In this document: positions 1 to 64,000 of the stretch, one piece after another
Position numbering within the stretch: the first letter of the stretch is position 1
Layout: each line of letters begins with the position of its first letter
Assembly (NCBI RefSeq): GCF_008919445.1
Contig: NZ_VSLG01000001.1
Coordinates: 186,001 to 250,000 of the forward strand
DNA: 64,000 bases
Reading direction: 5' to 3'
From: Serinicoccus kebangsaanensis
GTDB taxonomy: Bacteria; Actinomycetota; Actinomycetes; Actinomycetales; Dermatophilaceae
Position numbers and translations under genes: made by a program
The notes under the pieces: generated by a model
The model's database searches: none
What the model was told of the DNA's origin: nothing
What the model saw: the letters and a program-made list of their open reading frames with translations, nothing else

Positions 1-231
1 CCGAGGGAGTGCAGGGCCCGTCTTCTCGCCCTCCTCATCCTCGAGCCTGGCCGGTTCCGCGCTACGGCCAGGGCCCCGTACGAGAGCGCAAGCAACCCAG
101 CGACTTCCGCGAGATTCATCGACAGGGCTGATCCCATGAGCGACATCACGGTGTCCACGCGCATGCGCCAAGCCTATTGGCCGGGGGTCCAGATTCATCG
201 TGCTTGAAGCATCCCCAGCTACGATCGGAGC
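1..231. other. Gene-free stretch upstream of pup
   Basis: I see no credible coding frame here. Positions about 60-225 look less GC-rich than the neighbouring genes. A 10-bp direct repeat, AGATTCATCG, occurs at 112-121 and 191-200. A -10-like TACGAT at 220-225 lies six bases before the pup ATG, so this stretch probably holds the pup promoter and the pup mRNA may be leaderless. No clear -35 box is visible. The dop gene that often precedes pup is not in the window. Confidence 0.5.
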
Positions 232-435
232 ATGTCACAGCAGCACTTCGACCGTCGCGGCAGAGGCGGGGACGGCGAGCCGGACGCCGACGGCGCTCCG
301 CCGCCCACCGCTCCGGCCGCGCAGAGCGCCGAGCGGGACGCCGCGCTGGACTCGCTCCTGGACGAGATCGACGGGGTCCTGGAGAGCAACGCCACCGAGT
401 TCGTGCACGGCTTCGTGCAGAAGGGCGGCGAGTGA
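232..435 (+). CDS. pup: Prokaryotic ubiquitin-like protein Pup
   Basis: This 67-residue protein is the modifier that PafA attaches to lysines of target proteins, marking them for the actinobacterial proteasome or for depupylation. The C-terminal third carries the family signature (LLDEIDGVLESNA around residues 43-55) and ends VQKGGE. The last residue is already Glu, so no deamidation of a terminal Gln by Dop is needed before conjugation. The N-terminal half is Gly/Asp/Pro-rich and probably disordered, as is usual. The stop codon overlaps the GTG start of pafA, so the two are translationally coupled. The start follows TACGAT (220-225) by six bases with no Shine-Dalgarno, which fits leaderless expression. 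Identification is secure from the C-terminus and the partner gene. Confidence 0.96.
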   Translation: MSQQHFDRRGRGGDGEPDADGAPPPTAPAAQSAERDAALDSLLDEIDGVLESNATEFVHGFVQKGGE

Positions 436-1817
436 AGCAGCGGGTGATGGGCGTCGAGACCGAGTTCGGCGTCAACGCCACCTTCACCGGCACCGCCCGG
501 CTGTCCCCGGAGGAGGTCTCCCGCTACCTCTTCCGCAAGGTCGTGGCGTGGGGACGCTCCTCCAACGTCTTCCTCGGCAACGGGTCCCGGCTCTACCTCG
601 ACGTCGGCTCGCACCCGGAGTACGCCACCGCCGAGTGCACCGACCTGCTCGACCTGGTCGCGCACGACCGGGCCGGCGAGATCATCGTCCAGGACCTCGC
701 GCACGACGCCGAGCAACGGCTGGCGGAGGAGGGCTTCGGCGCCGTCGTCTACGTGCTGAAGAACAACGTCGACTCCCGCGGCAACTCCTACGGCTCGCAC
801 GAGAACTACCTCATCGAGCGCCGCACCCGGATGGAGCGGATCACCGAGACGCTGGTGCCCTTCCTCGTCACCCGGCAGCTGGTGACCGGCGCGGGGCGGT
901 TGCACGTCACCGAGCAGCGCGCGACCTACCTGGTCTCCCAGCGCGCCGACCACATGTGGGAGGACCTGAGCTCGGCCACCACCCGGTCCCGGCCCATCAT
1001 CAACACGAGGGACGAGCCGCACGCCGACCCGGAGCGGCACCGGCGGCTGCACGTCATCGTGGGCGACTCCACGATGAGCCAGACCACCACCCTGCTGCGC
1101 CTGGGGACCACTCATCTCGTGCTCCAGATGCTCGAGGCCGGGACGGTCGTCCCCGACCTGGTGCTGGCCAACCCGATGCAGGCGATCCGCGACATCAGCC
1201 GCGACCCCACCGGGCGGGTGCCGGTCCGGCTGCGTCGGGGCGGCACCGCGACCGCCCTGGAGATCCAGGAGGAGCTGCTCGGCCTCACCACCCGGTATGC
1301 CGAGGGCGCCGGGCTGACCGAGCACCCGGCATACCGTGACGTGCTGGAGCTGTGGGAGCGCGGCCTGCACGCGATCGCCACCGAGCGGCTCGACCTGGTC
1401 GACACCGAGATCGAGTGGGTGATGAAGAAGAAGCTGCTCGACTCCTACGCCGCCAGGCACGACCTCGACCCCTGGGACAGCCGGCTGCAGCAGCTCGACC
1501 TGGCCTGGCACGACATCCACCCCAGCCGCGGGCTGGTGCGCATCATGGAGCGGTCGGGTGCGGCGCGGACCGTGGTCGAGCCCGAGCGGATCACCGCCGC
1601 CACGACGACACCACCCCCCACCCGCGCCCGGCTGCGCGGCGACTTCGTGCGGACCGCGTCCGAGCACCGCCGCGACTTCACCGTCGACTGGGTCCACCTC
1701 AAGCTCAACGACGCGGCCCAGCGCACCGTGATCTGCAAGGATCCGTTCGCGGACGAGGATCCGCGGGTGGAGGCGCTGATCGAGCACATCCGCGGCGGCG
1801 GGGGTGCTCACACCTGA
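432..1817 (+). CDS. pafA: Pup--protein ligase PafA
   Basis: PafA uses ATP to phosphorylate the C-terminal Glu of Pup and joins it to a substrate lysine through an isopeptide bond. The 461-residue length fits PafA (about 450) rather than the longer Dop. The N-terminus MGVETEFGV carries the ATP/Mg-binding glutamate of this glutamine-synthetase-like fold, and the sequence is recognisable across its whole length. The GTG start at 432 overlaps the pup TGA (GTGA), and the usual KQR-V-MG beginning supports it. It forms an operon with pup. Proteasome subunits prcB/prcA do not lie between or after these genes in the window, so whether this organism has a 20S proteasome cannot be told here. Confidence 0.95.
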   Translation: MKQRVMGVETEFGVNATFTGTARLSPEEVSRYLFRKVVAWGRSSNVFLGNGSRLYLDVGSHPEYATAECTDLLDLVAHDRAGEIIVQDLAHDAEQRLAEEGFGAVVYVLKNNVDSRGNSYGSHENYLIERRTRMERITETLVPFLVTRQLVTGAGRLHVTEQRATYLVSQRADHMWEDLSSATTRSRPIINTRDEPHADPERHRRLHVIVGDSTMSQTTTLLRLGTTHLVLQMLEAGTVVPDLVLANPMQAIRDISRDPTGRVPVRLRRGGTATALEIQEELLGLTTRYAEGAGLTEHPAYRDVLELWERGLHAIATERLDLVDTEIEWVMKKKLLDSYAARHDLDPWDSRLQQLDLAWHDIHPSRGLVRIMERSGAARTVVEPERITAATTTPPPTRARLRGDFVRTASEHRRDFTVDWVHLKLNDAAQRTVICKDPFADEDPRVEALIEHIRGGGGAHT

Positions 1818-1880
1818 CGTCCAGGGTCGCCGGGTTAGGCTGGGGGCGCACCCACTCCCCGAATCTGCAAAGGACGCTCC

Positions 1881-2918
1881 GTGCGCTCTCCTCGACTGCG
1901 CTACCTCGCGGCGGCCGCCGCGCCCCTGATCTTCCTCGCGGGCTGCAGCCCCGAGTCCTCCGGGGACGGCGACGACGCGGCCGCCACCAGCGCACCCGGT
2001 GACGACGCGGCCACGAGCGCCCCGCCGAACGGCGACCTCGCCGACATCGCCGTCGACACCGAGGGTGATGAACCGGCTCTGACCTGGGACGACGAGCCCT
2101 TCTCCGACGGCGACCTGCCGTTCGTCGCGGCGGGGACGCAGACGCGCACCCTGACCGAGGGCGACGGTGACGAGGTCGCCGAGGGGGATGAGGTCGAGGT
2201 GCAGTACCTCGCCGTCAACGGCACCTCCGGGGACGAGCTGGTGTCGACCTTCCCGAACGACGAGTCGGTCACCCTGGCGCTCGGCAACGAGGCGCTCTTC
2301 CCGGCCTTCCGCGAGGGGCTGCCCGGCACGGCCGTCGGCGACGAGCTGCTCATGGCGATCCCCGCGAGCGAGGCCTTCGGAGAGGCGGGCAACCCCCAGC
2401 TCGGCGTCGGCCCGACGGACACGGTGCTGTTCTACCTGGCCGTCCAGAACACCTGGGAGCCGCTCACCGAGGCCCAGGGCGAGGAGGTCGAGCCCGAGGA
2501 GGGGCTGCCCACCGTCACCATGGGCGACGCCGGTCCGGAGATCGACGTCGAGGGCGTCGAGGCGCCGGAGCAGCTGGTCACCCAGCCGCTGATCCAGGGC
2601 GAGCGCCCCGAGGTGGTCGCGGGTCAGACCATCCGGGTCCACTACACCGGCGTGAAGCTGTCCGACGGCGAGCAGTTCGACAGCTCCTGGGAGCGGGGCG
2701 AGCCCACCGAGTTCCCCATCGGGGTGGGCCAGGTCATCGCCGGGTGGGACGAGGGACTGGTCGGCCAGCCGGTCGGTTCGCGGGTCCTGCTGGTGGTTCC
2801 GGCCGAGGAGGCCTACGGCGAGCTGCCCGAGGAGACCGAGGGCCAGACCGCGGCCCCCGCGCACGAGCTGGCCGGCGAGGACCTCGTCTTCGTGGTCGAC
2901 ATCCTCGGCGCGTCCTGA
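1881..2918 (+). CDS. Lipoprotein with tandem FKBP-type peptidyl-prolyl isomerase domains
   Basis: A predicted membrane-anchored prolyl isomerase of 345 residues outside the cytoplasm. The N-terminus has Arg residues, a hydrophobic stretch and a lipobox LAGC with the acylated Cys at about residue 22, then an acidic Ser/Asp/Ala linker. Residues about 240-345 form a standard FKBP domain (VHYTGVKLSDG, GVGQVIAGWDEGLVG, LVFVVDILG). Residues about 85-190 look like a second, degenerate FKBP domain. The GTG start at 1881 is preceded by AAAGGA, and a TAGGCT -10-like box lies near 1835. The next gene is also an FKBP, so the pair may have arisen by duplication. Substrates cannot be deduced. Confidence 0.88.
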   Translation: MRSPRLRYLAAAAAPLIFLAGCSPESSGDGDDAAATSAPGDDAATSAPPNGDLADIAVDTEGDEPALTWDDEPFSDGDLPFVAAGTQTRTLTEGDGDEVAEGDEVEVQYLAVNGTSGDELVSTFPNDESVTLALGNEALFPAFREGLPGTAVGDELLMAIPASEAFGEAGNPQLGVGPTDTVLFYLAVQNTWEPLTEAQGEEVEPEEGLPTVTMGDAGPEIDVEGVEAPEQLVTQPLIQGERPEVVAGQTIRVHYTGVKLSDGEQFDSSWERGEPTEFPIGVGQVIAGWDEGLVGQPVGSRVLLVVPAEEAYGELPEETEGQTAAPAHELAGEDLVFVVDILGAS

Positions 2919-2947
2919 CCCCTACCCACCCACACCAAGGAGCCACG

Positions 2948-3346
2948 ATGACCGACTCTCCCTTCGGCCAGGTCCAGAAGGCCAAGCCCGAGATCGACTT
3001 CCCCGGCGACGAACCCCCCACCGAGCTGGTCGTCGAGGACCTCGAGGTGGGCAAGGGCGCCGAGGCGACCGCCGGCTCGACCGTCTCGGCGCACTACGTC
3101 GGTGTCGCCTGGTCCACGGGCGAGGAGTTCGACGCGTCGTGGAACCGGGGCCAGCCGCTCACCTTCACGGCCGGCGTCGGCCAGGTCATCCAGGGGTGGG
3201 ACCAGGGCCTGCTCGGGATGAAGGTCGGGGGACGTCGCAAGATCGTCATCCCGCCGCACCTGGGGTATGGCGACCGGGGCGCGGGCGGCGCCATCAAGGG
3301 CGGCGAGACGCTGATCTTCGTGGTGGACCTCGTCGACGTCCGCTGA
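2948..3346 (+). CDS. FKBP-type peptidyl-prolyl cis-trans isomerase (single domain)
   Basis: A 132-residue protein with one complete FKBP domain from about residue 25 to the end. Family blocks are clear: VSAHYVGVAWSTGEEFDASW, GVGQVIQGWDQGLLGMKVGGRR, IPPHLGYGDRGAG and a final LIFVVDLVDV. It has no signal peptide, so it should act in the cytoplasm on X-Pro bonds. The ATG at 2948 has GGAGCC just upstream, and the gene starts 29 bp after the lipoprotein FKBP, probably in one operon. It ends just before the 32-bp repeat array that separates it from the convergent antiporter gene. Confidence 0.93.
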   Translation: MTDSPFGQVQKAKPEIDFPGDEPPTELVVEDLEVGKGAEATAGSTVSAHYVGVAWSTGEEFDASWNRGQPLTFTAGVGQVIQGWDQGLLGMKVGGRRKIVIPPHLGYGDRGAGGAIKGGETLIFVVDLVDVR

Positions 3347-3370
3347 GCCCGACCCCGGGCATACCGGGCA

Positions 3371-3522
3371 ACCACGAGCGACGCCCGGTCGGGTCTGAGG
3401 TGACCACGAGCGACGCCCGGTCGGGTCTGAGGTGACTACAGACGACGCCCGGTCGGGTCTGAGGTGACCACGAGCGACGCCCGGTCGGGTCTGGGGTGAC
3501 CACAGGCGACGCTCGGTCAGGG
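3371..3522 (+). repeat. 32-bp tandem repeat array 1 (five units)
   Basis: Five head-to-tail units begin at 3371, 3403, 3435, 3467 and 3499, so the period is exactly 32 bp. The plus-strand core is close to ACCACGAGCGACGCCCGGT, followed by CGGGTCTGAGGTG. Unit 3 has ACTACAGACG and unit 5 has ACCACAGGCGACGCTCGGT. The last unit runs into the stop codon (3517-3519) of the minus-strand antiporter gene. The array lies between convergent genes. The same core recurs in arrays 2 and 3. Units have no variable spacers, so it is not a CRISPR array. Confidence 0.9.
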
Positions 3523-4875
3523 AGATGAGGCGCTGAGGCGCTCCCGGTCCCGCTCCAACCGGCTCATCACCGGGGTCACCAGCACCCCGTGCACGACCAC
3601 GGACAGCACCACGGTGAAGACGCAGGTGGCCCACAGCCACCGCTCACCGGTCCAGGTCGCCTCCGAGAGGGCATACGCCAGGTAGTAGAGCGTGCCCACT
3701 CCGCGGATCCCGAAGAAGGCGCTGATCGCCTGCTCCCGCCGGGCGAGGGGGCGGTGGGTCTCGTCGGCCAGCCGCCACCGCCCGGGCGCCAGGGCGGCCC
3801 AGCCGGCGACCGGACGGATCACGCCGACCAGGGCCACGCCCACGAGCACCCCGCGCCAGTCGAGGTGCTCGAGCGCCCCGTCGGTGAGCGCGATGCCGAC
3901 GAAGAGCAGCACCACGAGGGTGAGCACCCGCTCCAGCCGCTCGACGACACCGTGCATGTGCTCGTGGAACTCGTGCCGCCGTGCCCGGGAGCGGATGGTC
4001 ATGGCGCAGACAAAGACCGCGAGGAAGCCGTAGCCCTGCGCCACCTCGGCGACACCGTAGGCCAGCAGCATCGCGGCCAGCGCCAGCAGCGCCTCGCCCT
4101 GCTCGGCCAGCCGCAGCACCTGCTGGCGGGACCGGAAGGCGATGTAGGCCATGAACCACCCGACCGCGAGGCCGATCACCAGGCCGAGGACGATCTTGCC
4201 GACCAGCTCCCAGGCGAGCCACCGCCAGCCCCACTGCGCCACCGGGCCGAGCGTGGCGAGGAAGATCGCCGCGTAGACGAACGGGAAGGCGAGCGCGTCG
4301 TTGAGCCCGGCCTCCGAGGTGAGCGCGAAGCGCACCTCGTCGTCGTCGGTGATCTCGTCGTCGTGCAGCTGCTCCGCGACCGAGTCCTCGTCCTCCTGCG
4401 CCCCGGGGCGACGGATCGCCGGCCCGGCGACCTGGACGTCGCTGGCCAGCACCGGATCGGTCGGGGCCAGGACCGCACCGAGGAGGAGCGCCTGGGCCAC
4501 CCCCAGCCCGAGACCCCACCACCCGAGCAGGAAGACGCCGGCGATGGTGAGCGGCATCGCGATCCCGAGCAGCTTCCAGGTGGCCGCCCAGGTGCCCCAC
4601 GACCTGCGGTTGCGCCAGGACAGCGGCCGGTCCAGCGCCAGGCCCACGCCCATCAGCGCCAGCAGCACGGTGAACTCGGTGACGTGCTCGATGGTCTCCC
4701 GCTGGTTCGTGGGGTCGAAGGCGAACCTGGAGCCGATCGGCAGCAGCCCCACGAGGGCACCGATGACGATGAGGATCACCGGCGCGGACAGCCAGGCGCG
4801 CGTCAGCAGGCTGGGCAGCGCGACGGCGACCAGGAGCACCGCCCCGCCGAGCAGGAAGACCAGGTCCGACGACAT
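3517..4875 (-). CDS. CPA1-family sodium(cation)/proton antiporter
   Basis: A 452-residue polytopic membrane protein that should exchange Na+ or K+ for H+ and so help pH and salt homeostasis. About 11-13 hydrophobic segments are visible. Family marks include LGAVLAPTDPVLASDVQV (around residues 135-150) and SEAGLNDALAFPFVY (around 187-200), the Asn-Asp region of the CPA1 transport site. An acidic hydrophilic stretch (QEDEDSVAEQLHDDEITDDDE) sits between them. The ATG at 4875 lies 2 bp after the DUF3866 stop, so the two are probably co-transcribed. The stop codon lies inside the last unit of repeat array 1. Ion specificity cannot be told. Confidence 0.88.
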   Translation of the reverse strand: MSSDLVFLLGGAVLLVAVALPSLLTRAWLSAPVILIVIGALVGLLPIGSRFAFDPTNQRETIEHVTEFTVLLALMGVGLALDRPLSWRNRRSWGTWAATWKLLGIAMPLTIAGVFLLGWWGLGLGVAQALLLGAVLAPTDPVLASDVQVAGPAIRRPGAQEDEDSVAEQLHDDEITDDDEVRFALTSEAGLNDALAFPFVYAAIFLATLGPVAQWGWRWLAWELVGKIVLGLVIGLAVGWFMAYIAFRSRQQVLRLAEQGEALLALAAMLLAYGVAEVAQGYGFLAVFVCAMTIRSRARRHEFHEHMHGVVERLERVLTLVVLLFVGIALTDGALEHLDWRGVLVGVALVGVIRPVAGWAALAPGRWRLADETHRPLARREQAISAFFGIRGVGTLYYLAYALSEATWTGERWLWATCVFTVVLSVVVHGVLVTPVMSRLERDRERLSASSP

Positions 4876-4877
4876 GC

Positions 4878-6011
4878 TCAGCCCCGACGTCCGGCCGAGA
4901 CGAGCCGGCCGGCGTGCCGGCCGGCCACCGCCGCGGTGAGGAAGCCGGCGGGGTCGTCGTCCAGCCCTCGGCCCATCGTGGACAACGGCACCGGGGCGCC
5001 CCGGAGCTCACCCAGCAACCCGTCGGTCCCGACGTCGACGCCGGTGAGGTGCGCGGCGGCCGCCACCAGCTCACCCGCCTGCTCGCGGACCCGCTCGAGG
5101 CAGCCGACGAGCGGGTCCTGCGGGTCGCCGGGCGGCACCCTCGGGACCGGCACGTCCGCGGGGTGCGCCAGCACCCGGCCGAAGGCGGTGACGCTGTGGT
5201 GCGACAGCCCGCGGTGCCGGTCCCGGGCGTCCGCCTGGGACACCCGGAGACCGGCCACGGCGTGTCCACCCAGGACGGCGGCCGCGTTGAGCGCCTCTCC
5301 GACGGCGACACCGGAGAAGCCCCATCGGGTGTCCGTCCCAAGGTTCCCGGGACCCTGGGTCACCACCGCCAGGTCGGCGCCCACGACGTGCCGGGCGGCG
5401 AGCAGCGCGGTGTGCACGGTGACCGCCTCGAGGTCGCCCCCGAAGGCCTGTCCGGTCGTGATGGCGGCCTCCAGCCACCCGGCGTCCCGCAGCCCGGCCA
5501 CGGTGCGCGACCAGGCCAGGGGCAGCGCCGCACCGTCGGTCATGACGTAGGCCACCCGAGCCCCGGGTGCCTCGGCCCGGACCCCGGCGACCACCGCGGG
5601 CAGCGCCGAGTGCAGGTCGGTGGCGACCACCGGCATACCGTCCAGGTCGTCGGCCGCGGACAGCGCGGCGTGGTGCTCACCCTCCGGGTCGTCGACCCCC
5701 AGCACCATCGCCTGCAGCGGCGTGTAGCGGGCCTTGACCAGGTGGCCGGGCACCTCGGTCCCTCCGGCGTCGGGCCAGGCGCCGGGACGGTCCGGGATGG
5801 CGACGACGAGGGCATACCCACCGGTGCCGAGCCCCCGATCGAGCGCGGTGACGTTGAGCAGCACCCGGTCGCCGACGACCGGCGTCCCGACCAGGTCGGG
5901 ATAGGCCAGCGCCCGTGCCGTGCCACCGGCCGTGAGGTCGACCCCGACGACGACCACCCCGTCCCATCCGGGGAGCAGCTCGCGCACCTCGCCCTCGCGC
6001 CACGTGATCAC
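4878..6011 (-). CDS. DUF3866 family protein
   Basis: A 377-residue protein of a family found mainly in actinobacteria, often next to pafB/pafC; its function is unknown to me. It starts GTG-ATC-ACG-TGG (VITWREGEV) and contains recurrent family blocks such as VKARYTPLQAMVLGVD, YVMTDGAALPLA and TQGPGNLGTDTRWGFSGVAVGEALN. No signal peptide or membrane segment is evident. A TAGGCT -10-like box (complement of 6019-6024) lies seven bases before the GTG, so it is probably leaderless. It is divergent from pafB with only 56 bp between the starts and is followed 2 bp later by the antiporter gene. Confidence 0.8.
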   Translation of the reverse strand: MITWREGEVRELLPGWDGVVVVGVDLTAGGTARALAYPDLVGTPVVGDRVLLNVTALDRGLGTGGYALVVAIPDRPGAWPDAGGTEVPGHLVKARYTPLQAMVLGVDDPEGEHHAALSAADDLDGMPVVATDLHSALPAVVAGVRAEAPGARVAYVMTDGAALPLAWSRTVAGLRDAGWLEAAITTGQAFGGDLEAVTVHTALLAARHVVGADLAVVTQGPGNLGTDTRWGFSGVAVGEALNAAAVLGGHAVAGLRVSQADARDRHRGLSHHSVTAFGRVLAHPADVPVPRVPPGDPQDPLVGCLERVREQAGELVAAAAHLTGVDVGTDGLLGELRGAPVPLSTMGRGLDDDPAGFLTAAVAGRHAGRLVSAGRRG

Positions 6012-6018
6012 GAGGCCG

Positions 6019-6060
6019 AGCCTATAGATGCGCGGCGGCGTCGCGGCCGGACGGTAGCCT
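6019..6060. promoter_or_regulatory. Divergent leaderless promoters for DUF3866 and pafB
   Basis: On the minus strand TAGGCT (complement of 6019-6024) is seven bases from the DUF3866 GTG at 6011. On the plus strand TAGCCT (6055-6060) is seven bases from the pafB ATG at 6068. Neither gene has a Shine-Dalgarno sequence in this space. Both transcripts probably start at or within a base of the start codon. No clear -35 hexamers are visible. Confidence 0.55.
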
Positions 6061-6067
6061 CGGCAGC

Positions 6068-7081
6068 ATGGCGAAGAGTGCGAGCACGGGGGTCAGCCCT
6101 GCCACGGCGAAGACCGAGCGGCTGCTCAACCTCGTCATCGCCCTGCTGCACACCCGGCAGCCGCTGTCCAAGGCCAAGCTGCGCCAGGCCGTGCCGGACT
6201 ACGCGCAGGGCAGCGTCGAGGCCTTCGAGCGGATGTTCGAGCGGGACAAGGACGAGCTGCGGGCCCTGGGCATCCCGTTGCGGACCGAGCCGATCGACGC
6301 CTTCTTCGACGACGAGCCGGGCTACCGCATCGACCAGCGTGAGTATGCCCTGCCCGAGATCGACTTCGCCCCCGACGAGCTCGCGGTCCTGGGGCTGGCG
6401 GCGCGCGCGTGGAGCCAGGCGAGCCTGGCCGGGCCTGCGGCCCAGGCGCTGCGCAAGCTGGACGCCGCGGGGGTGGTGCGCGACGAGTCCTCGGTCGCCG
6501 GCATCGAGCCGTTGCTGCACACGCCCGATCCCGCCTTCGAGCCGGTGCGTGACGCGGTGCTGACGCGCACCCCGATCACCTTCGACTACCGCGGGGGCAG
6601 CGGGGACCTGGCGCACCGCCGGGTCCAGCCGTGGGGTCTGACCAGCTGGCACGGCCGGTGGTACCTCACGGCGCACGACCTGGACCGGGACGCACCGCGG
6701 GTGTTCCGGCTGGACCGCGTCGTCGGTGCGCCGAAGCGGTCGGGAAGGCCGGGGGAGTATGCCGTGCCGTCGGACCTCGACACGGTCGCCATGATCCGGC
6801 GCAGCACCGGCGACGAGCCGCCGGCGACCACGGCCGCGCGACTGCTGCTGCGCGACGGCGCGGCGGCCTCGCTGCGCCGACGGGGCACCCCGCTGCCGGG
6901 CGAGGAAGCGCCGGAGGGCTGGACCGCGCTGGAGCTGCCGACGGGTTCCCTGCCGCGGCTGGCGCGGGAGGTCTGCGCGGCCGGGGCCGACGTGCGGGTC
7001 CTCGCGCCCCCCGAGCTCGGGTCCCTCGTCGCGGAGCGGCTGCGCGCCGTCGCGGCCGCGCACGGGGGAGGGGAGGCGTGA
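6068..7081 (+). CDS. pafB: WYL-domain transcriptional regulator PafB
   Basis: First half of the PafBC activator pair. In mycobacteria PafBC works with RNA polymerase to switch on most DNA-damage genes independently of LexA/RecA. The 337-residue protein has an N-terminal winged helix-turn-helix (about 15-75: KTERLLNLVIALLHTRQPLSKAKLR) and a WYL region (about 160-240: PITFDYRGG, VQPWGLTSWHGRWYLTAHD, FRLDRVVG). Its TGA overlaps the ATG of pafC (TGATG), so the two are coupled. Start chosen at ATG 6068, which follows TAGCCT by seven bases. Despite the name it is not needed for pupylation; the link to pafA is gene order. Confidence 0.92.
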   Translation: MAKSASTGVSPATAKTERLLNLVIALLHTRQPLSKAKLRQAVPDYAQGSVEAFERMFERDKDELRALGIPLRTEPIDAFFDDEPGYRIDQREYALPEIDFAPDELAVLGLAARAWSQASLAGPAAQALRKLDAAGVVRDESSVAGIEPLLHTPDPAFEPVRDAVLTRTPITFDYRGGSGDLAHRRVQPWGLTSWHGRWYLTAHDLDRDAPRVFRLDRVVGAPKRSGRPGEYAVPSDLDTVAMIRRSTGDEPPATTAARLLLRDGAAASLRRRGTPLPGEEAPEGWTALELPTGSLPRLAREVCAAGADVRVLAPPELGSLVAERLRAVAAAHGGGEA

Positions 7082-8061
7082 TGGCGACCTACGAGAGCGC
7101 GACCTCGCGGGTCTCGCGGATGCTGACGATGGTCCCGTGGCTGGTGCACCGCCAGGGTATCGACCTGGCGACCGCCGCCGCCGAGCTGGGCGTCTCCGAG
7201 AGCCAGGTCGTCGAGGACCTGCAGGTGCTGTTCCTGTGCGGCCTGCCCGGCCACTACCCGGACGACCTCATCGAGGCGTCCTGGGAGGGCGGCCGGGTCT
7301 TCGTCGGCAACGCCGACACCATCGCCCGGCCGCTGCGCCTGGGCCGGGACGAGGCGCTGGCGCTCATCGTGGCGCTGCGCGCGCTCGCGGCGACGCCGGG
7401 CCTGGCCGAGCGGGAGGCCATCGACCGCGCCCTCGCCAAGCTCGAGGGCGCCGCGGGCGACAGCGCCGAGGGGGCCGGTCAGGTGCGGGTGGACCTGGAC
7501 CAGCCGGTCGACGACGAACTCGCGGCGCGGGTGCGGACCGGGCTGTCCGAGCAGCGCCGGCTGCACCTGCGCTACACCTCCGCGAGCCGCGACGAGACCA
7601 CCGAGCGTGACGTCGACCCGCTGCGGGTCCTGTCGGTCGACGGCCGGTGGTACCTCGAGGGGTGGTGCCACCGCGCCGCCGACCTCCGCCTCTTCCGGCT
7701 GGACCGGATCGAGTCGGTCGAGGTGCTCGACCAGGCGGCCACCCCGCCGGACGAGCTGCCCGAGCGGCCCGTGGGATCGGGCGTCTACCGCCCGGACCCG
7801 CACGACCAGAGCGTCGTGCTGGACCTCGCGCCCGGCTCCGCCTGGGTGGCCGAGCAGATCCCGGCCGAGGAGGTCTCACCGCGCGACGACGGCTCGGTCC
7901 GGATGACGCTCCGGGTCGCCGACCCGCACTGGCTGGTGCGGCTGGTGCTGCGCGAGGGCGGCGGCGTCCGCGTGGTCGAGCCGGCCGCCATGGTCGACGA
8001 GGTCCGCGAGGCAGCCGCGGCCGGGCTCGCAGGGAACCCCGCCGAGGGCGCCGACCGTTAG
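7081..8061 (+). CDS. pafC: WYL-domain transcriptional regulator PafC
   Basis: Second half of the PafBC heterodimeric activator of the DNA-damage response. The 326 residues show the same layout as PafB: a helix-turn-helix at about 10-70 (LTMVPWLVHRQGIDLATAAAELGVSE), a WYL core at about 165-215 (RLHLRYTSASRDE, VDPLRVLSVDGRWYLEGWC, FRLDRIES) and a C-terminal extension. The start ATG at 7081 overlaps the pafB stop. Its own TAG stop contributes to a TAGACT sequence (8059-8064) that may serve as the -10 box for tatA. The pafB-pafC-tatA-tatC-helY order matches Rv2096c-Rv2092c of Mycobacterium. Confidence 0.92.
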   Translation: MATYESATSRVSRMLTMVPWLVHRQGIDLATAAAELGVSESQVVEDLQVLFLCGLPGHYPDDLIEASWEGGRVFVGNADTIARPLRLGRDEALALIVALRALAATPGLAEREAIDRALAKLEGAAGDSAEGAGQVRVDLDQPVDDELAARVRTGLSEQRRLHLRYTSASRDETTERDVDPLRVLSVDGRWYLEGWCHRAADLRLFRLDRIESVEVLDQAATPPDELPERPVGSGVYRPDPHDQSVVLDLAPGSAWVAEQIPAEEVSPRDDGSVRMTLRVADPHWLVRLVLREGGGVRVVEPAAMVDEVREAAAAGLAGNPAEGADR

Positions 8062-8124
8062 ACTGGTGCGGCAAGCTGTCCGTGGCTCACACCCGCGGCG
8101 CCCGATCCGAGAGTGAGTTGCACC

Positions 8125-8412
8125 ATGCGTCTGCAGGCCTGGCACATCGTCGTCCTCGTCATCGCGTTCATCGTGCTCTTCGGCTGGAAGAACCTGCCCA
8201 ACATGGCGCGCTCCATGGGTGAGTCCATGCGGGTCTTCAAGTCCGAGGTCGACCAGATGAAGGACGAGGGTGAGGCGCGCAAGGACGCCAAGGACGCCGA
8301 GCGCCCGGCGCTGGAGGACCGCAGCAAGGACGCCGACAGCGACACCGCCCGGCAGGAGTACGACGCGATGAAGCGGCGCCAGTCCGGCGACGGCGCCTCG
8401 CCGAACGCCTGA
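8125..8412 (+). CDS. tatA: Sec-independent translocase subunit TatA
   Basis: A 95-residue TatA/TatB-type subunit that forms the pore part of the twin-arginine export system for folded proteins. It has one N-terminal membrane helix (residues about 5-22, WHIVVLVIAFIVLFGWKNLP), the usual hinge and an amphipathic helix with MARSMGESMRVFKSEV, then a charged tail. ATG 8125 is preferred over an upstream in-frame GTG because it places the membrane helix at the very N-terminus. It is followed 24 bp later by tatC. TAGACT at 8059-8064 is a possible -10. Confidence 0.93.
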   Translation: MRLQAWHIVVLVIAFIVLFGWKNLPNMARSMGESMRVFKSEVDQMKDEGEARKDAKDAERPALEDRSKDADSDTARQEYDAMKRRQSGDGASPNA

Positions 8413-8436
8413 CCCGGCGCACCGGCATACTCCTCC

Positions 8437-9264
8437 GTGGCCCGCACCGACCGTCCCCGCCGACGCCGCAGAGACCCCGAGGGCCGGATGGCGCTCGGCG
8501 AGCACTTCCGCGAGCTGCGCAACCGGCTGACGATCAGCGTCCTCGCGATCGCCGTGCTGGCGGTGGTGGGGTGGTACTTCTACGACGAGATCTTCAGCTT
8601 CGTCAACGCGCCCATCGTGCGGGTCGCCCAGGAGCGTGGTGACGAGGCGGTCAGCCTGCGCTTCCAGAACATCACCGAGCCGTTCGCCATGCAGCTGCGG
8701 GTGGCGATCTTCAGCGGGATCCTGCTGGCCAGCCCCATCTGGCTGTGGCAGATCTGGGCCTTCCTGCTGCCGGGGCTGCGGCGTCCGGAGAAGCGCATCG
8801 CCCTGTCCTACTTCTTCATCTCGATCCCGCTCTTCTTCGCCGGGGCGGCGCTGGCGGCCTTCACCTTCCCGCGGCTGGTCGCGATCCTGCTGGGCTTCAC
8901 CCCCCAGGGAGCCGCGAACCTGCCGGGAGCCCAGGAGTTCCTCTCGCTCTGGCTCTACTTCATGCTCGCCTTCGGTCTGGCCTTCCTGCTGCCGGTGGTC
9001 CTGGTCGCGGCCAACCAGATCGGCATCCTGCCGGCGAGCGTCATGCTCCGCAGCTGGCGGATCGTGCTGTTCGGCATCCTCGTCTTCTCCGCCTTCATGA
9101 CCCCCGACCCCAGCGCCTGGACCATGCTGGCCATGGCCTCGCCGGTGTTCGCGCTCTTCTGGTGCGCGGTCGGGATCTCCTTCCTCATGGAGCGGCGCCG
9201 CGCCCGGAAGAACCCGGACCGGTATGCCGGTCTCTCCCCGGACGAGGCGACCCCTCTCACATGA
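8437..9264 (+). CDS. tatC: Sec-independent translocase subunit TatC
   Basis: A 275-residue, six-helix membrane protein that recognises twin-arginine signal peptides. Family features visible: the N-terminal MALGEHFRELRNRL segment, the periplasmic ITEPFAMQLRVA loop that contains the conserved Glu, and FALFWCAVGISFLMERRRAR near the C-terminus. The start is GTG at 8437, which keeps the basic RPRRRRRD leader in front of the conserved LGEHFREL. The TGA overlaps the ATG of the following lipid-kinase-like gene (ATGA). Confidence 0.95.
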   Translation: MARTDRPRRRRRDPEGRMALGEHFRELRNRLTISVLAIAVLAVVGWYFYDEIFSFVNAPIVRVAQERGDEAVSLRFQNITEPFAMQLRVAIFSGILLASPIWLWQIWAFLLPGLRRPEKRIALSYFFISIPLFFAGAALAAFTFPRLVAILLGFTPQGAANLPGAQEFLSLWLYFMLAFGLAFLLPVVLVAANQIGILPASVMLRSWRIVLFGILVFSAFMTPDPSAWTMLAMASPVFALFWCAVGISFLMERRRARKNPDRYAGLSPDEATPLT

Positions 9265-10145
9265 GGTATGCCGTCGCGCACGGCCGCAGGTCCGGCCGGC
9301 GGGGCGGCGCGGTGGTGGGGGAGCAGGCGGTCACCCGGCTGCGGGGCGCGTGCCACGACGTGGTGGAGGTGGTCGGGGACTCGCTGGAGCAGGTGCGGGC
9401 CGCGTGCGCCGCGCTGGTGGCCGACGGGGTGGACGTGCTCGTGGTCGCGGGCGGGGACGGACTGGTCAGCCTCGGCACCGACCTGTGCGCCGGCTCCGGC
9501 ACCACGCTGGCGGTCCTGCCGGCCGGGACCGGCAACGACAACGCCCGCAGCCTGGGCATCGGACCGGGTCACCCGGCTCTGGACGTGCTGCTCGGTGCCC
9601 GGACCAGGACCGTCGACACCCTCCACGTCCCCGAGCTGGGCCGCCGCGTCCTGGGGTCGGTCTGCGGCGCCCTGGACGCCCGGATCAACGCCCGGGCCAA
9701 CACCTGGCCACGGTGGCTGGGGCCGTCGGCCTACAGCCTGTCCGCGCTGGTCGAGATCGCCCTGCTCCGGCTCCAACCGCCGCTGGCCTACCAGCTCGTG
9801 GTCGACGGCCGCACCGAGGACCTCGAGGCGCTGGTCGTGGTCGCCGCCAACATGCCCCACCTCGGGGGCGGGCTGCCGATCGCGCCCGCGGCCGACCCCG
9901 AGGACGGCGAGCTCGACCTCGTCGTGGTGTCACCGGTCTCCGCGCGGGAGGCCGTCGGGCTGCTGCGCGCGATCCGGGCGGGCAGGCATACCACTCACCC
10001 GGCGGTGCGCATCGTGCGTGCGCACGAGGTGCACCTGAGCGGACCGCCCGACGTGGTCGCCCACGGTGACGGGGAGGCGCTGGCGGCGCTGCCGCTGACC
10101 GTCCGGGTCGAGGCCGCGAGCCTGCGGGTGCTCGCCCCCTCCTGA
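9261..10145 (+). CDS. Diacylglycerol kinase-like (DAGK catalytic domain) protein
   Basis: A 294-residue protein of the bacterial lipid/sphingosine kinase family, which phosphorylates diacylglycerol or a similar lipid with ATP. The nucleotide-binding signature VVAGGDGLVSL and PAGTGNDNARSLGI is at about residues 63-100, and the C-terminal lobe has the expected ADPEDGELDLVVVS block. The family's usual DGGDGT glycine loop is slightly altered (AGGDGLVS). ATG 9261 overlaps the tatC stop, so it belongs to the tat operon. It stops 15 bp before helY. Substrate is inferred from the family only. Confidence 0.85.
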   Translation: MRYAVAHGRRSGRRGGAVVGEQAVTRLRGACHDVVEVVGDSLEQVRAACAALVADGVDVLVVAGGDGLVSLGTDLCAGSGTTLAVLPAGTGNDNARSLGIGPGHPALDVLLGARTRTVDTLHVPELGRRVLGSVCGALDARINARANTWPRWLGPSAYSLSALVEIALLRLQPPLAYQLVVDGRTEDLEALVVVAANMPHLGGGLPIAPAADPEDGELDLVVVSPVSAREAVGLLRAIRAGRHTTHPAVRIVRAHEVHLSGPPDVVAHGDGEALAALPLTVRVEAASLRVLAPS

Positions 10146-10160
10146 CGTAGCCTGGGAGGC

Positions 10161-13109
10161 ATGTCCACCCCCGCAGAGCGATATGCGGCCTCCCGTGCGC
10201 GCGCGAGGTGGGAGGCGACGCCGGCCGGCCGGTTCACCAGCACCATCGGCTTCGAGCTGGACCCCTTCCAGCTCGAGGCGATCGAGGCGGTGCAGGGCGG
10301 GGCCGGGGTGCTGGTGGCGGCACCCACGGGCGCGGGCAAGACGGTGGTCGGCGAGTTCGCGGTGGCGCTCGCGCTGGAGACCGGGCGCAAGGCCTTCTAC
10401 ACCACCCCGATCAAGGCGCTGTCGAACCAGAAGTACCACGACCTGGTGGCGCGGCACGGCGCGGCCAACGTGGGCCTGCTCACGGGGGACGCCTCCGTCA
10501 ACGGGGAGGCGCCGGTGGTCGTCATGACCACCGAGGTGCTGCGCAACATGATGTATGCCTCCTCGCCGACCCTCACCGGGCTCGGCTTCGTGGTGATGGA
10601 CGAGGTGCACTACCTCGCGGACCGGTGGCGCGGCGCGGTCTGGGAGGAGGTCATCATCCACCTGCCCGAGTCGGTCCAGGTCATCTCGCTGTCCGCGACG
10701 GTGAGCAACGCCGAGGAGTTCGGCGACTGGCTGCGCCAGGTCCGCGGCCGCGGCAACCCCGACTCGCTGCGGGTCATCGTCTCCGAGCACCGGCCGGTGC
10801 CGTTGTGGCAGCACATGATGGTCGGGCAACGGATGTACGACCTGTTCGTCACCGACGGCACCCGCGCGCCCTCCGGCACCGACGGGACCACGCGGGTCAA
10901 CCCCGAGCTGCTGCAGGCGATCTCCGCCGCCGAGCGGTCGGCACGGTCCGAGGGCGGCTGGCGCCGGGAGGACGCCGGGGGGCCCCGGGGGCGGCGCGGT
11001 GACCGGCGGGGCAAGGGCGGACGTGGCGGCCGGGACGACCGGCAGCGGGCCGGCCGTGGACGCGGAGGCCCCTCCGGACAGCGACCCTCGGACCGGGGTC
11101 CACGCCGCGACGACGCCCGCGGCTACAGCTCCGGCGGCCCTGACCAGGCCGGGTTCGCCCGTGGTGCGCTGCCCGGCGGCGTGGCCAGCCGGACCCAGGT
11201 CATCGACCGGCTGGACCGGGAGGGGCTGCTGCCGGCGATCACCTTCATCTTCAGCAGGGCCGGGTGCGACGCGGCCGTGCAGCAGCTGCTCGGCCGGGGC
11301 GCCCGACTGATCCCGGACGAGCTGGGCCAGCGGATCCGTGCCCTGGTCGCCGAGCGGGTGGCGGAGGTGGACCCGGCCGACCTGGGCGTCCTCGGTTACC
11401 ACGACTTCGTCGAGGGCCTCTCCCGGGGCTATGCCGCCCACCACGCCGGGATGCTCCCGCTCTTCCGGGAGATCGTGGAGGAGCTGTTCACCGCCGGGCA
11501 GGTGCGCGCGGTCTTCGCCACCGAGACCCTCGCCCTCGGCATCAACATGCCGGCCCGCACCGTGGTGCTGGAGAAGCTGGTGAAGTTCAACGGGGAGGAG
11601 CACGCGCCGGTCACGCCGGCCGAGTACACCCAGCTCACCGGGCGCGCCGGGCGCCGGGGCATCGACGTCGAGGGGCACGCGGTCGTGCTGTGGCGGCGGG
11701 GCGTGGACCCGATGGACGTGGCCGGGCTCGCCTCCACCCGGACCTACCCGCTGCGCAGCTCGTTCCGGCCCAGCTCCAACATGGCCGTGAACCTCGTGGC
11801 GCAGTACGGCCGGGAGAAGGCGCACGAGCTGCTCCAGGCCAGCTTCGCGCAGTTCCAGGCCGACCGGTCCGTGGTCGGGCTCACGACGCAGCTGCGGCAC
11901 AACCTGGAGGCGCTGGAGGGGTATGCCGCGTCGATGGCGTGCGACCGGGGCGACTTCCGTGAGTACGGCCGGCTGCGGCACGAGCTCTCCGAGGTCGAGA
12001 AGAAGGCGGCCCGCACCCGTCAGGCGCAGCGGCGCAGCGACATCGGCCAGGCGCTGGAGGCCCTGGAGCCCGGCCAGGTGATCCAGCTCGACGGTGGACG
12101 GCACGGGACGATGGCCGTCGTCGTCAAGGGGGCGCGTGGCCGCTCCGCCGGCCCCGAGCCGACCGTGATCACCTCGAACGGTCGGGTGCAGCGGCTCACG
12201 ATCCCCGGCTTCCGGGACGTGCCGGAGGTGATCGGCTCGCTGCGCATCCCGGCGCACTTCAACGAGCGCAGCCCGAAGGCGCGCAAGGACCTCGCCGCCA
12301 CCCTGCGCAGCACGGTCCGCGAGCCCGTGCCCGGCCGGGCGCGCGAGGACGGCGGGGGAGCGGGCATACCCACCAGGACCGAGACACGGGTGCAGGACCT
12401 GCGCGCCCAGCTGTCCGCGCACCCGTGCCACAGCTGCCCCGAGCGCGAGGACCACGCCCGGTGGGCGGCGAGGTGGTGGAAGCTGCGCAAGGAGACCGAC
12501 GACCTGCAACGGCGGGTCTCGCACCGCACCGGCACGCTCGCGGCGACGTTCGAGCGGATCTGCGACCTGCTGTCCGAGGCCGGCTACCTGAGCAAGGACG
12601 GCGCGCACGTCACCCCGGAGGGCGAGCGGCTGCGCCGGATCTACACCGAGCTGGACCTGGTGGCCGCCGAGGCGCTGCGCCGCGGGACCTGGCGCCGGCT
12701 CACCCCGGCAGACCTGGCGGCGGTCGTGTCCGCCCTGGTCCACGAGTCCCGCGGCGACGAGCCGGGTGACCCGCCCACACCGAGCGTCGAGGTCGCCGAG
12801 GCGCTCGGCGAGATGAGCGCCATCTGGCAGGAGGTCCAGGCCGGCAAGCTGGCCCACAGCCTCACCGGCGACCGGGAGCTCGACCCCGGCATCTCCTGGA
12901 TGGTGCACCGCTGGGCGTCCGGGCGGGGCCTCGAGGAGGTGCTGCGCTCCGGCGACCTGTCCGCGGGTGACTTCGTGCGCCGGGCCAAGCAGGTGGTCGA
13001 CCTGCTGGGCCAGATCGCGCACGCGGCGGACGAGGACGTCGCCGCCACGGCCCGGCGTGCCTCCGCGGCGATGCTCCGCGGCGTCGTCGCCGCGGACCGG
13101 CTGGACTGA
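10161..13109 (+). CDS. helY: Ski2/Mtr4-like DExH helicase HelY
   Basis: A 982-residue ATP-dependent nucleic-acid helicase related to eukaryotic Ski2/Mtr4 RNA helicases and mycobacterial HelY. Walker A APTGAGKT is near residues 53-60, DEVH near 148-151 and the SLSATVSN motif III follows. Helicase domain 2 has ATETLALGINMPARTVV and LTGRAGRRGID. The C-terminal third resembles the DSHCT region. An Arg/Gly-rich, probably disordered insertion occupies about residues 266-326 between the two RecA-like lobes. A TAGCCT box (10148-10153) seven bases before the ATG suggests a leaderless start inside the operon. Confidence 0.93.
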   Translation: MSTPAERYAASRARARWEATPAGRFTSTIGFELDPFQLEAIEAVQGGAGVLVAAPTGAGKTVVGEFAVALALETGRKAFYTTPIKALSNQKYHDLVARHGAANVGLLTGDASVNGEAPVVVMTTEVLRNMMYASSPTLTGLGFVVMDEVHYLADRWRGAVWEEVIIHLPESVQVISLSATVSNAEEFGDWLRQVRGRGNPDSLRVIVSEHRPVPLWQHMMVGQRMYDLFVTDGTRAPSGTDGTTRVNPELLQAISAAERSARSEGGWRREDAGGPRGRRGDRRGKGGRGGRDDRQRAGRGRGGPSGQRPSDRGPRRDDARGYSSGGPDQAGFARGALPGGVASRTQVIDRLDREGLLPAITFIFSRAGCDAAVQQLLGRGARLIPDELGQRIRALVAERVAEVDPADLGVLGYHDFVEGLSRGYAAHHAGMLPLFREIVEELFTAGQVRAVFATETLALGINMPARTVVLEKLVKFNGEEHAPVTPAEYTQLTGRAGRRGIDVEGHAVVLWRRGVDPMDVAGLASTRTYPLRSSFRPSSNMAVNLVAQYGREKAHELLQASFAQFQADRSVVGLTTQLRHNLEALEGYAASMACDRGDFREYGRLRHELSEVEKKAARTRQAQRRSDIGQALEALEPGQVIQLDGGRHGTMAVVVKGARGRSAGPEPTVITSNGRVQRLTIPGFRDVPEVIGSLRIPAHFNERSPKARKDLAATLRSTVREPVPGRAREDGGGAGIPTRTETRVQDLRAQLSAHPCHSCPEREDHARWAARWWKLRKETDDLQRRVSHRTGTLAATFERICDLLSEAGYLSKDGAHVTPEGERLRRIYTELDLVAAEALRRGTWRRLTPADLAAVVSALVHESRGDEPGDPPTPSVEVAEALGEMSAIWQEVQAGKLAHSLTGDRELDPGISWMVHRWASGRGLEEVLRSGDLSAGDFVRRAKQVVDLLGQIAHAADEDVAATARRASAAMLRGVVAADRLD

Positions 13110-13200
13110 CGCGCGGCCCTCTCGCGGTCCGCACCCGTGAGGATCGGTGCACCTGCCCCTCGGCTCACCGGAGGGGACCGGTGACCGTACCCTGACGGGC

Positions 13201-14406
13201 ATGACCGAGATCGTCATCTGCTCCCCGCTGCGCACCCCGGTCGGGGGCTACCTCGGCAGCCTGGCCACCCTGACCGCGGCCGACCTCGGCACCCAGCTGC
13301 TCACCACCCTGCTGGAGCGCACCGGGTTGGGCGACGGCGACGTCGACGACGTGATCCTCGGCAACGCCAACCCCTCCGGCGAGATCCCGGCCCTGGGCCG
13401 CATCGTCGCCCTCAACGCCGGGCTCGACTCCGCTCCGGGTATGCAGCTGGACCGGCGCTGCGGGTCCGGCCTGCAGGCGGTCCTGACCGCGGCGGCCCAG
13501 GTCGCGACGGGCGGGAGTCGCCTCGTCGTCGCCGGGGGTGCGGAGTCGATGAGCAGCGTCGAGCACTACGCCCTGCTCCGGCAGGGGGTGCGTGCCGGGG
13601 TGGACCTGGCCGACCGGCTCGCCCGGGCCCGCTCCACCGCGGGTGGGGAGCACCACCCCATCCCCGGAGGCATGATCGAGACCGCGGAGAACCTCCGTCG
13701 CGACTACCGGATCTCCCGCGAGGCGCAGGACGAGCTCGCGGTGCGCTCCCACCAGCGCGCGGCGGCGGCGCAGCGCGAGGGCCGCTTCGCCGACGAGCTG
13801 GTGCCCGTCGAGGTGCCCGGGCGCACGGGGGTGACGGTGGTCGACACCGACGAGCACGTGCGCCCCGAAACCGACGTCGCCGCCCTCGCCGGGCTGCGGC
13901 CGATCCTGGGCCGGAGTGACCCGGAGGCGACCGTCACCGCCGGCAACGCCAGCGGGCAGAACGACGCCGCGGCCCTCTGCGTCGTCACCACACGGGACCG
14001 CGCCGAGCAGCTGGGCCTGGCACCGATGCTCGGGCTGCGGTCGTGGGCGCTCGCGGGGGTCGCTCCCGAGACCATGGGCATCGGCCCCGTCCCGGCCACG
14101 GCCGCCGCGCTGGAGCGCGCCGGGCTGGGTCTGGACGACCTGGATCTCATCGAGCTCAACGAGGCCTTCGCGGCGCAGGCGCTGGCCGTGCTCACCGAGT
14201 GGGGCATGGCCGGGAGCGACCGGTGGGACCGGCTCAACGTGAACGGCTCCGGGATCTCGCTCGGCCACCCCGTCGGCGCCACCGGAGCCCGGATCCTGGC
14301 CACGCTGGCCCACGAGCTGGGGCGTCGCGAGGGTCGCTACGCCCTCGAGACCATGTGCATCGGCGGTGGGCAGGGCCTGGCCGCGGTCTTCGAGCGGGTC
14401 AGCTGA
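13201..14406 (+). CDS. Thiolase (acetyl-CoA C-acyltransferase)
   Basis: A 401-residue thiolase that makes or cleaves 3-ketoacyl-CoA, in beta-oxidation or acetoacetyl-CoA formation. The acyl-accepting Cys is in DRRCGSGLQAV (about residue 87), the catalytic His in LGHPVGATG (about 354) and the second Cys in MCIGGGQG (about 385); NEAFA is also intact. ATG 13201 follows TACCCT (13188-13193) by seven bases, consistent with a leaderless mRNA. It stands alone and ends 8 bp inside the convergent PAP2 gene. Direction and chain length of its substrate cannot be deduced. Confidence 0.93.
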   Translation: MTEIVICSPLRTPVGGYLGSLATLTAADLGTQLLTTLLERTGLGDGDVDDVILGNANPSGEIPALGRIVALNAGLDSAPGMQLDRRCGSGLQAVLTAAAQVATGGSRLVVAGGAESMSSVEHYALLRQGVRAGVDLADRLARARSTAGGEHHPIPGGMIETAENLRRDYRISREAQDELAVRSHQRAAAAQREGRFADELVPVEVPGRTGVTVVDTDEHVRPETDVAALAGLRPILGRSDPEATVTAGNASGQNDAAALCVVTTRDRAEQLGLAPMLGLRSWALAGVAPETMGIGPVPATAAALERAGLGLDDLDLIELNEAFAAQALAVLTEWGMAGSDRWDRLNVNGSGISLGHPVGATGARILATLAHELGRREGRYALETMCIGGGQGLAAVFERVS

Positions 14407-15028
14407 GCGCGGGACGACCCCGCACGAGGAGGCCGAGGCCACCCGCGCCGACCGCCAGCAGCACCGACGCGACCACGTCGCTGGGCCGGTGGAACCCCAG
14501 CATGACGACGAGCGCTCCCATCCACACGGTCAGACCCGCGCCGAGCACCGACGCGACGGGCAGCCAGGCGCGCGGAGCCACCAGGAGCAGCGCCAGGGCC
14601 AGGGCGGCGGCCGCACCGGTGTGCCCGCTCGGCAGCGAGTTGGACATCAGCCACGGGTCCGCCAGCTGGGGGCGGGGCAGCAGCGCCTTGAGCACCTGGG
14701 TGGAGGCGACCAGGACCGGGACGGACACGAGCACCGCCAGGCCGGTCCGGGGCCGGTGCAGCGAGGCCAGCACTCCGACACCCAGGGCCAGGGCGAGCAG
14801 GACGTAGGGGTTGGGCAGGACGCTGTCGAGGAGTTGGTGCTGCGCGCCGGTCACCGTGACGGCGTCCATCAGGCCGGAGTCGACCCGCTGCCCCGTGGTG
14901 CTGAGCACCGCCACGGCATACACCGCGCCGAAGGCGGCGATCGCGCCCACGACCAGGCCCAGCGGGCGCGGCCAGGCGACCGCCGGCACGCGGGTGTGCC
15001 CGGGGTCGGGGGCGGTGGTGGTGCTCAC
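14399..15028 (-). CDS. PAP2-family membrane phosphatase
   Basis: A 209-residue membrane protein with five to six hydrophobic segments and the three phosphatidic-acid-phosphatase signatures: KALLPRP, SLPSGHTG and GFHRPSDVVAS. Members remove phosphate from lipids such as phosphatidate or undecaprenyl pyrophosphate. GTG at 15028 (VSTTTAPD) is preferred over GTG at 15037, because TACCGT (complement of 15036-15041) sits seven bases ahead of it. The gene is convergent with the thiolase and their ends overlap by 8 bp. Confidence 0.87.
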   Translation of the reverse strand: MSTTTAPDPGHTRVPAVAWPRPLGLVVGAIAAFGAVYAVAVLSTTGQRVDSGLMDAVTVTGAQHQLLDSVLPNPYVLLALALGVGVLASLHRPRTGLAVLVSVPVLVASTQVLKALLPRPQLADPWLMSNSLPSGHTGAAAALALALLLVAPRAWLPVASVLGAGLTVWMGALVVMLGFHRPSDVVASVLLAVGAGGLGLLVRGRPALS

Positions 15029-15092
15029 CCCGTCCACGGTAGGGCGGTCACCTGTGCGGCGCCTGTGCCGACAGGCGGCTGCGGGTGCGGGC

Positions 15093-16055
15093 CTACGGCC
15101 TCACCTTGAGCGCGGACATCAGCCGTCCCACGGGATTGCCGAGGTCGTAGGTCTCGATGAGCTGCTGCAGCGTCCCCGGGTCCGCGAGCTCGCGGGGGAG
15201 AGTGAGCGGGACGTCCGCGACCGGCGCGTCCTGCGCCACCAGCACGACCGTCGGGGCGACGTCCAGGTAGGCGGCGCCCGCCTCGAGGTTGGTGCGTCGG
15301 GCGCCCTTGATCGCCGGGTCCCCGGAGTCGACGGCGGCGCGCAGGCCCTCGAGCGTGCCGTACTCCTCGATCAGGGCGGCAGCGGTCTTCTCCCCGATGC
15401 CCTTGACCCCCGGCAGCCCGTCCGAGGTGTCGCCGCGCAGCATCGACATCTCGGCGTACGCGCGCCCGGTGGGGACGGCATACCGCGACCGCAGGTCGGC
15501 CTGGTGGATCTCCTCGGCGTCCCGGACACCCTGCTTGGCGGTGTAGATCACCGTCACCCCGGCCTCGTCGTCCACCAGCTGGAAGAGGTCGCGGTCCCCG
15601 GTCACCACGCCGACCGGCATCCGGCCGCGGTGCCGCGCGGTGAGCGTGCCGATGACGTCGTCCGCCTCGTAGCCGTCGGCACCCAGGATCGGGATGCCGA
15701 CGGCGTCCAGCACCCGACGGATGATCGGCACCTGGACCTCGAGCTCAGGTGGAGCCTCCTCCTTCTCCTCCGAACCCTCGACCAGACGATGAGACTTGTA
15801 GGAGGGGATCGCCTGCACCCGGAAGTCGGGGCGCCAGTCGTTGTCCCAGCAGCACACCAGGTGGGTGGGGGAGAAGCGGCCGACCAGGGTGGCGATCATG
15901 TCCACCAGCCCCCGGACCGCGTTGGTCGGCGTGCCGTCCGGCGCCTCGCGGAGGTCCTTGACGCCGAAGAAGGCCCGGAAGTAGAGCGACGCCGTGTCGA
16001 GCAGGAGGAGCTGGGGCGGCGCGACGTCGGGGTCGCGGTCCGGAGGTGTCGTCAT
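15093..16055 (-). CDS. 5'-3' exonuclease (PolI N-terminal/FEN-like family)
   Basis: A stand-alone 5' nuclease of about 320 residues, homologous to the N-terminal nuclease of DNA polymerase I. It should trim flaps and RNA primers or degrade 5' ends. The metal-binding Asp clusters are visible: LLLLDTASLYFRAFFG, CCWDNDWRPDFR, GYEADDVIGTL, VTGDRDLFQLV and the helix-hairpin-helix LPGVKGIGEKTAAALI. ATG 16055 is chosen over ATG 16064 since TAGGGT (complement of 16063-16068) lies seven bases before it and overlaps the upstream candidate. Its homologue Rv2090 also lies near helY. Confidence 0.9.
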   Translation of the reverse strand: MTTPPDRDPDVAPPQLLLLDTASLYFRAFFGVKDLREAPDGTPTNAVRGLVDMIATLVGRFSPTHLVCCWDNDWRPDFRVQAIPSYKSHRLVEGSEEKEEAPPELEVQVPIIRRVLDAVGIPILGADGYEADDVIGTLTARHRGRMPVGVVTGDRDLFQLVDDEAGVTVIYTAKQGVRDAEEIHQADLRSRYAVPTGRAYAEMSMLRGDTSDGLPGVKGIGEKTAAALIEEYGTLEGLRAAVDSGDPAIKGARRTNLEAGAAYLDVAPTVVLVAQDAPVADVPLTLPRELADPGTLQQLIETYDLGNPVGRLMSALKVRP

Positions 16056-16091
16056 GGCGCTCACCCTAGTGCCGGTGGGTTAGCGTGAGGT

Positions 16092-16358
16092 ATGCCTCGA
16101 CGCCTGGCGATCTCGCTGCTGGTCATCGTCGTGGCGGTGTCGGCGGTGCTGCTGTTCGGGCCGCTGTGGGACAGCGCCGAGGGGGAGAACCCGCTGACCC
16201 GGCCTCCGGAGCCGGACTACGGCGCGGTGCTGCGGCTGGCGCTGCCGACGCTCCTGGTGGCGGCCGTGGTCGGACTGCTGGTCGTGCCGCCCCACGGGCG
16301 TCGGGCGCCGACCCGGTCGCAGCTCGCGCCTCCCAGGGGGTCCTCGCGCGCCGATTAG
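16092..16358 (+). CDS. Small two-helix membrane protein, unknown function
   Basis: An 88-residue protein I do not recognise. It has a hydrophobic helix at about 4-24 (LAISLLVIVVAVSAVLLFG) and another at about 46-66 (LRLALPTLLVAAVVGLLVVP), joined by a charged loop and followed by a basic Arg/Ser tail. ATG 16092 lies five bases after TAGCGT (16081-16086). It is divergent from the exonuclease and 9 bp before asnC. Codon use matches its neighbours, so it is probably a real gene. Confidence 0.6.
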   Translation: MPRRLAISLLVIVVAVSAVLLFGPLWDSAEGENPLTRPPEPDYGAVLRLALPTLLVAAVVGLLVVPPHGRRAPTRSQLAPPRGSSRAD

Positions 16359-16367
16359 GCTGACCGC

Positions 16368-16832
16368 ATGGAGCCGTTGGATCGCCACATCGTCACCGTC
16401 CTCGCGCAGGACGGGCGGATCAGCTTCGCCGACCTGGGCCGGCAGGTGGGGTTGTCCACCTCGGCCGTCCACCAGCGGGTCAAGCGGCTCGAGGAGCGAG
16501 GCATCATCACCGGCTACCGCGCGGTCGTCGACTACGCCTCGGTCGGCCTGCCGCTGACGGCGCTGATGTCGGTGACCCCCTTCGACCCCTCCGACGACGA
16601 CGACATCCCGGAGCGGCTGGCCCACATCGAGGAGATCGTGGCGTGCTGGTCGGTGGCGGGCGACGAGAACTACGTGCTCCTCATCCGGGTGTCCCGCCCG
16701 CAGGACCTGGAGGAGCTGCTGGCGCGGATCCGGCAGGAGGGCTCCTGCTCCACGAACACCACGATCGTGCTGTCGACGCCCTGGGAGGACCGCCTCGGCA
16801 GCCTGCCGGTGCACACCCCCGACGCGACCTGA
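16368..16832 (+). CDS. Lrp/AsnC-family transcriptional regulator
   Basis: A 154-residue regulator with an N-terminal helix-turn-helix (about 5-55: LDRHIVTVLAQDGRISFADLGRQVGLSTSAVHQRVKRLEERG, quoted by its ends only as LDRHIV and VKRLEERG) and a C-terminal RAM ligand domain (about 65-150). Such proteins sense amino acids and control their metabolism. It starts at ATG 16368, six bases after TAGGCT (16356-16361), so the mRNA is probably leaderless. The lysine 2,3-aminomutase gene lies 0.8 kb downstream in the opposite strand, which makes lysine or a related amino acid a plausible ligand; that is inference only. Repeat array 2 begins 14 bp after its stop. Confidence 0.9.
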   Translation: MEPLDRHIVTVLAQDGRISFADLGRQVGLSTSAVHQRVKRLEERGIITGYRAVVDYASVGLPLTALMSVTPFDPSDDDDIPERLAHIEEIVACWSVAGDENYVLLIRVSRPQDLEELLARIRQEGSCSTNTTIVLSTPWEDRLGSLPVHTPDAT

Positions 16833-16846
16833 CCCGACCTGACCCC

Positions 16847-16998
16847 ACCGAGCGTCGCTTGTGGTTGGCTCACGCCCCACCGGGCGTCGCTTGTGGTTGC
16901 CCCCAGCCTCACCGGGCGTCGCTTGTGGTTGGCTCACGCCCCACCGAGCGTCGCTTGTGGTTGGCTCACGCCTCACCGGGCGTCGCCTGTGGTGGCTA
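16847..16998 (-). repeat. 32-bp tandem repeat array 2 (five units)
   Basis: Units begin at 16847, 16879, 16911, 16943 and 16975, again an exact 32-bp period. On the plus strand each unit reads close to ACCGGGCGTCGCTTGTGGTT, which is the reverse complement of the array 1 and array 3 core. The linker is mostly GGCTCACGCCCC, with CCCCCAGCCTC in one unit. The array fills the space between convergent asnC and ybaK, and its last unit runs directly into the ybaK stop codon (16996-16998). Confidence 0.9.
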
Positions 16999-17490
16999 GG
17001 GCCGCCGAGCGATGCCGGCGACCGCCCCGCGGGTCACGGCGAGGAGGTCCGAGGGCGCCAGCTCCAGGTCCAGGCCACGGCGTCCTCCACTCACGAGGAT
17101 CGTGTCGTGCTGCTCCGCGGAGGCGTCCAGCACCGTCGCGAGGGACCGCTTCTGCCCGATCGGGCTGATTCCTCCGACCACGTATCCCGTGACGCGCTGC
17201 GCCGTGGCGACCTCGGCCATGGACACCCTCTTGAGCCCGAGGGCGGCCGCCATCGCCTTGAGATCGAGCTGTCCGTCCACCGGCACGATGCCCACCGAGA
17301 GCTCGCGCTCACCCTGCACGAGCAGCGTCTTGAACACCCTGGCCGGTTCCACCCCGAGCGCCTCGGCCGCCTCGGTCCCGTAGGACGTCGCCGCCGGGTC
17401 GTGGTCGTAGGCACGCACCGCATACCTGATCCCCGCCCGATCGAGGGTCGCCGTCGCCGGAGTTCCACCCGACTGCCTCGTCCTCGCCAC
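16996..17490 (-). CDS. ybaK: YbaK/EbsC-type Cys-tRNA(Pro)/aminoacyl-tRNA deacylase
   Basis: A 164-residue trans-editing protein of the YbaK family, which hydrolyses mischarged Cys-tRNA(Pro). Family marks: TPATATLDRAGIRY, YDHDP, SYGTEAAEALGV, VFKTLLV and the YVVGGISPIGQKR loop, which holds the conserved GGxSPxG and Lys. Start set at GTG 17490 (VARTRQSGG). Longer frames upstream only translate repeat array 3 and are not real. The gene is bracketed by repeat arrays 2 and 3 in inverted orientation. Confidence 0.88.
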   Translation of the reverse strand: MARTRQSGGTPATATLDRAGIRYAVRAYDHDPAATSYGTEAAEALGVEPARVFKTLLVQGERELSVGIVPVDGQLDLKAMAAALGLKRVSMAEVATAQRVTGYVVGGISPIGQKRSLATVLDASAEQHDTILVSGGRRGLDLELAPSDLLAVTRGAVAGIARRP

Positions 17491-17517
17491 CACGCCAGGG
17501 TATGCCGTCGCCCGGCA

Positions 17518-17641
17518 ACCACAAGCGACGCCCGGTCGGGCTGCAGCCAACCACAAGCGACGCTCGGTGGGACTGGAGCCAACCACAAGCGACGCCCGGT
17601 AGGGCTGCAGCCAACCACAAGCGACGCTCGGTGGGAGAGCG
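17518..17641 (+). repeat. 32-bp tandem repeat array 3 (four units)
   Basis: Units begin at 17518, 17550, 17582 and 17614, with the same exact 32-bp period as arrays 1 and 2. The core is ACCACAAGCGACGCCCGGT or the GCTCGGT variant, followed by CGGGCTGCAGCCA-like sequence. The array lies between the 3' end of kamA and the 5' end of ybaK, and the last unit ends about 12-20 bp from the kamA stop. It is inverted with respect to array 2 on the other side of ybaK. Confidence 0.9.
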
Positions 17642-17652
17642 GAGTGCGCCGG

Positions 17653-19125
17653 TCAGGCGAGCTGGTCGACCGAGGCCCGTCGGGAGGCGGCTGCGGCGGC
17701 CACCGCCTTCTCCTGCTGGCCGGCCTCGTCGGTGCCGTGCACCTCGGCCGCCTGCTGGCGCCACCAGTCCTGACCGCTCGCGGGCAGGGTGTCGATCGGG
17801 TCGTAGTAGACGTACTCCGCGCTGGTCACGTCGACGTCCTCGCCTTCGATCGAGGTGCGGTAGTTCTTGCGCCAGTAGGAGATGCCACGCTCGGTGTCGT
17901 AGGTGTCCACCTGGTGCACCCAGCGCTTGCCGACAAAGGGCACGTCGCAGACGATGCGGGGCGTCGCGAACCCGGGCAGGTACCCGAGCATCGAGTGCTG
18001 CAGGTGCTGGGCGTGCGCCAGGGACACCCGCCAGTGCTCGCTGAACGGGATCATGTCGCACATGTAGAAGTAGTACGGCGTGATCATCGCCTCGTCCGCC
18101 ATCGCGAAGCAGAGGTCGAGCAGCTGGGTGGAGGAGTCGTTGACCCCACGCATCAGCACGCCCTGGTTGCGGACGTCGCGGATGCCCGCCTCCAGCATCG
18201 CCTTGCTCGCCTGCGCCACCAACGGGGTGACCGACTGCGCCGCGTTGATGTGGGTGTGGATGGCCAGGCCGACGCCGCGCTCCCGCGCCTTGCGGGACAC
18301 GCGGGCCACGCCCTCGACCGTGTCCGGGGCGAGCCAGTGCTGCGGCATACCCATCAGCGCCTTGGTCGCGAGCCGCACGTCCCGGATGTTCTCGATCTCC
18401 AGCAGCTGGTCCAGCCAGGCCTCGAGGTTCTTCCACGGCATGTTCGCGACGTCACCGCCGGAGACCACCACGTCGCGCACCCCGGGGGTGGCCCGGAGGT
18501 AGTCCAGGATGGCGGTATGCCGGTCCACCGGCTTGCCGGCGAGCTTGAGCTTGGTGACGGTCGGGGTGGAGTTGCCGACGAGGTCCATCCGGGTGCAGTG
18601 CCCGCAGTACTGCGGGCAGGTCGGCAGCATCTCGGCGAGCACCTTGGTGGGGTAGCGGTGGGTCAGCCCCTCGGCCACCCACATGTCGTGCTCGTGCAGG
18701 CTGTCGCGGGTGGCGTAGGGGTGGGTGGACCAGTCGGTCCGTCGGTCGGAGAAGACGGGGAGCATGTAGCGGCGGACCGGGTCGGCGAGGAAGGCCTCGG
18801 TGAACGCGACGCCCGCCGCCGGCATCCGACCGTCGGCCCACGTCGGCTCGCTCACCATCGTGTTGAGCATCTGCGGGGGCAGCAGCATCGACATGGTGGC
18901 GCGCTCGGTCTGGTCCCGCTCCAGGTCGGCGTAGAACGCCTCGGTGAGCAGGTCACCCATCACGGTGCGTAGCTGGCCGATGTTCTTGACGCAGTTGACC
19001 CGCTGCCACTGCACGTCGGCCCACTGCTCGGGGGTGACGTCCGCCCATCCGGCGAAGCGGGTCCAGTCGGGCTCCACCAGCTCGTGGCGCCGGTAGGCAT
19101 AGGGCTGCTCGATCTGTGCGCTCAT
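17653..19125 (-). CDS. kamA: Lysine 2,3-aminomutase (radical SAM)
   Basis: A 490-residue radical-SAM, PLP-dependent enzyme that converts L-lysine to L-beta-lysine, used for lysine catabolism or as a compatible-solute precursor. The [4Fe-4S] motif CPQYCGHCTRMD (CxxxCxxC) is at about residues 170-180, followed by VVVSGGDVANM and a C-terminal region with the YYFYMCDMIPFSEHWR and GYLPGFATPRIVCDVPFVGKRW blocks. ATG 19125 is chosen over GTG 19131 because TAGCAT (complement of 19132-19137) lies six bases before it. Repeat array 3 follows its stop. Confidence 0.93.
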   Translation of the reverse strand: MSAQIEQPYAYRRHELVEPDWTRFAGWADVTPEQWADVQWQRVNCVKNIGQLRTVMGDLLTEAFYADLERDQTERATMSMLLPPQMLNTMVSEPTWADGRMPAAGVAFTEAFLADPVRRYMLPVFSDRRTDWSTHPYATRDSLHEHDMWVAEGLTHRYPTKVLAEMLPTCPQYCGHCTRMDLVGNSTPTVTKLKLAGKPVDRHTAILDYLRATPGVRDVVVSGGDVANMPWKNLEAWLDQLLEIENIRDVRLATKALMGMPQHWLAPDTVEGVARVSRKARERGVGLAIHTHINAAQSVTPLVAQASKAMLEAGIRDVRNQGVLMRGVNDSSTQLLDLCFAMADEAMITPYYFYMCDMIPFSEHWRVSLAHAQHLQHSMLGYLPGFATPRIVCDVPFVGKRWVHQVDTYDTERGISYWRKNYRTSIEGEDVDVTSAEYVYYDPIDTLPASGQDWWRQQAAEVHGTDEAGQQEKAVAAAAASRRASVDQLA

Positions 19126-19561
19126 GCCCACATGCTACGGACAACATCCGGCGAAGGCGAGGATCCACAGGATGATGTCTCGCCAAAGCAGCAACAGGCA
19201 GGATGATCTCTCGCGAGGCCGTGCAGAGCCCGCGTGCCGAGCGCCAGCACCAGCCATCCCGGCGTGTCGGGCACGACACGCCGCAGATCCGACGGAACCT
19301 GGGTCGACACCGGCGCCAGAAGCGTCCGGCTGACCTGCGAGGTTGCACGTCGTCGCAGGTCAGTGGCGTGTTGACAGAACTCGCGGTCGCGTCCTACGTT
19401 CGGACGCGTCCCTGAGGCGCCCGAGCGCCGAGGAGGGGAGCCAGGACCCCGAGCACCGAGTAGACAACGGGATCGTGTCGGCCGCCAGCCGGGCACGGAC
19501 CGGCCCCAAAGGTGCCGGGGTCCGGCCATGTCCGGACCCGGGTGCGACGTAGGCTGGCCCG
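19126..19561. other. Structured gene-free region between divergent kamA and lnt
   Basis: No credible coding frame was found in this 436-bp stretch. It holds two strong inverted repeats: a 10-bp perfect stem with a 4-base loop (19260-19283) and an 11-bp perfect stem, arms 19330-19340 and 19353-19363, with a 12-base loop. A promoter-like TTGACA (19371-19376) and TACGTT (19395-19400) with an 18-bp spacer follow immediately. Either stem could be an operator or part of an untranslated RNA. Neither is followed by a T-run. Confidence 0.6.
19371..19400 (+). promoter_or_regulatory. Sigma-70-type promoter candidate upstream of lnt
   Basis: TTGACA at 19371-19376 and TACGTT at 19395-19400 are separated by 18 bp, a good match to the housekeeping consensus. 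It would start a transcript about 155 bp before lnt. The perfect 11-bp inverted repeat at 19330-19363 ends eight bases upstream of the -35 box. A second, leaderless-type TAGGCT at 19550-19555 lies six bases before the lnt GTG. Confidence 0.5.
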
Positions 19562-21079
19562 GTGCACTGGCCGACCCGACTCCCGCTCGCCGTGCTGGGT
19601 GGGGTCGCACTGTGGCTGGCCTTCCCCTCGCACGACATCTGGCCCCTGGCGATCGTCGGGACCGCCCTGCTCGCCCTGTCCACCGCCGGCTCGAGCGTGC
19701 GGACCGGCCTGCTGGCCGGGCTGCTGCTGGGGCTGACCTGGTACACCCCGATGTTCGTCTGGGCCAGCACCTACGCGGGGGTGATGCCCTGGCTCGCGAT
19801 GAGCCTGGCCTCGGCGCTCTACCCCGCCGCCCTGGGCGGTCTGCTCGCGGTGCTGCAACGGGCGGGGACCGTGCGTCCGGTCGTGGGCGCCGCGGCCTGG
19901 GTGCTGATGGAGTATGCGCGCTCGGTCACCCCGTTCGGCGGTTTCCCCTGGGCGCGCCTCGGCTTCAGCCAGGCGGACAGCCCGACGCTCGGGGCGGTGA
20001 GCCTGCTCTCGGTCGCCGGGCTGGGTTTCCTCGTGGCCCTGGCCGGTGGGCTCATCGCCCTCACGGTCCAGCACCTGGCCCCCGGCCAGGAGCGCCGCAC
20101 CGTCCGCGCCGGCCTGCTCACCCTCCTGGCTCTCGCCCTCACCCTGGCGCCGGCGGCGCTGCCCCGGCCGACCGAGGGCGACCCGCTGCAGGTGGCGGCG
20201 GTCCAGGGTGACCTGCCGGCCGACTTCACCCGCACCCTGAGCGCCGCGCGGGGCACGATGCTGGAGCGGTACACCACCATGACCGAGCAGCTGGCGCGGG
20301 ACGTGGCGGCCGGGGACGCACCGGCCCCGGACCTCGTGCTGTGGCCCGAGGGGGCCAGCGACCTCGATCCGCTGGACCCGGCGACCGGCCCCGAGGCGGT
20401 GGCGGAGATGATGACGGGCGTCGAGGCGCTCGGGGTGCCCGTGGTGCTGGGAGCGACGTCCTACGGCACGGGGGAGGCCCCGCGCAACATGGTCCTCGAG
20501 CTGCAGCCCGGCCAGGGGGTGGACGACACCTACCAGAAGATCTACCTGGCGCCGTTCGGGGAGCGTATGCCGTTGCGTCCCGTGATGCGGCACCTGTCGG
20601 ACTGGGTGGACCGGATCCCCGACTGGGAGGCCGGCACCGAGCCGGGTGTGCTGGATGTCGCGCTGCCCGACGGCCGGGACGTGCGCCTGGGTCTGGGCAT
20701 CTGCTTCGAGGTCGTCGTCGACCCCGCGATGCGGGACGTCGTCACCGGAGGGGCGGAGCTGCTGGTGGTCCCCACCAGCAACGCCTGGTTCGGCGAGGGC
20801 GACGAGGCCGCGCAGCACATCGCGACCTCCCGGGTCCGCGCCGTCGAGTACGGCCGCTCGGTGGCGCACGTCAGCAACGTCGGGATCTCCGGACTCATCA
20901 CCCCGGACGGCGTGGCCCACGGCCGGACCGGCCTGTTCACCCAGGCGCTGCTGGAGCGGGAGCTGCCGCTGCGGTCCGAGCAGACCCTCGCGGTGCGGAC
21001 CGGGCCGTGGGTGGTGCCGGCGGCCGCGCTGCTCGTGCTGCTGGGCCTGCTGACCTCCCGCCGGCGACCGGCTCGTTAG
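19562..21079 (+). CDS. lnt: Apolipoprotein N-acyltransferase Lnt
   Basis: A 505-residue membrane enzyme that adds the third fatty acid to the N-terminal Cys of lipoproteins. Six or so N-terminal membrane helices (residues 5-190) precede a nitrilase-like catalytic domain: the Glu in LWPEGASDLDPL, the Lys in DDTYQKIYLAPFGERMP and the Cys in LGICFEVVVDPAMRD. A last membrane helix ends with a basic tail. GTG 19562 follows TAGGCT (19550-19555) by six bases. The next gene is a polyprenyl-phosphate mannose synthase; in Mycobacterium the two activities are fused (Ppm1), here they are separate genes. Confidence 0.93.
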   Translation: MHWPTRLPLAVLGGVALWLAFPSHDIWPLAIVGTALLALSTAGSSVRTGLLAGLLLGLTWYTPMFVWASTYAGVMPWLAMSLASALYPAALGGLLAVLQRAGTVRPVVGAAAWVLMEYARSVTPFGGFPWARLGFSQADSPTLGAVSLLSVAGLGFLVALAGGLIALTVQHLAPGQERRTVRAGLLTLLALALTLAPAALPRPTEGDPLQVAAVQGDLPADFTRTLSAARGTMLERYTTMTEQLARDVAAGDAPAPDLVLWPEGASDLDPLDPATGPEAVAEMMTGVEALGVPVVLGATSYGTGEAPRNMVLELQPGQGVDDTYQKIYLAPFGERMPLRPVMRHLSDWVDRIPDWEAGTEPGVLDVALPDGRDVRLGLGICFEVVVDPAMRDVVTGGAELLVVPTSNAWFGEGDEAAQHIATSRVRAVEYGRSVAHVSNVGISGLITPDGVAHGRTGLFTQALLERELPLRSEQTLAVRTGPWVVPAAALLVLLGLLTSRRRPAR

Positions 21080-21088
21080 GCTTCCCGG

Positions 21089-21880
21089 GTGACTGCCCGT
21101 GGCCCGCTGCACCGTGTGTGCGTCTGCATCCCGACCTATCAGGAGCGCGACGCACTCCCCGGTGTGGTGCGCCGCCTGCGCGCCGCCGCGCCACAGGTCG
21201 ACGTGCTGGTCATCGACGACAACAGCCCGGACGGCACCGGGCAGCTCGCGGAGCAGCTCGCCGCCACCGACCCGCAGGTGCACGTGCTGCACCGGGAGGC
21301 CAAGGAGGGCCTGGGTCCGGCCTATCTCGCCGGGTTCGCCTGGGCGGCCGACCGTGGCTACGACGCCGTCGTGGAGATGGACGCCGACGGCTCGCACCAG
21401 CCCGAGCAGCTGCCCAGCCTGCTGGAGGCCGGGGAGGACGCCGACGTGGTGATCGGATCGCGCTGGGTGCCCGGCGGCTCGGTGCACCGTTGGCCGCTGC
21501 ACCGCAAGGGCCTCTCGGTCGGCGCCAACACCTATGCCCGGCTCGCCCTCGGCATCGCGGTACGTGACGCCACGGCGGGGTTCCGGGTCTACCGGCTGCC
21601 CCAGCTCGTGCGACTGGTCGCCACGCCGGTCGCCTCCCAGGGCTACTGCTTCCAGATCGACCTGACGCTGCGGGCGCTGGACGCGGGGCTCCGGGTGGTC
21701 GAGGTGCCGATCTCCTTCGTCGAACGCGCCGAGGGCACCTCGAAGATGAACGACGCAATCGTGCGCGAGGCCGTGCTGCGGGTGGGGGAGTGGGGCTGGC
21801 AGCGCCGGTCCGGCCAGCTCCGGGAACACCTCGGGCGCCGCGGCCGTTCTCGATGGCACCACCTCGAGGAGGCCACGTGA
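21089..21880 (+). CDS. Polyprenol monophosphomannose synthase (DPM1-like)
   Basis: A 263-residue family 2 glycosyltransferase that moves mannose from GDP-mannose to polyprenyl phosphate for protein O-mannosylation and lipoglycan synthesis. Visible motifs: VCIPTYQERDAL, VIDDNSPDGTG, AKEGLGPAYLAGF, VVEMDADGSHQPEQLP and IGSRWVPGG. No C-terminal membrane domain is present, as in the soluble type. GTG 21089 lies six bases after TAGGCT (21077-21082), so a leaderless start close to the lnt stop is likely. Its TGA overlaps the fxsA GTG. Confidence 0.92.
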   Translation: MTARGPLHRVCVCIPTYQERDALPGVVRRLRAAAPQVDVLVIDDNSPDGTGQLAEQLAATDPQVHVLHREAKEGLGPAYLAGFAWAADRGYDAVVEMDADGSHQPEQLPSLLEAGEDADVVIGSRWVPGGSVHRWPLHRKGLSVGANTYARLALGIAVRDATAGFRVYRLPQLVRLVATPVASQGYCFQIDLTLRALDAGLRVVEVPISFVERAEGTSKMNDAIVREAVLRVGEWGWQRRSGQLREHLGRRGRSRWHHLEEAT

Positions 21881-22416
21881 GCTCGACGACCGGTCGAACC
21901 CAGCCGCGACGGCGGCCCGTCCTGCGCTGGATCCTGCTGGCTATCGTGCTGCTGCCGATCGTCGAGATCGCCGTCCTCGTGCTGGTCGGCCAGGCCATCG
22001 GCCTCTGGTGGACCCTGGGCCTGATCGTGGCGGTCGCGGTCGCCGGCACCTGGCTGGCGCGACGGGAGAGCTCCCGGACCTACCGCGCCCTCCAGCAGGC
22101 GCTGAACTCCGGCCGGATGCCCGCGGACGAGATGACCGACGCCATCCTGCTCATGGTCGGCGGGGTGCTGCTCCTGCTCCCCGGCTTCGTCAGCGACGTC
22201 GTGGCCCTCGTCCTCGTGCTCCCGTTCACCCGTCCCGCAGCGCGTCGCCTGCTGCAGGCCGTGGTGGCCAGCCGTGCGCTGGCGACCGTCGGTGGCACCA
22301 GCGGGTCGGCACGCCCGCCCCGACCCCCGGGTGCCGGGACCGTCATCGACGGCGAGATCGTCGACGAGCAGCCACCGCCGTGGCGCGAGCAGCCGCCCCC
22401 GCCCATCGACCGCTGA
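21877..22416 (+). CDS. fxsA: FxsA-family membrane protein
   Basis: A 179-residue inner-membrane protein of the FxsA family, named for suppressing phage F exclusion in E. coli; its normal role is not known. It has hydrophobic helices at about 20-65 (RWILLAIVLLPIVEIAVLVLVG as the first part), the family block LARRESSRTYRALQQALNSG and the LMVGGVLLLLPGFVSDVVAL helix, then a Pro-rich tail. GTG 21877 overlaps the previous stop, and GAGGA stands at 21866-21870. It is the third gene of the lnt operon. Confidence 0.87.
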   Translation: MSSTTGRTQPRRRPVLRWILLAIVLLPIVEIAVLVLVGQAIGLWWTLGLIVAVAVAGTWLARRESSRTYRALQQALNSGRMPADEMTDAILLMVGGVLLLLPGFVSDVVALVLVLPFTRPAARRLLQAVVASRALATVGGTSGSARPPRPPGAGTVIDGEIVDEQPPPWREQPPPPIDR

Positions 22417-22519
22417 CCCGCTCGCGCTGGCGCCGGAGAGCCGTTCGGCGCTAGACTGGTCCGTCGGCCCCGCGGTCCGCGCGTCGCAGCACGCGCTGAA
22501 CGCCGCGTCAGCCGACCAG

Positions 22520-22545
22520 GGAACACGGGGCCCGCCGCAGGCGTT
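22520..22545 (+). promoter_or_regulatory. SigR/SigH-type (oxidative stress ECF) promoter for rbpA
   Basis: GGAAC at 22520-22524 is followed after exactly 18 bases by GTT at 22543-22545. This matches the GGAAY-N18/19-GTT consensus of Streptomyces SigR and mycobacterial SigH. It lies about 110 bp before the rbpA ATG. In Streptomyces coelicolor rbpA is known to be a SigR target, which makes the match more credible. Confidence 0.65.
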
Positions 22546-22656
22546 GACCTACATGACGCTGCACGCCGTCGCACCACGACGACGGCAATCCCCGTACGCA
22601 CGGCACACGATCAAGCATGCGTGTCGGTGGAACGACACGATGGGAGTGGAACACAT

Positions 22657-23016
22657 ATGGCAGAGCGGTCCCTTCGCGGCACCAACCTGAGCTGGCTGTC
22701 CTTCGAGAGCGACGAGGGCGTCACCTTCAGCGACCGTGAGATCAGCCGGTACGTGTGCCCGGACGGGCACGTGAGCGAGCTGCCCTTCTCGGTCGAGGCG
22801 GAGATCCCGCCGATCTGGGAGTGCCGGTGCGGCCTGGACGCCAAGCTGGAGAACGGCCCAGAGCCGGAGCTGAAGGCGACCAAGCCGCAGCGCACCCACT
22901 GGGACATGCTGCTGGAGCGTCGTTCCGTCCCCGAGCTCGAGGAGCTGCTCGAGGAGCGGCTGGCGCTGCTGCGCGAGATGCGCGGCGAGAAGCCCCGGCG
23001 CAAGCGCAGCGCCTGA
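22657..23016 (+). CDS. rbpA: RNA polymerase-binding protein RbpA
   Basis: A 119-residue actinobacterial factor that binds principal sigma factors and RNA polymerase and stabilises open complexes; it also affects rifampicin tolerance. The N-terminus MAERSLRGTNLSWLSFESDEG, then a core with paired cysteines (YVCPDGH, WECRCG) and the C-terminal sigma-binding helix (TPKxRTHWDMLLERRS-type, about 76-105) identify it. ATG 22657 is the only start giving the conserved N-terminus. A SigR-type promoter sits upstream and a perfect 14-bp hairpin downstream. Confidence 0.95.
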   Translation: MAERSLRGTNLSWLSFESDEGVTFSDREISRYVCPDGHVSELPFSVEAEIPPIWECRCGLDAKLENGPEPELKATKPQRTHWDMLLERRSVPELEELLEERLALLREMRGEKPRRKRSA

Positions 23017-23042
23017 GAGCGCATACCCACATCGCGACGACG

Positions 23043-23073
23043 GAGGCGCGGCACGCACGGCGTGCCGCGCCTC
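23043..23073 (+). terminator. Hairpin terminator after rbpA
   Basis: A perfect 14-bp stem (23043-23056 with 23060-23073) closes a 3-base loop. It begins 26 bp after the rbpA stop and has no T-run, as is common in actinobacteria. Before the mobile unit inserted at 23094-23095 it would also have served the convergent MFS transporter gene. Confidence 0.75.
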
Positions 23074-23095
23074 TGCTCGTGCCGGAGGGGGCCTA

Positions 23096-23155
23096 GTGTC
23101 GCGCGTCTGAAGTTGTTTGACGGGTTGCGCGGGGGTCGGCGGTCTTGCCTCCAGG
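23096..23155 (+). repeat. Remnant end of an IS630-family element
   Basis: From 23096 the sequence begins GTGTCGCGCG and continues with TCTGAAGTTGTTTGACGGGT, matching the left end of the complete IS630 copy at 24211 (GTGTCGCGCG, CTGAACTGGTTTGACGGGT) with few changes. The block TCGGCGGTCTTG is also shared, with a small deletion before it. It is preceded by the target dinucleotide TA (23094-23095). The rest of this copy is missing. It faces the same way as the left end of the intact element. Confidence 0.8.
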
Positions 23156-23230
23156 TGCTCGGGGGAGAGCCGTCCAGCCCTCTGACCGGGAGCTTGCGTG
23201 CAGCGGGCAATGTGGGCAGGATGAAGTTTA

Positions 23231-23254
23231 GTTCAGCATGAACTGTATTGTTCA
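23231..23254 (+). promoter_or_regulatory. Candidate CmtR operator
   Basis: The palindrome GTTCA-GCA-TGAAC (23231-23243) is followed by a third GTTCA half-site at 23250-23254, just before the cmtR start at 23259. The region is AT-rich for this genome. Autoregulation by metal-sensing ArsR-family repressors usually uses such upstream dyads, so this is the likely site. The exact operator is inferred, not proven. Confidence 0.45.
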
Positions 23255-23258
23255 GTGC

Positions 23259-23618
23259 ATGTTGACTCTTACTTCCCGCTTGGATGCCATGCAGCGCCTG
23301 GGCCGGGCGATGGCCGACCCCACTCGCTCACGGATACTCCTGTCGCTTCTGGCGTGCCCAGCGCACCCGGCAGAACTCGCCAACGCTCTGGACCTGACGC
23401 GCTCGAACGTGTCCAACCACCTGGGGTGCCTGCGGGACTGCGGAATAGTGGTCGCCACCCATGAAGGCCGTCAGGCCCTCTACGAGATCGCTGACCCCCA
23501 CCTCGCGCGTGCGCTCACCGAGCTGGTCGAGGTCAAGCTGGCCGTCGACGAGGACGCTCCCTGCCTCGACGTCACCTGCGATGTGCCCGGCTGCCATGAA
23601 GGGAGCACTAGGGCATGA
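23259..23618 (+). CDS. cmtR: CmtR-like Cd(II)/Pb(II)-responsive ArsR-family repressor
   Basis: A 119-residue winged-helix repressor that leaves DNA when it binds cadmium or lead. Numbered from ATG 23259, the cysteines fall at 57 and 61 (HLGCLRDCG) and 102 (DAPCLD), exactly the three metal ligands of Mycobacterium tuberculosis CmtR. The recognition helix LTRSNVSNHL is the same type as well. An in-frame ATG at 23238 would add seven residues, but the cysteine register and the MLTLTSR start favour 23259. Its stop overlaps the cadD ATG. Base composition is less GC-rich than in the flanks, which supports acquisition by transfer. Confidence 0.9.
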   Translation: MLTLTSRLDAMQRLGRAMADPTRSRILLSLLACPAHPAELANALDLTRSNVSNHLGCLRDCGIVVATHEGRQALYEIADPHLARALTELVEVKLAVDEDAPCLDVTCDVPGCHEGSTRA

Positions 23619-24211
23619 CGGTCACGGCACTGCTCCAAGCGATCGGGCTCTTCGTCGCGACCAACATCGATGACATCATCGTGCTCTCACTCTTCTTCGC
23701 CCGAGGGGCGGGGCGTCCGGGGACGACCGCGAAGATCCTGGCCGGGCAGTACCTCGGCTTCGTCGGGATCCTCGCCGCCGCACTGCTGGTGACCCTGGGG
23801 GCGGGGTGGGCACTGCCAGAGGAGACCATTCCCTACTTCGGGCTCATCCCCCTCGCGCTGGGCCTCTGGGCCGCATGGCAGGCCTACCGCGGCGAGGGCG
23901 ACGACGATGATGCCGCCGTATCCGGCAAGAGCGTTGCAGTGGCGACCGTCGCCGGAGTCACCTTCGCCAACGGTGGAGACAATATCGGCGTCTATGTCCC
24001 GGTGTTCCTCAACATCAGTACTCCCGCTGTCATCACCTTCTGCATCATGTTCCTCGTGCTCGTGGCTGTGTTGGTGGCCATGGCCAAGTTCGTCGCCACG
24101 CGTCGACCCATCGCCGAGGTCCTGGAACGGTGGGAGCACATCCTCTTCCCGATCGTCCTGATCGGACTGGGCGTCGCGATCCTCGTCGGTGGCGGCGCGT
24201 TCGGCCTCTAG
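23615..24211 (+). CDS. cadD: CadD-family cadmium resistance transporter
   Basis: A 198-residue membrane protein of the Cad family, which gives cadmium resistance by efflux. About five membrane helices are visible. The family signature FVATNIDDIIVLSLFF is at the N-terminus (about 12-28), and a matching FANGGDNIGVYVPVF segment lies near 112-126. ATG 23615 overlaps the cmtR stop. The TAG stop is built from the TA target plus the first G of the IS630 element, so the natural C-terminus may have been trimmed slightly by the insertion. Confidence 0.88.
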   Translation: MTVTALLQAIGLFVATNIDDIIVLSLFFARGAGRPGTTAKILAGQYLGFVGILAAALLVTLGAGWALPEETIPYFGLIPLALGLWAAWQAYRGEGDDDDAAVSGKSVAVATVAGVTFANGGDNIGVYVPVFLNISTPAVITFCIMFLVLVAVLVAMAKFVATRRPIAEVLERWEHILFPIVLIGLGVAILVGGGAFGL

Positions 24212-25272
24212 TGTCGCGCGCCTGAACTGGTTTGACGGGTGGCGTGAGGCAGGATCTCCTCGGCGGTCTTGGTCCAGATGAATGGGTGGCAGCGCTCGTT
24301 CCAGCCGTCGATGAAGGTGCTGATCGCTGCGACGAGTTGCTTGACGCTGTCGAAGGAGCCGCGGCGGATGGCCTGTCGGCTGATGATCCCGAAGAAGACC
24401 TCGACGAGGTTGAGCCAGGACCCGCTGGTCGGGGTGAAGTGCAACGTGATCCGCGGGTGCTTGGCCAGCCACTGCTTGATGTCCTCGTGCTTGTGCGTGT
24501 GGTAATTGTCCAGGACCACGTGCAGCTCCCGGCGCGGGTAGGCCCTGGCGACCTTCTTGAGGAAGTCGAGGAACTCGGCCTTGCCGTGCCGGTCGTAGCA
24601 CTGGTCGGTCACCGCACCGGTGGCCACCTCAAGAGCGGCGAACAGCGTGGTGGTGCCATTGCGCTTGTAGTCGTGGGTCGCCTTCTCCGGCAAACCCGGT
24701 CGAAGCGGCAGGATCGGCGCGGTCCGGTTCAAGGCCTGGATCTGGGACTTCTCATCCACGCACAGCACGACCGCCTTCTCCGGCGGGTTCAGGTACAGCC
24801 CGACCACGTCGCGGACCTTGGCCTCCAGTTCCGGGTCGGTGGAGAACTTGAACGTCTCCCGCCGCCACGGCTTGACCCCGTACTTGCGCCAGGCGCGGGC
24901 CACAGTGGCATCCCCGATCCCCAGGTGCTGGCCCAGCAGCCGCGAGGACCAATGCGTCACCCCGAGCCTGGCCGGTGGCGGCTCAAGCGTGGTGGCGATG
25001 ATCCCGGCATCATCGACGCGTTTCGGTCGGCCCGAACGCTCCTCGTCCTCCAGGCCAGCGAGCCCGTCGACGGCGAACCGGTCACGCCACTTGATCACCG
25101 TCGGACGCGAGGTCCCGACCTGCCGAGCCACCGCAGAGGTGCCCGCCCCCGCCGCGACGGCCAGCACGATCCGCGCCCGCTGCGCACGTCCCGCCGGCAA
25201 CGTGCGCGACCGTGTCCACGAGGTCAGGGTCGCACGATCCTCATCGCTGATCTCCAGAGCAGGTGACGGCAT
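24208..25272 (-). CDS. IS630-family transposase
   Basis: A 354-residue DDE transposase. Residues about 10-115 form a helix-turn-helix region with GTSAVARQVGTSRPTVIKWR and DGLAGLEDEERSGRP. The catalytic domain shows CVDEKSQIQALNR (first Asp), VLDNYHTHK (second Asp) and SWLNLVEVFFGIISRQAIRRG (final Glu). The frame is intact, so the element could be active. It reads through the terminal repeat, and its TAG stop is completed by the flanking CTA. The start is ATG 25272; no better start is evident. Confidence 0.94.
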   Translation of the reverse strand: MPSPALEISDEDRATLTSWTRSRTLPAGRAQRARIVLAVAAGAGTSAVARQVGTSRPTVIKWRDRFAVDGLAGLEDEERSGRPKRVDDAGIIATTLEPPPARLGVTHWSSRLLGQHLGIGDATVARAWRKYGVKPWRRETFKFSTDPELEAKVRDVVGLYLNPPEKAVVLCVDEKSQIQALNRTAPILPLRPGLPEKATHDYKRNGTTTLFAALEVATGAVTDQCYDRHGKAEFLDFLKKVARAYPRRELHVVLDNYHTHKHEDIKQWLAKHPRITLHFTPTSGSWLNLVEVFFGIISRQAIRRGSFDSVKQLVAAISTFIDGWNERCHPFIWTKTAEEILPHATRQTSSGARH

Positions 25273-25316
25273 ACGCCATCATCCCATACTGTCAATGAAT
25301 TAATGACGCGCGACAC
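24211..25316 (-). mobile_element. IS630-family insertion sequence
   Basis: A complete 1,106-bp element with imperfect terminal inverted repeats starting GTGTCGCGCG at both ends and TA on each side (24209-24210 and 25317-25318), as expected for IS630/Tc1-type transposition. It encodes one transposase on the minus strand. A decayed copy of its left end lies at 23096. The junctions read CTAG on both sides. Confidence 0.9.
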
Positions 25317-26704
25317 TAGATGATCCGCGGCTGCTCGTTGCCCGCCATCTCGATGCCGCGGCGCATGTTCACCCGGGTGAGGATCAGCCCGCCCACGACG
25401 AAGAAGGCGATCGTGACCAGGATCGCGGGACGGTAGGAGCCCGTCAGCTGGTAGGTGAGCCCGAAGGCCAGCGTCCCGAACCAGCTCGTGCCCCGCTCCA
25501 TCGCCTGGTAGAAGCTGAAGTACTCCGACTCCTTGCCGGTCGGGACCAGCTGGGAGTAGAGCGAGCGCGACAGCGCCTGGGTGCCGCCCATGACGGTGCC
25601 GATGAAGACGGCGCACACCAGCCAGACCGTGAAGGCGCCGGTGGGCACGAAATAGGCGAAGGCGACCACGAGGGTCCACATCACCAGTCCGGACAGGACG
25701 GTGCGCTTGGCACCGACCCGGCCGGCGATCCACCCGAAGACGAGGGCACCGCCGAAGGCCACGAACTGCACCAGCAGGATCGTGATGATCAGCTGGCTGG
25801 TGTCGAAGCCCAGCGCCTCGCTGCCGTAGAGGCTGGCCGAGGAGATCACCGTCTGGATCCCGTCGTTGAAGAAGAGGTAGGCCAGCAGGAAGAGCAGGGT
25901 GTGGGGGTAGCCGCGCAGGTCGCGGAAGGTGTCCCGCAGCTGGGTGGCGGTGCCCCCCAGGACACCCGCCGACCGCTCGACCGGCGTCGCCGTGGTGCCG
26001 CGGAGCCGACGCAGCCCGATGACCGGGATGAGCGTGAACAGCCCCCACCACAGGCCCGCCGACAACAGGTTCAGGCGGACCGCCATGGTGTAGGAGATGC
26101 CCAGCGCCTCGTGCGCCTGCATCAGCCCGAGGTTGAGCGCCAGCAGGATCCCACCACCCAGGTAGCCCAACGCCCACGCCCGGGACGACACCCGGTCCCG
26201 GTCGTCCGGTGCGGCCACCCGCACGAGCAGGGCGTCGTAGACCACCGTGGAGGCGCCGAGGCACAGGTTGGCCACGACGATGAGCAGCACGCCCAGCTCC
26301 CAGTTGCTCCCGTCCAGGAAGAACATGGAGGCGGCCGCCGCGGCGCCGACCCAGGCCAGGCCGCCCAGCAGCCACGTCGGCCGGGGGTGCCGGTCCGCGA
26401 TCGCCCCGACGAAGAGCAGCACGACGGCGGAGACCAGGGTGGCCACGGTGATCGTGTACGGCGCGACCGACCCGACCGCCACCGGGATGCCCAGGACCGA
26501 GAGCATCGTGTCGCAGCGCTCGCCCTCCGCCAGGTCGGGGCAGGCGTCCGCACGCGCCAGCGCCGTGAGGTAGGGCGAGATCAGCACCGTGCCGGTGGTC
26601 GTGACGTAGGCCGAGTTCGCCCAGTCGTACCAGCCGAAGGCGCGCTGGTGGGCTCGGGTGCGCTCGACCTCCGGATCGGCCCGCGGCACCGTGGGAGTGG
26701 TCAT
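25316..26704 (-). CDS. MFS transporter, UMF1/Atg22-like family
   Basis: A 462-residue carrier with about 12 membrane helices. The N-terminal FGWYDWANSAYVTTTGTVLISPYL is typical of the UMF1 (Atg22-like) branch of the major facilitator superfamily, whose substrates in bacteria are mostly unknown. An MFS A-like loop GAIADRHPRP is present near residue 95. Start ATG 26704 (MTTPTVPRAD) is preferred over 26713, as TAGCGT (complement of 26712-26717) lies seven bases ahead. The stop codon directly abuts the IS630 insertion, whose last base keeps it intact. Confidence 0.85.
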   Translation of the reverse strand: MTTPTVPRADPEVERTRAHQRAFGWYDWANSAYVTTTGTVLISPYLTALARADACPDLAEGERCDTMLSVLGIPVAVGSVAPYTITVATLVSAVVLLFVGAIADRHPRPTWLLGGLAWVGAAAAASMFFLDGSNWELGVLLIVVANLCLGASTVVYDALLVRVAAPDDRDRVSSRAWALGYLGGGILLALNLGLMQAHEALGISYTMAVRLNLLSAGLWWGLFTLIPVIGLRRLRGTTATPVERSAGVLGGTATQLRDTFRDLRGYPHTLLFLLAYLFFNDGIQTVISSASLYGSEALGFDTSQLIITILLVQFVAFGGALVFGWIAGRVGAKRTVLSGLVMWTLVVAFAYFVPTGAFTVWLVCAVFIGTVMGGTQALSRSLYSQLVPTGKESEYFSFYQAMERGTSWFGTLAFGLTYQLTGSYRPAILVTIAFFVVGGLILTRVNMRRGIEMAGNEQPRII

Positions 26705-26823
26705 GCCGCACACGCTAGCGACCCGGGACGGTGCGTGGCGGAGGCGCGACGTGCCTGTTCGGCTTGCAGGCAGGCAGGGCCGGAGTGAGGCTGAGGGCGT
26801 TCACCACGACGAAAGGATCCGAC

Positions 26824-27006
26824 ATGGGACTCGGGGACAAGATCTCGAACAAGGCGGAAGAGGCCAAGGGCAAGATCAAGGAGACCGTCGGCGACGCCAC
26901 AGACAACGAGCGGATGGAGGCCGAGGGTCAGGCGGACCAGACCAGCGCCAACGTCAAGCAGGCGGGCGAGCACGTCAAGGACGCCTGGAAGGACGCCTCG
27001 AAGTGA
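26824..27006 (+). CDS. CsbD-family stress protein
   Basis: A 60-residue, highly charged helical protein beginning MGLGDKISNKAEEAKGKIKE, the CsbD signature. Family members are induced in general stress, but their action is unknown. AAAGGA stands about eight bases before the ATG at 26824. It is a single-gene unit ending in a strong double hairpin shared with the convergent AI-2E-type gene. Confidence 0.9.
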   Translation: MGLGDKISNKAEEAKGKIKETVGDATDNERMEAEGQADQTSANVKQAGEHVKDAWKDASK

Positions 27007-27010
27007 GTCC

Positions 27011-27081
27011 GGCCGGGTCCTGAGGCCCGGCCCACCACGGACAGCACCCCCTGCCCCCGGGCCGGGGGTGCTGCGCTGTCC
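27011..27081. terminator. Bidirectional terminator between csbD and the AI-2E-family gene
   Basis: Two hairpins in a row. The first has a 7-bp stem (27011-27017 with 27026-27032). The second has a 10-bp stem (27042-27051 with 27064-27073), extended by a GGACAGC/GCTGTCC pairing (27039-27045 with 27075-27081). The second ends at the stop codon of the minus-strand gene, so it can end both convergent transcripts. Confidence 0.75.
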
Positions 27082-28572
27082 TCAGGTGCGGGGAGGTTCG
27101 GTCTCGTCGCCGTCGGGCTCGGCCCGGTCCCGCCGCAGGATGGGGGAGAGGATGCGGTCGCGCAGCGAGGCCGCCAGCTCGCCGGTGCGTCCCAGCATGG
27201 CGACCTGCGCCGCGCCACGCTCGTCCTCGGCCTGGAGGTATGCCTGTCTGGCGCGCAGGGCGAATAGTGGCGCCGAGCTCTCCGCGAGGTTCGCCGCCTG
27301 GCTTCCCTCTGTCGTCACGTTGCGCACGTCGTCGACGTGCAGCTGGCCGCTGCGCAGGTCGAGGTGCTCGCTGCCGTATCGGACCAGGGTGAGGGCGCTG
27401 GCCAGCACCGGCACCGCGAGGAAGGCGCCGAGCACCCCCCACAGAGTGCCGCCGGCAGCGACGCCGAGCAGCACGATGACCGGATGCATGGACATCACCC
27501 GGCTGTGCATCACCGGCGCGACGAAGGTGCTCTCGGCCTGCTGCACCGCGATGACGATGAGCAGCACCCACACTGCCGTGACCCAGCCGTTCGAGACCAG
27601 CGCCACCAGGACCGCCAGCCCTCCGGCGACGAACGCCCCGACGATCGGGATGAAGGCCAGGAAGAAGGTGATGACGGCCAGCGCGAAGGCCAGCGGCACC
27701 CCGAGCAGCAGCAGGCCCAGGCCGATGAAGGTCGCGTCCACGGCCGCGACGACGGCCTGCGCCCGGAGGAAGCCGCCCAGCGTCACCCATACCCGGGCCA
27801 GCGCCTCGGTCAGGTAGAGGCCGGCAGTGCGTCCGACGGTCTTGCGCATCCAGGGCAGGAAGCCGTGGCCGTCCTTGAGGAAGAAGAAGGTCAGGACGAG
27901 CACCAGGATCGTGGTGACCAGGATCGACCCGACCGTGGTGATGGTCGACAGGGCGCCTTCGGCCAGCACGTCGGCGCGTGACTCGAGCCATGCGGTGATG
28001 CGGTTGACGAAGGAGTCGAACTGCTGGTTCCGCAGGCTGACGGGTGGCTCGGAGAGCCACTCCAGGACGATGTCGGCACCGGCGGCGGCGTTGTTGGCCA
28101 CCTGCCGGACCTGCGCGCTGACCCCGGGGGCGATCGCGACGATGATCCCCCCGAAGACGGCGAGCGCGCCGAGCAGCACCGCCGCGGCGGCCAGCCCTCC
28201 GGGCCACCGGTGCCCGCGCAGCCACCGGACCGGCGGCCACAGGACCGAGCAGAGGATCAGGGCGAGGATGATCGGCAGCACACCGACCCAGATCCGGCCC
28301 AGCCCGTAGAGGATGACGACGGCGGCCGCGACCACGAGCAGGAAGCGCCACGACCACGCGGCCGCCCCACGGAGCCCCTGGAGGATGAGGGCGCCGCGGT
28401 CCACCTCCGCGCGCTCGTCCTGCCGGTCCTCCGGGTGGGCTGCGGGGTCAGGCCCGAACTCGGGCCGCTCGTCCTGCTCCGAGGTGTCCGGCGGCCCCGA
28501 CTCCTCGGGGGCACCGACCGATCCGCCCTCGTCGAGCGAGGGCGCGTCGTCGCCGGCTGGTTGGTCCTGCAT
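27082..28572 (-). CDS. AI-2E family transporter
   Basis: A 496-residue membrane protein of the AI-2E (PerM-like) family; members export small molecules or exchange Na+/H+, and the substrate is not predictable. About eight membrane helices lie between residues 65 and 400, with the family stretches FFFLKDGHGFLPWMRKTV and ITFFLAFIPIVGAFVAGGLA. Long hydrophilic acidic N- and C-terminal tails are present. Start set at ATG 28572 (MQDQPAGDD), as longer frames run into the mutarotase gene. Its upstream neighbour is 19 bp away, so the two may be co-transcribed. Confidence 0.85.
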   Translation of the reverse strand: MQDQPAGDDAPSLDEGGSVGAPEESGPPDTSEQDERPEFGPDPAAHPEDRQDERAEVDRGALILQGLRGAAAWSWRFLLVVAAAVVILYGLGRIWVGVLPIILALILCSVLWPPVRWLRGHRWPGGLAAAAVLLGALAVFGGIIVAIAPGVSAQVRQVANNAAAGADIVLEWLSEPPVSLRNQQFDSFVNRITAWLESRADVLAEGALSTITTVGSILVTTILVLVLTFFFLKDGHGFLPWMRKTVGRTAGLYLTEALARVWVTLGGFLRAQAVVAAVDATFIGLGLLLLGVPLAFALAVITFFLAFIPIVGAFVAGGLAVLVALVSNGWVTAVWVLLIVIAVQQAESTFVAPVMHSRVMSMHPVIVLLGVAAGGTLWGVLGAFLAVPVLASALTLVRYGSEHLDLRSGQLHVDDVRNVTTEGSQAANLAESSAPLFALRARQAYLQAEDERGAAQVAMLGRTGELAASLRDRILSPILRRDRAEPDGDETEPPRT

Positions 28573-28591
28573 CTCTGGCCTCCGGGTCACC

Positions 28592-29443
28592 TCACGTCTG
28601 GACCGCGATCGCGCATCCCAGCGTATGCGTCGCCCCCGCGTCGATCTCGACGGCCAGGTCCCCGGTGGCGGCGGCCTCGACGCAGACGAAGTCGCGCCAC
28701 TCACCGTCGCCGAGGTCGCTCATCCCGGCAGCCTTGTCGGCACCAGGGTTCCACACGACGGTCTGGCCGGCCCCCTCGGAGGTCAGCACCAGGACCCGCT
28801 CGCCGTCGTCGACCTCGAGCCGGGGCCTCCCGGGGGAGTCGAAGACGGAGTCGGTCTCGCCCTCGATCAGCACCGGGCCGTGGTGGGTCAGCCGCTCGCC
28901 GGTCACCTTGTCGAGGTAGTCCGCCCCGGACAGACCGCGCACCTGCGTGCGCGTGACGTCGCCGACGGCGAGATAGGTGTGCAGCGCCACCTCGGCCCGC
29001 AGCGGCCGGCTCCCGGGGTTGTGGACCGCGAGGCTCAGCCGGAGGACGGGCTGCGCCTGCCGGGGCTCGAGCGAGACGGCATACCGCAGGGCGAAGGGCC
29101 CCCCGAGATGCTCCGCACCCGGGTGCCCAGCGACGTCGGTGTCGCTCACCGTCCAGGCCCAGGTCTCGTGACCGGCCGGGGTGAGCGGTGTCCAGGTGGT
29201 GGTCCGGACCAGACCGTGCGCCGGGGCCAGCGCCCCGGACGGGCCGTCGGCGAACCAGGGGAAGCACAGCGGCACACCGCCACGGATCGCGCGGGACCCG
29301 TCCAGCACGGCGTGGTCGCTGCACCACACCACCGGGGCCCCACCCACGTCCCAGCGGGCGAGGTGCGCGCCGTGGTCGTAGGCGACCAGAGCAGACCCGC
29401 CGCGTTCGGCTGTCCTGGCGGTGAGGGGCGCGGCGGGAGGCAT
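28592..29443 (-). CDS. D-hexose-6-phosphate mutarotase/aldose 1-epimerase-like protein
   Basis: A 283-residue galactose-mutarotase-fold protein of the YeaD type, which interconverts alpha and beta anomers of hexose 6-phosphates. Typical stretches are IRGGVPLCFPWFADGP, PAHGLVRTTTW and VALHTYLAVGDV, with the His and Asp/Glu residues of the sugar site; FVCVEAA near the end is also characteristic. ATG 29443 follows TAGCCT (complement of 29450-29455) by six bases, so it is probably leaderless. It is divergent from the acyltransferase gene. Confidence 0.86.
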   Translation of the reverse strand: MPPAAPLTARTAERGGSALVAYDHGAHLARWDVGGAPVVWCSDHAVLDGSRAIRGGVPLCFPWFADGPSGALAPAHGLVRTTTWTPLTPAGHETWAWTVSDTDVAGHPGAEHLGGPFALRYAVSLEPRQAQPVLRLSLAVHNPGSRPLRAEVALHTYLAVGDVTRTQVRGLSGADYLDKVTGERLTHHGPVLIEGETDSVFDSPGRPRLEVDDGERVLVLTSEGAGQTVVWNPGADKAAGMSDLGDGEWRDFVCVEAAATGDLAVEIDAGATHTLGCAIAVQT

Positions 29444-29509
29444 GGGCCCAGGCTACGGCCCGACCACGCCGTAGCGCCGGGAGGACGGCCCCGGTGAGAG
29501 GCTGGGGCC

Positions 29510-30568
29510 ATGCAGGGCACCGCATGGATCAGCTGGCTGCGCTGCCTGGCGGTCTTCGGCGTCGTGCTCATCCACACCGTCGGGGCCACGGCCACGGCGG
29601 GGGCGGAGGGTCGCACCGGCGCGGTGGACGGCTGGGTGGCCCGTGCCCTGGACCTCCCGCTGCTGTGGGTCGTGCCGGTCTTCGTCATGCTGTCCGGTGC
29701 GCTCACCCTGGATCCGGCACGGTTCGCCGGCACCGGCAGCTTCCTCCGTCGGCGCGTCTGGCGCCTGGTCCCCGCCCTCGTCGTGTGGCACCTGGTCTAC
29801 CTGGCCTACCTGGCCCTGACCCGGCCCGCGTCGTGGTCCGGGCCGGGTGACGCGCTCGCCCGGGCGCTCACCGGGCAGGTCGCCCCTCACCTCTACTTCT
29901 TCTGGATCGTGCTCGGGCTGTCCCTGCTCACCCCGCTCCTGGTGCCGTGGCTGGCCCGCACCGGCCGCCGCGAGTGGGTGCTGGCCGGTCTGGTGGCCTG
30001 GGCGGTCCCGGTGCTCTCGCTGTGGCCGCTCGGTCCGGGTGGCGAGCCGGTCGGGGTCACCCACAGTGCCTGGACCTGGTGGCTGCCCTACCTCGGGGCA
30101 TACCTCATGGGCTTCGGCCTGCGCGGCGTGGTGCTCCCGCGCCGCTGGACCCTGGTCGCCGCGCTGCTCACCGTGGCGCTCGCGGCGCTCCTGACCTGGC
30201 AGTGGAAGAACCCCGCAGCCCCGGACTGGCTGCAGGCCTGGGCCGGCGCCCACTACTACTCGCCGTCCGTGGCCGCCCTCTGCCTGTGCGTCTACCTGCT
30301 GGCGCAGTCGCTCATCCGCCCCGGCGGTGCCCTGGCGGTGCTGACCGGAGACCGGGTGATGGCCGTGGTCGACCCTCTCGGCCGGGCCACGCTGGGCATC
30401 TTCGCCCTGCACTTCCTGGTCCTGCTCATCGGCACCGACACCGGACTGCTCGGACCACCGGTCGCCCCCTGGCCGATCCTGCTGGGGCGGTTCCTCGTGG
30501 TGGGGGCGGTGACGACGGGCGTGGTGCTGCTGCTGCGCCGGGTGCCGGTCGTGCGGACCGTCCTGTGA
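29510..30568 (+). CDS. Acyltransferase 3 family membrane protein
   Basis: A 352-residue protein with about ten membrane helices of the acyltransferase-3 family, which O-acylates cell-surface sugars or lipids. The N-terminus WLRCLAVFGVVLIHTVGA contains the conserved His in the first helix, and RRRVWRLVPALVVWHLVY matches the family's Arg-rich segment. ATG 29510 gives the usual short N-terminus before helix 1. The acceptor is unknown. It is convergent with the ssb-like gene, 10 bp apart. Confidence 0.82.
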   Translation: MQGTAWISWLRCLAVFGVVLIHTVGATATAGAEGRTGAVDGWVARALDLPLLWVVPVFVMLSGALTLDPARFAGTGSFLRRRVWRLVPALVVWHLVYLAYLALTRPASWSGPGDALARALTGQVAPHLYFFWIVLGLSLLTPLLVPWLARTGRREWVLAGLVAWAVPVLSLWPLGPGGEPVGVTHSAWTWWLPYLGAYLMGFGLRGVVLPRRWTLVAALLTVALAALLTWQWKNPAAPDWLQAWAGAHYYSPSVAALCLCVYLLAQSLIRPGGALAVLTGDRVMAVVDPLGRATLGIFALHFLVLLIGTDTGLLGPPVAPWPILLGRFLVVGAVTTGVVLLLRRVPVVRTVL

Positions 30569-30578
30569 ACACCGGCAC

Positions 30579-30938
30579 TCAGGCACCGGCAGGGGGCACG
30601 CTGCGCAGGGAGGCCGCCTCGACCTCGTAGCGCGACGCCACCCCCGCACCGGTCCGGAAGAAGCGGCGCCGCAGGGCCCCGGTCACGTGCACGCCCGCCC
30701 CGTCCTCGAGGCGGAGGGCGGCGCCCCGCGTGCGCGCGCTCCAGCAGGTGACGTCGATGGTGTCGACCCGTTGGCGGGAGGCGCCGGACGAGCCGCCCCT
30801 GCGGGCTCGCGGCCGGGGGACCACCACGCGCAGCTGCACCAGCACGTCTCCGCTGGGCAGCGATCGCTCCTCGGGGTCACCGCTCACCCTCCCGGTGAGA
30901 TGCACCTGGTTGGCCGGTGCCGCCGCTGTCGTCGTCAT
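30579..30938 (-). CDS. Single-stranded DNA-binding protein-like (short SSB paralogue)
   Basis: A 119-residue OB-fold protein. The SSB pattern is visible: QVHLTGRVSGDPEERSLPSGDVLVQLRVVV at about 11-40, then DTIDVTCW and VHVTGALRRRFF. It lacks the long Gly/Pro tail and the acidic C-terminal tip that canonical SSB uses to recruit other proteins; it ends SVPPAGA. It is therefore more likely an accessory paralogue than the main replicative SSB. ATG 30938 is the only reasonable start. Confidence 0.8.
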   Translation of the reverse strand: MTTTAAAPANQVHLTGRVSGDPEERSLPSGDVLVQLRVVVPRPRARRGGSSGASRQRVDTIDVTCWSARTRGAALRLEDGAGVHVTGALRRRFFRTGAGVASRYEVEAASLRSVPPAGA

Positions 30939-31034
30939 CGACCCAGACTGCCGACGCCGGGCGGCACGATCGAGGTGCCGGACCGGATCTGTGGACGACG
31001 GACCGGAGCCGGGGCGGGGTGTGGACGAGGGTGG

Positions 31035-31859
31035 CTACATCTCCTCGTGGGTCTCCGGGTCGCCGTCGAAGAGCCGGCCGTCCGGCCGGCCGAGCGCGGT
31101 GATCGCGGCCACCTCGTCCCCCGTGAGCTCCAGGTCGAGCAGGTCCAGGTTGGCGCGCTGCCGCTCCGGTGTCGCCGACTTGGGCAGCGGCATCACCCCG
31201 CGCTGCAGGTGCCAGCGCAGGATGACCTGCGCGGGGGAGGCCCCGGTCCGTGCGGCCGCCCCGGCGACCGGGTCCGCGTCGTACTGCGCCTGCCGCTTGC
31301 CGAGCGGGCTCCAGGCCTGGGTGAGGACCCCGAGCTGCTCGTGCACCTCGATCAGCTCGCTCTGCGGGAAGAGCGGGTGGCACTCGACCTGGTTGAGGAC
31401 GGGGGCCTCACCGGTGGCCTCGATCACCTCACGCAGGTGTCCTGCGGTGTAGTTGCTGGTGCCGACGAAGCGCACGAGTCCGCGCTCGCGACACTCGAGC
31501 AGCGCCTCGACCGCCTCCACGTAGCGTCCGCGGGAGGGGTTGGGCCAGTGGACGAGGGCGACGTCCACCCGGTCCAGACCCAGCCGTTCGAGGGACTGCT
31601 CCACGCTGTCGACGGCGGCCGACCGCTCGTGCGACCGACCGGGGATCTTGGTCGCGACGAGGACCTCCTCGCGGGGCAGCCCGCTGCGCCGCAACGCCTC
31701 CCCGACCTCCTGCTCGTTCTCGTAGTTGACCGCCGTGTCGAGGTAGCGGTAGCCCACCTCCAGGGCCGAGAGCATCGCCTCCACCCCCTCGGGCCCGCGC
31801 AGCGGGTAGGTCCCGAAGCCGACAGGGGGCAGGGTGGTGCCGTCACGCAGTCTGTGCAT
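31035..31859 (-). CDS. Aldo/keto reductase
   Basis: A 274-residue NADPH-dependent reductase of the 2,5-diketo-D-gluconate reductase branch. The (beta/alpha)8 signatures GFGTYPLRG, YLDTAVNYENEQEVGEAL (with catalytic Asp and Tyr), VATKIPGRSH (catalytic Lys), LVHWPNP (His) and FVGTSNY are all present. Start ATG 31859 follows TAGCCT (complement of 31867-31872) by seven bases. It stands alone; its natural substrate is unknown. Confidence 0.92.
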   Translation of the reverse strand: MHRLRDGTTLPPVGFGTYPLRGPEGVEAMLSALEVGYRYLDTAVNYENEQEVGEALRRSGLPREEVLVATKIPGRSHERSAAVDSVEQSLERLGLDRVDVALVHWPNPSRGRYVEAVEALLECRERGLVRFVGTSNYTAGHLREVIEATGEAPVLNQVECHPLFPQSELIEVHEQLGVLTQAWSPLGKRQAQYDADPVAGAAARTGASPAQVILRWHLQRGVMPLPKSATPERQRANLDLLDLELTGDEVAAITALGRPDGRLFDGDPETHEEM

Positions 31860-31920
31860 GCCGTCCAGGCTAGGCGCCCCGGGCCCGGTCCGCAGCCGGT
31901 GGGGCGGTGCCCGGTGCCGC

Positions 31921-33384
31921 TCACATGAGGGCGGCGGTCAGCCGGCAGACGTTGTCGAGGTAGCGCTGGTGCCACGGTCGCTGCGCCCACTCCTGCAGGG
32001 TCAGCACGCGGGAGGCCTCGCGGTAGACCTCGTCGTTGTCCTGCAGTTGCCTCACCATGTCCCCGCCGAAGGCCAGCAGCATGATCTCGTAGGTCAGCGC
32101 AAAGGAGCGGAAGTCCATGTTGCTGGAGCCGATGAGCGCCACCCGGTCGTCGACCGTGAGGTACTTGCCGTGCAGGACCGTCGGGGCGGGATAGCGGTGG
32201 ATGACGACGCCGGCCTCGAGCAGCACCTGGTAGTAGGAGCGCTGCGCGTGACCGACGAGGAACTGGTCCGCCTGCTCGCCGACGAAGAGCTCCACCCGCA
32301 CGCCGCGGTAGACCGCGCTCGTGATCGCCGCCAGCAGCGCCTCGTCCGGGACGAAGTAGGGGCTGGTGATGGCCACCCGCTCGCGGGCCATGTGGACCAG
32401 GGCCACGAATTGTCGCCAGTTGGGCTCGGTGGGGAAGCCGGGGCCTGAGGGCACCAGCTGCATGGCGTGCGCGGCGCCCCCGGGCACGAGGTCGGGCTGG
32501 TCGGGGAAGTAGCGCTCGTGGTTGAGGTTCTCGCCGGTCTCGGTGTACCAGTCGGTGACGAACACGGCGGAGACCTGGAGCACGATGTCGCCGCCGACCT
32601 GGACGGAGACGTCGCTCCAGGCCCGCCCCATACGGGCGTTCTTGATGCTCCCGTAGGCCGGGTCGATGAGGTTGTGCGAGCCCACGAAGGCGACCCGTCC
32701 GTCGACGACGAGCAGCTTGCGGTGGTTGCGCAGGTCCGGACGCTGCCACTGCCCGCGCAGCGGTCGCACCGGCATCATGTGGTGCCAGGTGATCCCCGCG
32801 GCGCTCATCCGGTCGCCCAGCTGCCGGCGGCCCGGGTACTTGCGGGAGCCGAGGTGGTCCAGCAGGAGCCGCACCTCGACCCCGCGCCCGGCGGCCCGTT
32901 CCAGGGCGGAGAAGAGGACGTCGGTGCTCTCGTCCCAGGCGACGATGTAGAACTCGACGAAGACGAAGTCCCGGGCCTGGTCCACCGCGGAGGCCATCGC
33001 CGCGAAGAAGTCGCCGGCGTCCGGGTAGACCCCCTCGCAGGAGCCGCTCACGCAGGACAGCCCGGTCAACCGGCGGTTCATCCGCACGATCGAGGCCAGG
33101 TCGTCCTCGGGCTGGATCTGCGGCAGGTCCGGCAGGGTGTCCGCGTGGTCCGCGATGAGCTGGTTGGCCTGGCGCTGGATCTCGTGCCGGCGGCCGGAGA
33201 CGAACTTGCTCCCGATGAGGAAGTACAGCGGGAACCCCACCAGCGGGACGAACAGGATGAGCAGGAGCCAGGCCGAGGACGCCCCGGGCCGCCGGTTCTC
33301 CGGCACGGTGCCGATGGCCCAGATCTTCAGGCCGTAGTCGAGCAGCAGCACGACCCCGTAGAAGGTCGCCGTGAGGGGGTGCAT
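31921..33384 (-). CDS. cls: Cardiolipin synthase (phospholipase D family)
   Basis: A 487-residue membrane enzyme that condenses two phosphatidylglycerols, or phosphatidylglycerol with a second lipid, to cardiolipin. Two N-terminal membrane helices (about 5-25 and 35-60) precede two phospholipase-D HKD motifs: HRKLLVVDGRVAFVGSHN and HGKYLTVDDRVALIGSSN. ATG 33384 is chosen over longer frames because TAGACT (complement of 33392-33397) lies seven bases before it. It lies 10 bp downstream of the yihY stop, and that -10 box overlaps the yihY stop codon. Confidence 0.92.
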   Translation of the reverse strand: MHPLTATFYGVVLLLDYGLKIWAIGTVPENRRPGASSAWLLLILFVPLVGFPLYFLIGSKFVSGRRHEIQRQANQLIADHADTLPDLPQIQPEDDLASIVRMNRRLTGLSCVSGSCEGVYPDAGDFFAAMASAVDQARDFVFVEFYIVAWDESTDVLFSALERAAGRGVEVRLLLDHLGSRKYPGRRQLGDRMSAAGITWHHMMPVRPLRGQWQRPDLRNHRKLLVVDGRVAFVGSHNLIDPAYGSIKNARMGRAWSDVSVQVGGDIVLQVSAVFVTDWYTETGENLNHERYFPDQPDLVPGGAAHAMQLVPSGPGFPTEPNWRQFVALVHMARERVAITSPYFVPDEALLAAITSAVYRGVRVELFVGEQADQFLVGHAQRSYYQVLLEAGVVIHRYPAPTVLHGKYLTVDDRVALIGSSNMDFRSFALTYEIMLLAFGGDMVRQLQDNDEVYREASRVLTLQEWAQRPWHQRYLDNVCRLTAALM

Positions 33385-33394
33385 CTCCCGGAGT

Positions 33395-34483
33395 CTAGGT
33401 GTCCGAGGCGGCCGGGCCCGGCTCGGTGCGCGCAGCGGGGGAGGAGCCTTCCACGGGCGCACCGTCCCTGGTGACCTCGTGCGGGATGAGGGTCCCGGTC
33501 ACCTCGTGGTGCGGCCACTCCAGCGTGTGCGGCGCCGTCTGGGTCACGTAGTTGGGGGTCTCCCGGTCGTGCACCTCCTTCGGCACGACAGGCAGGTTGG
33601 TGTGCGGCGGGTTCGCGGTCCAGGCGGCGGTGAACAGGCACCACCGGATCCCCAGGTTCAGCCAGATGATCAACGTGGCCAGCACCGCGAACGAGGCGAC
33701 GATGGGGTTGTCCCACCGCCCGATGAGACTGGTGCCGACCAGGCGCAGCACGCCCCAGCCGGCCGCCCCCAGCAGCGCGCCCTGCCACCAGTCGGGGTGC
33801 GGCATACGCACCTTGGCGGCCACCCGGAACAGGACGTAGAAGACGACCGCGTCGACCACGAAGGCGGCGAGCACGGCCGCCGTGCGCAGCAGGAAGCGGG
33901 TCGTGTCGCCGCTGGCACCGACGGCGTCCAGCGCCACCTGCGCGGCGCCGGTGGACGCACTGAGCAGCACCGAGGACAGCAGCACCGCCGTGGCCAGCAT
34001 GAGCACCCCCGCGGCGTCCCACAGCTTGCCGCGGACCGGACGCATGGGTGCACCCGTGAGACCGAACATCGACCGGATGCTGTTGCGCAGCCCGGTGAGG
34101 ACGTTGGTCGCGGTCCACACCAGGATCGGGACCGAGATGATGGTCGCCAGGGTCAGGGACCGCTCCAGCACGAGCCGGTCCGGCTCGATGATCCCCCCGT
34201 TGGACCCGTCGTCGACCAGCCCGGGGAAGGCCGTGTTGATCGCGCCGATGACCGCGTCGAAGAGCTCGGGCTGACGGCCCAGGGTGCTCCGGAAGACGTT
34301 GACCAGGATCGTCATCCCGGCGGTGAGCGAGACCAGGGCCGAGATCGTCACCCCGCCGGCGGACAGGTTCCCGCGGACCAGCAGGTAGCGGACGAAGGCG
34401 CGCACGACCCGGGAGGTGTCGACCCGGTGGACGGCGCGCCAGAAGACGTTGCGCTCCACCCCGTCGTCGGTGTCGACGGCCAT
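33395..34483 (-). CDS. YihY/BrkB family inner-membrane protein
   Basis: A 362-residue protein with about six membrane helices of the YihY/UPF0761 family (formerly called BrkB, wrongly linked to RNase BN). Typical segments include LSAGGVTISALVSLTAGMTI, VPILVWTATNVLTGLRNSIR and WWQGALLGAAGWGVLRL. A hydrophilic tail of about 70 residues follows the last helix. GGGAGGT stands about eight bases before ATG 34483. Function in bacteria is not established. Confidence 0.85.
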   Translation of the reverse strand: MAVDTDDGVERNVFWRAVHRVDTSRVVRAFVRYLLVRGNLSAGGVTISALVSLTAGMTILVNVFRSTLGRQPELFDAVIGAINTAFPGLVDDGSNGGIIEPDRLVLERSLTLATIISVPILVWTATNVLTGLRNSIRSMFGLTGAPMRPVRGKLWDAAGVLMLATAVLLSSVLLSASTGAAQVALDAVGASGDTTRFLLRTAAVLAAFVVDAVVFYVLFRVAAKVRMPHPDWWQGALLGAAGWGVLRLVGTSLIGRWDNPIVASFAVLATLIIWLNLGIRWCLFTAAWTANPPHTNLPVVPKEVHDRETPNYVTQTAPHTLEWPHHEVTGTLIPHEVTRDGAPVEGSSPAARTEPGPAASDT

Positions 34484-34601
34484 CGCACCACCTCCCGCTC
34501 ACGTCTGCGAGGACAAGGTATCCCGACCCCGGTCCGGCGCGCGCAGCCTCGGGTCCCCACCGCGGTGGACATCGGTGACCGTCCTGGGGTCGAATGCACC
34601 C

Positions 34602-35006
34602 ATGGACGGCGACCACGACCCCGCCACGGCGGGCGTCCCGTGCCGGCGCATCCCGGACGGCGCGCTCGAGCCCGCGGACCCGACGCCCGGGATGAGCCGG
34701 CGGATGGCCGAGCACTCCGACGGCATGTGGACCGGCACCGTGGACACCGAGCCGGGAGCGGTCACCGCCTGGCACCACCACGGCGAGCACGAGACGACCC
34801 TCTACATCGTGTCGGGGACGTTCCGGCTGGAGTCCGGGCCCGGGGGAGCGGACGTGATCGAGGCCCGGGCGGGCGACTTCATCCGGGTCCCGGCCGGCGC
34901 GATCCACCGGGAGTCGAACCCCGGGGACGAGGCGTCCCGGGCGGTGGTCGTGCGCTGCGGCTCCGGCGCGCCGACCGTCAACGTGCCCGGTCCGGCGGGG
35001 GAGTAG
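34602..35006 (+). CDS. Cupin-domain protein
   Basis: A 134-residue single-domain cupin. The metal-binding motif 1 reads WHHHGEHETTLYIVSGTFRLESG (His, His, Glu) and motif 2 reads GDFIRVPAGAIHRESNP (His), so the fold and probably a metal site are intact. The family covers enzymes and small-molecule sensors, so the role is open. ATG 34602 is the only start that fits. The last 29 bp overlap the end of the convergent gene. Confidence 0.8.
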   Translation: MDGDHDPATAGVPCRRIPDGALEPADPTPGMSRRMAEHSDGMWTGTVDTEPGAVTAWHHHGEHETTLYIVSGTFRLESGPGGADVIEARAGDFIRVPAGAIHRESNPGDEASRAVVVRCGSGAPTVNVPGPAGE

Positions 35007-35928
35007 GGGAGTCCTGCAGGGGCACGGCATACCCCCTGCCGGTGGTGCACAGCAGCCGGAACCCGCACGCCTGCAGCCGCTGCGCGTAGCGCTGCCCCTC
35101 CAGCGCGGCTTGGGGATCCGCCACGTCCTGCACCGTGGCGTAGTCGAGCAGCCGGTCCACGCCACCACGCTGCAGCCAGTCGGCTGCGGCGCCCAGCAGC
35201 CGTCCCACGGACCCGGCACCCAGCTCGCCTGCGGCCCCGTGCAGGTTGCCCACGTCGGCCCAGGAGGCAGCGGTCCGGCTGCGGACCAGACCGGCGTCGC
35301 ACACCTCGACCCAGCCGACCGGCACGCCGTCGGCGCCCACCACGTCCAGCCGGGTCCCCAGCCGGCCCACGGACCGCTGGGCGCGGTCCCCGGCCTGGAG
35401 GTGCCCGACGAGGTCGGCGCAGTCGGCGGTCAGCACCTGCTCCCGGCGCAGGGGGTCGGTCGCCCCGGCCTCGTCCCACAGGTCGACCAGGTGCGGCCAG
35501 GTGTCGGGTATGACGTAGCACCCGGGAGCGGGCAGCGCCGGGTCGAGCAGCAGGCGCGGTGCGCTCCACGACCGGGCCCACCGGCGGATGCCGGCGATGA
35601 GCGCCCGCCCGGCGTCGGCGCGGCCCGGCTCGCAGACCAGCCAGCGCACGATCGCCGAGTCCCGGTAGTCGTGCCCGACCTCCTCGTCCGGTGCGCAGCG
35701 GTGCACCAGGGCGGCGGCGAGGAGCCGCTGGCCCGACTCGACCACCAGGGTGCGCCGCTCCACGACCCAGGGATCGACGACGACCTCGTCGGGCTCCCGC
35801 TCCAGCTGGGACAGGACGGCGTTGGTGGACAGGGTGATCCCGGGGATCACCGCGGCGACGTGACGGTTCACGAGCGCGGTGAGCTGGTCACGGTGATGAC
35901 GGGACAGGACGGAGACGGTGTGGTCCAT
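34978..35928 (-). CDS. GNAT-like acetyltransferase domain protein, unknown role
   Basis: A 316-residue protein I recognise only loosely. Its layout suggests two GNAT-like halves: the first has VVESGQRLLAAALVHR and WLVCEPGRADAGRALIAGIRRWA (compare the acetyl-CoA loop region), and the second has GWVEVCDAGLVRSRTAASWADVGNLH and GAGSVGRLLGAAADWLQ. The classical Q/RxxGxG/A motif is weak, so activity is uncertain. ATG 35928 has GGAGG 11 bases ahead. The 3' end overlaps the cupin gene. Confidence 0.6.
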   Translation of the reverse strand: MDHTVSVLSRHHRDQLTALVNRHVAAVIPGITLSTNAVLSQLEREPDEVVVDPWVVERRTLVVESGQRLLAAALVHRCAPDEEVGHDYRDSAIVRWLVCEPGRADAGRALIAGIRRWARSWSAPRLLLDPALPAPGCYVIPDTWPHLVDLWDEAGATDPLRREQVLTADCADLVGHLQAGDRAQRSVGRLGTRLDVVGADGVPVGWVEVCDAGLVRSRTAASWADVGNLHGAAGELGAGSVGRLLGAAADWLQRGGVDRLLDYATVQDVADPQAALEGQRYAQRLQACGFRLLCTTGRGYAVPLQDSPTPPPDRAR

Positions 35929-36238
35929 GCGCGGGCCTCCAGGCAGGGTGCGCGCCGTCGAGGCGCGCGTCGTGGGATGGAGCCGCTACCCGTGCGGTAT
36001 GTCCGCCAGCCTAGCGGCCCACGGTGCGCCGCACGGTCCGCCACGAGGTCCCGGCCCGTACCCCGCGCGCCTGGGCACCGTTGTGCACCGGACACACCGT
36101 CGTCGACCCTGCCTCCGGTGCATACTCGTGCCCAGGTAGGACGCACCTGTGGATATCGCCGATAAGCTACATTATGTCATGTTGTCGGGATGGCGCCGCG
36201 CGAGACCACTTCCCCATCAGGACGGACAAGGAGCCGGT
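35929..36238. other. Intergenic region upstream of the broken NAD(P)-binding gene
   Basis: No gene was found in these 310 bp. A perfect 7-bp stem with 5-base loop lies at 35950-35968. Near 36150-36180 the sequence becomes AT-rich and includes the palindrome ACATTATGT (36169-36177), with TACATT (36168-36173) as a possible -10 box. AAGGAG at 36227-36232 is a strong ribosome binding site for the ATG at 36239. Confidence 0.5.
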
Positions 36239-36971
36239 ATGCACCTCGCCGTGTTCGGCAGCAGCGGTCCGACCGGGCTCCGGGTCGTCCGGCAGGCGCT
36301 GGGTTCGGGGCACCGGGTCACGGCGGTCACCCGGAGGCCGGATCGCTACCCGCTGGAGGCTGCGGACCTGCAACGTGGTCGGCGCCGATGTCACCGACCC
36401 CGGCGCCGTGTTCGCGGCGGTCGTCGGCACGGACGCCGTGATCTCGACCTACGGCGTCCCCTACACCCGGCGTCGGGTCACGGTCTACTCGACCGGCATC
36501 GCCGGGATCATCGAGGCCATGACGGAGCACGGTGTGGACCGCCTGGTCTGCGTGAGCAGCACCACGGTCGCGGAGCAGCCGGCGCCGGGCGAGACGCTCG
36601 CGTGGCGCCGGGTCGTCGAGCCGTTGCTGCGTCACGTCCTGGGGCGCACCCTCTACGACGACATGTCGAGGATGGAGGATCTGGTCCGCGCCAGCGACCT
36701 CACCTGGACCATCGTCCGCCCGGCCGGCCTCTTCGACGCCGACGCACCCGGCGCCTACGACATGGCACCCCCTCGCCTCCAGGGTCGCTTCACCTCCCGC
36801 GCGGATCTCGCCGACGCCCTGCTGGCCGAGGCGACGAGCCCACGGCATCCCCGCTCCACGGTCGATGTCGTCAGCCGCACCGCGCCACCGCCACCGCTGA
36901 CCTTCCTGCGCGAGGTCACGAAGATCGGGACCCGGGACGGCTTCCGCCCGCCCGGACCGGACCAGCAGTGA
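36239..36971 (+). pseudogene. Frameshifted NAD(P)H-binding (NmrA-like) oxidoreductase
   Basis: A Rossmann-fold protein whose frame changes near 36370. From ATG 36239 the first part reads MHLAVFGSSGPTGLRVVRQA, with the glycine-rich nucleotide loop, up to LEAADLQ. The family sequence then continues one base later as NVVGADVTDPGAVFAAVVG and runs to TGA 36969-36971, with VCVSSTTVAEQ and IVRPAGLF further on. One extra base at about 36367-36372 explains it. The AAGGAG site and codon use look normal, so the loss is recent, or it is a sequencing error. About 240 residues would be encoded if repaired. Confidence 0.8.
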
Positions 36972-36972
36972 C

Positions 36973-37857
36973 TCACTCCCCCTCCCGGTCCACCAGCCAG
37001 GCCGCGTCCACCGGGCGCAGCCCGCGCGCGACCTCCAGGGCCTGCTGCTCGGTCCACCCGGACCCGCGCCCGGAGTCGGTGCGGTCGCTGAGCCGGGCGT
37101 GGCTGGTCCCGAGATCACGGAAGACGATCCAGTGGTCGCCGTCGGCCTGCCGGTATGCACTGATCCCGTCGCCCAGCTCGACGCAGGGCCGCAGGTCGGT
37201 CCGCTCGCACCCGCCTCCCCCGAGCCTGATGTCCACCGCCAGGTAGTCAGCCTCCGGTGGCTCCCCCCGGGCCAGCCGGTAGGCCACGGTCCGGCCGGAG
37301 TAGGTGGTCACCGTGTCCACCCGCAGGTCGTCCCGGTCGGTGGGCGCGACCAGGTCCACCCCGACCGTCTCCAGCTCGGCGATCTCCGCGCCTCGCTCGC
37401 GCCGCTCCAGCACCAGCCAGGTCCCCGCCGCCAGCGCCGCGGCGCACACCAGGGCCGCCACCCCGGGTAGCCACGGACGCCTCGTCTGCTCCTCGGCCGT
37501 CGTCGCGGGAGCCGGTCGGACCGCCGACAGACCGGCGACCACGGGCGCGGCCACGGCGAGCACCAGCGCCACGGTCTCGTCGAGGGAGGCCACCAGCACC
37601 GCCGTCACCAGCAGCAGGAGCGTCACCGGCAGCCACCACCACCGCATCCACCGCGCCGCCAGGACCGCGGCCGCGACGGCCGCCAGCACCGCACCGAGCA
37701 GCGCTCCCCCGAAGGGATAGTTCAGGCACTCCAGCCCGCCCTCGCACGGGATGAGCAGGCCGACCGCGAACCCGGCGACCCCCAGCCCGAGCACCAGGGC
37801 GAACCACAGCAGCAGCGCCCTGACCAGCGGCGCGGCGCGGGCCGCTAGGCCGGCCAC
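36973..37857 (-). CDS. Hypothetical multi-helix membrane protein
   Basis: A 294-residue protein I do not recognise. Residues about 8-160 contain four to five hydrophobic helices, with a CEGGLECLNYPFGG loop between the first two, and a further helix lies near 125-145. The C-terminal half is soluble and contains two cysteines (GGGGCERTDLRPCVELGDG) that could form a disulphide outside the cell. Start set at GTG 37857 (VAGLAARAAP). Its stop codon lies 1 bp from that of the broken oxidoreductase. Confidence 0.6.
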   Translation of the reverse strand: MAGLAARAAPLVRALLLWFALVLGLGVAGFAVGLLIPCEGGLECLNYPFGGALLGAVLAAVAAAVLAARWMRWWWLPVTLLLLVTAVLVASLDETVALVLAVAAPVVAGLSAVRPAPATTAEEQTRRPWLPGVAALVCAAALAAGTWLVLERRERGAEIAELETVGVDLVAPTDRDDLRVDTVTTYSGRTVAYRLARGEPPEADYLAVDIRLGGGGCERTDLRPCVELGDGISAYRQADGDHWIVFRDLGTSHARLSDRTDSGRGSGWTEQQALEVARGLRPVDAAWLVDREGE

Positions 37858-37883
37858 CGTGCACCCCTCGGGCGCATCCGGGC

Positions 37884-38585
37884 TCAGCCCGCGGCGGCGG
37901 CCAGGACCTGCGCCAGGTCCTCGGGCCGCGACCACATCGGCCAGTGGCCGGTCGGCAGGTCGACGTAGCCCAGCGCCCGGTAGTCCGGCAGCGCCCTGAG
38001 GAACGGCACCCCCTGCTCGGCGTAGCTGCGGAAGTCCTCGCTCGGGAACGAGCTGCAGATCACCGTCGCGGGCACGTCGTGCCGCGCGTCGTTGGTGAGC
38101 CGGACGGGCGTGCTGACGACGCGTCCCGGCGTCGGCACCGCGCGCGAGCGGAAGGTGGCCAACTGGTCCTCGGTGAGGTCCCGCATCGCGCCCTCGGCGA
38201 GCTCGTCCTCGTAGCGGTCCTCCAGCAGCAGCACCTCCCCGGCGAAGTCGGCATCCATGGCCGCCCCGTCGGCGCTCGGGGCCGTGTCCACCCACACCAT
38301 GTGGTCCACCAGCTCGGGTCGCTGGTCGATGACGAGCGTCCCCGGGATGGCGGCACCGCTGTGCACCGCCAGCACCCGCCGGTCCGCCGCCGGGTCCAGC
38401 GCCGCGACGATCGAGTCCGCCTGGTCCTGCGGTGTGACCACGGCACGGTTCGGGTCCTCGACCCCCTGGCCGGGCAGGGTGAGCGCGTCCACGGCATACC
38501 CCTGCCCGGACAGCGACCGGGCGACCGCCTCCCACGCCCACTCCCCCAGCCAGAACCCCGGCACCAGCACGATCTGTGTCGTCAT
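37884..38585 (-). CDS. Alpha/beta hydrolase
   Basis: A 233-residue alpha/beta-hydrolase-fold protein. The oxyanion segment VLVPGFWLGEWAWE is at the N-terminus, the nucleophile elbow reads LAVHSGAAIPG (Ser at about 97) and LPTGHWPMWSRPEDL near the C-terminus carries the catalytic His. Small proteins of this sort act on esters, but the substrate cannot be predicted. ATG 38585 is the only start that gives the complete first strand. It is divergent from the TOPRIM-like gene. Confidence 0.82.
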   Translation of the reverse strand: MTTQIVLVPGFWLGEWAWEAVARSLSGQGYAVDALTLPGQGVEDPNRAVVTPQDQADSIVAALDPAADRRVLAVHSGAAIPGTLVIDQRPELVDHMVWVDTAPSADGAAMDADFAGEVLLLEDRYEDELAEGAMRDLTEDQLATFRSRAVPTPGRVVSTPVRLTNDARHDVPATVICSSFPSEDFRSYAEQGVPFLRALPDYRALGYVDLPTGHWPMWSRPEDLAQVLAAAAG

Positions 38586-38660
38586 GCACCCATCCTGGCA
38601 CCTCCCCCGGACAGTCCGCGTCCGCACGCACCACCGGGCCGCTGCTGCTAGAAACGACCT

Positions 38661-39191
38661 GTGCAGGCGGGACAGAGGGTCCTCCTCGTCGAGGGCCGCA
38701 GCGACGCGGCAGCCCTGCGCGCGGCCGCGGTCACCACGGGCACCGACCTCTCCGGGACCACGATCCTGGTCCTCGACGGCGCGACCAACGTCGCCCGTGC
38801 CGCCGCGACCATCCCGTCCTCGGCCCCCGTCGGTGCACTGGTGGACGTCGCCGAGCAGCCGATGGTGCGCCGCAGACTGACCGAGACCGGGCGCCCCGAG
38901 GCACCGTTGTTCGTCTGTGTCGACGACCTGGAGGACGAGCTGATCCGAGCGCTCGGCGCGGAGCAGGCCCTCGCCGTGGTGACCCAGGAGGAGGACCTGC
39001 GCGCGTTCCGCTCGCTGCAGCACCAGGCCGCCTGGCGCGACGAGCCGGTCGAGCGCCAGCTGCGCCGGTTCCTCGGGTCGGGCTCGGGCCGCAAGTCGAG
39101 GTATGCCGCCAGCCTCGCCGCGGCCACCCCGGTGGACCGGACGGCCGGACCGCTCCTCGCCGCGCTGCGGTGGTCGGTCAGCGGGCCATGA
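38661..39191 (+). CDS. TOPRIM-domain-like protein (OLD-type), unknown function
   Basis: A 176-residue protein resembling the TOPRIM nuclease domain of OLD-family proteins. The conserved Glu is in VLLVEGRSDAAALR (about 8-21), followed by ILVLDGATNV and ALVDVAEQP, and CVDDLEDELIRALG (about 93-106) matches the later part of such domains. No ATPase domain is attached. GTG 38661 follows TAGAAA (38649-38654) by six bases, consistent with a leaderless start. DNA or RNA cleavage is possible but unproven. Confidence 0.6.
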   Translation: MQAGQRVLLVEGRSDAAALRAAAVTTGTDLSGTTILVLDGATNVARAAATIPSSAPVGALVDVAEQPMVRRRLTETGRPEAPLFVCVDDLEDELIRALGAEQALAVVTQEEDLRAFRSLQHQAAWRDEPVERQLRRFLGSGSGRKSRYAASLAAATPVDRTAGPLLAALRWSVSGP

Positions 39192-39218
39192 CCCCTCGGC
39201 CCCCGACGCGCGGGGCTG

Positions 39219-39806
39219 TCAGGAGGTCGCCGCCGCCGCGAAGTCGTCCGCGAAGGTCACGAGGAGCTCCAACGTCCCGGCATCGGCGTTCATCGTGATG
39301 ACCCCGTCCTCCGTGCGCTGGTAGCAGACTGCCGACGTGCCGCCCGGGTTGAGCCCGCAGCTGCCTGCGCCCGCCTCGGTGTTGTCCGTCTCGATCTCGG
39401 AGACGAGGTCCTCGTAGGGCGAGGACAGCGTCTGGGTGTCGACGGAGACGTACTCCCCCGACTCCAGGTCGTAGATGATCGCCGGGCCGCTGTCGTCGGC
39501 GAGCGTGAACTCCCCCACGGTCTGCGGGGGTGAGTCCATGACGCCCGCCGGAAGGGTGTCCACGGTCCCGCCCGCGTCCGCGTCCTCCTCGGTCGGCTCC
39601 TCCGTCGTCTCCGACGCGGTGGTCTCCTCGACCGGTTCCTCCGAGGTCTGCTCCTCGGTGGCCTCCTCGTCCATGGCGCCGGTGTCGGCGGCGGAGGTGT
39701 CCTCGGACGGGCTGGCGGCCTCCTGGCCGTCGTCCGCGCCTCCGCAGGCGGACAAGGTGAGCGCCAGGGCGACGGCGGCGGTCAGGCGTGCTCGGGTCGA
39801 GCGCAT
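39219..39806 (-). CDS. Secreted lipoprotein with acidic Glu/Thr-rich linker
   Basis: A 195-residue predicted lipoprotein. The signal peptide MRSTRARLTAAVALALTLSACG ends in a lipobox LSAC with the modified Cys near residue 21. A low-complexity stretch rich in Glu, Thr, Ser and Asp spans about 25-75, typical of a cell-wall spacer. The C-terminal domain (about 85-195) has two cysteines (GSCGLNPGGTSAVCYQ) and is not a family I know. GGAGGAA lies about six bases ahead of ATG 39806. Confidence 0.75.
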   Translation of the reverse strand: MRSTRARLTAAVALALTLSACGGADDGQEAASPSEDTSAADTGAMDEEATEEQTSEEPVEETTASETTEEPTEEDADAGGTVDTLPAGVMDSPPQTVGEFTLADDSGPAIIYDLESGEYVSVDTQTLSSPYEDLVSEIETDNTEAGAGSCGLNPGGTSAVCYQRTEDGVITMNADAGTLELLVTFADDFAAAATS

Positions 39807-39920
39807 GTGAGTTCCTCCCCAAGGATGTCGTCGCGCGAGGCCGCGCAACCCCGCCCACGATAGGGGCGTGACCCGGCCGCTGCCAGTGCGACGCGCCCGC
39901 CCGCTCACTACGCTCGGTGC

Positions 39921-40316
39921 ATGGCGACCATCTTCACCAAGATCATCGAGGGCGAGATCCCGGGCCACATCGTGTGGAGCGACGAGATCTGCAGCGCCTT
40001 CCTCGACATCGAGCCCCTCACCCCGGGACATGTCCTGGTCGTCCCTCGGGAGGAGATCGACCACTGGCTGGACCTCTCCCCCGAGACGTTGGGTCACCTC
40101 ATGCAGGTCGCCGCGACGATCGGCGCGGCGCAGCAGCAGGTGTATGCCGCGGAGCGGGTCGGGGTGATCGTGCAGGGCTTCGAGGTGCCGCACGCGCACA
40201 TCCACGTCTTCCCCACCTCCGACCCTGCGGACTTCGACCTCACCCGGAAGGGTCCGCGCGACCCCGATGACCTGGCCGCGGACGCCTCGTCGCTCCGCGA
40301 GGCCCTCAGCGGCTGA
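39921..40316 (+). CDS. HIT-family nucleotide hydrolase
   Basis: A 131-residue histidine-triad protein. The catalytic motif HAHIHVFP places His at residues 91, 93 and 95, and the N-terminal FTKIIEGEIPGHIVWSDE is typical. Such enzymes release AMP from adenosine phosphoramidates and related nucleotides. ATG 39921 follows TACGCT (39909-39914) by six bases, so its mRNA is probably leaderless. Confidence 0.93.
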   Translation: MATIFTKIIEGEIPGHIVWSDEICSAFLDIEPLTPGHVLVVPREEIDHWLDLSPETLGHLMQVAATIGAAQQQVYAAERVGVIVQGFEVPHAHIHVFPTSDPADFDLTRKGPRDPDDLAADASSLREALSG

Positions 40317-40413
40317 GACCGGGCCGTATCTGGAGCACCCCGGCCCTCCTCCTGTCAGCGGACCGGCCTGGGTCCGGTGCGAGCAGGACGCGTCAGGACG
40401 CGAAGGAGCAGTC

Positions 40414-41418
40414 ATGGACCACAGCGGCAGTTCACCCCGACGGCGCTGACAGCTGCCGCAGGTCGACGCAGGCTTCGTCACGGACGGGGGGATGGAGACC
40501 GACCTGATCTTCCACCACGGGCTGGACCTGCCGGAGTTCGCGGCCTTCCCGCTGCTCCAGGACGAGGCCGGCCGGCGCCTGCTGGAGAGCTACTACCGCG
40601 GCTATGCCGACATCGCCCGCCGGTCCGGGGCCGGCCTGCTGCTGGAGACCCCGACCTGGCGGGCCAACCCGGACTGGGGACGCGCCCTCGGCTACGACGC
40701 CGAGGCCCTGCGACAGGTCGACGTGGAGGCGGTGACCTGGCTGCGCCGGCTCGCCCGGACCTGGGCTACCGACCTCCCTGCCGTCCTGGTCAGCGGGATG
40801 ATCGGGCCGCGCGACGACGGCTACGCCGCGAGCACGATCGACCCGGCAGAGGCTGCCGACTACCACCGGCCCCAGCTCGCGGCCTTCCTCGAGGCCGGCG
40901 CCGACCTGGCCACCGCCCTGACCCTGACCTCCGTCGGCGAGGCCACCGGGGTGATCCGGGCGGCGGCGGAGCTGGGCATACCGGTCGCGGTGTCCTTCAC
41001 CGTGGAGACCGACGGCGCCCTGCCCGACGGCACCCCTCTCGGGACCGCGGTCGAGGCCGTCGACGACGCGACCTCGGGAGCAGCCAGCCACTTCCTCGTC
41101 AACTGCGCCCATCCGCAGCACATCGCCCGGGCCCTCCCTGCCCCAGGCGCCGGTCGTGGTCCCGACTGGACGTCGCGGATCGCGGGCCTGCGGGTCAACG
41201 CCTCCACCCTGAGCCACGCCGAGCTCGACGAGGCCCTCGAGCTGGACGAGGGCGACATCCCCACGCTCGCGGCCGCGACCCGCGACCTCGCGGCGTCCCT
41301 GCCCGCCGTGCGCATCGTCGGCGGCTGCTGCGGCACCGACGCCCGGCACGTCGCGGCGATGTGGGGTGTGGAGCAGGACACGCCGGGCGCTCACACCGGT
41401 CCGGCGGCGCCCGGCTGA
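40414..41418 (+). CDS. Homocysteine S-methyltransferase family protein with in-frame TGA near the start
   Basis: A zinc-dependent methyltransferase of the betaine/S-methylmethionine-homocysteine type. Zinc ligands are the Cys in LVNCAHP and the pair in IVGGCCGTD. The expected N-terminus LPQVDAGFVTDGGMETDLIFHHG begins at 40453, upstream of the first convenient ATG (40492). An AAGGAG site and ATG at 40414 are in the same frame but are interrupted by TGA at 40447-40449 after 11 codons. Either the gene carries a nonsense change, translation starts at CTG 40453, or a shorter protein is made from 40492 (308 residues), which would miss part of strand 1. Confidence 0.8.
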
Positions 41419-41430
41419 GACAGTGGTGCG

Positions 41431-41949
41431 ATGAGCGAGAGCGTCGACGGTCAGGACGCCTCCGACTTCCACCGCGAGGTGGACGACCCCTGGGACGAGG
41501 GCTTCGCGGTCACCGGTCCGGTGGAGGCGCACGGCAGGTCCCTCGACTTCGGCCTGCTGCTGCTGCGCCTGGGTCCGCTGCTCCTCATCCCCTACGGCGT
41601 CCACGCCGCGGCCGACATGCCCGCCTTCGTCGCCCAGGTGGACCAGACCTATCTCGGCTCCCAGGCCCCGGACTTCATCGGGTGGCTGATCATGCTGGCC
41701 GCCGTCGCGCTGCCGGTCCTGCTGCTGGTGGGGCTGTTCACCCGGCCCGCCGCCTTCCTGCTGACGGCCGTGCTCGCGGTCGTCTGGACCCTCGGGGTCT
41801 TCCTGCGGGCCGGCTACCGGCCGGTGACCGCCGACGGCGGCCTCACCGGCGAGAGCGCGCTGCTCCTCATCGCCCTGGTGCTCCCGCTCACCTTCACCGG
41901 TGCCGGGAGGCTCTCGGTCGACAGCCTCCGGACCGGAGGCCGGCCCTAG
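41431..41949 (+). CDS. DoxX-like membrane protein
   Basis: A 172-residue protein with four membrane helices between residues about 40 and 165, matching the DoxX/DoxD-like layout (FGLLLLRLGPLLLIPYGVHA, then LLVGLFTRPAAFLLTAVLAV). The hydrophilic N-terminus is acidic. Such proteins may act in quinone or thiosulphate redox reactions, but the bacterial role is unclear. ATG 41431 lies 12 bp after the previous gene. Confidence 0.72.
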   Translation: MSESVDGQDASDFHREVDDPWDEGFAVTGPVEAHGRSLDFGLLLLRLGPLLLIPYGVHAAADMPAFVAQVDQTYLGSQAPDFIGWLIMLAAVALPVLLLVGLFTRPAAFLLTAVLAVVWTLGVFLRAGYRPVTADGGLTGESALLLIALVLPLTFTGAGRLSVDSLRTGGRP

Positions 41950-41970
41950 CGTCCGAACTACGCTGTCCCG

Positions 41971-43119
41971 GTGCAGTGCGACTACTTCGATGCAGCGGTA
42001 TGCCGCTCCTGCACGCTGATGGGCGAGGAGTACCCCGTGCAGCTCGCCGCGAAGCAGCGCGAGGTGGCGGCGCGGCTCGCCGGGCACGTGGACCTCGCCT
42101 CCTGGTCCGAGCCCGTCCCCAGCCGCGAGTCCGGCTTCCGCAACAAGGCCAAGCTGGTGGTCGGAGGGTGCAGGGGTGCCCCGACGACCGGCATCCTGGA
42201 CCGGCAGGGGCGCGGTGTGGACCTGCGTCACTGCGGCCTCTACGAGCCCGGCCTCGCCGACGTCGTCCGCGCCGTCCCCGGGCTGGTGGCCGAGGCCGGC
42301 CTCACGCCCTACGACGTCCCGTCCCGGCAGGGTGAGCTGAAGCACGTCCTGCTGACCCACTCCCCCGACGGCGAGCTGATGGCCCGCCTCGTCCTGCGCT
42401 CCCCCGGGCAACGGCGCCGGGTCGAGGAGCTCCTGGCAGCGCTGGCCGAGCGCCACGACCTGCCGACGGTGCGGGTGGCCAGCCTCAACCTGCAGCCGGA
42501 CCACGCGGCGGTCCTGGAGGGGCCGGACGAGGAGGTCCTCACGCCGCACCGCACGCTGGCCATGCGGGTCGGGGAGGTGAGGCTGCACCTCGGCACGCGC
42601 AGCTTCTTCCAGACCAACACCGCGGTCGCCGCGGAGCTCTACGCCCAGGTGCGCGACTGGGCGGCGCAGATCGCCCCCGCGACGGTCTGGGACCTGTACT
42701 GCGGCGTGGGCGGCTTCGCCGTCCACCTGGCCCGCCCTGGTCGCGAGGTGACCGGGGTCGAGCTCTCCGCCGAGGCCGTCCGCAGCGCCGCCCGGACCCG
42801 CGGCGAGCTGCCCGCGGCCCTCGCTCACGGGCTGACCCTCGTCACCGAGGACGCCACCGCGTTCGCCCTCGCGTCCGCGCCCGCCGACCGCCCCGACCTC
42901 GTGGTCGTCAACCCGCCGCGGCGCGGCATCGGGACGCTCCTGGCGCGCTGGCTCGACGGCTCCGGCATACCCCATGTCGCCTACTCCAGCTGCTCCGTCG
43001 AGAGCCTGGCCCGGGACCTGGACCGGATGCCGAGCTACCGGGTCAGCCGCGCCAGGGTGTTCGACATGTTCCCCCAGACGCGGCACCACGAGGTGGCCGT
43101 GCTGCTGCAGCACGTCTGA
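41971..43119 (+). CDS. rlmC: 23S rRNA (uracil-C5)-methyltransferase RlmC
   Basis: A 382-residue SAM-dependent enzyme with an iron-sulphur cluster that methylates a uracil in 23S rRNA (U747 in E. coli). Cluster ligands are Cys3, Cys11, Cys14 and Cys88 (DLRHCGLYEPG). The methyltransferase part has WDLYCGVGGFAVHLA, VVVNPPRRG, the catalytic Cys in AYSSCSVESLARDL and the diagnostic end FDMFPQTRHHE. The short N-terminus without a TRAM domain points to RlmC rather than RlmD. GTG 41971 lies six bases after TACGCT (41959-41964). Confidence 0.9.
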   Translation: MQCDYFDAAVCRSCTLMGEEYPVQLAAKQREVAARLAGHVDLASWSEPVPSRESGFRNKAKLVVGGCRGAPTTGILDRQGRGVDLRHCGLYEPGLADVVRAVPGLVAEAGLTPYDVPSRQGELKHVLLTHSPDGELMARLVLRSPGQRRRVEELLAALAERHDLPTVRVASLNLQPDHAAVLEGPDEEVLTPHRTLAMRVGEVRLHLGTRSFFQTNTAVAAELYAQVRDWAAQIAPATVWDLYCGVGGFAVHLARPGREVTGVELSAEAVRSAARTRGELPAALAHGLTLVTEDATAFALASAPADRPDLVVVNPPRRGIGTLLARWLDGSGIPHVAYSSCSVESLARDLDRMPSYRVSRARVFDMFPQTRHHEVAVLLQHV

Positions 43120-43202
43120 GGCGGGTCGCCCCGACCGCACCCGGTCGACTCTGCCATGATGGTCCCCCGCGACATCCCCGACGACGAGGAAGTGCCAGAG
43201 CG

Positions 43203-43535
43203 ATGCCCAACACCTTCGAGGCCGTGTCCCACGCCGGGCACGAGCGGAGCTCGGCCTTCCTCGACGTCGAGCAGCCGGAGGCCGTGCTCGAGGACTACAT
43301 GGAGCGGTCCCAGCTGCACCGTGGCTCGCTGCGCGAGCAGGACGGCTACACGATCCCGTTCCGGGACGGCGGCCAGGTGCGCATCACGGTCCAGGAGTCC
43401 GGCGACCCCGGGACCGGTCTGCTCTTCGAGGTCGACGCCCCCACCGTGGAGCGCCGGGACTACATCGAGCGCGAGGTCGACCAGGAGCTGGGCTCCGACA
43501 CCGACGGGCTCAGCTGGCGGCGCGAGGACGGCTGA
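43203..43535 (+). CDS. Hypothetical protein, 110 residues
   Basis: I do not recognise this protein. It is acidic, has no membrane segment and reads as a compact alpha/beta domain (for example HRGSLREQDGYTIPFRDG and QVRITVQESGDPGTGLLFEVDAP). GAGGAAG stands about 14 bases before ATG 43203, and codon use matches neighbours, so it is probably expressed. It is convergent with the YrdC/YciO gene. Confidence 0.6.
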   Translation: MPNTFEAVSHAGHERSSAFLDVEQPEAVLEDYMERSQLHRGSLREQDGYTIPFRDGGQVRITVQESGDPGTGLLFEVDAPTVERRDYIEREVDQELGSDTDGLSWRREDG

Positions 43536-43553
43536 GCGCCGCACCCGCTCCGG

Positions 43554-44174
43554 TCACCGGAACGGTTCCGGGTCCCCCGAGCCGACGCGGAGCACCTCGG
43601 CGTAGCCCTCGGACAGGTCCACCACGGTCGTCGGCTCGCACCCGGTCTGGTCCCCGTCGACCACCACCTCGACGAGGTGGTCCAACCGCTCCTTGACCTC
43701 CCAGCCGTAGCCCAGCGGCTCCTCCTCGCCGGGCATGAGCAGCGTGCTGGTCAGCAGCGGTTCACCCATCTCCGAGAGCAGCGCACGGCAGATCGGGTCC
43801 TGCGGTATGCGCACGCCCACCGTCCGCTTCTTGGGGTGCAGCAGCCTGCGGGGCACCTCCTTGGTGGCGGGCAGGATGAAGGTGTAGCAGCCGGGGGTCG
43901 CGGCCTTGACAGCGCGGAAGACCGCGTTGTCCAGCTGCACGAACTGGCCGAGCTGGGAGAAGTCCGCGCACATCAGGGTGAAGTGGTGCCGCTCGTCCAC
44001 CTGCCGGATGCTGACGATCCGCGCCTTGGCGTCCGGGTCACCGAGGTGCGCCCCGAGGCTGTAGCAGGCGTCCGTGGGGAAGGCCGCCAGGCCTCCGTCG
44101 CGCAGCACCTGGGCCACCTGCTGGACGAGGCGCGGCTGGGGGTCGACCGGGTGGATGTCGAGGAAGCGAGCCAT
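43554..44174 (-). CDS. YciO/TsaC (YrdC-domain) L-threonylcarbamoyladenylate synthase-like protein
   Basis: A 206-residue YrdC-fold protein. It shows GGLAAFPTDACYSLGAHLGDPDAK, KRTVGVRIPQDPICRALL and STLLMPGEEEP, which match the YciO group; TsaC/Sua5 make the threonylcarbamoyl-AMP used for tRNA t6A, and YciO has related, weaker activity. ATG 44174 is fixed by TACAGT (complement of 44181-44186) six bases upstream; longer frames extend into the divergent sequence. No Sua5 C-terminal domain is present. Confidence 0.85.
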   Translation of the reverse strand: MARFLDIHPVDPQPRLVQQVAQVLRDGGLAAFPTDACYSLGAHLGDPDAKARIVSIRQVDERHHFTLMCADFSQLGQFVQLDNAVFRAVKAATPGCYTFILPATKEVPRRLLHPKKRTVGVRIPQDPICRALLSEMGEPLLTSTLLMPGEEEPLGYGWEVKERLDHLVEVVVDGDQTGCEPTTVVDLSEGYAEVLRVGSGDPEPFR

Positions 44175-44238
44175 ACCCCGACTGTAACCACCGGTGCGCC
44201 CGCGACCCCACCCCCGGACCCGAGCAGCCTGCAGCGGG

Positions 44239-45045
44239 TCAGCTGTGCCGCAGGAAGTGGCGCAGGGTCGCGGTGAACGCGTCCGGCTGCTCGGAGTGCA
44301 CCCAGTGGCCGGCACCCTTGACGGTCACCTGCACCGTCCGCGGGAAGAGCGCCCGCATCGGCCCTTCGTGCTCGGTGGCGATGTAGGGCGAGTCGCCGCC
44401 GGCGATCCACAGCACCGGCCCCTCGAAGGTGCGGTCCTGGTGGGGGATGTCGCCGGTGACGACGTCCAGGTCGCGCAGCAGCACCTCCAGGTTCGGTTGC
44501 CAGCCGAAGGCCTGGGTCGCGGGGTCGCGACGCAGGTTCTGCAGCAGGAAGCCACGCAGCGCGGGTGAGTCCACCGCGGTGGCGAGCATCCGGTCCGCCT
44601 GCCCGTGCGAGGTGATCGCACCCAGGTCCAGCTCCAGCAGCGCGGAGAGCAGGTGCTCGAACTGGCTCACCTCTCCCGACCCGGTGGGGCTGATGTCCAC
44701 CACCACGAGTCGGTCCACGAGGTCCGGCGCCGCCAGGGCGGCCGTCATCGCCGTCTTGCCGCCCATGGAGTGCCCCACCAGGTGCACGGGGCCGTCGACG
44801 GCGAGGACCCGGAGCTGCTGCACCAGCAGGTCCGCGGCGGTGGCGTAGTCGATCCGGTCCGTCCAGGGCGACCTGCCGTGGTCGGGCATGTCGAGCAGCA
44901 CGCAGCGGAACTCCGGCTGCAGCGCCTTGGCGATCCCGGTGAAGTTGCGGCCGCGCCCGAGCAGCCCGTGGCAGAAGACGACCGGCCGGCCCTCCCCCTC
45001 ACCGATGACGGTCTGCGCCAGGGGGCGGGTGGTCTGCTCGCTCAC
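44239..45045 (-). CDS. Alpha/beta hydrolase (YbfF-like esterase)
   Basis: A 268-residue alpha/beta hydrolase. VVFCHGLLGRGRNF is the oxyanion region, LVGHSMGGKTAM holds Ser93, WIAGGDSPYI the acid region and VKGAGHWVHSEQP the catalytic His. The layout resembles the YbfF esterases. GTG 45045 follows TAGTCT by six bases, consistent with a leaderless mRNA. It is 9 bp downstream of the GNAT gene. Confidence 0.88.
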   Translation of the reverse strand: MSEQTTRPLAQTVIGEGEGRPVVFCHGLLGRGRNFTGIAKALQPEFRCVLLDMPDHGRSPWTDRIDYATAADLLVQQLRVLAVDGPVHLVGHSMGGKTAMTAALAAPDLVDRLVVVDISPTGSGEVSQFEHLLSALLELDLGAITSHGQADRMLATAVDSPALRGFLLQNLRRDPATQAFGWQPNLEVLLRDLDVVTGDIPHQDRTFEGPVLWIAGGDSPYIATEHEGPMRALFPRTVQVTVKGAGHWVHSEQPDAFTATLRHFLRHS

Positions 45046-45054
45046 CGGGGCAGA

Positions 45055-46056
45055 CTAACCGGCGGCGGCCGCCGGCTCACCCAGCGGCCTGCGCATCGCC
45101 GCCGTCTGCATCTTGAGGGTGAACCCGAGCCGCTCGTAGAGCCGGGTGGCACCGGTCAGGCTCTCGGAGTCCACGTCCAGCCCGATGAGGTCGTAGTCAC
45201 CGGCGTCGGCGACCAGCCGCATCGACCGTGCCAGCGCGATGGCGGCGATCCCCCGGCCCCGGGCCTGCGGGACGGTCCCGAGGATCGACACGTAGGCCTC
45301 GCGGTCAACCCACTGCCCGAGCAGCACGTAGGCCAGCACCTGACCGTCCAGCGGACCTCCCCGGCCACGGGCCAGGGTGGACACCGTGGGACGGGAGCTG
45401 CGCGAGGTCCACATGTCCCGCCAGCGCTCGCCGTCGACCGGCCCCGACCCCCAGTGGTCCGCGAAGGCCGCGTTGTGGGCCAGCCTGGTGTCCTCCAGGT
45501 CGGCGTCGGTGGGGTTGACGAGCTCGACGCCGGCCACCTCCCCCACCGCAGGCAGGTCGTCCAGGCCCCGGGTCAGGTAGTTGTAGTAGCGGGCGACGGC
45601 ATACCCCCGGTCGGCGAGCAGCCCGCGGGCGCTGGACCCGTCCAGCCCGCCGTCCGCCGAGAGGTACCCGGTGAGGTCGGGGTGCCGCTCCTGCGCCAGC
45701 TGCTCCGCCCGCGGCTCGGCCCGGTCCAGCAGCGCGCTGCCCAGACCCTGCCCGCGGTACTCCAGGCGCACGCCGCCACCGATGTAGCCGCGGGACTGCC
45801 CGTCGCGGTCCGGCGTCCTGGGGGCGCTGACCGAGGCATACCCCACCAGGCTCGCGCCGTCCCAGAGCGCCCAGGTGTCCTGCTCCGGGTCGTGACCCGG
45901 AGCCTGCAGCTCCTCGGCCAGGTCCTCGGCCGACATGAACTCCTCGGTGCCGTCCACGGTCGCCAGGTGGTTGACCAGGTCGGACCACGCCTCGACGTCG
46001 GCGGCGCCCAGGGTGCTCCAGCGGTATGCCGTGCCGCTCGTCGTCTCGTGTGCCAT
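45055..46056 (-). CDS. Tandem GNAT acetyltransferase
   Basis: A 333-residue protein with two GNAT domains. The first carries VRLEYRGQGLGSALLDRA (acetyl-CoA loop RGQGLG), the second VPQARGRGIAAIALARSMRL (RGRGIA) followed by DVDSESLTGATRLYERLGF. The arrangement resembles mycothiol synthase MshD, but I do not see enough MshD-specific sequence to claim it. ATG 46056 (MAHETTS) is preferred over a frame seven codons longer. It is divergent from the YetF gene. Confidence 0.85.
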   Translation of the reverse strand: MAHETTSGTAYRWSTLGAADVEAWSDLVNHLATVDGTEEFMSAEDLAEELQAPGHDPEQDTWALWDGASLVGYASVSAPRTPDRDGQSRGYIGGGVRLEYRGQGLGSALLDRAEPRAEQLAQERHPDLTGYLSADGGLDGSSARGLLADRGYAVARYYNYLTRGLDDLPAVGEVAGVELVNPTDADLEDTRLAHNAAFADHWGSGPVDGERWRDMWTSRSSRPTVSTLARGRGGPLDGQVLAYVLLGQWVDREAYVSILGTVPQARGRGIAAIALARSMRLVADAGDYDLIGLDVDSESLTGATRLYERLGFTLKMQTAAMRRPLGEPAAAAG

Positions 46057-46129
46057 GGGAGCAAGCGTGCCCGACACGACCCTCGCACCGCCACCTGTTT
46101 ACCCTGCGCCATCTGCAACGATGAGGGCC

Positions 46130-46852
46130 ATGCGTGATCTGTGGCACTACATCGGCATCACCCCCGCCGGGGCGATCGCCGTGGTGCTCAGCACGATCAC
46201 CATCTACTTCGTCTTCGGCGCCGTGCTGCGTCTGTGGGGGCAGCGCCTCTACTCCAGCCCGCGCAGCCTGGACCTCGCGATCGTCACCGTCCTGGGAGCG
46301 ATCGTGGGTCGCTCCACCATGGGCCACGTCCCCACCCTGACCGGTGGGCTGATCGCCCTCGGGACGCTGGCGGGCCTGGAGGTGTCCTTCCGCAACCTGC
46401 GGCGGTTGCCCCTGCCCCAGCTGGACGAGCAGTCCCGCGCCCGAGCCGTGGTCCTCGTCGTGGCGGGCCGGGTCCAGAACGACACGATGCGCTCCTACGG
46501 GCTCACCACGCCGATGCTCTGGAGCTCGCTGCGCCAGGCGGGCATCAGCCACCTGTCGCAGGCCGCGCTGGTCGTCCTGGAGCCGAACGGCCAGATCTCG
46601 GTGGTCCGGGCGGGGCAGGCGATCCACCCGCGTGCCCTCCTCGGGGTCAAGGGGGCTCACCGGGTGCAGGAGCACCTGCGGGAGGCGGGCCACCTGCACA
46701 CCGGACCGGCGGAGCAGCCCCGTGCGGCCCACCCCTCGGAGCCGGGCGGCGACTCCTCACCGCGCAGCGTGCCCGCCCCGGGTCAGGGTGTAGCCGACCA
46801 GCCCCAGGGCGAGGACGGCCAGCCCGCCCAGGACGGCGGATCCCGGGAGTGA
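46130..46852 (+). CDS. YetF/DUF421-family membrane protein
   Basis: A 240-residue protein with three N-terminal membrane helices (about 8-85) and a cytoplasmic domain of the DUF421/YetF type: QRLYSSPRSLDLAIVTVLGAIVGRS, then RAVVLVVAGRVQNDTMRSYGLT and LVVLEPNGQISVV. Function is unknown. ATG 46130 (MRDLWHY) is likelier than 46121. The last 32 codons form a low-complexity hydrophilic tail that overlaps the end of the convergent permease gene by 96 bp, an unusually long overlap. Confidence 0.8.
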   Translation: MRDLWHYIGITPAGAIAVVLSTITIYFVFGAVLRLWGQRLYSSPRSLDLAIVTVLGAIVGRSTMGHVPTLTGGLIALGTLAGLEVSFRNLRRLPLPQLDEQSRARAVVLVVAGRVQNDTMRSYGLTTPMLWSSLRQAGISHLSQAALVVLEPNGQISVVRAGQAIHPRALLGVKGAHRVQEHLREAGHLHTGPAEQPRAAHPSEPGGDSSPRSVPAPGQGVADQPQGEDGQPAQDGGSRE

Positions 46853-48001
46853 TCCCGCCAGCACGAGGCAGCCGACGAGACCCAGCGGCGGCACCACGCG
46901 GGCCAGGCGCCACTCCCCCCGCAGCGTCAGGGCGCTGGCGTTGGCGACCGCGTAGTAGAGCAGCACGCCGAAGCTGGAGAAGCCGATGGCGCCGCGCAGG
47001 TCGGCCACCAGGACGACGAGCAGCACCACGGCTCCCACGGCGAGCTCGGCCACCCGCGGCACCCGCTGCGGTCCCGCCACCGCCGCGAGCGGTCGCGGCA
47101 GGTGCCCGTCGCGCGCCATCGCCACCGTGGTCCGGGAGATGCCGAGCACCAGGTTGAGCAGCGCACCGAGGGCCGCCGCGCCCGCGACGAGGCGCAGACC
47201 CCAGGACGCGACGTCCCACGGCACCGCGACCGCCAGCAGGTCGGCCACCGGCGCGTCCGAGCCGGCCGTGGCGTCGACACCGAGGACGCGCAGCAGGCTG
47301 ACCCCGACGAGCAGGTAGAGCCCCAGCACGGCCGAGAGCGAGACCACCACGGCCCGCGGGATCACCCGGGCGGGGTCCTTGACCTCCTCACCCAGGGTGG
47401 CGATGCGGGCATACCCGGCGAACGCGAAGAAGAACAGCCCCGCGCCCTGCAGCAGCCCGGCGGTCCCCGCACCCTGCGCCAGCGGGACCGGCGTGGTGGG
47501 GGTCGAGGGCCACGCCGCGGCGACGACGACCCCGAGCAGCGTCGCGACGGTCACGGACACGAGCACCCTCGTGACCGCGGCCGAGCGCTGGACGCCCGCC
47601 AGGTTGACGACGGTGACCACCACGACCGCCACGGCGGCGGCGAGACGTTCCCGGCCCGGCGCCAGGTAGGCGGCCGCCGTCATCGCCATCGCCGCGCAGG
47701 ACGCGCTCTTGCCGACGACGAACATCCACCCGGCCAGGTAGCCCCACACCGCACCGAGGCGCTCGCGGCCGTAGACGTAGGTGCCGCCGGCGGAAGGGTG
47801 TCGCGCCGCCAGGGCGGCCGAGGAGAGCGCGTTGCAGGTCGCGACGGCACCGGCGAGGACGAGGGCCAGCAGGGTGGCCGGGCCTGCAGCCGAGGCCGCC
47901 GGCGCCCACACCGCGAAGACCCCGGCACCCACCATCGCACCCAGCCCGACCGTGACGGCGTCAGCCAGTCCGAGGGTGCGGCGCAGCGGTCTCCCGCTCA
48001 T
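46757..48001 (-). CDS. APC-family amino acid permease
   Basis: A 414-residue carrier with about 12 membrane helices. The helix 1 motif TVGLGAMVGAGVFAVW and FFFFAFAGYARIATLGEEVKDP (helix 6 with the conserved Glu after it) are typical of the amino acid-polyamine-organocation superfamily. Substrate is not predictable. ATG 48001 precedes the conserved LGLADAVTVG block. The OsmC gene is 13 bp upstream, so both may share a transcript. Confidence 0.88.
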   Translation of the reverse strand: MSGRPLRRTLGLADAVTVGLGAMVGAGVFAVWAPAASAAGPATLLALVLAGAVATCNALSSAALAARHPSAGGTYVYGRERLGAVWGYLAGWMFVVGKSASCAAMAMTAAAYLAPGRERLAAAVAVVVVTVVNLAGVQRSAAVTRVLVSVTVATLLGVVVAAAWPSTPTTPVPLAQGAGTAGLLQGAGLFFFAFAGYARIATLGEEVKDPARVIPRAVVVSLSAVLGLYLLVGVSLLRVLGVDATAGSDAPVADLLAVAVPWDVASWGLRLVAGAAALGALLNLVLGISRTTVAMARDGHLPRPLAAVAGPQRVPRVAELAVGAVVLLVVLVADLRGAIGFSSFGVLLYYAVANASALTLRGEWRLARVVPPLGLVGCLVLAGSLPGSAVLGGLAVLALGLVGYTLTRGGHAAR

Positions 48002-48014
48002 CCGCGGACAGCGC

Positions 48015-48446
48015 TCATCGCACCTCGAAGTCCACCCGTGTGGGCAGGGCGACGGTGCGGGAGACCGTGCACAACCGGTCGCGCGACATGGCCACCGCCT
48101 CCGGCAGCCGCTCGCGCGCGGCGTCCCCGCCCTCTCCTCCAGGGAAGGTGACCTGGACCGTCACCGTCACCGGACCGAGGTGGTTGCCGTCCTCGTCGCG
48201 GAGCTTGTCCGCGCCGGCCGAGATCTCGAAGGAGGTGGGCTCGGCCTTGCGCGAGGTCAGCAGGTCGATGTCGATGCCCGAGCAACCGGCGACACCGGCC
48301 AGGAGCAGCTCGACCGGGGTGAAGGCGGCTCCGTCCTCCCCGGCTCCACCGCCGACGGCGATCGTGCCGCCGCGGGCGTTGCGCGCCTCGAAGTGACCAG
48401 GTCCGGTGCGGGTCAGGGACACGGACCGGTGCGGATCGTCAGCCAT
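48015..48446 (-). CDS. OsmC-family peroxide-reducing protein
   Basis: A 143-residue OsmC/Ohr-like protein. The two reactive cysteines are in VAGCSGIDIDLL and RDRLCTVSRT, and FTPVELLLAGVAGC is the family signature. Such proteins reduce organic hydroperoxides. ATG 48446 is the natural start. It is divergent from the phosphatase gene with 18 bp between the starts. Confidence 0.9.
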   Translation of the reverse strand: MADDPHRSVSLTRTGPGHFEARNARGGTIAVGGGAGEDGAAFTPVELLLAGVAGCSGIDIDLLTSRKAEPTSFEISAGADKLRDEDGNHLGPVTVTVQVTFPGGEGGDAARERLPEAVAMSRDRLCTVSRTVALPTRVDFEVR

Positions 48447-48464
48447 ACCCGTAGTGTGCCAGGG

Positions 48465-49088
48465 GTGAGTGATCCGACGAGCGAGATGCCCGGGCCCGCC
48501 ATCCCCCCGCACCGGCTGGTGCTCGTCCGGCACGGCGAGACCGAGTGGTCCAGGTCCGGCCAGCACACCGGTCTCACCGACCTGCCGCTGCTGCCCGAGG
48601 GCGAGCAGGCGGCCGCCGGCCTGCGCGACGTCCTGGCGCAGCACAGCTTCGCGCACGTCCGGTGCTCACCGCTGCGGCGCGCGCGGCATACCGCCGAGCT
48701 CGCCGGTCTGGAGGTGGACGAGGTCGACGAGGACCTGCGGGAGTGGGACTACGGGGGCTACGAGGGGCGCAGCACGCCAGAGATCCGGCGCGAGCTGGGG
48801 TATCGATGGAACGTCTTCCACCACCGGATCATCCCTGGTGACACTCCCGGCGAGACGGTGGAGCAGGTCGCCGCCCGCGCCAGCGTCGTGCTCGAACGCG
48901 TCTGGCCGCACCTCTTCGACGGCGACGTCGCGCTCGTCGGGCACGGGCACGCCCTGCGCATCCTCACCAGCGTCTACCTCCGGCAGGCGCCACGCTTCGG
49001 TCAGCACCTGACCTTCGAGGTCGGGTCGGTCGGGATCCTCGGCCACCACCGGGAGCAGCCCACGGTCGAGGCCTGGAACCACCGCTGA
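48465..49088 (+). CDS. Histidine phosphatase family protein
   Basis: A 207-residue phosphatase of the phosphoglycerate-mutase superfamily. The catalytic motif LVRHGETEWS (His at about 22) is followed by SPLRRARHTAELAG, EWDYGGYEG and the second His in VALVGHGHALRIL. The related acid phosphatases act on many phosphate esters. GTG 48465 lies seven bases after TAGTGT (48452-48457), so translation probably starts there on a leaderless mRNA rather than at a later ATG. Confidence 0.9.
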   Translation: MSDPTSEMPGPAIPPHRLVLVRHGETEWSRSGQHTGLTDLPLLPEGEQAAAGLRDVLAQHSFAHVRCSPLRRARHTAELAGLEVDEVDEDLREWDYGGYEGRSTPEIRRELGYRWNVFHHRIIPGDTPGETVEQVAARASVVLERVWPHLFDGDVALVGHGHALRILTSVYLRQAPRFGQHLTFEVGSVGILGHHREQPTVEAWNHR

Positions 49089-49100
49089 GGCGGCGCTCGC

Positions 49101-50645
49101 TCAGGCCGGCTGCGCCTCGGCGCTCGTCCTCGTCTGGTCCGCGACCGAGCGGGCCTCGACGGTCGGCACCTCCCAGGTATGCACCGGGGCGTTGTCCTCC
49201 GCGTGGTCCAGGTAGTGCCCGAACATCTGGGTCAGGGCCTCGTCCCGGCTGTAGCCGGCGTCCTCGTAGGCCTGGGTGACGGCGACCTGCCAGCTCGCAC
49301 CGTTGGTCACCGCGCGGCACCGCCCCTCGATGATCGACAGGTAGTGGCTGCGCACCTCGCGCCGCAGCCCGAGCCCGGCGAGCCCGTCGTCGGCCACCGA
49401 CAGCAGGTGGTCGGCCACCAGGTCGACCGCGGGCAGCCGGCCCAGGCCGGGCCAGGTCTGGGTGGCGTTGATCCCGTGCTTGGCGGCGTCGAGGAAGTTC
49501 CGGTCCGCGTCGGCGAAGGCCATCTTGGTCCAGATCGGGCGACCGCTGGTCGTGAAGGACTCCAGCAGCCCGTAGTAGAAGCACGCGTTGGCCACCGTGT
49601 CCACGGCCGTCGGCCCGGCCGGCAGCACCCGGTTCTCCACCCGCAGGTGCGGCACGCCCTGGGTGGTGTCGTAGATCGGCCGGTTCCAGCGCCATACCGT
49701 GCCGTTGTGCAGCTTCAGGTCCAGCAGGCGCGGCACACCGCCCGAGGCCAGCACGGCCTTGGCGTCCTCGTCCGAGGTCTCCGGCAGCAGGGCGGGGAAA
49801 GAGCGGACGTTCTCCTCGAAGAGGTCGAAGATCGAGGTGATCCACGAGCGCCCGAAGTAGGCGCGCGGGCGCACCCCCTGGTGCTTGAGCTCGATCGACC
49901 TGGTGTCGGTCATCTGGGTGAACAGCGGGATCCGGGTCTCGGCCCACAGCCGCTTGCCGAAGAGGAACGGTGAGTTGGCCCCCATCGCGATCTGCAGGCT
50001 GGAGATGACCGTGGCGGCGTTCCAGTAGACCGGGAAGTCCTGCGGCGTGACCTGCTGGTGCAGCTGCACCGACGTGCAGCCGGAGAGCGGGCCGATGGTG
50101 TCGTGGAAGCTGCGGACCTCCTCCCCCGTCGGTCCCTCGATCTCCAGCTCGAAGCCTTCGCCACGCTCCCGGACCAGCGAGTCGTTGAGCGCGGCGTAGC
50201 GCACCCCGTCGGACAGCCAGGGGTCGTCGAACAGCTCGGCCCGCAGGCTCGGGATGATACCGACCGCGGCGACCCGGCAGGAGTGCCCACGCGCCGCGTC
50301 GCCCGCCCGCCGCAGCGACTGCGCCAGCCAGCGCTCCAGCCGGACGGCCTGGTCTCCGGCCATCGGCCGTGGCGGCACGTTGAGCTCGATGTTGTAGCGG
50401 CCGACCTCGGTCTGGAAGTCGCCGTCACCGATGTCGGCGAGGACGTCCTGGTTGCGCAGGGCCGGGGCCAGGCCGTCCTCCTCGACCAGGTTGAGCTCGA
50501 CCTCGAGCCCCATCTGCGGCCGGGTGAAGTCGAACCTGCTGCCCTCCAGCATCTGCTCGAAGCAGTCGAGGTCGTCGCGGACCTTGGCCCGGAACGCCAG
50601 GCGCTGCTCCCGCGTGAACTCGCTGTGACTCACCTCTTGGCCCAT
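49101..50645 (-). CDS. GCS2-type glutamate--cysteine ligase-like protein
   Basis: A 514-residue ATP-dependent carboxylate-amine ligase of the glutamate-cysteine ligase 2 fold. Recognisable blocks are MGLEVELNLVEEDG, GRYNIELNVPPRP, TSVQLHQQVTPQDF and VENRVLPAGPTAVDTVANA. Actinobacteria normally make mycothiol instead of glutathione, so the true acceptor is uncertain. Candidates include an ergothioneine-related or a so far unknown gamma-glutamyl compound. ATG 50645 (MGQEVSH) is preferred over 50660. Confidence 0.8.
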   Translation of the reverse strand: MGQEVSHSEFTREQRLAFRAKVRDDLDCFEQMLEGSRFDFTRPQMGLEVELNLVEEDGLAPALRNQDVLADIGDGDFQTEVGRYNIELNVPPRPMAGDQAVRLERWLAQSLRRAGDAARGHSCRVAAVGIIPSLRAELFDDPWLSDGVRYAALNDSLVRERGEGFELEIEGPTGEEVRSFHDTIGPLSGCTSVQLHQQVTPQDFPVYWNAATVISSLQIAMGANSPFLFGKRLWAETRIPLFTQMTDTRSIELKHQGVRPRAYFGRSWITSIFDLFEENVRSFPALLPETSDEDAKAVLASGGVPRLLDLKLHNGTVWRWNRPIYDTTQGVPHLRVENRVLPAGPTAVDTVANACFYYGLLESFTTSGRPIWTKMAFADADRNFLDAAKHGINATQTWPGLGRLPAVDLVADHLLSVADDGLAGLGLRREVRSHYLSIIEGRCRAVTNGASWQVAVTQAYEDAGYSRDEALTQMFGHYLDHAEDNAPVHTWEVPTVEARSVADQTRTSAEAQPA

Positions 50646-50754
50646 GCGCAGAATCCTCACACACTGTGGCCTGCATCACCAGACACCGGCCTGCGCGGAC
50701 CCGTGATCCCCGCCGAGACCCGGCCCCGGACCCGGACCCGGGAGTGTGGTCGGC

Positions 50755-50800
50755 TTCCTCCAACCCTCATCGGCATGTTCAGCGATGAAGGTTGCAGGAA
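50755..50800 (-). terminator. Long imperfect hairpin downstream of gcvP
   Basis: Arms 50755-50772 and 50783-50800 pair over 18 positions with two mismatches around a 10-base loop. It lies 45 bp past the gcvP stop on the minus strand and about 110 bp before the next gene. It is a likely terminator, although no T-run follows. A 16-bp direct repeat, GGTCCGGGTATGGGGG, stands at 50810-50825 and 50828-50843, between the hairpin and the gcvP stop. Confidence 0.6.
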
Positions 50801-50844
50801 CCCGACGTTGGTCCGGGTATGGGGGCCGGTCCGGGTATGGGGGG

Positions 50845-53724
<2,880 letters not shown>

Positions 53725-53798
53725 GGGGGCGTCTCCTTCGGGCGCGGGCCTCGTGCGGGCACTTCCCCCTCTGCCTGCCACGGCCAGGGCCGGGGCGT

Positions 53799-53898
53799 TC
53801 CAGAGTTGCCTGCTCCGCGTGGTCCTGGGCGCCTGAGAGCTTGGTGGGGAGGATGCCCCTTCGGCGCCTCACCGCATACCGGAGAGGACTCTCCCACG
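53799..53898 (-). promoter_or_regulatory. Glycine riboswitch (single aptamer) in the gcvP leader
   Basis: Read on the minus strand the leader contains GGGAGAGTCCTC, GGCGCCGAAGGGGCA, CTCTCAGGCGCC, GGAGCAGGCAACTCTGGA in order, the conserved blocks of the gcvT-type glycine aptamer. Only one copy is visible, not the common tandem pair. It ends about 75 bases before the gcvP ATG, so binding of glycine should raise gcvP expression. The switch mechanism (translation or termination) cannot be decided by eye. Confidence 0.88.
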
Positions 53899-53964
53899 CG
53901 ACGTCGTCGGCGATCCCAATCTAGCAGCCCGGTCCGGTCCTGACCGGGTCGGCCGGCGGCGTCC

Positions 53965-54555
53965 TCAGGAGGTCTTGCGGGCCCGGCGCCGCGCGGACAG
54001 CTCGTCCCCCGGGTGGTCGCCCGGCAGATCCTCGGCCCGCTCGCTCGGCAGCTGCGCCAGCTGTCCCTCGACCTCGCGCCACACGCTGCCGACGGCGATC
54101 CCGAAGACGCCCTGACCCCCGCGCACCAGGTCGATGACCTCGTCGTCGGAGGTGCACTCGTAGACGCTGGCCCCGTCGCTCATCAGCGTGATGCGGGCGA
54201 GGTCCTGCACACCCCGTTCACGCAGCGCGGTGACGGCCACCCGGATCTGCTGCAGCGACACGCCGGTGTCGAGGAGCCGCTTGATGATCTTGAGCACCAG
54301 GATGTCCCGGAAGCTGTAGAGCCGCTGGGTCCCCGAGCCGGAGGGGTTGCGCACCGACGGCTCGAGCAGGCCGGTGCGGGCCCAGTAGTCCAGCTGCCGG
54401 TAGGTCACGCCGGCCGCACCGCAGGCCGTAGGGCCGCGGTAGCCGATGCCGTCGTCGAGGGCCGCCGTGTCATCGGTGAAGAGCAGACCCTGGGACGGGC
54501 TCTCCTGACCCTGGTGACCGGTGGGTCCGCCCGGCGCATCTGCTCCAGCGTTCAC
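53965..54555 (-). CDS. MerR-family regulator (Rv1830-like)
   Basis: A 196-residue MerR-type regulator. The winged helix (about 35-105) shows YRGPTACGAAGVTYRQLDYW, then GLLEPSVRNPSGSGTQRLYSFRDI, and a coiled region with RLLDTGVSLQQIRVAVTAL follows. No metal-binding cysteines are seen. GTG 54555 has GAGGAGGA five bases ahead. Its place after DUF151 and ftsR matches Rv1830 of Mycobacterium. The ligand is unknown. Confidence 0.87.
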   Translation of the reverse strand: MNAGADAPGGPTGHQGQESPSQGLLFTDDTAALDDGIGYRGPTACGAAGVTYRQLDYWARTGLLEPSVRNPSGSGTQRLYSFRDILVLKIIKRLLDTGVSLQQIRVAVTALRERGVQDLARITLMSDGASVYECTSDDEVIDLVRGGQGVFGIAVGSVWREVEGQLAQLPSERAEDLPGDHPGDELSARRRARKTS

Positions 54556-54652
54556 CGGTCCTCCTCGATGTTGTGACTCGTGTGACTCGTGTGGTGCACA
54601 AGGTGACGGTATGCGCACGCCGACCCCTGGTCAACGACGCCACGCCGGGACA

Positions 54653-55147
54653 TCAGTCCTGTCCTTCCTCGCCGCGATCGGACGAGGACTCGAAGTCCTC
54701 GGCGGACACCTCGTCCAGGAACTCGCGGAAGCGCTCCACCTCGTCCTCCTCCTCGACCGCCATGGTCACGCCGACCTCGTCGAGCAGCTCCTCGGTGGTG
54801 AGGATGGGGGTCGCCGCCCGCAGCGCGAGCGCGATGGCGTCCGAGGGCCGCGCGGACAGGACCGTCTCACCGTCGAAGTGCAGCTCGGCGAAGAAGATGC
54901 CCTCCTGCAGCTCGGTGATGTGCACCCGCTCCAGCCGCCGGCCCAGCGCCTCGATGATGGTGACCATGAGGTCGTGGGTCAGCGGACGGGGGGGCTCCAC
55001 CCCCTGCTGCGCGTAGGCGATGGCCGTCGCCTCCGGGGCGGCGATCCAGATCGGGACGTACCGCTGCCCGTCACGCTCGCGCAGCAGGACGATGGGGCTG
55101 TTGGTCGGCATCTCGACCCGGACACCGAGCACGTCGAGCTCTTTCAC
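54653..55147 (-). CDS. Bifunctional nuclease family (DUF151) protein, Rv1829-like
   Basis: A 164-residue DUF151 protein; plant members are nucleases, and the bacterial function is unknown. Features are SPIVLLRERDGQRYVPIWIAAPEATAIAYAQQG (given here by its ends SPIVLL and IAYAQQG), PPRPLTHDLM and RPSDAIALALRA. GTG 55147 (VKELDVLG) lies seven bases after TACCGT (complement of 55155-55160), so a leaderless start is likely. The acidic tail EEEDEVERFREFLDEVSAEDFE is long. Confidence 0.85.
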   Translation of the reverse strand: MKELDVLGVRVEMPTNSPIVLLRERDGQRYVPIWIAAPEATAIAYAQQGVEPPRPLTHDLMVTIIEALGRRLERVHITELQEGIFFAELHFDGETVLSARPSDAIALALRAATPILTTEELLDEVGVTMAVEEEDEVERFREFLDEVSAEDFESSSDRGEEGQD

Positions 55148-55207
55148 CCTCACCACGGTACCGCCCACCCCGGCCGGCAGGGACCTGGAACGCGCCCCGG
55201 CCAGGAT

Positions 55208-56008
55208 TCAGCGGGTCTGGTTCAGCCCGGAACGGACCAGGGCCACGTGCAGCGAGAGGGTGTGCGCCAGCAGCTCCGCCTCGCGCTCGGCCGGGTCCGG
55301 TCCGCTCGCACCGCGGGCGCGGCGCCGGCGCAACGGCTCCAGCAGCTGCTGCGTCAGCCCGATCTCCCGGTCGGCCGCCACGCGGAACAGCCGCAGGTGC
55401 CGCGCCTCCAGCCCGAACCTCGCCAGTGCCACCGCGGCCTCTGCCACGTCCACGTCGTCGGCGTGGTGCTTGCCGCCGGAGTCGGTGCGCAGCAGCCCGA
55501 ACGCCTTGAGCTGGGCATACGCGGCAGAGTCCAGGCCGGTGCGCTCGCGCAGCTCGGGCGGCGACAGACGGACCGAGCGGCGGCGGCGCAGCGCCGAGGC
55601 GCTGAGGTCGGCGACCGGCGCGTGGGTCGCCGGCTCCGGCTCCGGCGCGGGGGCCGGAGCCGCGGGGCTCGCCTGCGGCGTGGGACCGGTCAGCCCGGGG
55701 ACGTCCAGCCCGCGGTCGAGCCGGTCCAGCGCGTCCTTGATGACCTTCAGCGGCCAGAAGCGGTCCCGCTGGGCGGTCAGGATGAAGCGCAGCCGGGCGG
55801 TGTCCGCGTCGGTGAACAGGCGGTAGCCGGACGCGCGCCGGTCCGGGCTGATCAGGCCCTCCTGCTCGAGGTAGCGGATCTTGGAGATCGTCAGGTCCGG
55901 GAAGTCCCCCTGCAGCTCCCGCAGCACCGCGCCGATGGACACCCCGGCGCCGGAGGTCGGGCCGCCGGGCGGTGGACCGCCGGCGTGCTCCTGAGCGGCT
56001 GAGCTCAC
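55208..56008 (-). CDS. ftsR: MerR-family regulator FtsR (Rv1828/Cg1631-like)
   Basis: A 266-residue MerR-like regulator. In Corynebacterium glutamicum the homologue FtsR controls ftsZ and cell growth. The N-terminal domain (about 22-95) has SIGAVLRELQGDFPDLTISK and YLEQEGLISPDRRASGYRLF; a Pro/Ala-rich linker (about 105-130) leads to a second helical domain ending RSGLNQTR. GTG 56008 overlaps the garA TGA. Its position after garA fixes the identity well. Confidence 0.87.
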   Translation of the reverse strand: MSSAAQEHAGGPPPGGPTSGAGVSIGAVLRELQGDFPDLTISKIRYLEQEGLISPDRRASGYRLFTDADTARLRFILTAQRDRFWPLKVIKDALDRLDRGLDVPGLTGPTPQASPAAPAPAPEPEPATHAPVADLSASALRRRRSVRLSPPELRERTGLDSAAYAQLKAFGLLRTDSGGKHHADDVDVAEAAVALARFGLEARHLRLFRVAADREIGLTQQLLEPLRRRRARGASGPDPAEREAELLAHTLSLHVALVRSGLNQTR

Positions 56009-56466
56009 GAGCGGCCGCGGTAGTAGACCAGCCGGAACTTCCCGATCTGCACCTCGTCGCCCTGGTTGAGCGGCATCTCCTCGATCCGCTGACGGTTGAC
56101 ATAGGTGCCGTTCAGGGAGCCCACGTCGCGCACCGCGTAGCCCTCCTGCTCCTTGACGAACTGCGCGTGCCGCCGGGAGACCGTGACGTCGTCGAGGAAG
56201 ATGTCGCTGTGCGGGTGCCGGCCGGAGGTCACCTCGTCGGCGTCCAGCAGGAACCGGGCTCCGGTGTTCGGCCCGCGCAGGACGATCAGCAGGGCCGTGC
56301 CGGGACGCAGCGCGTCCACCGTGCGCTGGTCGTCCGCGGACAGCCGTGGGGCCTCGTCGTCGAAGGTGTACTCGGCCGCGGGCAGGTCCGCGCCTCCGGG
56401 GATCCGTGCCGTGGTGGGGTCGGAGCCCTGGTCGTGGTGCTCACGGTCACGATTCTCACCACTCAC
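56005..56466 (-). CDS. garA: FHA-domain metabolic regulator GarA/OdhI-like
   Basis: A 153-residue protein with a C-terminal FHA domain (about 55-150: GRHPHSDIFLDDVTVSRRHA, LNGTYVN, GDEVQIGKFRL). In Mycobacterium and Corynebacterium, unphosphorylated GarA/OdhI inhibits 2-oxoglutarate dehydrogenase and related enzymes, and protein kinases switch it off by phosphorylating an N-terminal ETTS motif. That motif is not visible here; the N-terminus offers only PTTAR (near 18) and YTFDDE (near 33). GTG 56466 has GAGGAGGT about 8 bases ahead. It is coupled to ftsR. Confidence 0.88.
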   Translation of the reverse strand: MSGENRDREHHDQGSDPTTARIPGGADLPAAEYTFDDEAPRLSADDQRTVDALRPGTALLIVLRGPNTGARFLLDADEVTSGRHPHSDIFLDDVTVSRRHAQFVKEQEGYAVRDVGSLNGTYVNRQRIEEMPLNQGDEVQIGKFRLVYYRGRS

Positions 56467-56559
56467 GGTGCGGACCTCCTCGTCGGTGGGTTGGCCGACC
56501 TGGGCCTCCGACGGACGGCCTGGTCGATGGACTCAACTCTACGTCAGGTGACCGACACC

Positions 56560-56949
56560 TCAGTCGAGCTGCGCCTCGTAGGCGGCCGAGTCCATGAGGT
56601 TGTCGAGGACAGAGGCGTCGGCGAGCGTCAGCTCGTACATCCACCCGTCTCCGTAGCTGTCCGTGTTCACCAGCTCCGGCGTGGCGTCGAGCAGCTCGTT
56701 GACCGACGTGACCTCGCCCGCGAGCGGGGCGTAGATGTCGCTCACCGACTTGGTCGACTCGACCTCGCCGCAGGAGTCGCCCGCCGCGACCTGGTCACCC
56801 ACCGACGGGAGGGAGACGTACACGACGTCACCGAGCGCGTCCTGCGCGTAGGCGGTGATGCCGACCCGGACGACCCCGTCTCCGACGTCCCGGATCCACT
56901 CGTGGTCGCTCGTGTAGCGCAGGTCGTCGGGGTACTGCAGGCTGCTCAT
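56560..56949 (-). CDS. gcvH: Glycine cleavage system H protein
   Basis: A 129-residue lipoyl carrier that shuttles the aminomethyl group from GcvP to GcvT. The lipoylated Lys is K67 in CGEVESTKSVSD; DHEWIR and VGITAYAQDALGD are typical. GAGGAGAG lies just before ATG 56949. It begins the gcvH-garA-ftsR block and lies in the same strand as gcvP. Confidence 0.95.
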   Translation of the reverse strand: MSSLQYPDDLRYTSDHEWIRDVGDGVVRVGITAYAQDALGDVVYVSLPSVGDQVAAGDSCGEVESTKSVSDIYAPLAGEVTSVNELLDATPELVNTDSYGDGWMYELTLADASVLDNLMDSAAYEAQLD

Positions 56950-57017
56950 CGCTCTCCTCGGACTGAATACGTGTACGCCGACCCGCACGGGACGGCGTCG
57001 TCCCTCGCCAGGGGAAC

Positions 57018-57833
57018 CTAGGGGGTCCCGGTCGACGGCACAGGCTGAGCGTAACGAGCCTCGATCGGCTCGTGCAACGCATCGATCACCACCGAATCCG
57101 CCTCGACGACGGTGACCGCCGCCCCCGCGCTGCGCAGCGAGTCGGAGAAGCCGCCCGGGATGGCCATGGCACCGGCGAGGGTATGCGCGTCGCCCACCGC
57201 GGTGATGGTGTACGGCGACCCCAGCGGTTGCCCGTCCAGCAGCGCCCGGCCCTCGTCGTCGGTGCTCACGTAGGACGAGGCCACCACGCGGACCGTGCCG
57301 ATCTGGATCGCCTCGGCGCCGGCGTCGCGCAGCTCCTGGATGCCGTCCAGCAGCATGGTCTGGGTGACGACCGAGCCTCCGTCGTCGACCAGGACCGTGA
57401 TGCCCGGGCCCTCGACCGGCACCGTGCCGGCCAGGATCTGGTACGACTGCAGCCGCTGCCGGGCCGCCTCGGCAGCCGCCGCGTCCCCCTCCGCGCCGAG
57501 CAGGCGGGTGCGGTCCTCCTCGAGCTGGTCCACCTCCTCGCGCAGCGCGTTCGCCCGGTTGGTGACGTCGTCCAGCAGGGCCACCAGCTCGGTCTCCCGC
57601 AGCTGCTCCAGCCCGGCCTGCTCGGTGACGCGCACCTGCGCCACCAGCGCGACACCGAGCATGGCGGTCAGGACGGCCGCCACGAGCTGGCCGGTGGTGG
57701 GCCGGAACCGCCCGAAGGCACGCAGCCTGCGCCGCGCCTCGGCCTGCGTGGGCGCCGCCCGGCGACGCAGCCGGGGCCGACGGGAGGACGCCGACGCCGG
57801 CGCGGGTCCCGCGTCCTCTTCCCGGTCCGCCAC
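57018..57833 (-). CDS. DUF881 family membrane-anchored protein (Rv1825-like)
   Basis: A 271-residue protein with one membrane helix (about 45-65) and an extracytoplasmic coiled coil (about 68-115, LEQLRETELVALLDDVTNRAN and onward) followed by the DUF881 domain (GPGITVLVDDGG, LLDGIQELRDAGAEAIQI, PYTITAVGD). Function is unknown, possibly linked to division or the envelope. GTG 57833 starts one base after the sbp stop. Confidence 0.85.
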   Translation of the reverse strand: MADREEDAGPAPASASSRRPRLRRRAAPTQAEARRRLRAFGRFRPTTGQLVAAVLTAMLGVALVAQVRVTEQAGLEQLRETELVALLDDVTNRANALREEVDQLEEDRTRLLGAEGDAAAAEAARQRLQSYQILAGTVPVEGPGITVLVDDGGSVVTQTMLLDGIQELRDAGAEAIQIGTVRVVASSYVSTDDEGRALLDGQPLGSPYTITAVGDAHTLAGAMAIPGGFSDSLRSAGAAVTVVEADSVVIDALHEPIEARYAQPVPSTGTP

Positions 57834-57834
57834 G

Positions 57835-58167
57835 TCAGGCACCGAGGAGGTGTCGGCGGATGGCCGCGACGTTGGAGAAGATCCGCAGGCCGAGCACCAC
57901 CACCACGCCGGTCGACAGCTGTGCACCGACACCGAGCTGGTTGCCGAGGAAGACGATGAGGGCCGCGACGACGACGTTGGACAGGAAGGAGATGACGAAG
58001 ACCCGGTCGTTGAAGATGCCCTCGAGCGAGGCGCGCGCGGCACCGAACACCGCGTCCAGGGCGGCGATGACGGCGATCGGGAGGTAGGGCTGCAGCCAGG
58101 TCGGCACCTCGGGGCTGATCACCAGACCCAGGACGACACCGACCACCAGGCCGAGGACGGGGATCAT
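57835..58167 (-). CDS. Small basic protein Sbp (DUF1290)
   Basis: A 110-residue membrane protein with three helices: IPVLGLVVGVVLGLVISP, YLPIAVIAALDAVFGA and VVVAALIVFLGNQLG. The block ALDAVFGAARASLEGIFNDRVFVISF is the family signature. In Firmicutes and Actinobacteria it lies near division genes. ATG 58167 overlaps the upstream DUF881 stop, so it is coupled to it. Confidence 0.87.
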   Translation of the reverse strand: MIPVLGLVVGVVLGLVISPEVPTWLQPYLPIAVIAALDAVFGAARASLEGIFNDRVFVISFLSNVVVAALIVFLGNQLGVGAQLSTGVVVVLGLRIFSNVAAIRRHLLGA

Positions 58168-59081
58168 CGGGGCTCCTCCCCCACGGGTCGACGACTGGGC
58201 AGGACGCCCGGGGTGGGCGCGGGGGGTGCCTCACCGGTGGCGACGGTCCCCACCCGGGTGGTCAGCCGTGACCCGGCGGCGACGGTGATCTCGTCCGCGG
58301 TCACGACGTCGGAGGGGAGGTCGAACTGACGCGCGATCTCGTCCAGGTAGGCACCGGTGGGCCCGGAGGTCAGCTCACCCGCCAGCTCGTCCGGTGGACC
58401 GATCGCCAGGATGGTGTAGGGCGGGGTCAACCCGCGGAAGTCGACGATGATGGCCTCGCCGGCGAACCGGATGGCCGAGGTGCTCGTCAACCGGTGGCCG
58501 TTCACCGAGATCGCCTCGGCGCCCGACCGCCACAGCCCGTTGACGACCAGCTGGAGGTCGCGGGAGGTGATGCGCTCCGGCTCGACGTCCTCGCCGGGTG
58601 CGCTGTCGGCCGGCTGCTCCGCGTCGCGCAGGGTGACCTCGACGCCTGGCCCGACGACGGCGACGGCACCGGCCATCAGCGCGGCGCCGGCGATCTGGTC
58701 GCCCGAGCCACCGCTCTCGGCCACGAGGGCCTGCTGCTCCAGCTCGCGCACGTCGGCGCGGAGGGCGTCGACGAGCTGGCTCTGCTCGTCGCCGCGGATC
58801 TCGGTCGCCTCGATGCGGTCGATGAGCTGTGCCCGGCCCGCGGCCTCGGCCGGGTCCGGGGCGCGCAACGTGGTCGCCGCCATGGTGAGCACCGCACCGA
58901 GGACCACGGTGGTGCCGAACATGAGCCAGGTGCGCGTCCCCGACGAGGCCGGGAGTCCGGCGTCCTGACGGGACCGGGCCGCCGAGTGGTAGCCCGGTCC
59001 GAGGGGTGGGTCGAGGACCTCATCGAGGAGCGCCATCGAGGCGGCCGGGTTGGGATCGGCCTGCGCGCGGGGAAGCCTCAT
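58164..59081 (-). CDS. DUF881 family membrane-anchored protein (Rv1823-like)
   Basis: A 305-residue paralogue of the other DUF881 gene. One membrane helix lies near 52-72 (TWLMFGTTVVLGAVLTMAAT), with a coiled coil (about 80-120) and then the DUF881 domain (GPGVEVTLRDAE, DLQLVVNGLWRSGAEAISVNGHRL, PYTILAIGP). ATG 59081 overlaps the pgsA stop (ATGA). The order DUF881-sbp-DUF881 is the conserved actinobacterial one. Confidence 0.85.
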   Translation of the reverse strand: MRLPRAQADPNPAASMALLDEVLDPPLGPGYHSAARSRQDAGLPASSGTRTWLMFGTTVVLGAVLTMAATTLRAPDPAEAAGRAQLIDRIEATEIRGDEQSQLVDALRADVRELEQQALVAESGGSGDQIAGAALMAGAVAVVGPGVEVTLRDAEQPADSAPGEDVEPERITSRDLQLVVNGLWRSGAEAISVNGHRLTSTSAIRFAGEAIIVDFRGLTPPYTILAIGPPDELAGELTSGPTGAYLDEIARQFDLPSDVVTADEITVAAGSRLTTRVGTVATGEAPPAPTPGVLPSRRPVGEEPR

Positions 59082-59713
59082 CCGCCGACCACCCCCGCCC
59101 GCCTCCGCTGCCGCACCATGTCCGCGACCTGCCAGCCGTGGGCGAGGCCGGTGATCCAGTAGAGGACCGTCCCCCACCACACCAGCGCCCAACCGCACGC
59201 GAGGCTGACGACGGTCCACCAGCCGTCGACCTGCCCCAGCAGGAGCAGCGGGAAGCCGCCGAGCAGGTTGAACGTGGCCGCCTTGCCGATGAAGGTGACC
59301 TCCGGGATCGGGAGCCGGTACCGGCGCACCACCGGGTAGAGGAGCACGATGAACGTCTCCCGGGCGAAGAGGACCGCGACCAGCCACCAGCCGATGACGT
59401 CGACGGCCGCGAGACCGACCACCGTGGCGGCGATGTAGAGCCGGTCGGCGATCGGGTCCAGCACCTGGCCGAGCCTGCTCGTGAGGCCGTAGCGACGGGC
59501 GATCTTGCCGTCCGCGAAGTCCGATGCGCCGGCGACGACGAGGACCAGGGCGGCCCACCCCAACTGCCGCTCGAGCAGCGCCCACACGAAGACCGGGACC
59601 AGCAGCAGGCGGATCATGGACAGCAGGTTGGGCACCGTCCAGAGCCGGTCGGTCACCGGCAGCACCCGGTGCTGCTCGACCTGACCGGACCTGTCCCCCT
59701 GGACGCCCGTCAT
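59078..59713 (-). CDS. pgsA: CDP-alcohol phosphatidyltransferase (PgsA-like)
   Basis: A 211-residue membrane enzyme that joins CDP-diacylglycerol to glycerol 3-phosphate or another alcohol. The CDP-OH motif reads DFADGKIARRYGLTSRLGQ...LDPIADR, with all four Asp, near residues 65-91. About five membrane helices are present. Its place beside DUF881 matches Rv1822 (pgsA2). ATG 59713 follows TAGACT (complement of 59721-59726) by seven bases, consistent with a leaderless mRNA for the whole block. Which alcohol it uses is inferred. Confidence 0.88.
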   Translation of the reverse strand: MTGVQGDRSGQVEQHRVLPVTDRLWTVPNLLSMIRLLLVPVFVWALLERQLGWAALVLVVAGASDFADGKIARRYGLTSRLGQVLDPIADRLYIAATVVGLAAVDVIGWWLVAVLFARETFIVLLYPVVRRYRLPIPEVTFIGKAATFNLLGGFPLLLLGQVDGWWTVVSLACGWALVWWGTVLYWITGLAHGWQVADMVRQRRRAGVVGG

Positions 59714-59765
59714 ACGCCGGAGTCTAGGCGTTCACCGCCGCGTCCCGAGCGCGCCGACGCGCCGC

Positions 59766-60254
59766 TCACCGCATCTGTGACGGGTCTCTCACCGAGTCCG
59801 ACCGACGGTCGTCGGTGCCGCCGCGCGGGTCCGGTCGCGAGACGAGCCACCCGGCGATCAGGCCGTAGCCGAGAATCGCCACCCAGGAGGTCACCTGGGT
59901 CAGGACCCAGGCGGGCTCGACCATGCCGCCGCCCTGCTCACCGCGCACCAGCCCCTGGCCCAGCAACGGACCGAGGAGACCGAGGACCACCAGCGCGATC
60001 CCCCACCAGAGCAGCCTCGCACCCGGACGGTGCCGGACGGTCAGGACTCCGGTGCGGGTGGCGACGAGAAGGGCCGCGGCGATGGCCGAGACCCCCATGA
60101 GCATGCCGGCGAGGTGGTAGGTGAGTCCGGAGGCCAGATAGACGCCGGTGGCCAGCGGCGTGTCCGGTGTCGGACGCCAGAGCCACACCTGCGGCAGCGA
60201 CAGCACCACCCCGGCGGCGAAGAGCACCGCGACCCAGGTCCACGTCCGTGACAT
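59766..60254 (-). CDS. Hypothetical four-helix membrane protein
   Basis: A 162-residue protein with four membrane helices (about 7-25, 38-65, 80-100, 115-138) and a charged C-terminal tail. I do not recognise the family. Start ATG 60254 is chosen because TAGCGT (complement of 60261-60266) lies six bases before it; a GTG one codon earlier is possible. It stands between pgsA and the amidase cluster, and nothing shows what it works with. Confidence 0.65.
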   Translation of the reverse strand: MSRTWTWVAVLFAAGVVLSLPQVWLWRPTPDTPLATGVYLASGLTYHLAGMLMGVSAIAAALLVATRTGVLTVRHRPGARLLWWGIALVVLGLLGPLLGQGLVRGEQGGGMVEPAWVLTQVTSWVAILGYGLIAGWLVSRPDPRGGTDDRRSDSVRDPSQMR

Positions 60255-60280
60255 CACCTCACGCTACCAACGCGCGCTGG

Positions 60281-60796
60281 CTACCCCTGCGGCGGGTCCG
60301 CGCGGGCGAAGGTGAGACGCTCCCCCCGGACACCTCCCATCCACAGGTCCTGACAGGCGGCGGCCATCTCCGTCAGCCCGTCGACGATCTCCGCGAAGAC
60401 GTTGCCGGGCACCCAGCCCTGGTCGCCGTTGACGAGCAGGTTGTTGCGCCCGTAGAAGACCGCCAGGTCGACCAGATCACCGTGGCCTGCCGCCCGGTGC
60501 TCGTCCTGGGTCTCGTAGCCGTAGGCAGCATTGCCGAGCTGGTCCCCGTCGAAGGTGAACCAGCACACGTCGCCCGGGATGGGGGTGATCGTCGTGTTCT
60601 CCGCGCCGGGTTCCCGGCCCGGGTGCGGGACGAGCGTGTAGATCTCGTTGCGGGCGTACTTGCCGTGGTAGACCTGCGCACTCACCGGGAGCGCGTCCCA
60701 CACCGCCGAGCAGGTGCGCGGCGCCTCCTCGTCGAGCAACCGTGCCCGACAGGTCACCCCGCGCTGCTCGAGGGTGATGGTGATGAACCTGCTCAT
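60281..60796 (-). CDS. DUF3830 family (cyclophilin-like) protein
   Basis: A 171-residue DUF3830 protein: EEAPRTCSAVWDALPVSAQVYHGKYARNEIYTL (given by its ends EEAPRTCSAVWDALP and KYARNEIYTL), PIPGDVCWF and FYGRNNLL. Members have a cyclophilin-like fold and usually stand next to amidases and racemases in catabolic operons; activity is unknown. GGAGGG precedes ATG 60796, which overlaps the amidase stop (ATGA). It is the last gene of the three-gene operon. Confidence 0.83.
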   Translation of the reverse strand: MSRFITITLEQRGVTCRARLLDEEAPRTCSAVWDALPVSAQVYHGKYARNEIYTLVPHPGREPGAENTTITPIPGDVCWFTFDGDQLGNAAYGYETQDEHRAAGHGDLVDLAVFYGRNNLLVNGDQGWVPGNVFAEIVDGLTEMAAACQDLWMGGVRGERLTFARADPPQG

Positions 60797-62241
60797 GGTC
60801 CCTCCTGGGGGTGCGACAGCAGCGGTGGGAGCTTCGGACCGGTCGGCTCGGCCGCCTGACGCCCGTCCACGGCGAGCTCCACGGCGCGGCCCACCCGCAG
60901 GACCAGGGCGTCCGCGTGGCGGGGTCCGACCACCTGCAGACCGACGGGCCGGCCGTCTGCGGTGCGCCCGCACGGCACCGAGAGCGCCGGCTGCTGGGTC
61001 ATGTTGAACGGGTAGGTGTACGGCGTCCAGGAGGTCCACAGCACGTCCTGCCCACCCGGCGCCTGGTGCTCCAGGTCGAACGCCGGGATCGGCATCGTCG
61101 GGGTCAGCAGGACGTCGTAGCTCTCGTGGAAGATCCCCATCCGCCGGCCCAGCTCCATCCGGACCGCGGTCGCGTCCAGGTAGTCGGCCGCGGTGGCGTC
61201 GACGCCGTACCGCAGCACCGCCTCGCGCAGCCCCGGGTCCACCCGGTCCAGGGCGCCCTCGCCGTAGGCCTCGATGACCTTGGCCGCCCCGCTGAACCAC
61301 AGGGTGTGGAAGGCGTCCACGGAGTCCGGGATGCCCGGGTCCACCTCGAACACGTGCGCACCTGCGGCGGCCAGCAGCTCCGCGGCCCCCAGGACCGCGG
61401 CCTCCACCTCGGGGTCGTTGTCCACGTCGAGGCCGAGGCGGGGCGAGAGCGCCACCCGCAGCCCGGCGACGCCCTCCTCCAGGCCCTCACGGAAGGAGAC
61501 CGGCGGCGCGGGCAGGGCGGACCAGTCGCGAGGGTCCGGCTGCCCGATGAGGTCGAGCATGAGCGCCGCGTCCGGCACGCAGGTCGTCATCGGACCCGCG
61601 TGGGCCAGCGTGCCGTACGGGCTGGCCGGGAACAGCGGGACGCGTCCGTAGGTGGGCTTCAGCGCCACCGTGCCGGTGAAGGATGCCGGGATCCGCACCG
61701 AACCGCCGCCGTCGGTGCCCACCGACCAGGCACCCATCCCGAGCGCGACCGCGGTCGCTGCTCCCCCGCTCGACCCGCCCGCGGTGAGGGCGGGGTCCCA
61801 CGGGTTCGCCGTGGGGCCGTGCCGGAGCGAGTCGGTGACGCCCTTCCACGCGAACTCGGGCGTGCTGTTCTTGCCCAGCAGCACGCACCCGGCCGCCCGC
61901 AGCCGAGCCACCGCGGGTGCGTCCTCCGGCCAGTCATCGGGTCCACCCTCCTCGATGAGCAGGCTCCCCCGCAGGGTCGGCCAACCACGGGTCAGCAGGA
62001 TGTCCTTGATGGTGGTCGGTATGCCGTCCACCGGGCTGAGCTGCGTGCCCGCCGCCCAGCGCGCGGCCGCCTCGTGCGCCGCCCGCAGGGCGCCGTCCGG
62101 GTCCACCAGGACCATGGCGTGCACGAACGGGTCCAGGCGCTCGATCGCCTGCAGCGCCTGCTCGGTCGCCTCGACGGGGCTGCGGCTCCCCTCGGCGAAG
62201 CCCGCCGACAGCTCGGTGACCGTAGGACGCCCGACACTCAT
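60793..62241 (-). CDS. Amidase signature family amidohydrolase
   Basis: A 482-residue amidase. The Ser-cisSer-Lys triad falls at Lys79 (TTIKD), Ser157 (GGSSGG) and Ser181 (GGGSVRIPAS), with the usual 24-residue spacing between the two Ser. It hydrolyses an amide to acid and ammonia; the substrate is not known, but the neighbours suggest an organic diacid amide or an N-carbamoyl compound. ATG 62241 overlaps the dehydrogenase stop. It is not part of the GatCAB complex, as no gatC or gatB is near. Confidence 0.88.
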   Translation of the reverse strand: MSVGRPTVTELSAGFAEGSRSPVEATEQALQAIERLDPFVHAMVLVDPDGALRAAHEAAARWAAGTQLSPVDGIPTTIKDILLTRGWPTLRGSLLIEEGGPDDWPEDAPAVARLRAAGCVLLGKNSTPEFAWKGVTDSLRHGPTANPWDPALTAGGSSGGAATAVALGMGAWSVGTDGGGSVRIPASFTGTVALKPTYGRVPLFPASPYGTLAHAGPMTTCVPDAALMLDLIGQPDPRDWSALPAPPVSFREGLEEGVAGLRVALSPRLGLDVDNDPEVEAAVLGAAELLAAAGAHVFEVDPGIPDSVDAFHTLWFSGAAKVIEAYGEGALDRVDPGLREAVLRYGVDATAADYLDATAVRMELGRRMGIFHESYDVLLTPTMPIPAFDLEHQAPGGQDVLWTSWTPYTYPFNMTQQPALSVPCGRTADGRPVGLQVVGPRHADALVLRVGRAVELAVDGRQAAEPTGPKLPPLLSHPQEGP

Positions 62242-63233
62242 GGCTCCACCGGCCCGGCCCCGCCCGGGACGTAACCCAGGCCGGTGTCGACGACGCCGGC
62301 GAGCGGCTCGCCCGCGAGCCACCGCCGCAGGTTGCCGACGAACTGCTCGGCGAGCCGGTCGCGCCACCCCACGACGTCACCGGACAGGTGCGCGGAGACC
62401 ACGAGTCCCGGGGCGTCCCACAACGGTGACCCGGCAGGCAGCGGCTCGCTCTCGAAGACGTCCAGCGAGGCACCGGCGAGGTGACCGGCCGCGAGGGCCT
62501 GCAGCAGATCGGCCTCCACCAGGCTGGCGCCGCGACCGATGTTGACGACGTGCGCCCCGGGTCGCATCGCCGCGAACACCTCGGCGTCGAGCAGCCCCCG
62601 GGTGGCCGGCGTGAGCGGCGTGGCGTTGATCACGTGGTCGGCCCACCCCACGTGCTCGGCGAGCTCGTCGCTGCGCACGACCCGGCCGAAGTCCTGGTCG
62701 TCGTCGCGCTCGCGACGACCGGCCCCCCGCACCTCGCATCCCACGGCTGCGAGCAGCCGGGCGATCTCCCGGCCGATCCCGCCGGTCCCCACCACCAGCG
62801 CCCGCTGCCCGCGCAGCAGCGTCGTCTCCCGGTGCCGCCAGGCGTGCTCCCGCTGCAGCTGCATGCTCTCGTGCAGCCGCTTGACCTGTGCCAGCACGCT
62901 CGCGAGCACGAACTCGGCGATCGGGCGGTCGAAGACGCCGTGCGCGTTCGTCACCAGGACCGACGACTCGCGGAGCTCGTCGAAGAGCAGCGAGTCCACG
63001 CCGGCGGCGGCGACGTGGATCCACTCCAGGTCATCGGCGCAGGGCCAGGCGTCCTGCACGGCCGAGGAGAAGAAGTCCCAGAGCAGCAGCACCTCGGCGC
63101 CACGGAGCGCCTGGGACAGCCCGTCGGCGTGCACCACGCAGACCTCCACCTCGTCCGCCACGTCGCGCAGCTGGGTCGGCGGGTCGAGGCCAGGGGCGGT
63201 CAGCACCACCACACGCGGGCGAGGTCCGGTCAC
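62238..63233 (-). CDS. D-2-hydroxyacid dehydrogenase
   Basis: A 331-residue NAD(P)-dependent dehydrogenase. The nucleotide loop VVGTGGIGREIARLL is near residue 145, NIGRGASLVEADLL and VFESEPLPAGSPLWDAPGLVVSAHLSG follow, with the catalytic Arg, Glu and His regions intact. Other frames make it longer, but GTG 63233 is set by a clear promoter: TTGACA and TAGCGT with a 17-bp spacer, and then seven bases to the GTG. It is the first gene of the operon with the amidase and DUF3830. Confidence 0.88.
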   Translation of the reverse strand: MTGPRPRVVVLTAPGLDPPTQLRDVADEVEVCVVHADGLSQALRGAEVLLLWDFFSSAVQDAWPCADDLEWIHVAAAGVDSLLFDELRESSVLVTNAHGVFDRPIAEFVLASVLAQVKRLHESMQLQREHAWRHRETTLLRGQRALVVGTGGIGREIARLLAAVGCEVRGAGRRERDDDQDFGRVVRSDELAEHVGWADHVINATPLTPATRGLLDAEVFAAMRPGAHVVNIGRGASLVEADLLQALAAGHLAGASLDVFESEPLPAGSPLWDAPGLVVSAHLSGDVVGWRDRLAEQFVGNLRRWLAGEPLAGVVDTGLGYVPGGAGPVEP

Positions 63234-63240
63234 AGGCGCG

Positions 63241-63273
63241 ACGCTAGAAAGGCCGTGTCGGATTGTCAACAAT
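63241..63273 (-). promoter_or_regulatory. Divergent promoter with FadR/GntR-like operator
   Basis: On the minus strand TTGACA (complement of 63264-63269) and TAGCGT (complement of 63241-63246) stand 17 bp apart, a good housekeeping promoter for the dehydrogenase operon. The palindrome ATTGTCAACAAT (63262-63273) overlaps the -35 box and fits the TNGTNNACNA pattern bound by FadR-subfamily GntR regulators. The divergent racemase-like gene starts 18 bp beyond. No regulator gene is inside the window. Confidence 0.6.
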
Positions 63274-63290
63274 CTGCTTCGTCGGGCATC

Positions 63291-64000
63291 GTGGTGCAGG
63301 TGCACGAGAGCGTGGCGACGTCCGGGCGGACGCGGGCCGACGGTCTCTCCGGGTCGGAGAGGGCGTTGCGAGAGCCTGGGATCGGCGTGGTGGTCCCCTA
63401 CGACTTCGCGCTGGACCGGGAGCTGTGGCGCTGGTGCCGGCCGGGCGCCACCCTGCACCTCACCCGCACACCGCACCTGCCCCTCCCGGTGGGCATGGCG
63501 CAGGCACGCGCCGTCCGGGCCCCGGGAGCCGTGAGCCAGGCCACCCACGACCTGTCCACCGTGCTTCCCTCGGTCGTGGCCTACGGCTGCACCTCGGGCA
63601 GCTTCGTCGCCGGGGTCGACGGCGAGGTCGCGCTCCGGGAGGCCATCGTCGAGGCCGGCGCACCGGCCGCGGTCACCACCAGCGGGGCCGCGGTGGCCGC
63701 GCTGCGCGCCCTCGGGGTGCGCCGCGTGGCCGTGGTCACCCCCTACGACGAGTCCGTCACCGACAGCCTCGGACGCTTCCTCGCCCAGGCCGGGCTCGAG
63801 GTCGTGGGCACCGGCCACCTGGGCCTGGTCGGTGAGATCTGGACCGTGCCCGAGGCCGTCACCGCCGACCTGGTGCGACGCACCGTCCGCGCCGGCGCCG
63901 AGGCCGTGTTCATCTCCTGCACCAACCTGCGCACCTACGACATCCTCGCCCCGCTGGAGGCCGAGCTGGGCATACCGGTGCTGAGCGCCAACCAGGTCAC
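63291..64000 (+). CDS. Asp/Glu racemase-maleate isomerase family protein (3' end outside window)
   Basis: The frame stays open from GTG 63291 to the window end, about 236 residues so far. It resembles maleate cis-trans isomerase/arylmalonate decarboxylase-type enzymes: GIGVVVPYDFALDRELWRW, the first catalytic Cys in VVAYGCTSGSFVAG, VAVVTPYDESVTDSLG and the second Cys in FISCTNLRTYDIL. These enzymes isomerise maleate or racemise or decarboxylate related diacids. The start may also be GTG 63303 or 63315. It is divergent from the dehydrogenase operon. Confidence 0.82.
   Translation, partial: MVQVHESVATSGRTRADGLSGSERALREPGIGVVVPYDFALDRELWRWCRPGATLHLTRTPHLPLPVGMAQARAVRAPGAVSQATHDLSTVLPSVVAYGCTSGSFVAGVDGEVALREAIVEAGAPAAVTTSGAAVAALRALGVRRVAVVTPYDESVTDSLGRFLAQAGLEVVGTGHLGLVGEIWTVPEAVTADLVRRTVRAGAEAVFISCTNLRTYDILAPLEAELGIPVLSANQV

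What the first reader, a model, noticed from the sequence alone, without database searches (positions are those of the whole stretch)
3371..17641. A family of exact 32-bp tandem repeats at gene ends
Three arrays (3371-3522, 16847-16998, 17518-17641) share the core ACCACAAGCGACGCCCGGT and a period of exactly 32 bp in every step I could measure (five, five and four units). The period equals about three helical turns. Arrays lie only between genes and always directly after at least one stop codon. I know no named repeat family with this design. It could bind a protein in phase along one face of DNA, end transcripts, or act in RNA.
Basis: seen in the sequence. Interest (0 to 1): 0.78.

Follow-up and report, generated by a model that had tools for sequence, protein, structure and literature searches.

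The report
Repeat arrays at bacterial gene ends
Some bacteria of one genus carry dozens of short arrays of a 32-base repeat just behind genes; in two of the three species compared closely, arrays within a genome resemble each other more than arrays at the same place in the other species, so something copies or polices them, and what that is remains unknown.

Summary
Three arrays (5, 5, 4 cores) lie where stated, every step 32 bp. The family is genome-wide: 154 core pairs at 32 bp in the window's genome; such pairs occur in 10 of 186 genomes of the family, all of one genus (Serinicoccus, inferred from named relatives), in none of the 155 outside it; control zero. In 25 sampled stretches 113 of 115 steps are 32 bp, and 30 of 39 arrays overlap or lie within 20 bp of a stop codon. 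G015 keeps a core at 22 of 31 matching gene ends, all in the same orientation, yet core bases differ genome-wide between the window's species and G019: concerted change, not seen in G015. No Y1 (RAYT-type) transposase in 31 congeners, no excess RNA folding, no match in phage, plasmid or viral records. Best reading: a dispersed repeat with REP-like placement, but tandem and not palindromic, growing locally in 32-bp steps and homogenised between sites by an unknown process. Other intergenic tandem families of the genus lean to periods near multiples of 10.5 bp (post hoc). A terminator role is not supported.

The parts
3371..3517 (+). Array 1: five cores (3371, 3403, 3435, 3467, 3499), four steps of 32 bp; spacer CGGGTCTGAGGTG (one copy with one change). 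Lies between convergent genes; antisense to the FKBP gene, sense to the exchanger gene.
16847..16993 (-). Array 2: five cores, four steps of 32 bp; sense array 14 bp behind the stop of the Lrp/AsnC-type gene; convergent with the tRNA-editing-domain gene (stop 16996-16998).
17518..17632 (+). Array 3: four cores, three steps of 32 bp (two alternating unit types; TRF also reads it as 64 bp); sense array 20 bp behind the stop of the KamA-like gene, upstream of the tRNA-editing-domain gene.
2948..3346 (+). Flanking gene: FKBP-type peptidyl-prolyl isomerase (PF00254)
3517..4875 (-). Flanking gene: sodium/hydrogen exchanger (PF00999); its TGA (3517-3519) overlaps the last base of array 1
16368..16832 (+). 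Flanking gene: Lrp/AsnC-type regulator (PF13404, PF01037)
16996..17418 (-). Flanking gene: aminoacyl-tRNA editing domain protein (PF04073); start codon uncertain, the open frame runs on into array 3
17653..19125 (-). Flanking gene: KamA-family radical SAM protein, lysine 2,3-aminomutase-like (NCBIfam hits below the curated cut-offs; no Pfam hit at 0.001)

Best explanation
The arrays belong to a lineage-specific family of dispersed repeats that settles at the 3' ends of genes. The unit is 32 bp: a conserved core (ACCAYNNRCGRCGCYCGGT) plus a 13-bp spacer. Shown: genome-wide occurrence in 10 of 31 genomes of one genus, near-fixed 32-bp period, stop-codon placement, array positions shared between species, and core bases that differ genome-wide between the window's species and G019. 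Inferred: arrays grow and shrink locally by whole units (slippage or unequal recombination), and units of the variant that currently succeeds are copied into other arrays (gene conversion or a templated copying process), so that arrays of a genome change together. The place just behind a stop codon is kept because it is tolerated. Why the period stays at 32 bp is inferred only: the likeliest reason is that something reads the cores from one face of the helix.
For: 154 core pairs at exactly 32 bp in the own genome, 242 in G019, control 0; 113 of 115 steps are 32. Placement: 30 of 39 arrays within 20 bp of, or overlapping, a stop (median 7), 5 of 26 within 20 bp of a start (median 96.5); arrays in 13 of 50 convergent, 18 of 148 co-directional and 3 of 69 divergent gaps (Fisher p 0.004 and 0.019). 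Same places in relatives (best tblastn hits of 33 gene ends facing 31 gaps): G015 22 of 31 with a core, 22 of 22 in the same orientation; G019 13 of 16, 11 of 13 in the same orientation; G012 2 of 32. Species-specific bases with one neutral pattern, counted by eye from the capped listings: position 5 is C in 88 of 100 listed own cores (183 in all), T in 100 of 100 listed G019 cores (310 in all), T in 33 of 50 listed G015 cores (93 in all); CT at positions 6-7 in 79 of 100 (G019), 0 of 100 (own) and 0 of 50 (G015). Local growth: spacers differ 0.18 within and 0.47 between own arrays. Whole-unit copying: in G019 spacers beginning CGCTCTCAC occur in 15 of 100 listed pairs (230 in all), at 9 distant places (by eye).
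Against: No enzyme or process of copying was identified; no Y1 transposase in the genus. G015 does not show concerted change: its orthologous cores differ from the own ones by 2.77, less than its own arrays differ from each other (3.58). Spacers differ more between arrays than the variable core positions do (0.47 against 0.32 in G000, 0.49 against 0.23 in G019), which fits selection on the core through a binding partner at least as well as copying of whole units. Positions and orientation are largely shared with G015, so recent jumping to new places is not shown. G012 lacks a core at 30 of 32 gene ends, and I cannot tell loss from absence.
Confidence: 0.48

Rival explanations
1. The core is the binding site of a sequence-specific DNA-binding protein (chromosome organiser, supercoiling or recombination factor) that sits on one face of DNA every three helical turns. 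The protein's specificity changed between species and the sites followed.
For: Period near-fixed at 32 bp; core more alike between arrays than the spacer; species-specific bases confined to a few core positions; arrays lean to convergent gene ends. Periods of 47 intergenic tandem families in 10 congeners cluster modulo 10.5 bp (R 0.41, p 0.0003-0.0005 on smoothed nulls).
Against: No protein known. 21 of 31 congeners have no core pair and G012 few, so no essential role. The phase test is post hoc, moduli 10 to 11 fit nearly as well, it weakens to p 0.011-0.016 without the 32- and 44-45-bp families, and 13 families of other genera show no signal. In G019 spacers recur at distant places, which selection on the core does not explain.
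Confidence: 0.27
2. The arrays are transcription terminators or RNA 3'-end elements that protect or end mRNA.
For: Placement just behind stop codons; sense orientation preferred 24 to 10 (p 0.024); 7 of 7 close inverted pairs have the same order and could fold as one long hairpin (in the two convergent gaps among them, L108 and L112, the order follows from sense orientation alone).
Against: Tandem units fold no better than shuffled units: mean z -0.03 and -0.26 on the two strands, 35 arrays. No T-run in the unit (by eye). One array (L102) leaves 18 bp before the next start where G012 has genes overlapping by ATGA; a strong terminator there would silence the next gene. At the KamA-like site G027 and G019 carry arrays in the opposite orientation. 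G012 lacks a core at 30 of 32 gene ends.
Confidence: 0.12
3. A purely neutral minisatellite kept alike by chance descent, with no dispersal or selection.
For: Positions shared with G015 and G019; orthologous G015 arrays are more alike than shuffled pairs (12 of 5000 permutations as low) and more alike than arrays within G015.
Against: Orthologous G000-G019 cores differ by 3.85 of 19 bases while cores within each genome differ by 1.99 and 1.18 (G000 places were picked with a pattern that favours its own variant, but the neutral listings show the same). Neutral drift at separate sites does not produce this.
Confidence: 0.08

Closest known systems
REP elements / BIMEs and CGTC-tagged REPs (Di Nocera et al. 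2013, PMC3733652; seen: abstract, twelve passages, the section on genome distribution)
   Same: Short repeats in tens to hundreds of copies; species-specific families; many lie less than about 20 bp from the 3' ends of convergent or co-directional genes; may supply the stop codon; inverted pairs are common; CGTC REPs also lack a known transposase.
   Different: REPs are palindromes with 5-13 bp stems and a GTAG or CGTC tag, and head-to-tail dimers are rare; here units are not more self-complementary than shuffled ones, stand head-to-tail at 32 bp, and no Y1 transposase is found in the genus.
TAACTGA direct repeats of marine Beggiatoaceae (PMC4679880; seen: listing and twelve passages)
   Same: Direct repeats in two to six copies at 169 intergenic places of one genome; no spreading mechanism evident; some overlap stop codons.
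   Different: Unit of 7 bases, in that genome mostly pointing at start codons; shared between distant lineages.
Intergenic minisatellites: MIRU/VNTR of mycobacteria, STRR/LTRR of cyanobacteria (recalled; only search listings seen)
   Same: Tandem units between genes at many places of one genome.
   Different: Recalled MIRU units are longer (about 46-101 bp); a near-exact 32-bp period over 40 arrays and the species-specific core bases were measured here only for this family.
DNA uptake sequences (recalled)
   Same: Species-specific short motif spread over a genome, often in inverted pairs behind genes.
   Different: Recalled as a 9-12 base motif in thousands of copies, not tandem.

Membership tests
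REP / BIME | unit is a palindrome that folds into a stable hairpin | tested here: not met
   mean z -0.03 and -0.26 over 35 arrays against shuffled units
REP / BIME | Y1 (RAYT-type) transposase in the genome (GTAG class) | tested here: not met
   PF01797 in 0 of 31 congeners; found in 5 of 14 control genomes
REP / BIME | lies behind genes, close to stop codons, more between convergent genes | tested here: met
REP / BIME | GTAG or CGTC tag beside the stem | not tested
   CGTC occurs within the core on one strand (sequence), but no stem was shown for it to flank
CRISPR array | unique spacers between repeats | tested here: not met
   13-bp spacers differ only 0.18 within an array
Intrinsic terminator | stable hairpin followed by a T-run | tested here: not met
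   for folding; no T-run in the units (by eye)
Known RNA family | match to an Rfam model | tested here: not met
   gathering threshold: only a glycine riboswitch in the window, none at the arrays
Phage- or plasmid-borne element | present in phage, plasmid or viral records | tested here: not met
   no match with array 2 as the only query; none with the two-core pattern, exact
VNTR / minisatellite | unit number differs between strains of a species | not testable with these tools
   one genome per species; unit numbers do differ between species at the same place

The most novel reading that the evidence does not exclude
A new class of bacterial satellite DNA: tandem arrays anchored behind stop codons whose unit length is a whole number of helical turns (about 22, 32, 42, 52 bp), with several sequence-unrelated families obeying the same rule in one genus, each kept uniform within a genome by a co-evolving binding protein or an unknown copying machine.
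Probability: 0.18. Interest if true: 0.78.

Novelty: new variant of a known kind. Interest (0 to 1): 0.5.

Why it matters
Concerted change of some 40 very short, scattered arrays needs either copying between places or a shared reader, and neither is known here. The genus offers a clean comparison: the same gap between two genes is filled by one 32-bp variant, by another, by an unrelated 51-bp repeat, or is nearly closed. If the helical-phase lead holds in a larger, pre-planned test, it would point to a physical constraint on how bacterial tandem repeats are made or read.

Tried and rejected
Y1-transposase-driven REP: PF01797 in 0 of 31 genomes. Unit hairpin or terminator: single-unit and tandem folds looked suggestive, but the shuffled-unit control removed the effect. 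Family in other genera: the two-core pattern found none in 155 genomes outside the genus; a single-core pattern gave one chance-like match among 247 other genomes drawn from the order and 69 stretches in named genomes, of which 12 are Serinicoccus; the only 4 with two or more matches are Serinicoccus. Phage, plasmid and viral origin: no match. Chromosome-polarity signal (such as KOPS, recalled): G019 has 115 pairs on each strand overall; replichores were not tested separately. A claim dropped: own base frequencies rest on places picked with a pattern that demanded R at position 7 and A at 11, so I repeated the listing with a neutral pattern and use that. In print: searches listed no paper that describes this repeat by title or start of abstract; one search found no paper at all, one search showed 15 of 107, 15 of 101, 10 of 13,531, and only two papers were opened.

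Limits: gene models are from my own codon-usage script, not curated; gaps under 20 bp without arrays were not counted, which favours arrays in all classes. Orthology means best tblastn hit of a 60-residue C-terminal piece; it was not tested further, and pieces 10/11 and 16/17 face the same gap. For G019 only 16 of 33 pieces had fetched sequence. 25 own stretches (460,461 of 3,503,838 bases) were examined; the first listing showed 100 of 223 places, and at least five further places (C2:37220, C2:37292, C2:93772, C4:79934, C5:47972) were not fetched. Two loci that read only N (L229, L237) were dropped.
Full report
Observation. The three arrays exist as described. TRF finds 32-bp arrays at 3371-3518, 16843-16997 and 17516-17632. 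The core with up to three mismatches occurs 14 times in the window, all in these arrays, against 0.08 expected in shuffles. All 11 steps between neighbouring cores are 32 bp. Array 1 lies between an FKBP gene and a convergent sodium/hydrogen exchanger gene, array 2 between an Lrp/AsnC-type gene and a convergent tRNA-editing-domain gene, array 3 between that gene's start and the stop of a KamA-like gene.

Family in the genome. The own genome (3,503,838 bases, 37 contigs) holds 223 cores with up to two mismatches for a first, narrow pattern (control 16), and 154 pairs of cores exactly 32 bp apart with up to three mismatches for a wider one (control 0). I fetched 25 stretches around the 100 places listed (460,461 bases). 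They hold 40 arrays of two or more cores with 155 cores; of 115 steps up to 110 bp, 113 are 32 bp, one 33 and one 49. Arrays have 2 to 11 cores; 31 of 40 have 3 to 5.

Distribution. Pairs at 32 bp occur in 10 of 186 genomes of the family, all of the window's genus: G019 242, G000 154, G004 98, G027 92, G020 87, G028 66, G015 52, G003 29, G012 9, G008 6; the other 21 congeners and the 155 genomes of other genera have none, and the control is zero in all 186. In named genomes the 4 of 69 fetched stretches with two or more exact cores are all Serinicoccus, so the genus name is an inference from named relatives. Phages and plasmids gave no match to array 2, and viral contigs none to the two-core pattern.

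Placement. By my gene models the nearest stop codon lies within 20 bp of, or inside, 30 of 39 arrays (median 7 bp; one further array had none in range); the nearest start within 20 bp for 5 of 26 (median 96.5 bp). Of the gaps counted, 13 of 50 convergent, 18 of 148 co-directional and 3 of 69 divergent ones hold arrays, close to the two, one and no stop codons that such gaps have; convergent against rest p 0.004, divergent against rest p 0.019. Relative to the gene with the nearest stop, 24 arrays read in sense (ACCGRGCG first), 10 in antisense, 6 have no stop within 140 bp (p 0.024). All 7 close inverted pairs have the same order, minus then plus; 5 of them lie in co-directional gaps, where the order does not follow from sense orientation of two genes.

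Relatives. I compared the 3' flanks of two window genes in 30 loci each from congeners and of 33 array-neighbouring gene ends, facing 31 gaps, in three congeners. At the FKBP site G000, G019 and G015 have 32-bp arrays; G003, G004, G020, G027 and G028 carry other sequence (TRF reads a 51-bp repeat in G003 and G004); in G012 exchanger-like sequence starts at once behind the FKBP stop (by eye). At the KamA-like site G000, G020 and G004 have sense units, G027 and G019 antisense units, G012, G015 and G003 none. Over the larger set G015 has a core at 22 of 31 gene ends, all 22 in the same orientation; G019 at 13 of 16, 11 in the same orientation; G012 at 2 of 32. So many array positions are old.

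Concerted change. The bases are not all old. With the same neutral pattern, position 5 is C in 88 of 100 listed own cores (183 in all), T in 100 of 100 listed G019 cores (310 in all), T in 33 of 50 listed G015 cores (93 in all); positions 6-7 are CT in 79 of the 100 G019 cores and in none of the 100 own and 50 G015 cores (counted by eye). Array consensus cores at matching places differ by 3.85 of 19 between G000 and G019, against 1.99 within G000 and 1.18 within G019 (the own places are biased to the own variant). For G015 the figures are 2.77, 1.99 and 3.58: its arrays are more alike to their G000 counterparts than to each other, so concerted change is shown for G000 and G019 and not for G015. 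In line with this, matching pairs are closer than shuffled ones for G015 (12 of 5000 permutations) but not for G019 (1589 of 5000). Spacers differ 0.18 within and 0.47 between own arrays (random 0.67); in G019 0.17 and 0.49. In G019 spacers of one type recur at 9 distant places (15 of 100 listed pairs, by eye). Local sameness of the whole unit plus genome-wide sameness of the core, and in part of the spacer, needs local duplication plus copying between places or a shared reader of the core.

Function. Folding gives no excess structure for tandem units on either strand (35 arrays). At L102 a four-unit array stands 18 bp before the next start; G012 has the two genes overlapping by ATGA. Twice the array seems to supply the upstream gene's stop (pieces 0 and 24). 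These facts argue against a strong terminator and for a tolerated guest at gene ends. No Y1 transposase is found in 31 congeners, so the known REP driver is missing.

Other tandem families. In 1.2 Mb of sampled stretches from ten congeners (three of which, G008, G012 and G019, bear this family) TRF finds 56 intergenic tandem repeats (score 70 or more, period 12 or more), of many sequences and periods; 18 of 53 classed ones lie between convergent genes, against 93 of 630 background gaps. A 32-bp array of unrelated sequence occurs in G005. G016, G007 and G023 have 32-bp arrays that share little more than the start ACCGAGCGC with this family (the G023 period was counted by eye); G008 has diverged members. 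One representative per sequence family (47 families, 18-70 bp) gives clustering modulo 10.5 bp, R 0.41, p 0.0003-0.0005 on smoothed nulls, 0.0008-0.0020 without 44-45 bp, 0.011-0.016 without 32 bp as well. Moduli 10 and 11 do nearly as well, 13 families of other genera show nothing (p 0.65), and the test was thought of after seeing the data. I treat it as a lead.

Verdict. A real, genus-limited family of dispersed tandem repeats with REP-like placement and, in two of three species, concerted change, but without palindrome, RAYT or tag shown. I file it as a new variant of the known kind 'dispersed intergenic repeats', not as a member of REP. No paper describing it was seen in the listings of searches, which cover open-licence PMC text only.

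Noticed in passing
window 53810-53906 (-): Glycine riboswitch aptamer (RF00504, 55.2 bits); the gene that it would control, below 53810 on the minus strand, was not examined.
   Followed up: no
L190:13541-13672 (G005), L197:8116-8226 and L200:14303-14379 (G007): A second family of 31-32-bp intergenic arrays in other congeners, with GGTYTCGYA in common (by eye).
   Followed up: partly
L160 (G003) and L161 (G004), 3' flank of the FKBP gene: A 51-bp tandem repeat containing a palindrome of the type GGCGTTCACGTGAACGCC occupies the gap that holds array 1 in the window.
   Followed up: partly
L218, L220 (G029), L215 (G018): 22-23-bp intergenic tandem families (for example CGTGTTCTGTCGCGCCTTCTCA) in further congeners.
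   Followed up: partly
L280 and L260 (G012): G012, which has few 32-bp cores, has palindromic repeats (GGGGAGGATCGGTGCAGCTGCACCGATCCTCCCC type) in two gaps where the window's genome carries arrays.
   Followed up: no
G019:C1:2556665-2556779: Three cores at a 48-bp instead of 32-bp step, a rare exception to the period.
   Followed up: no
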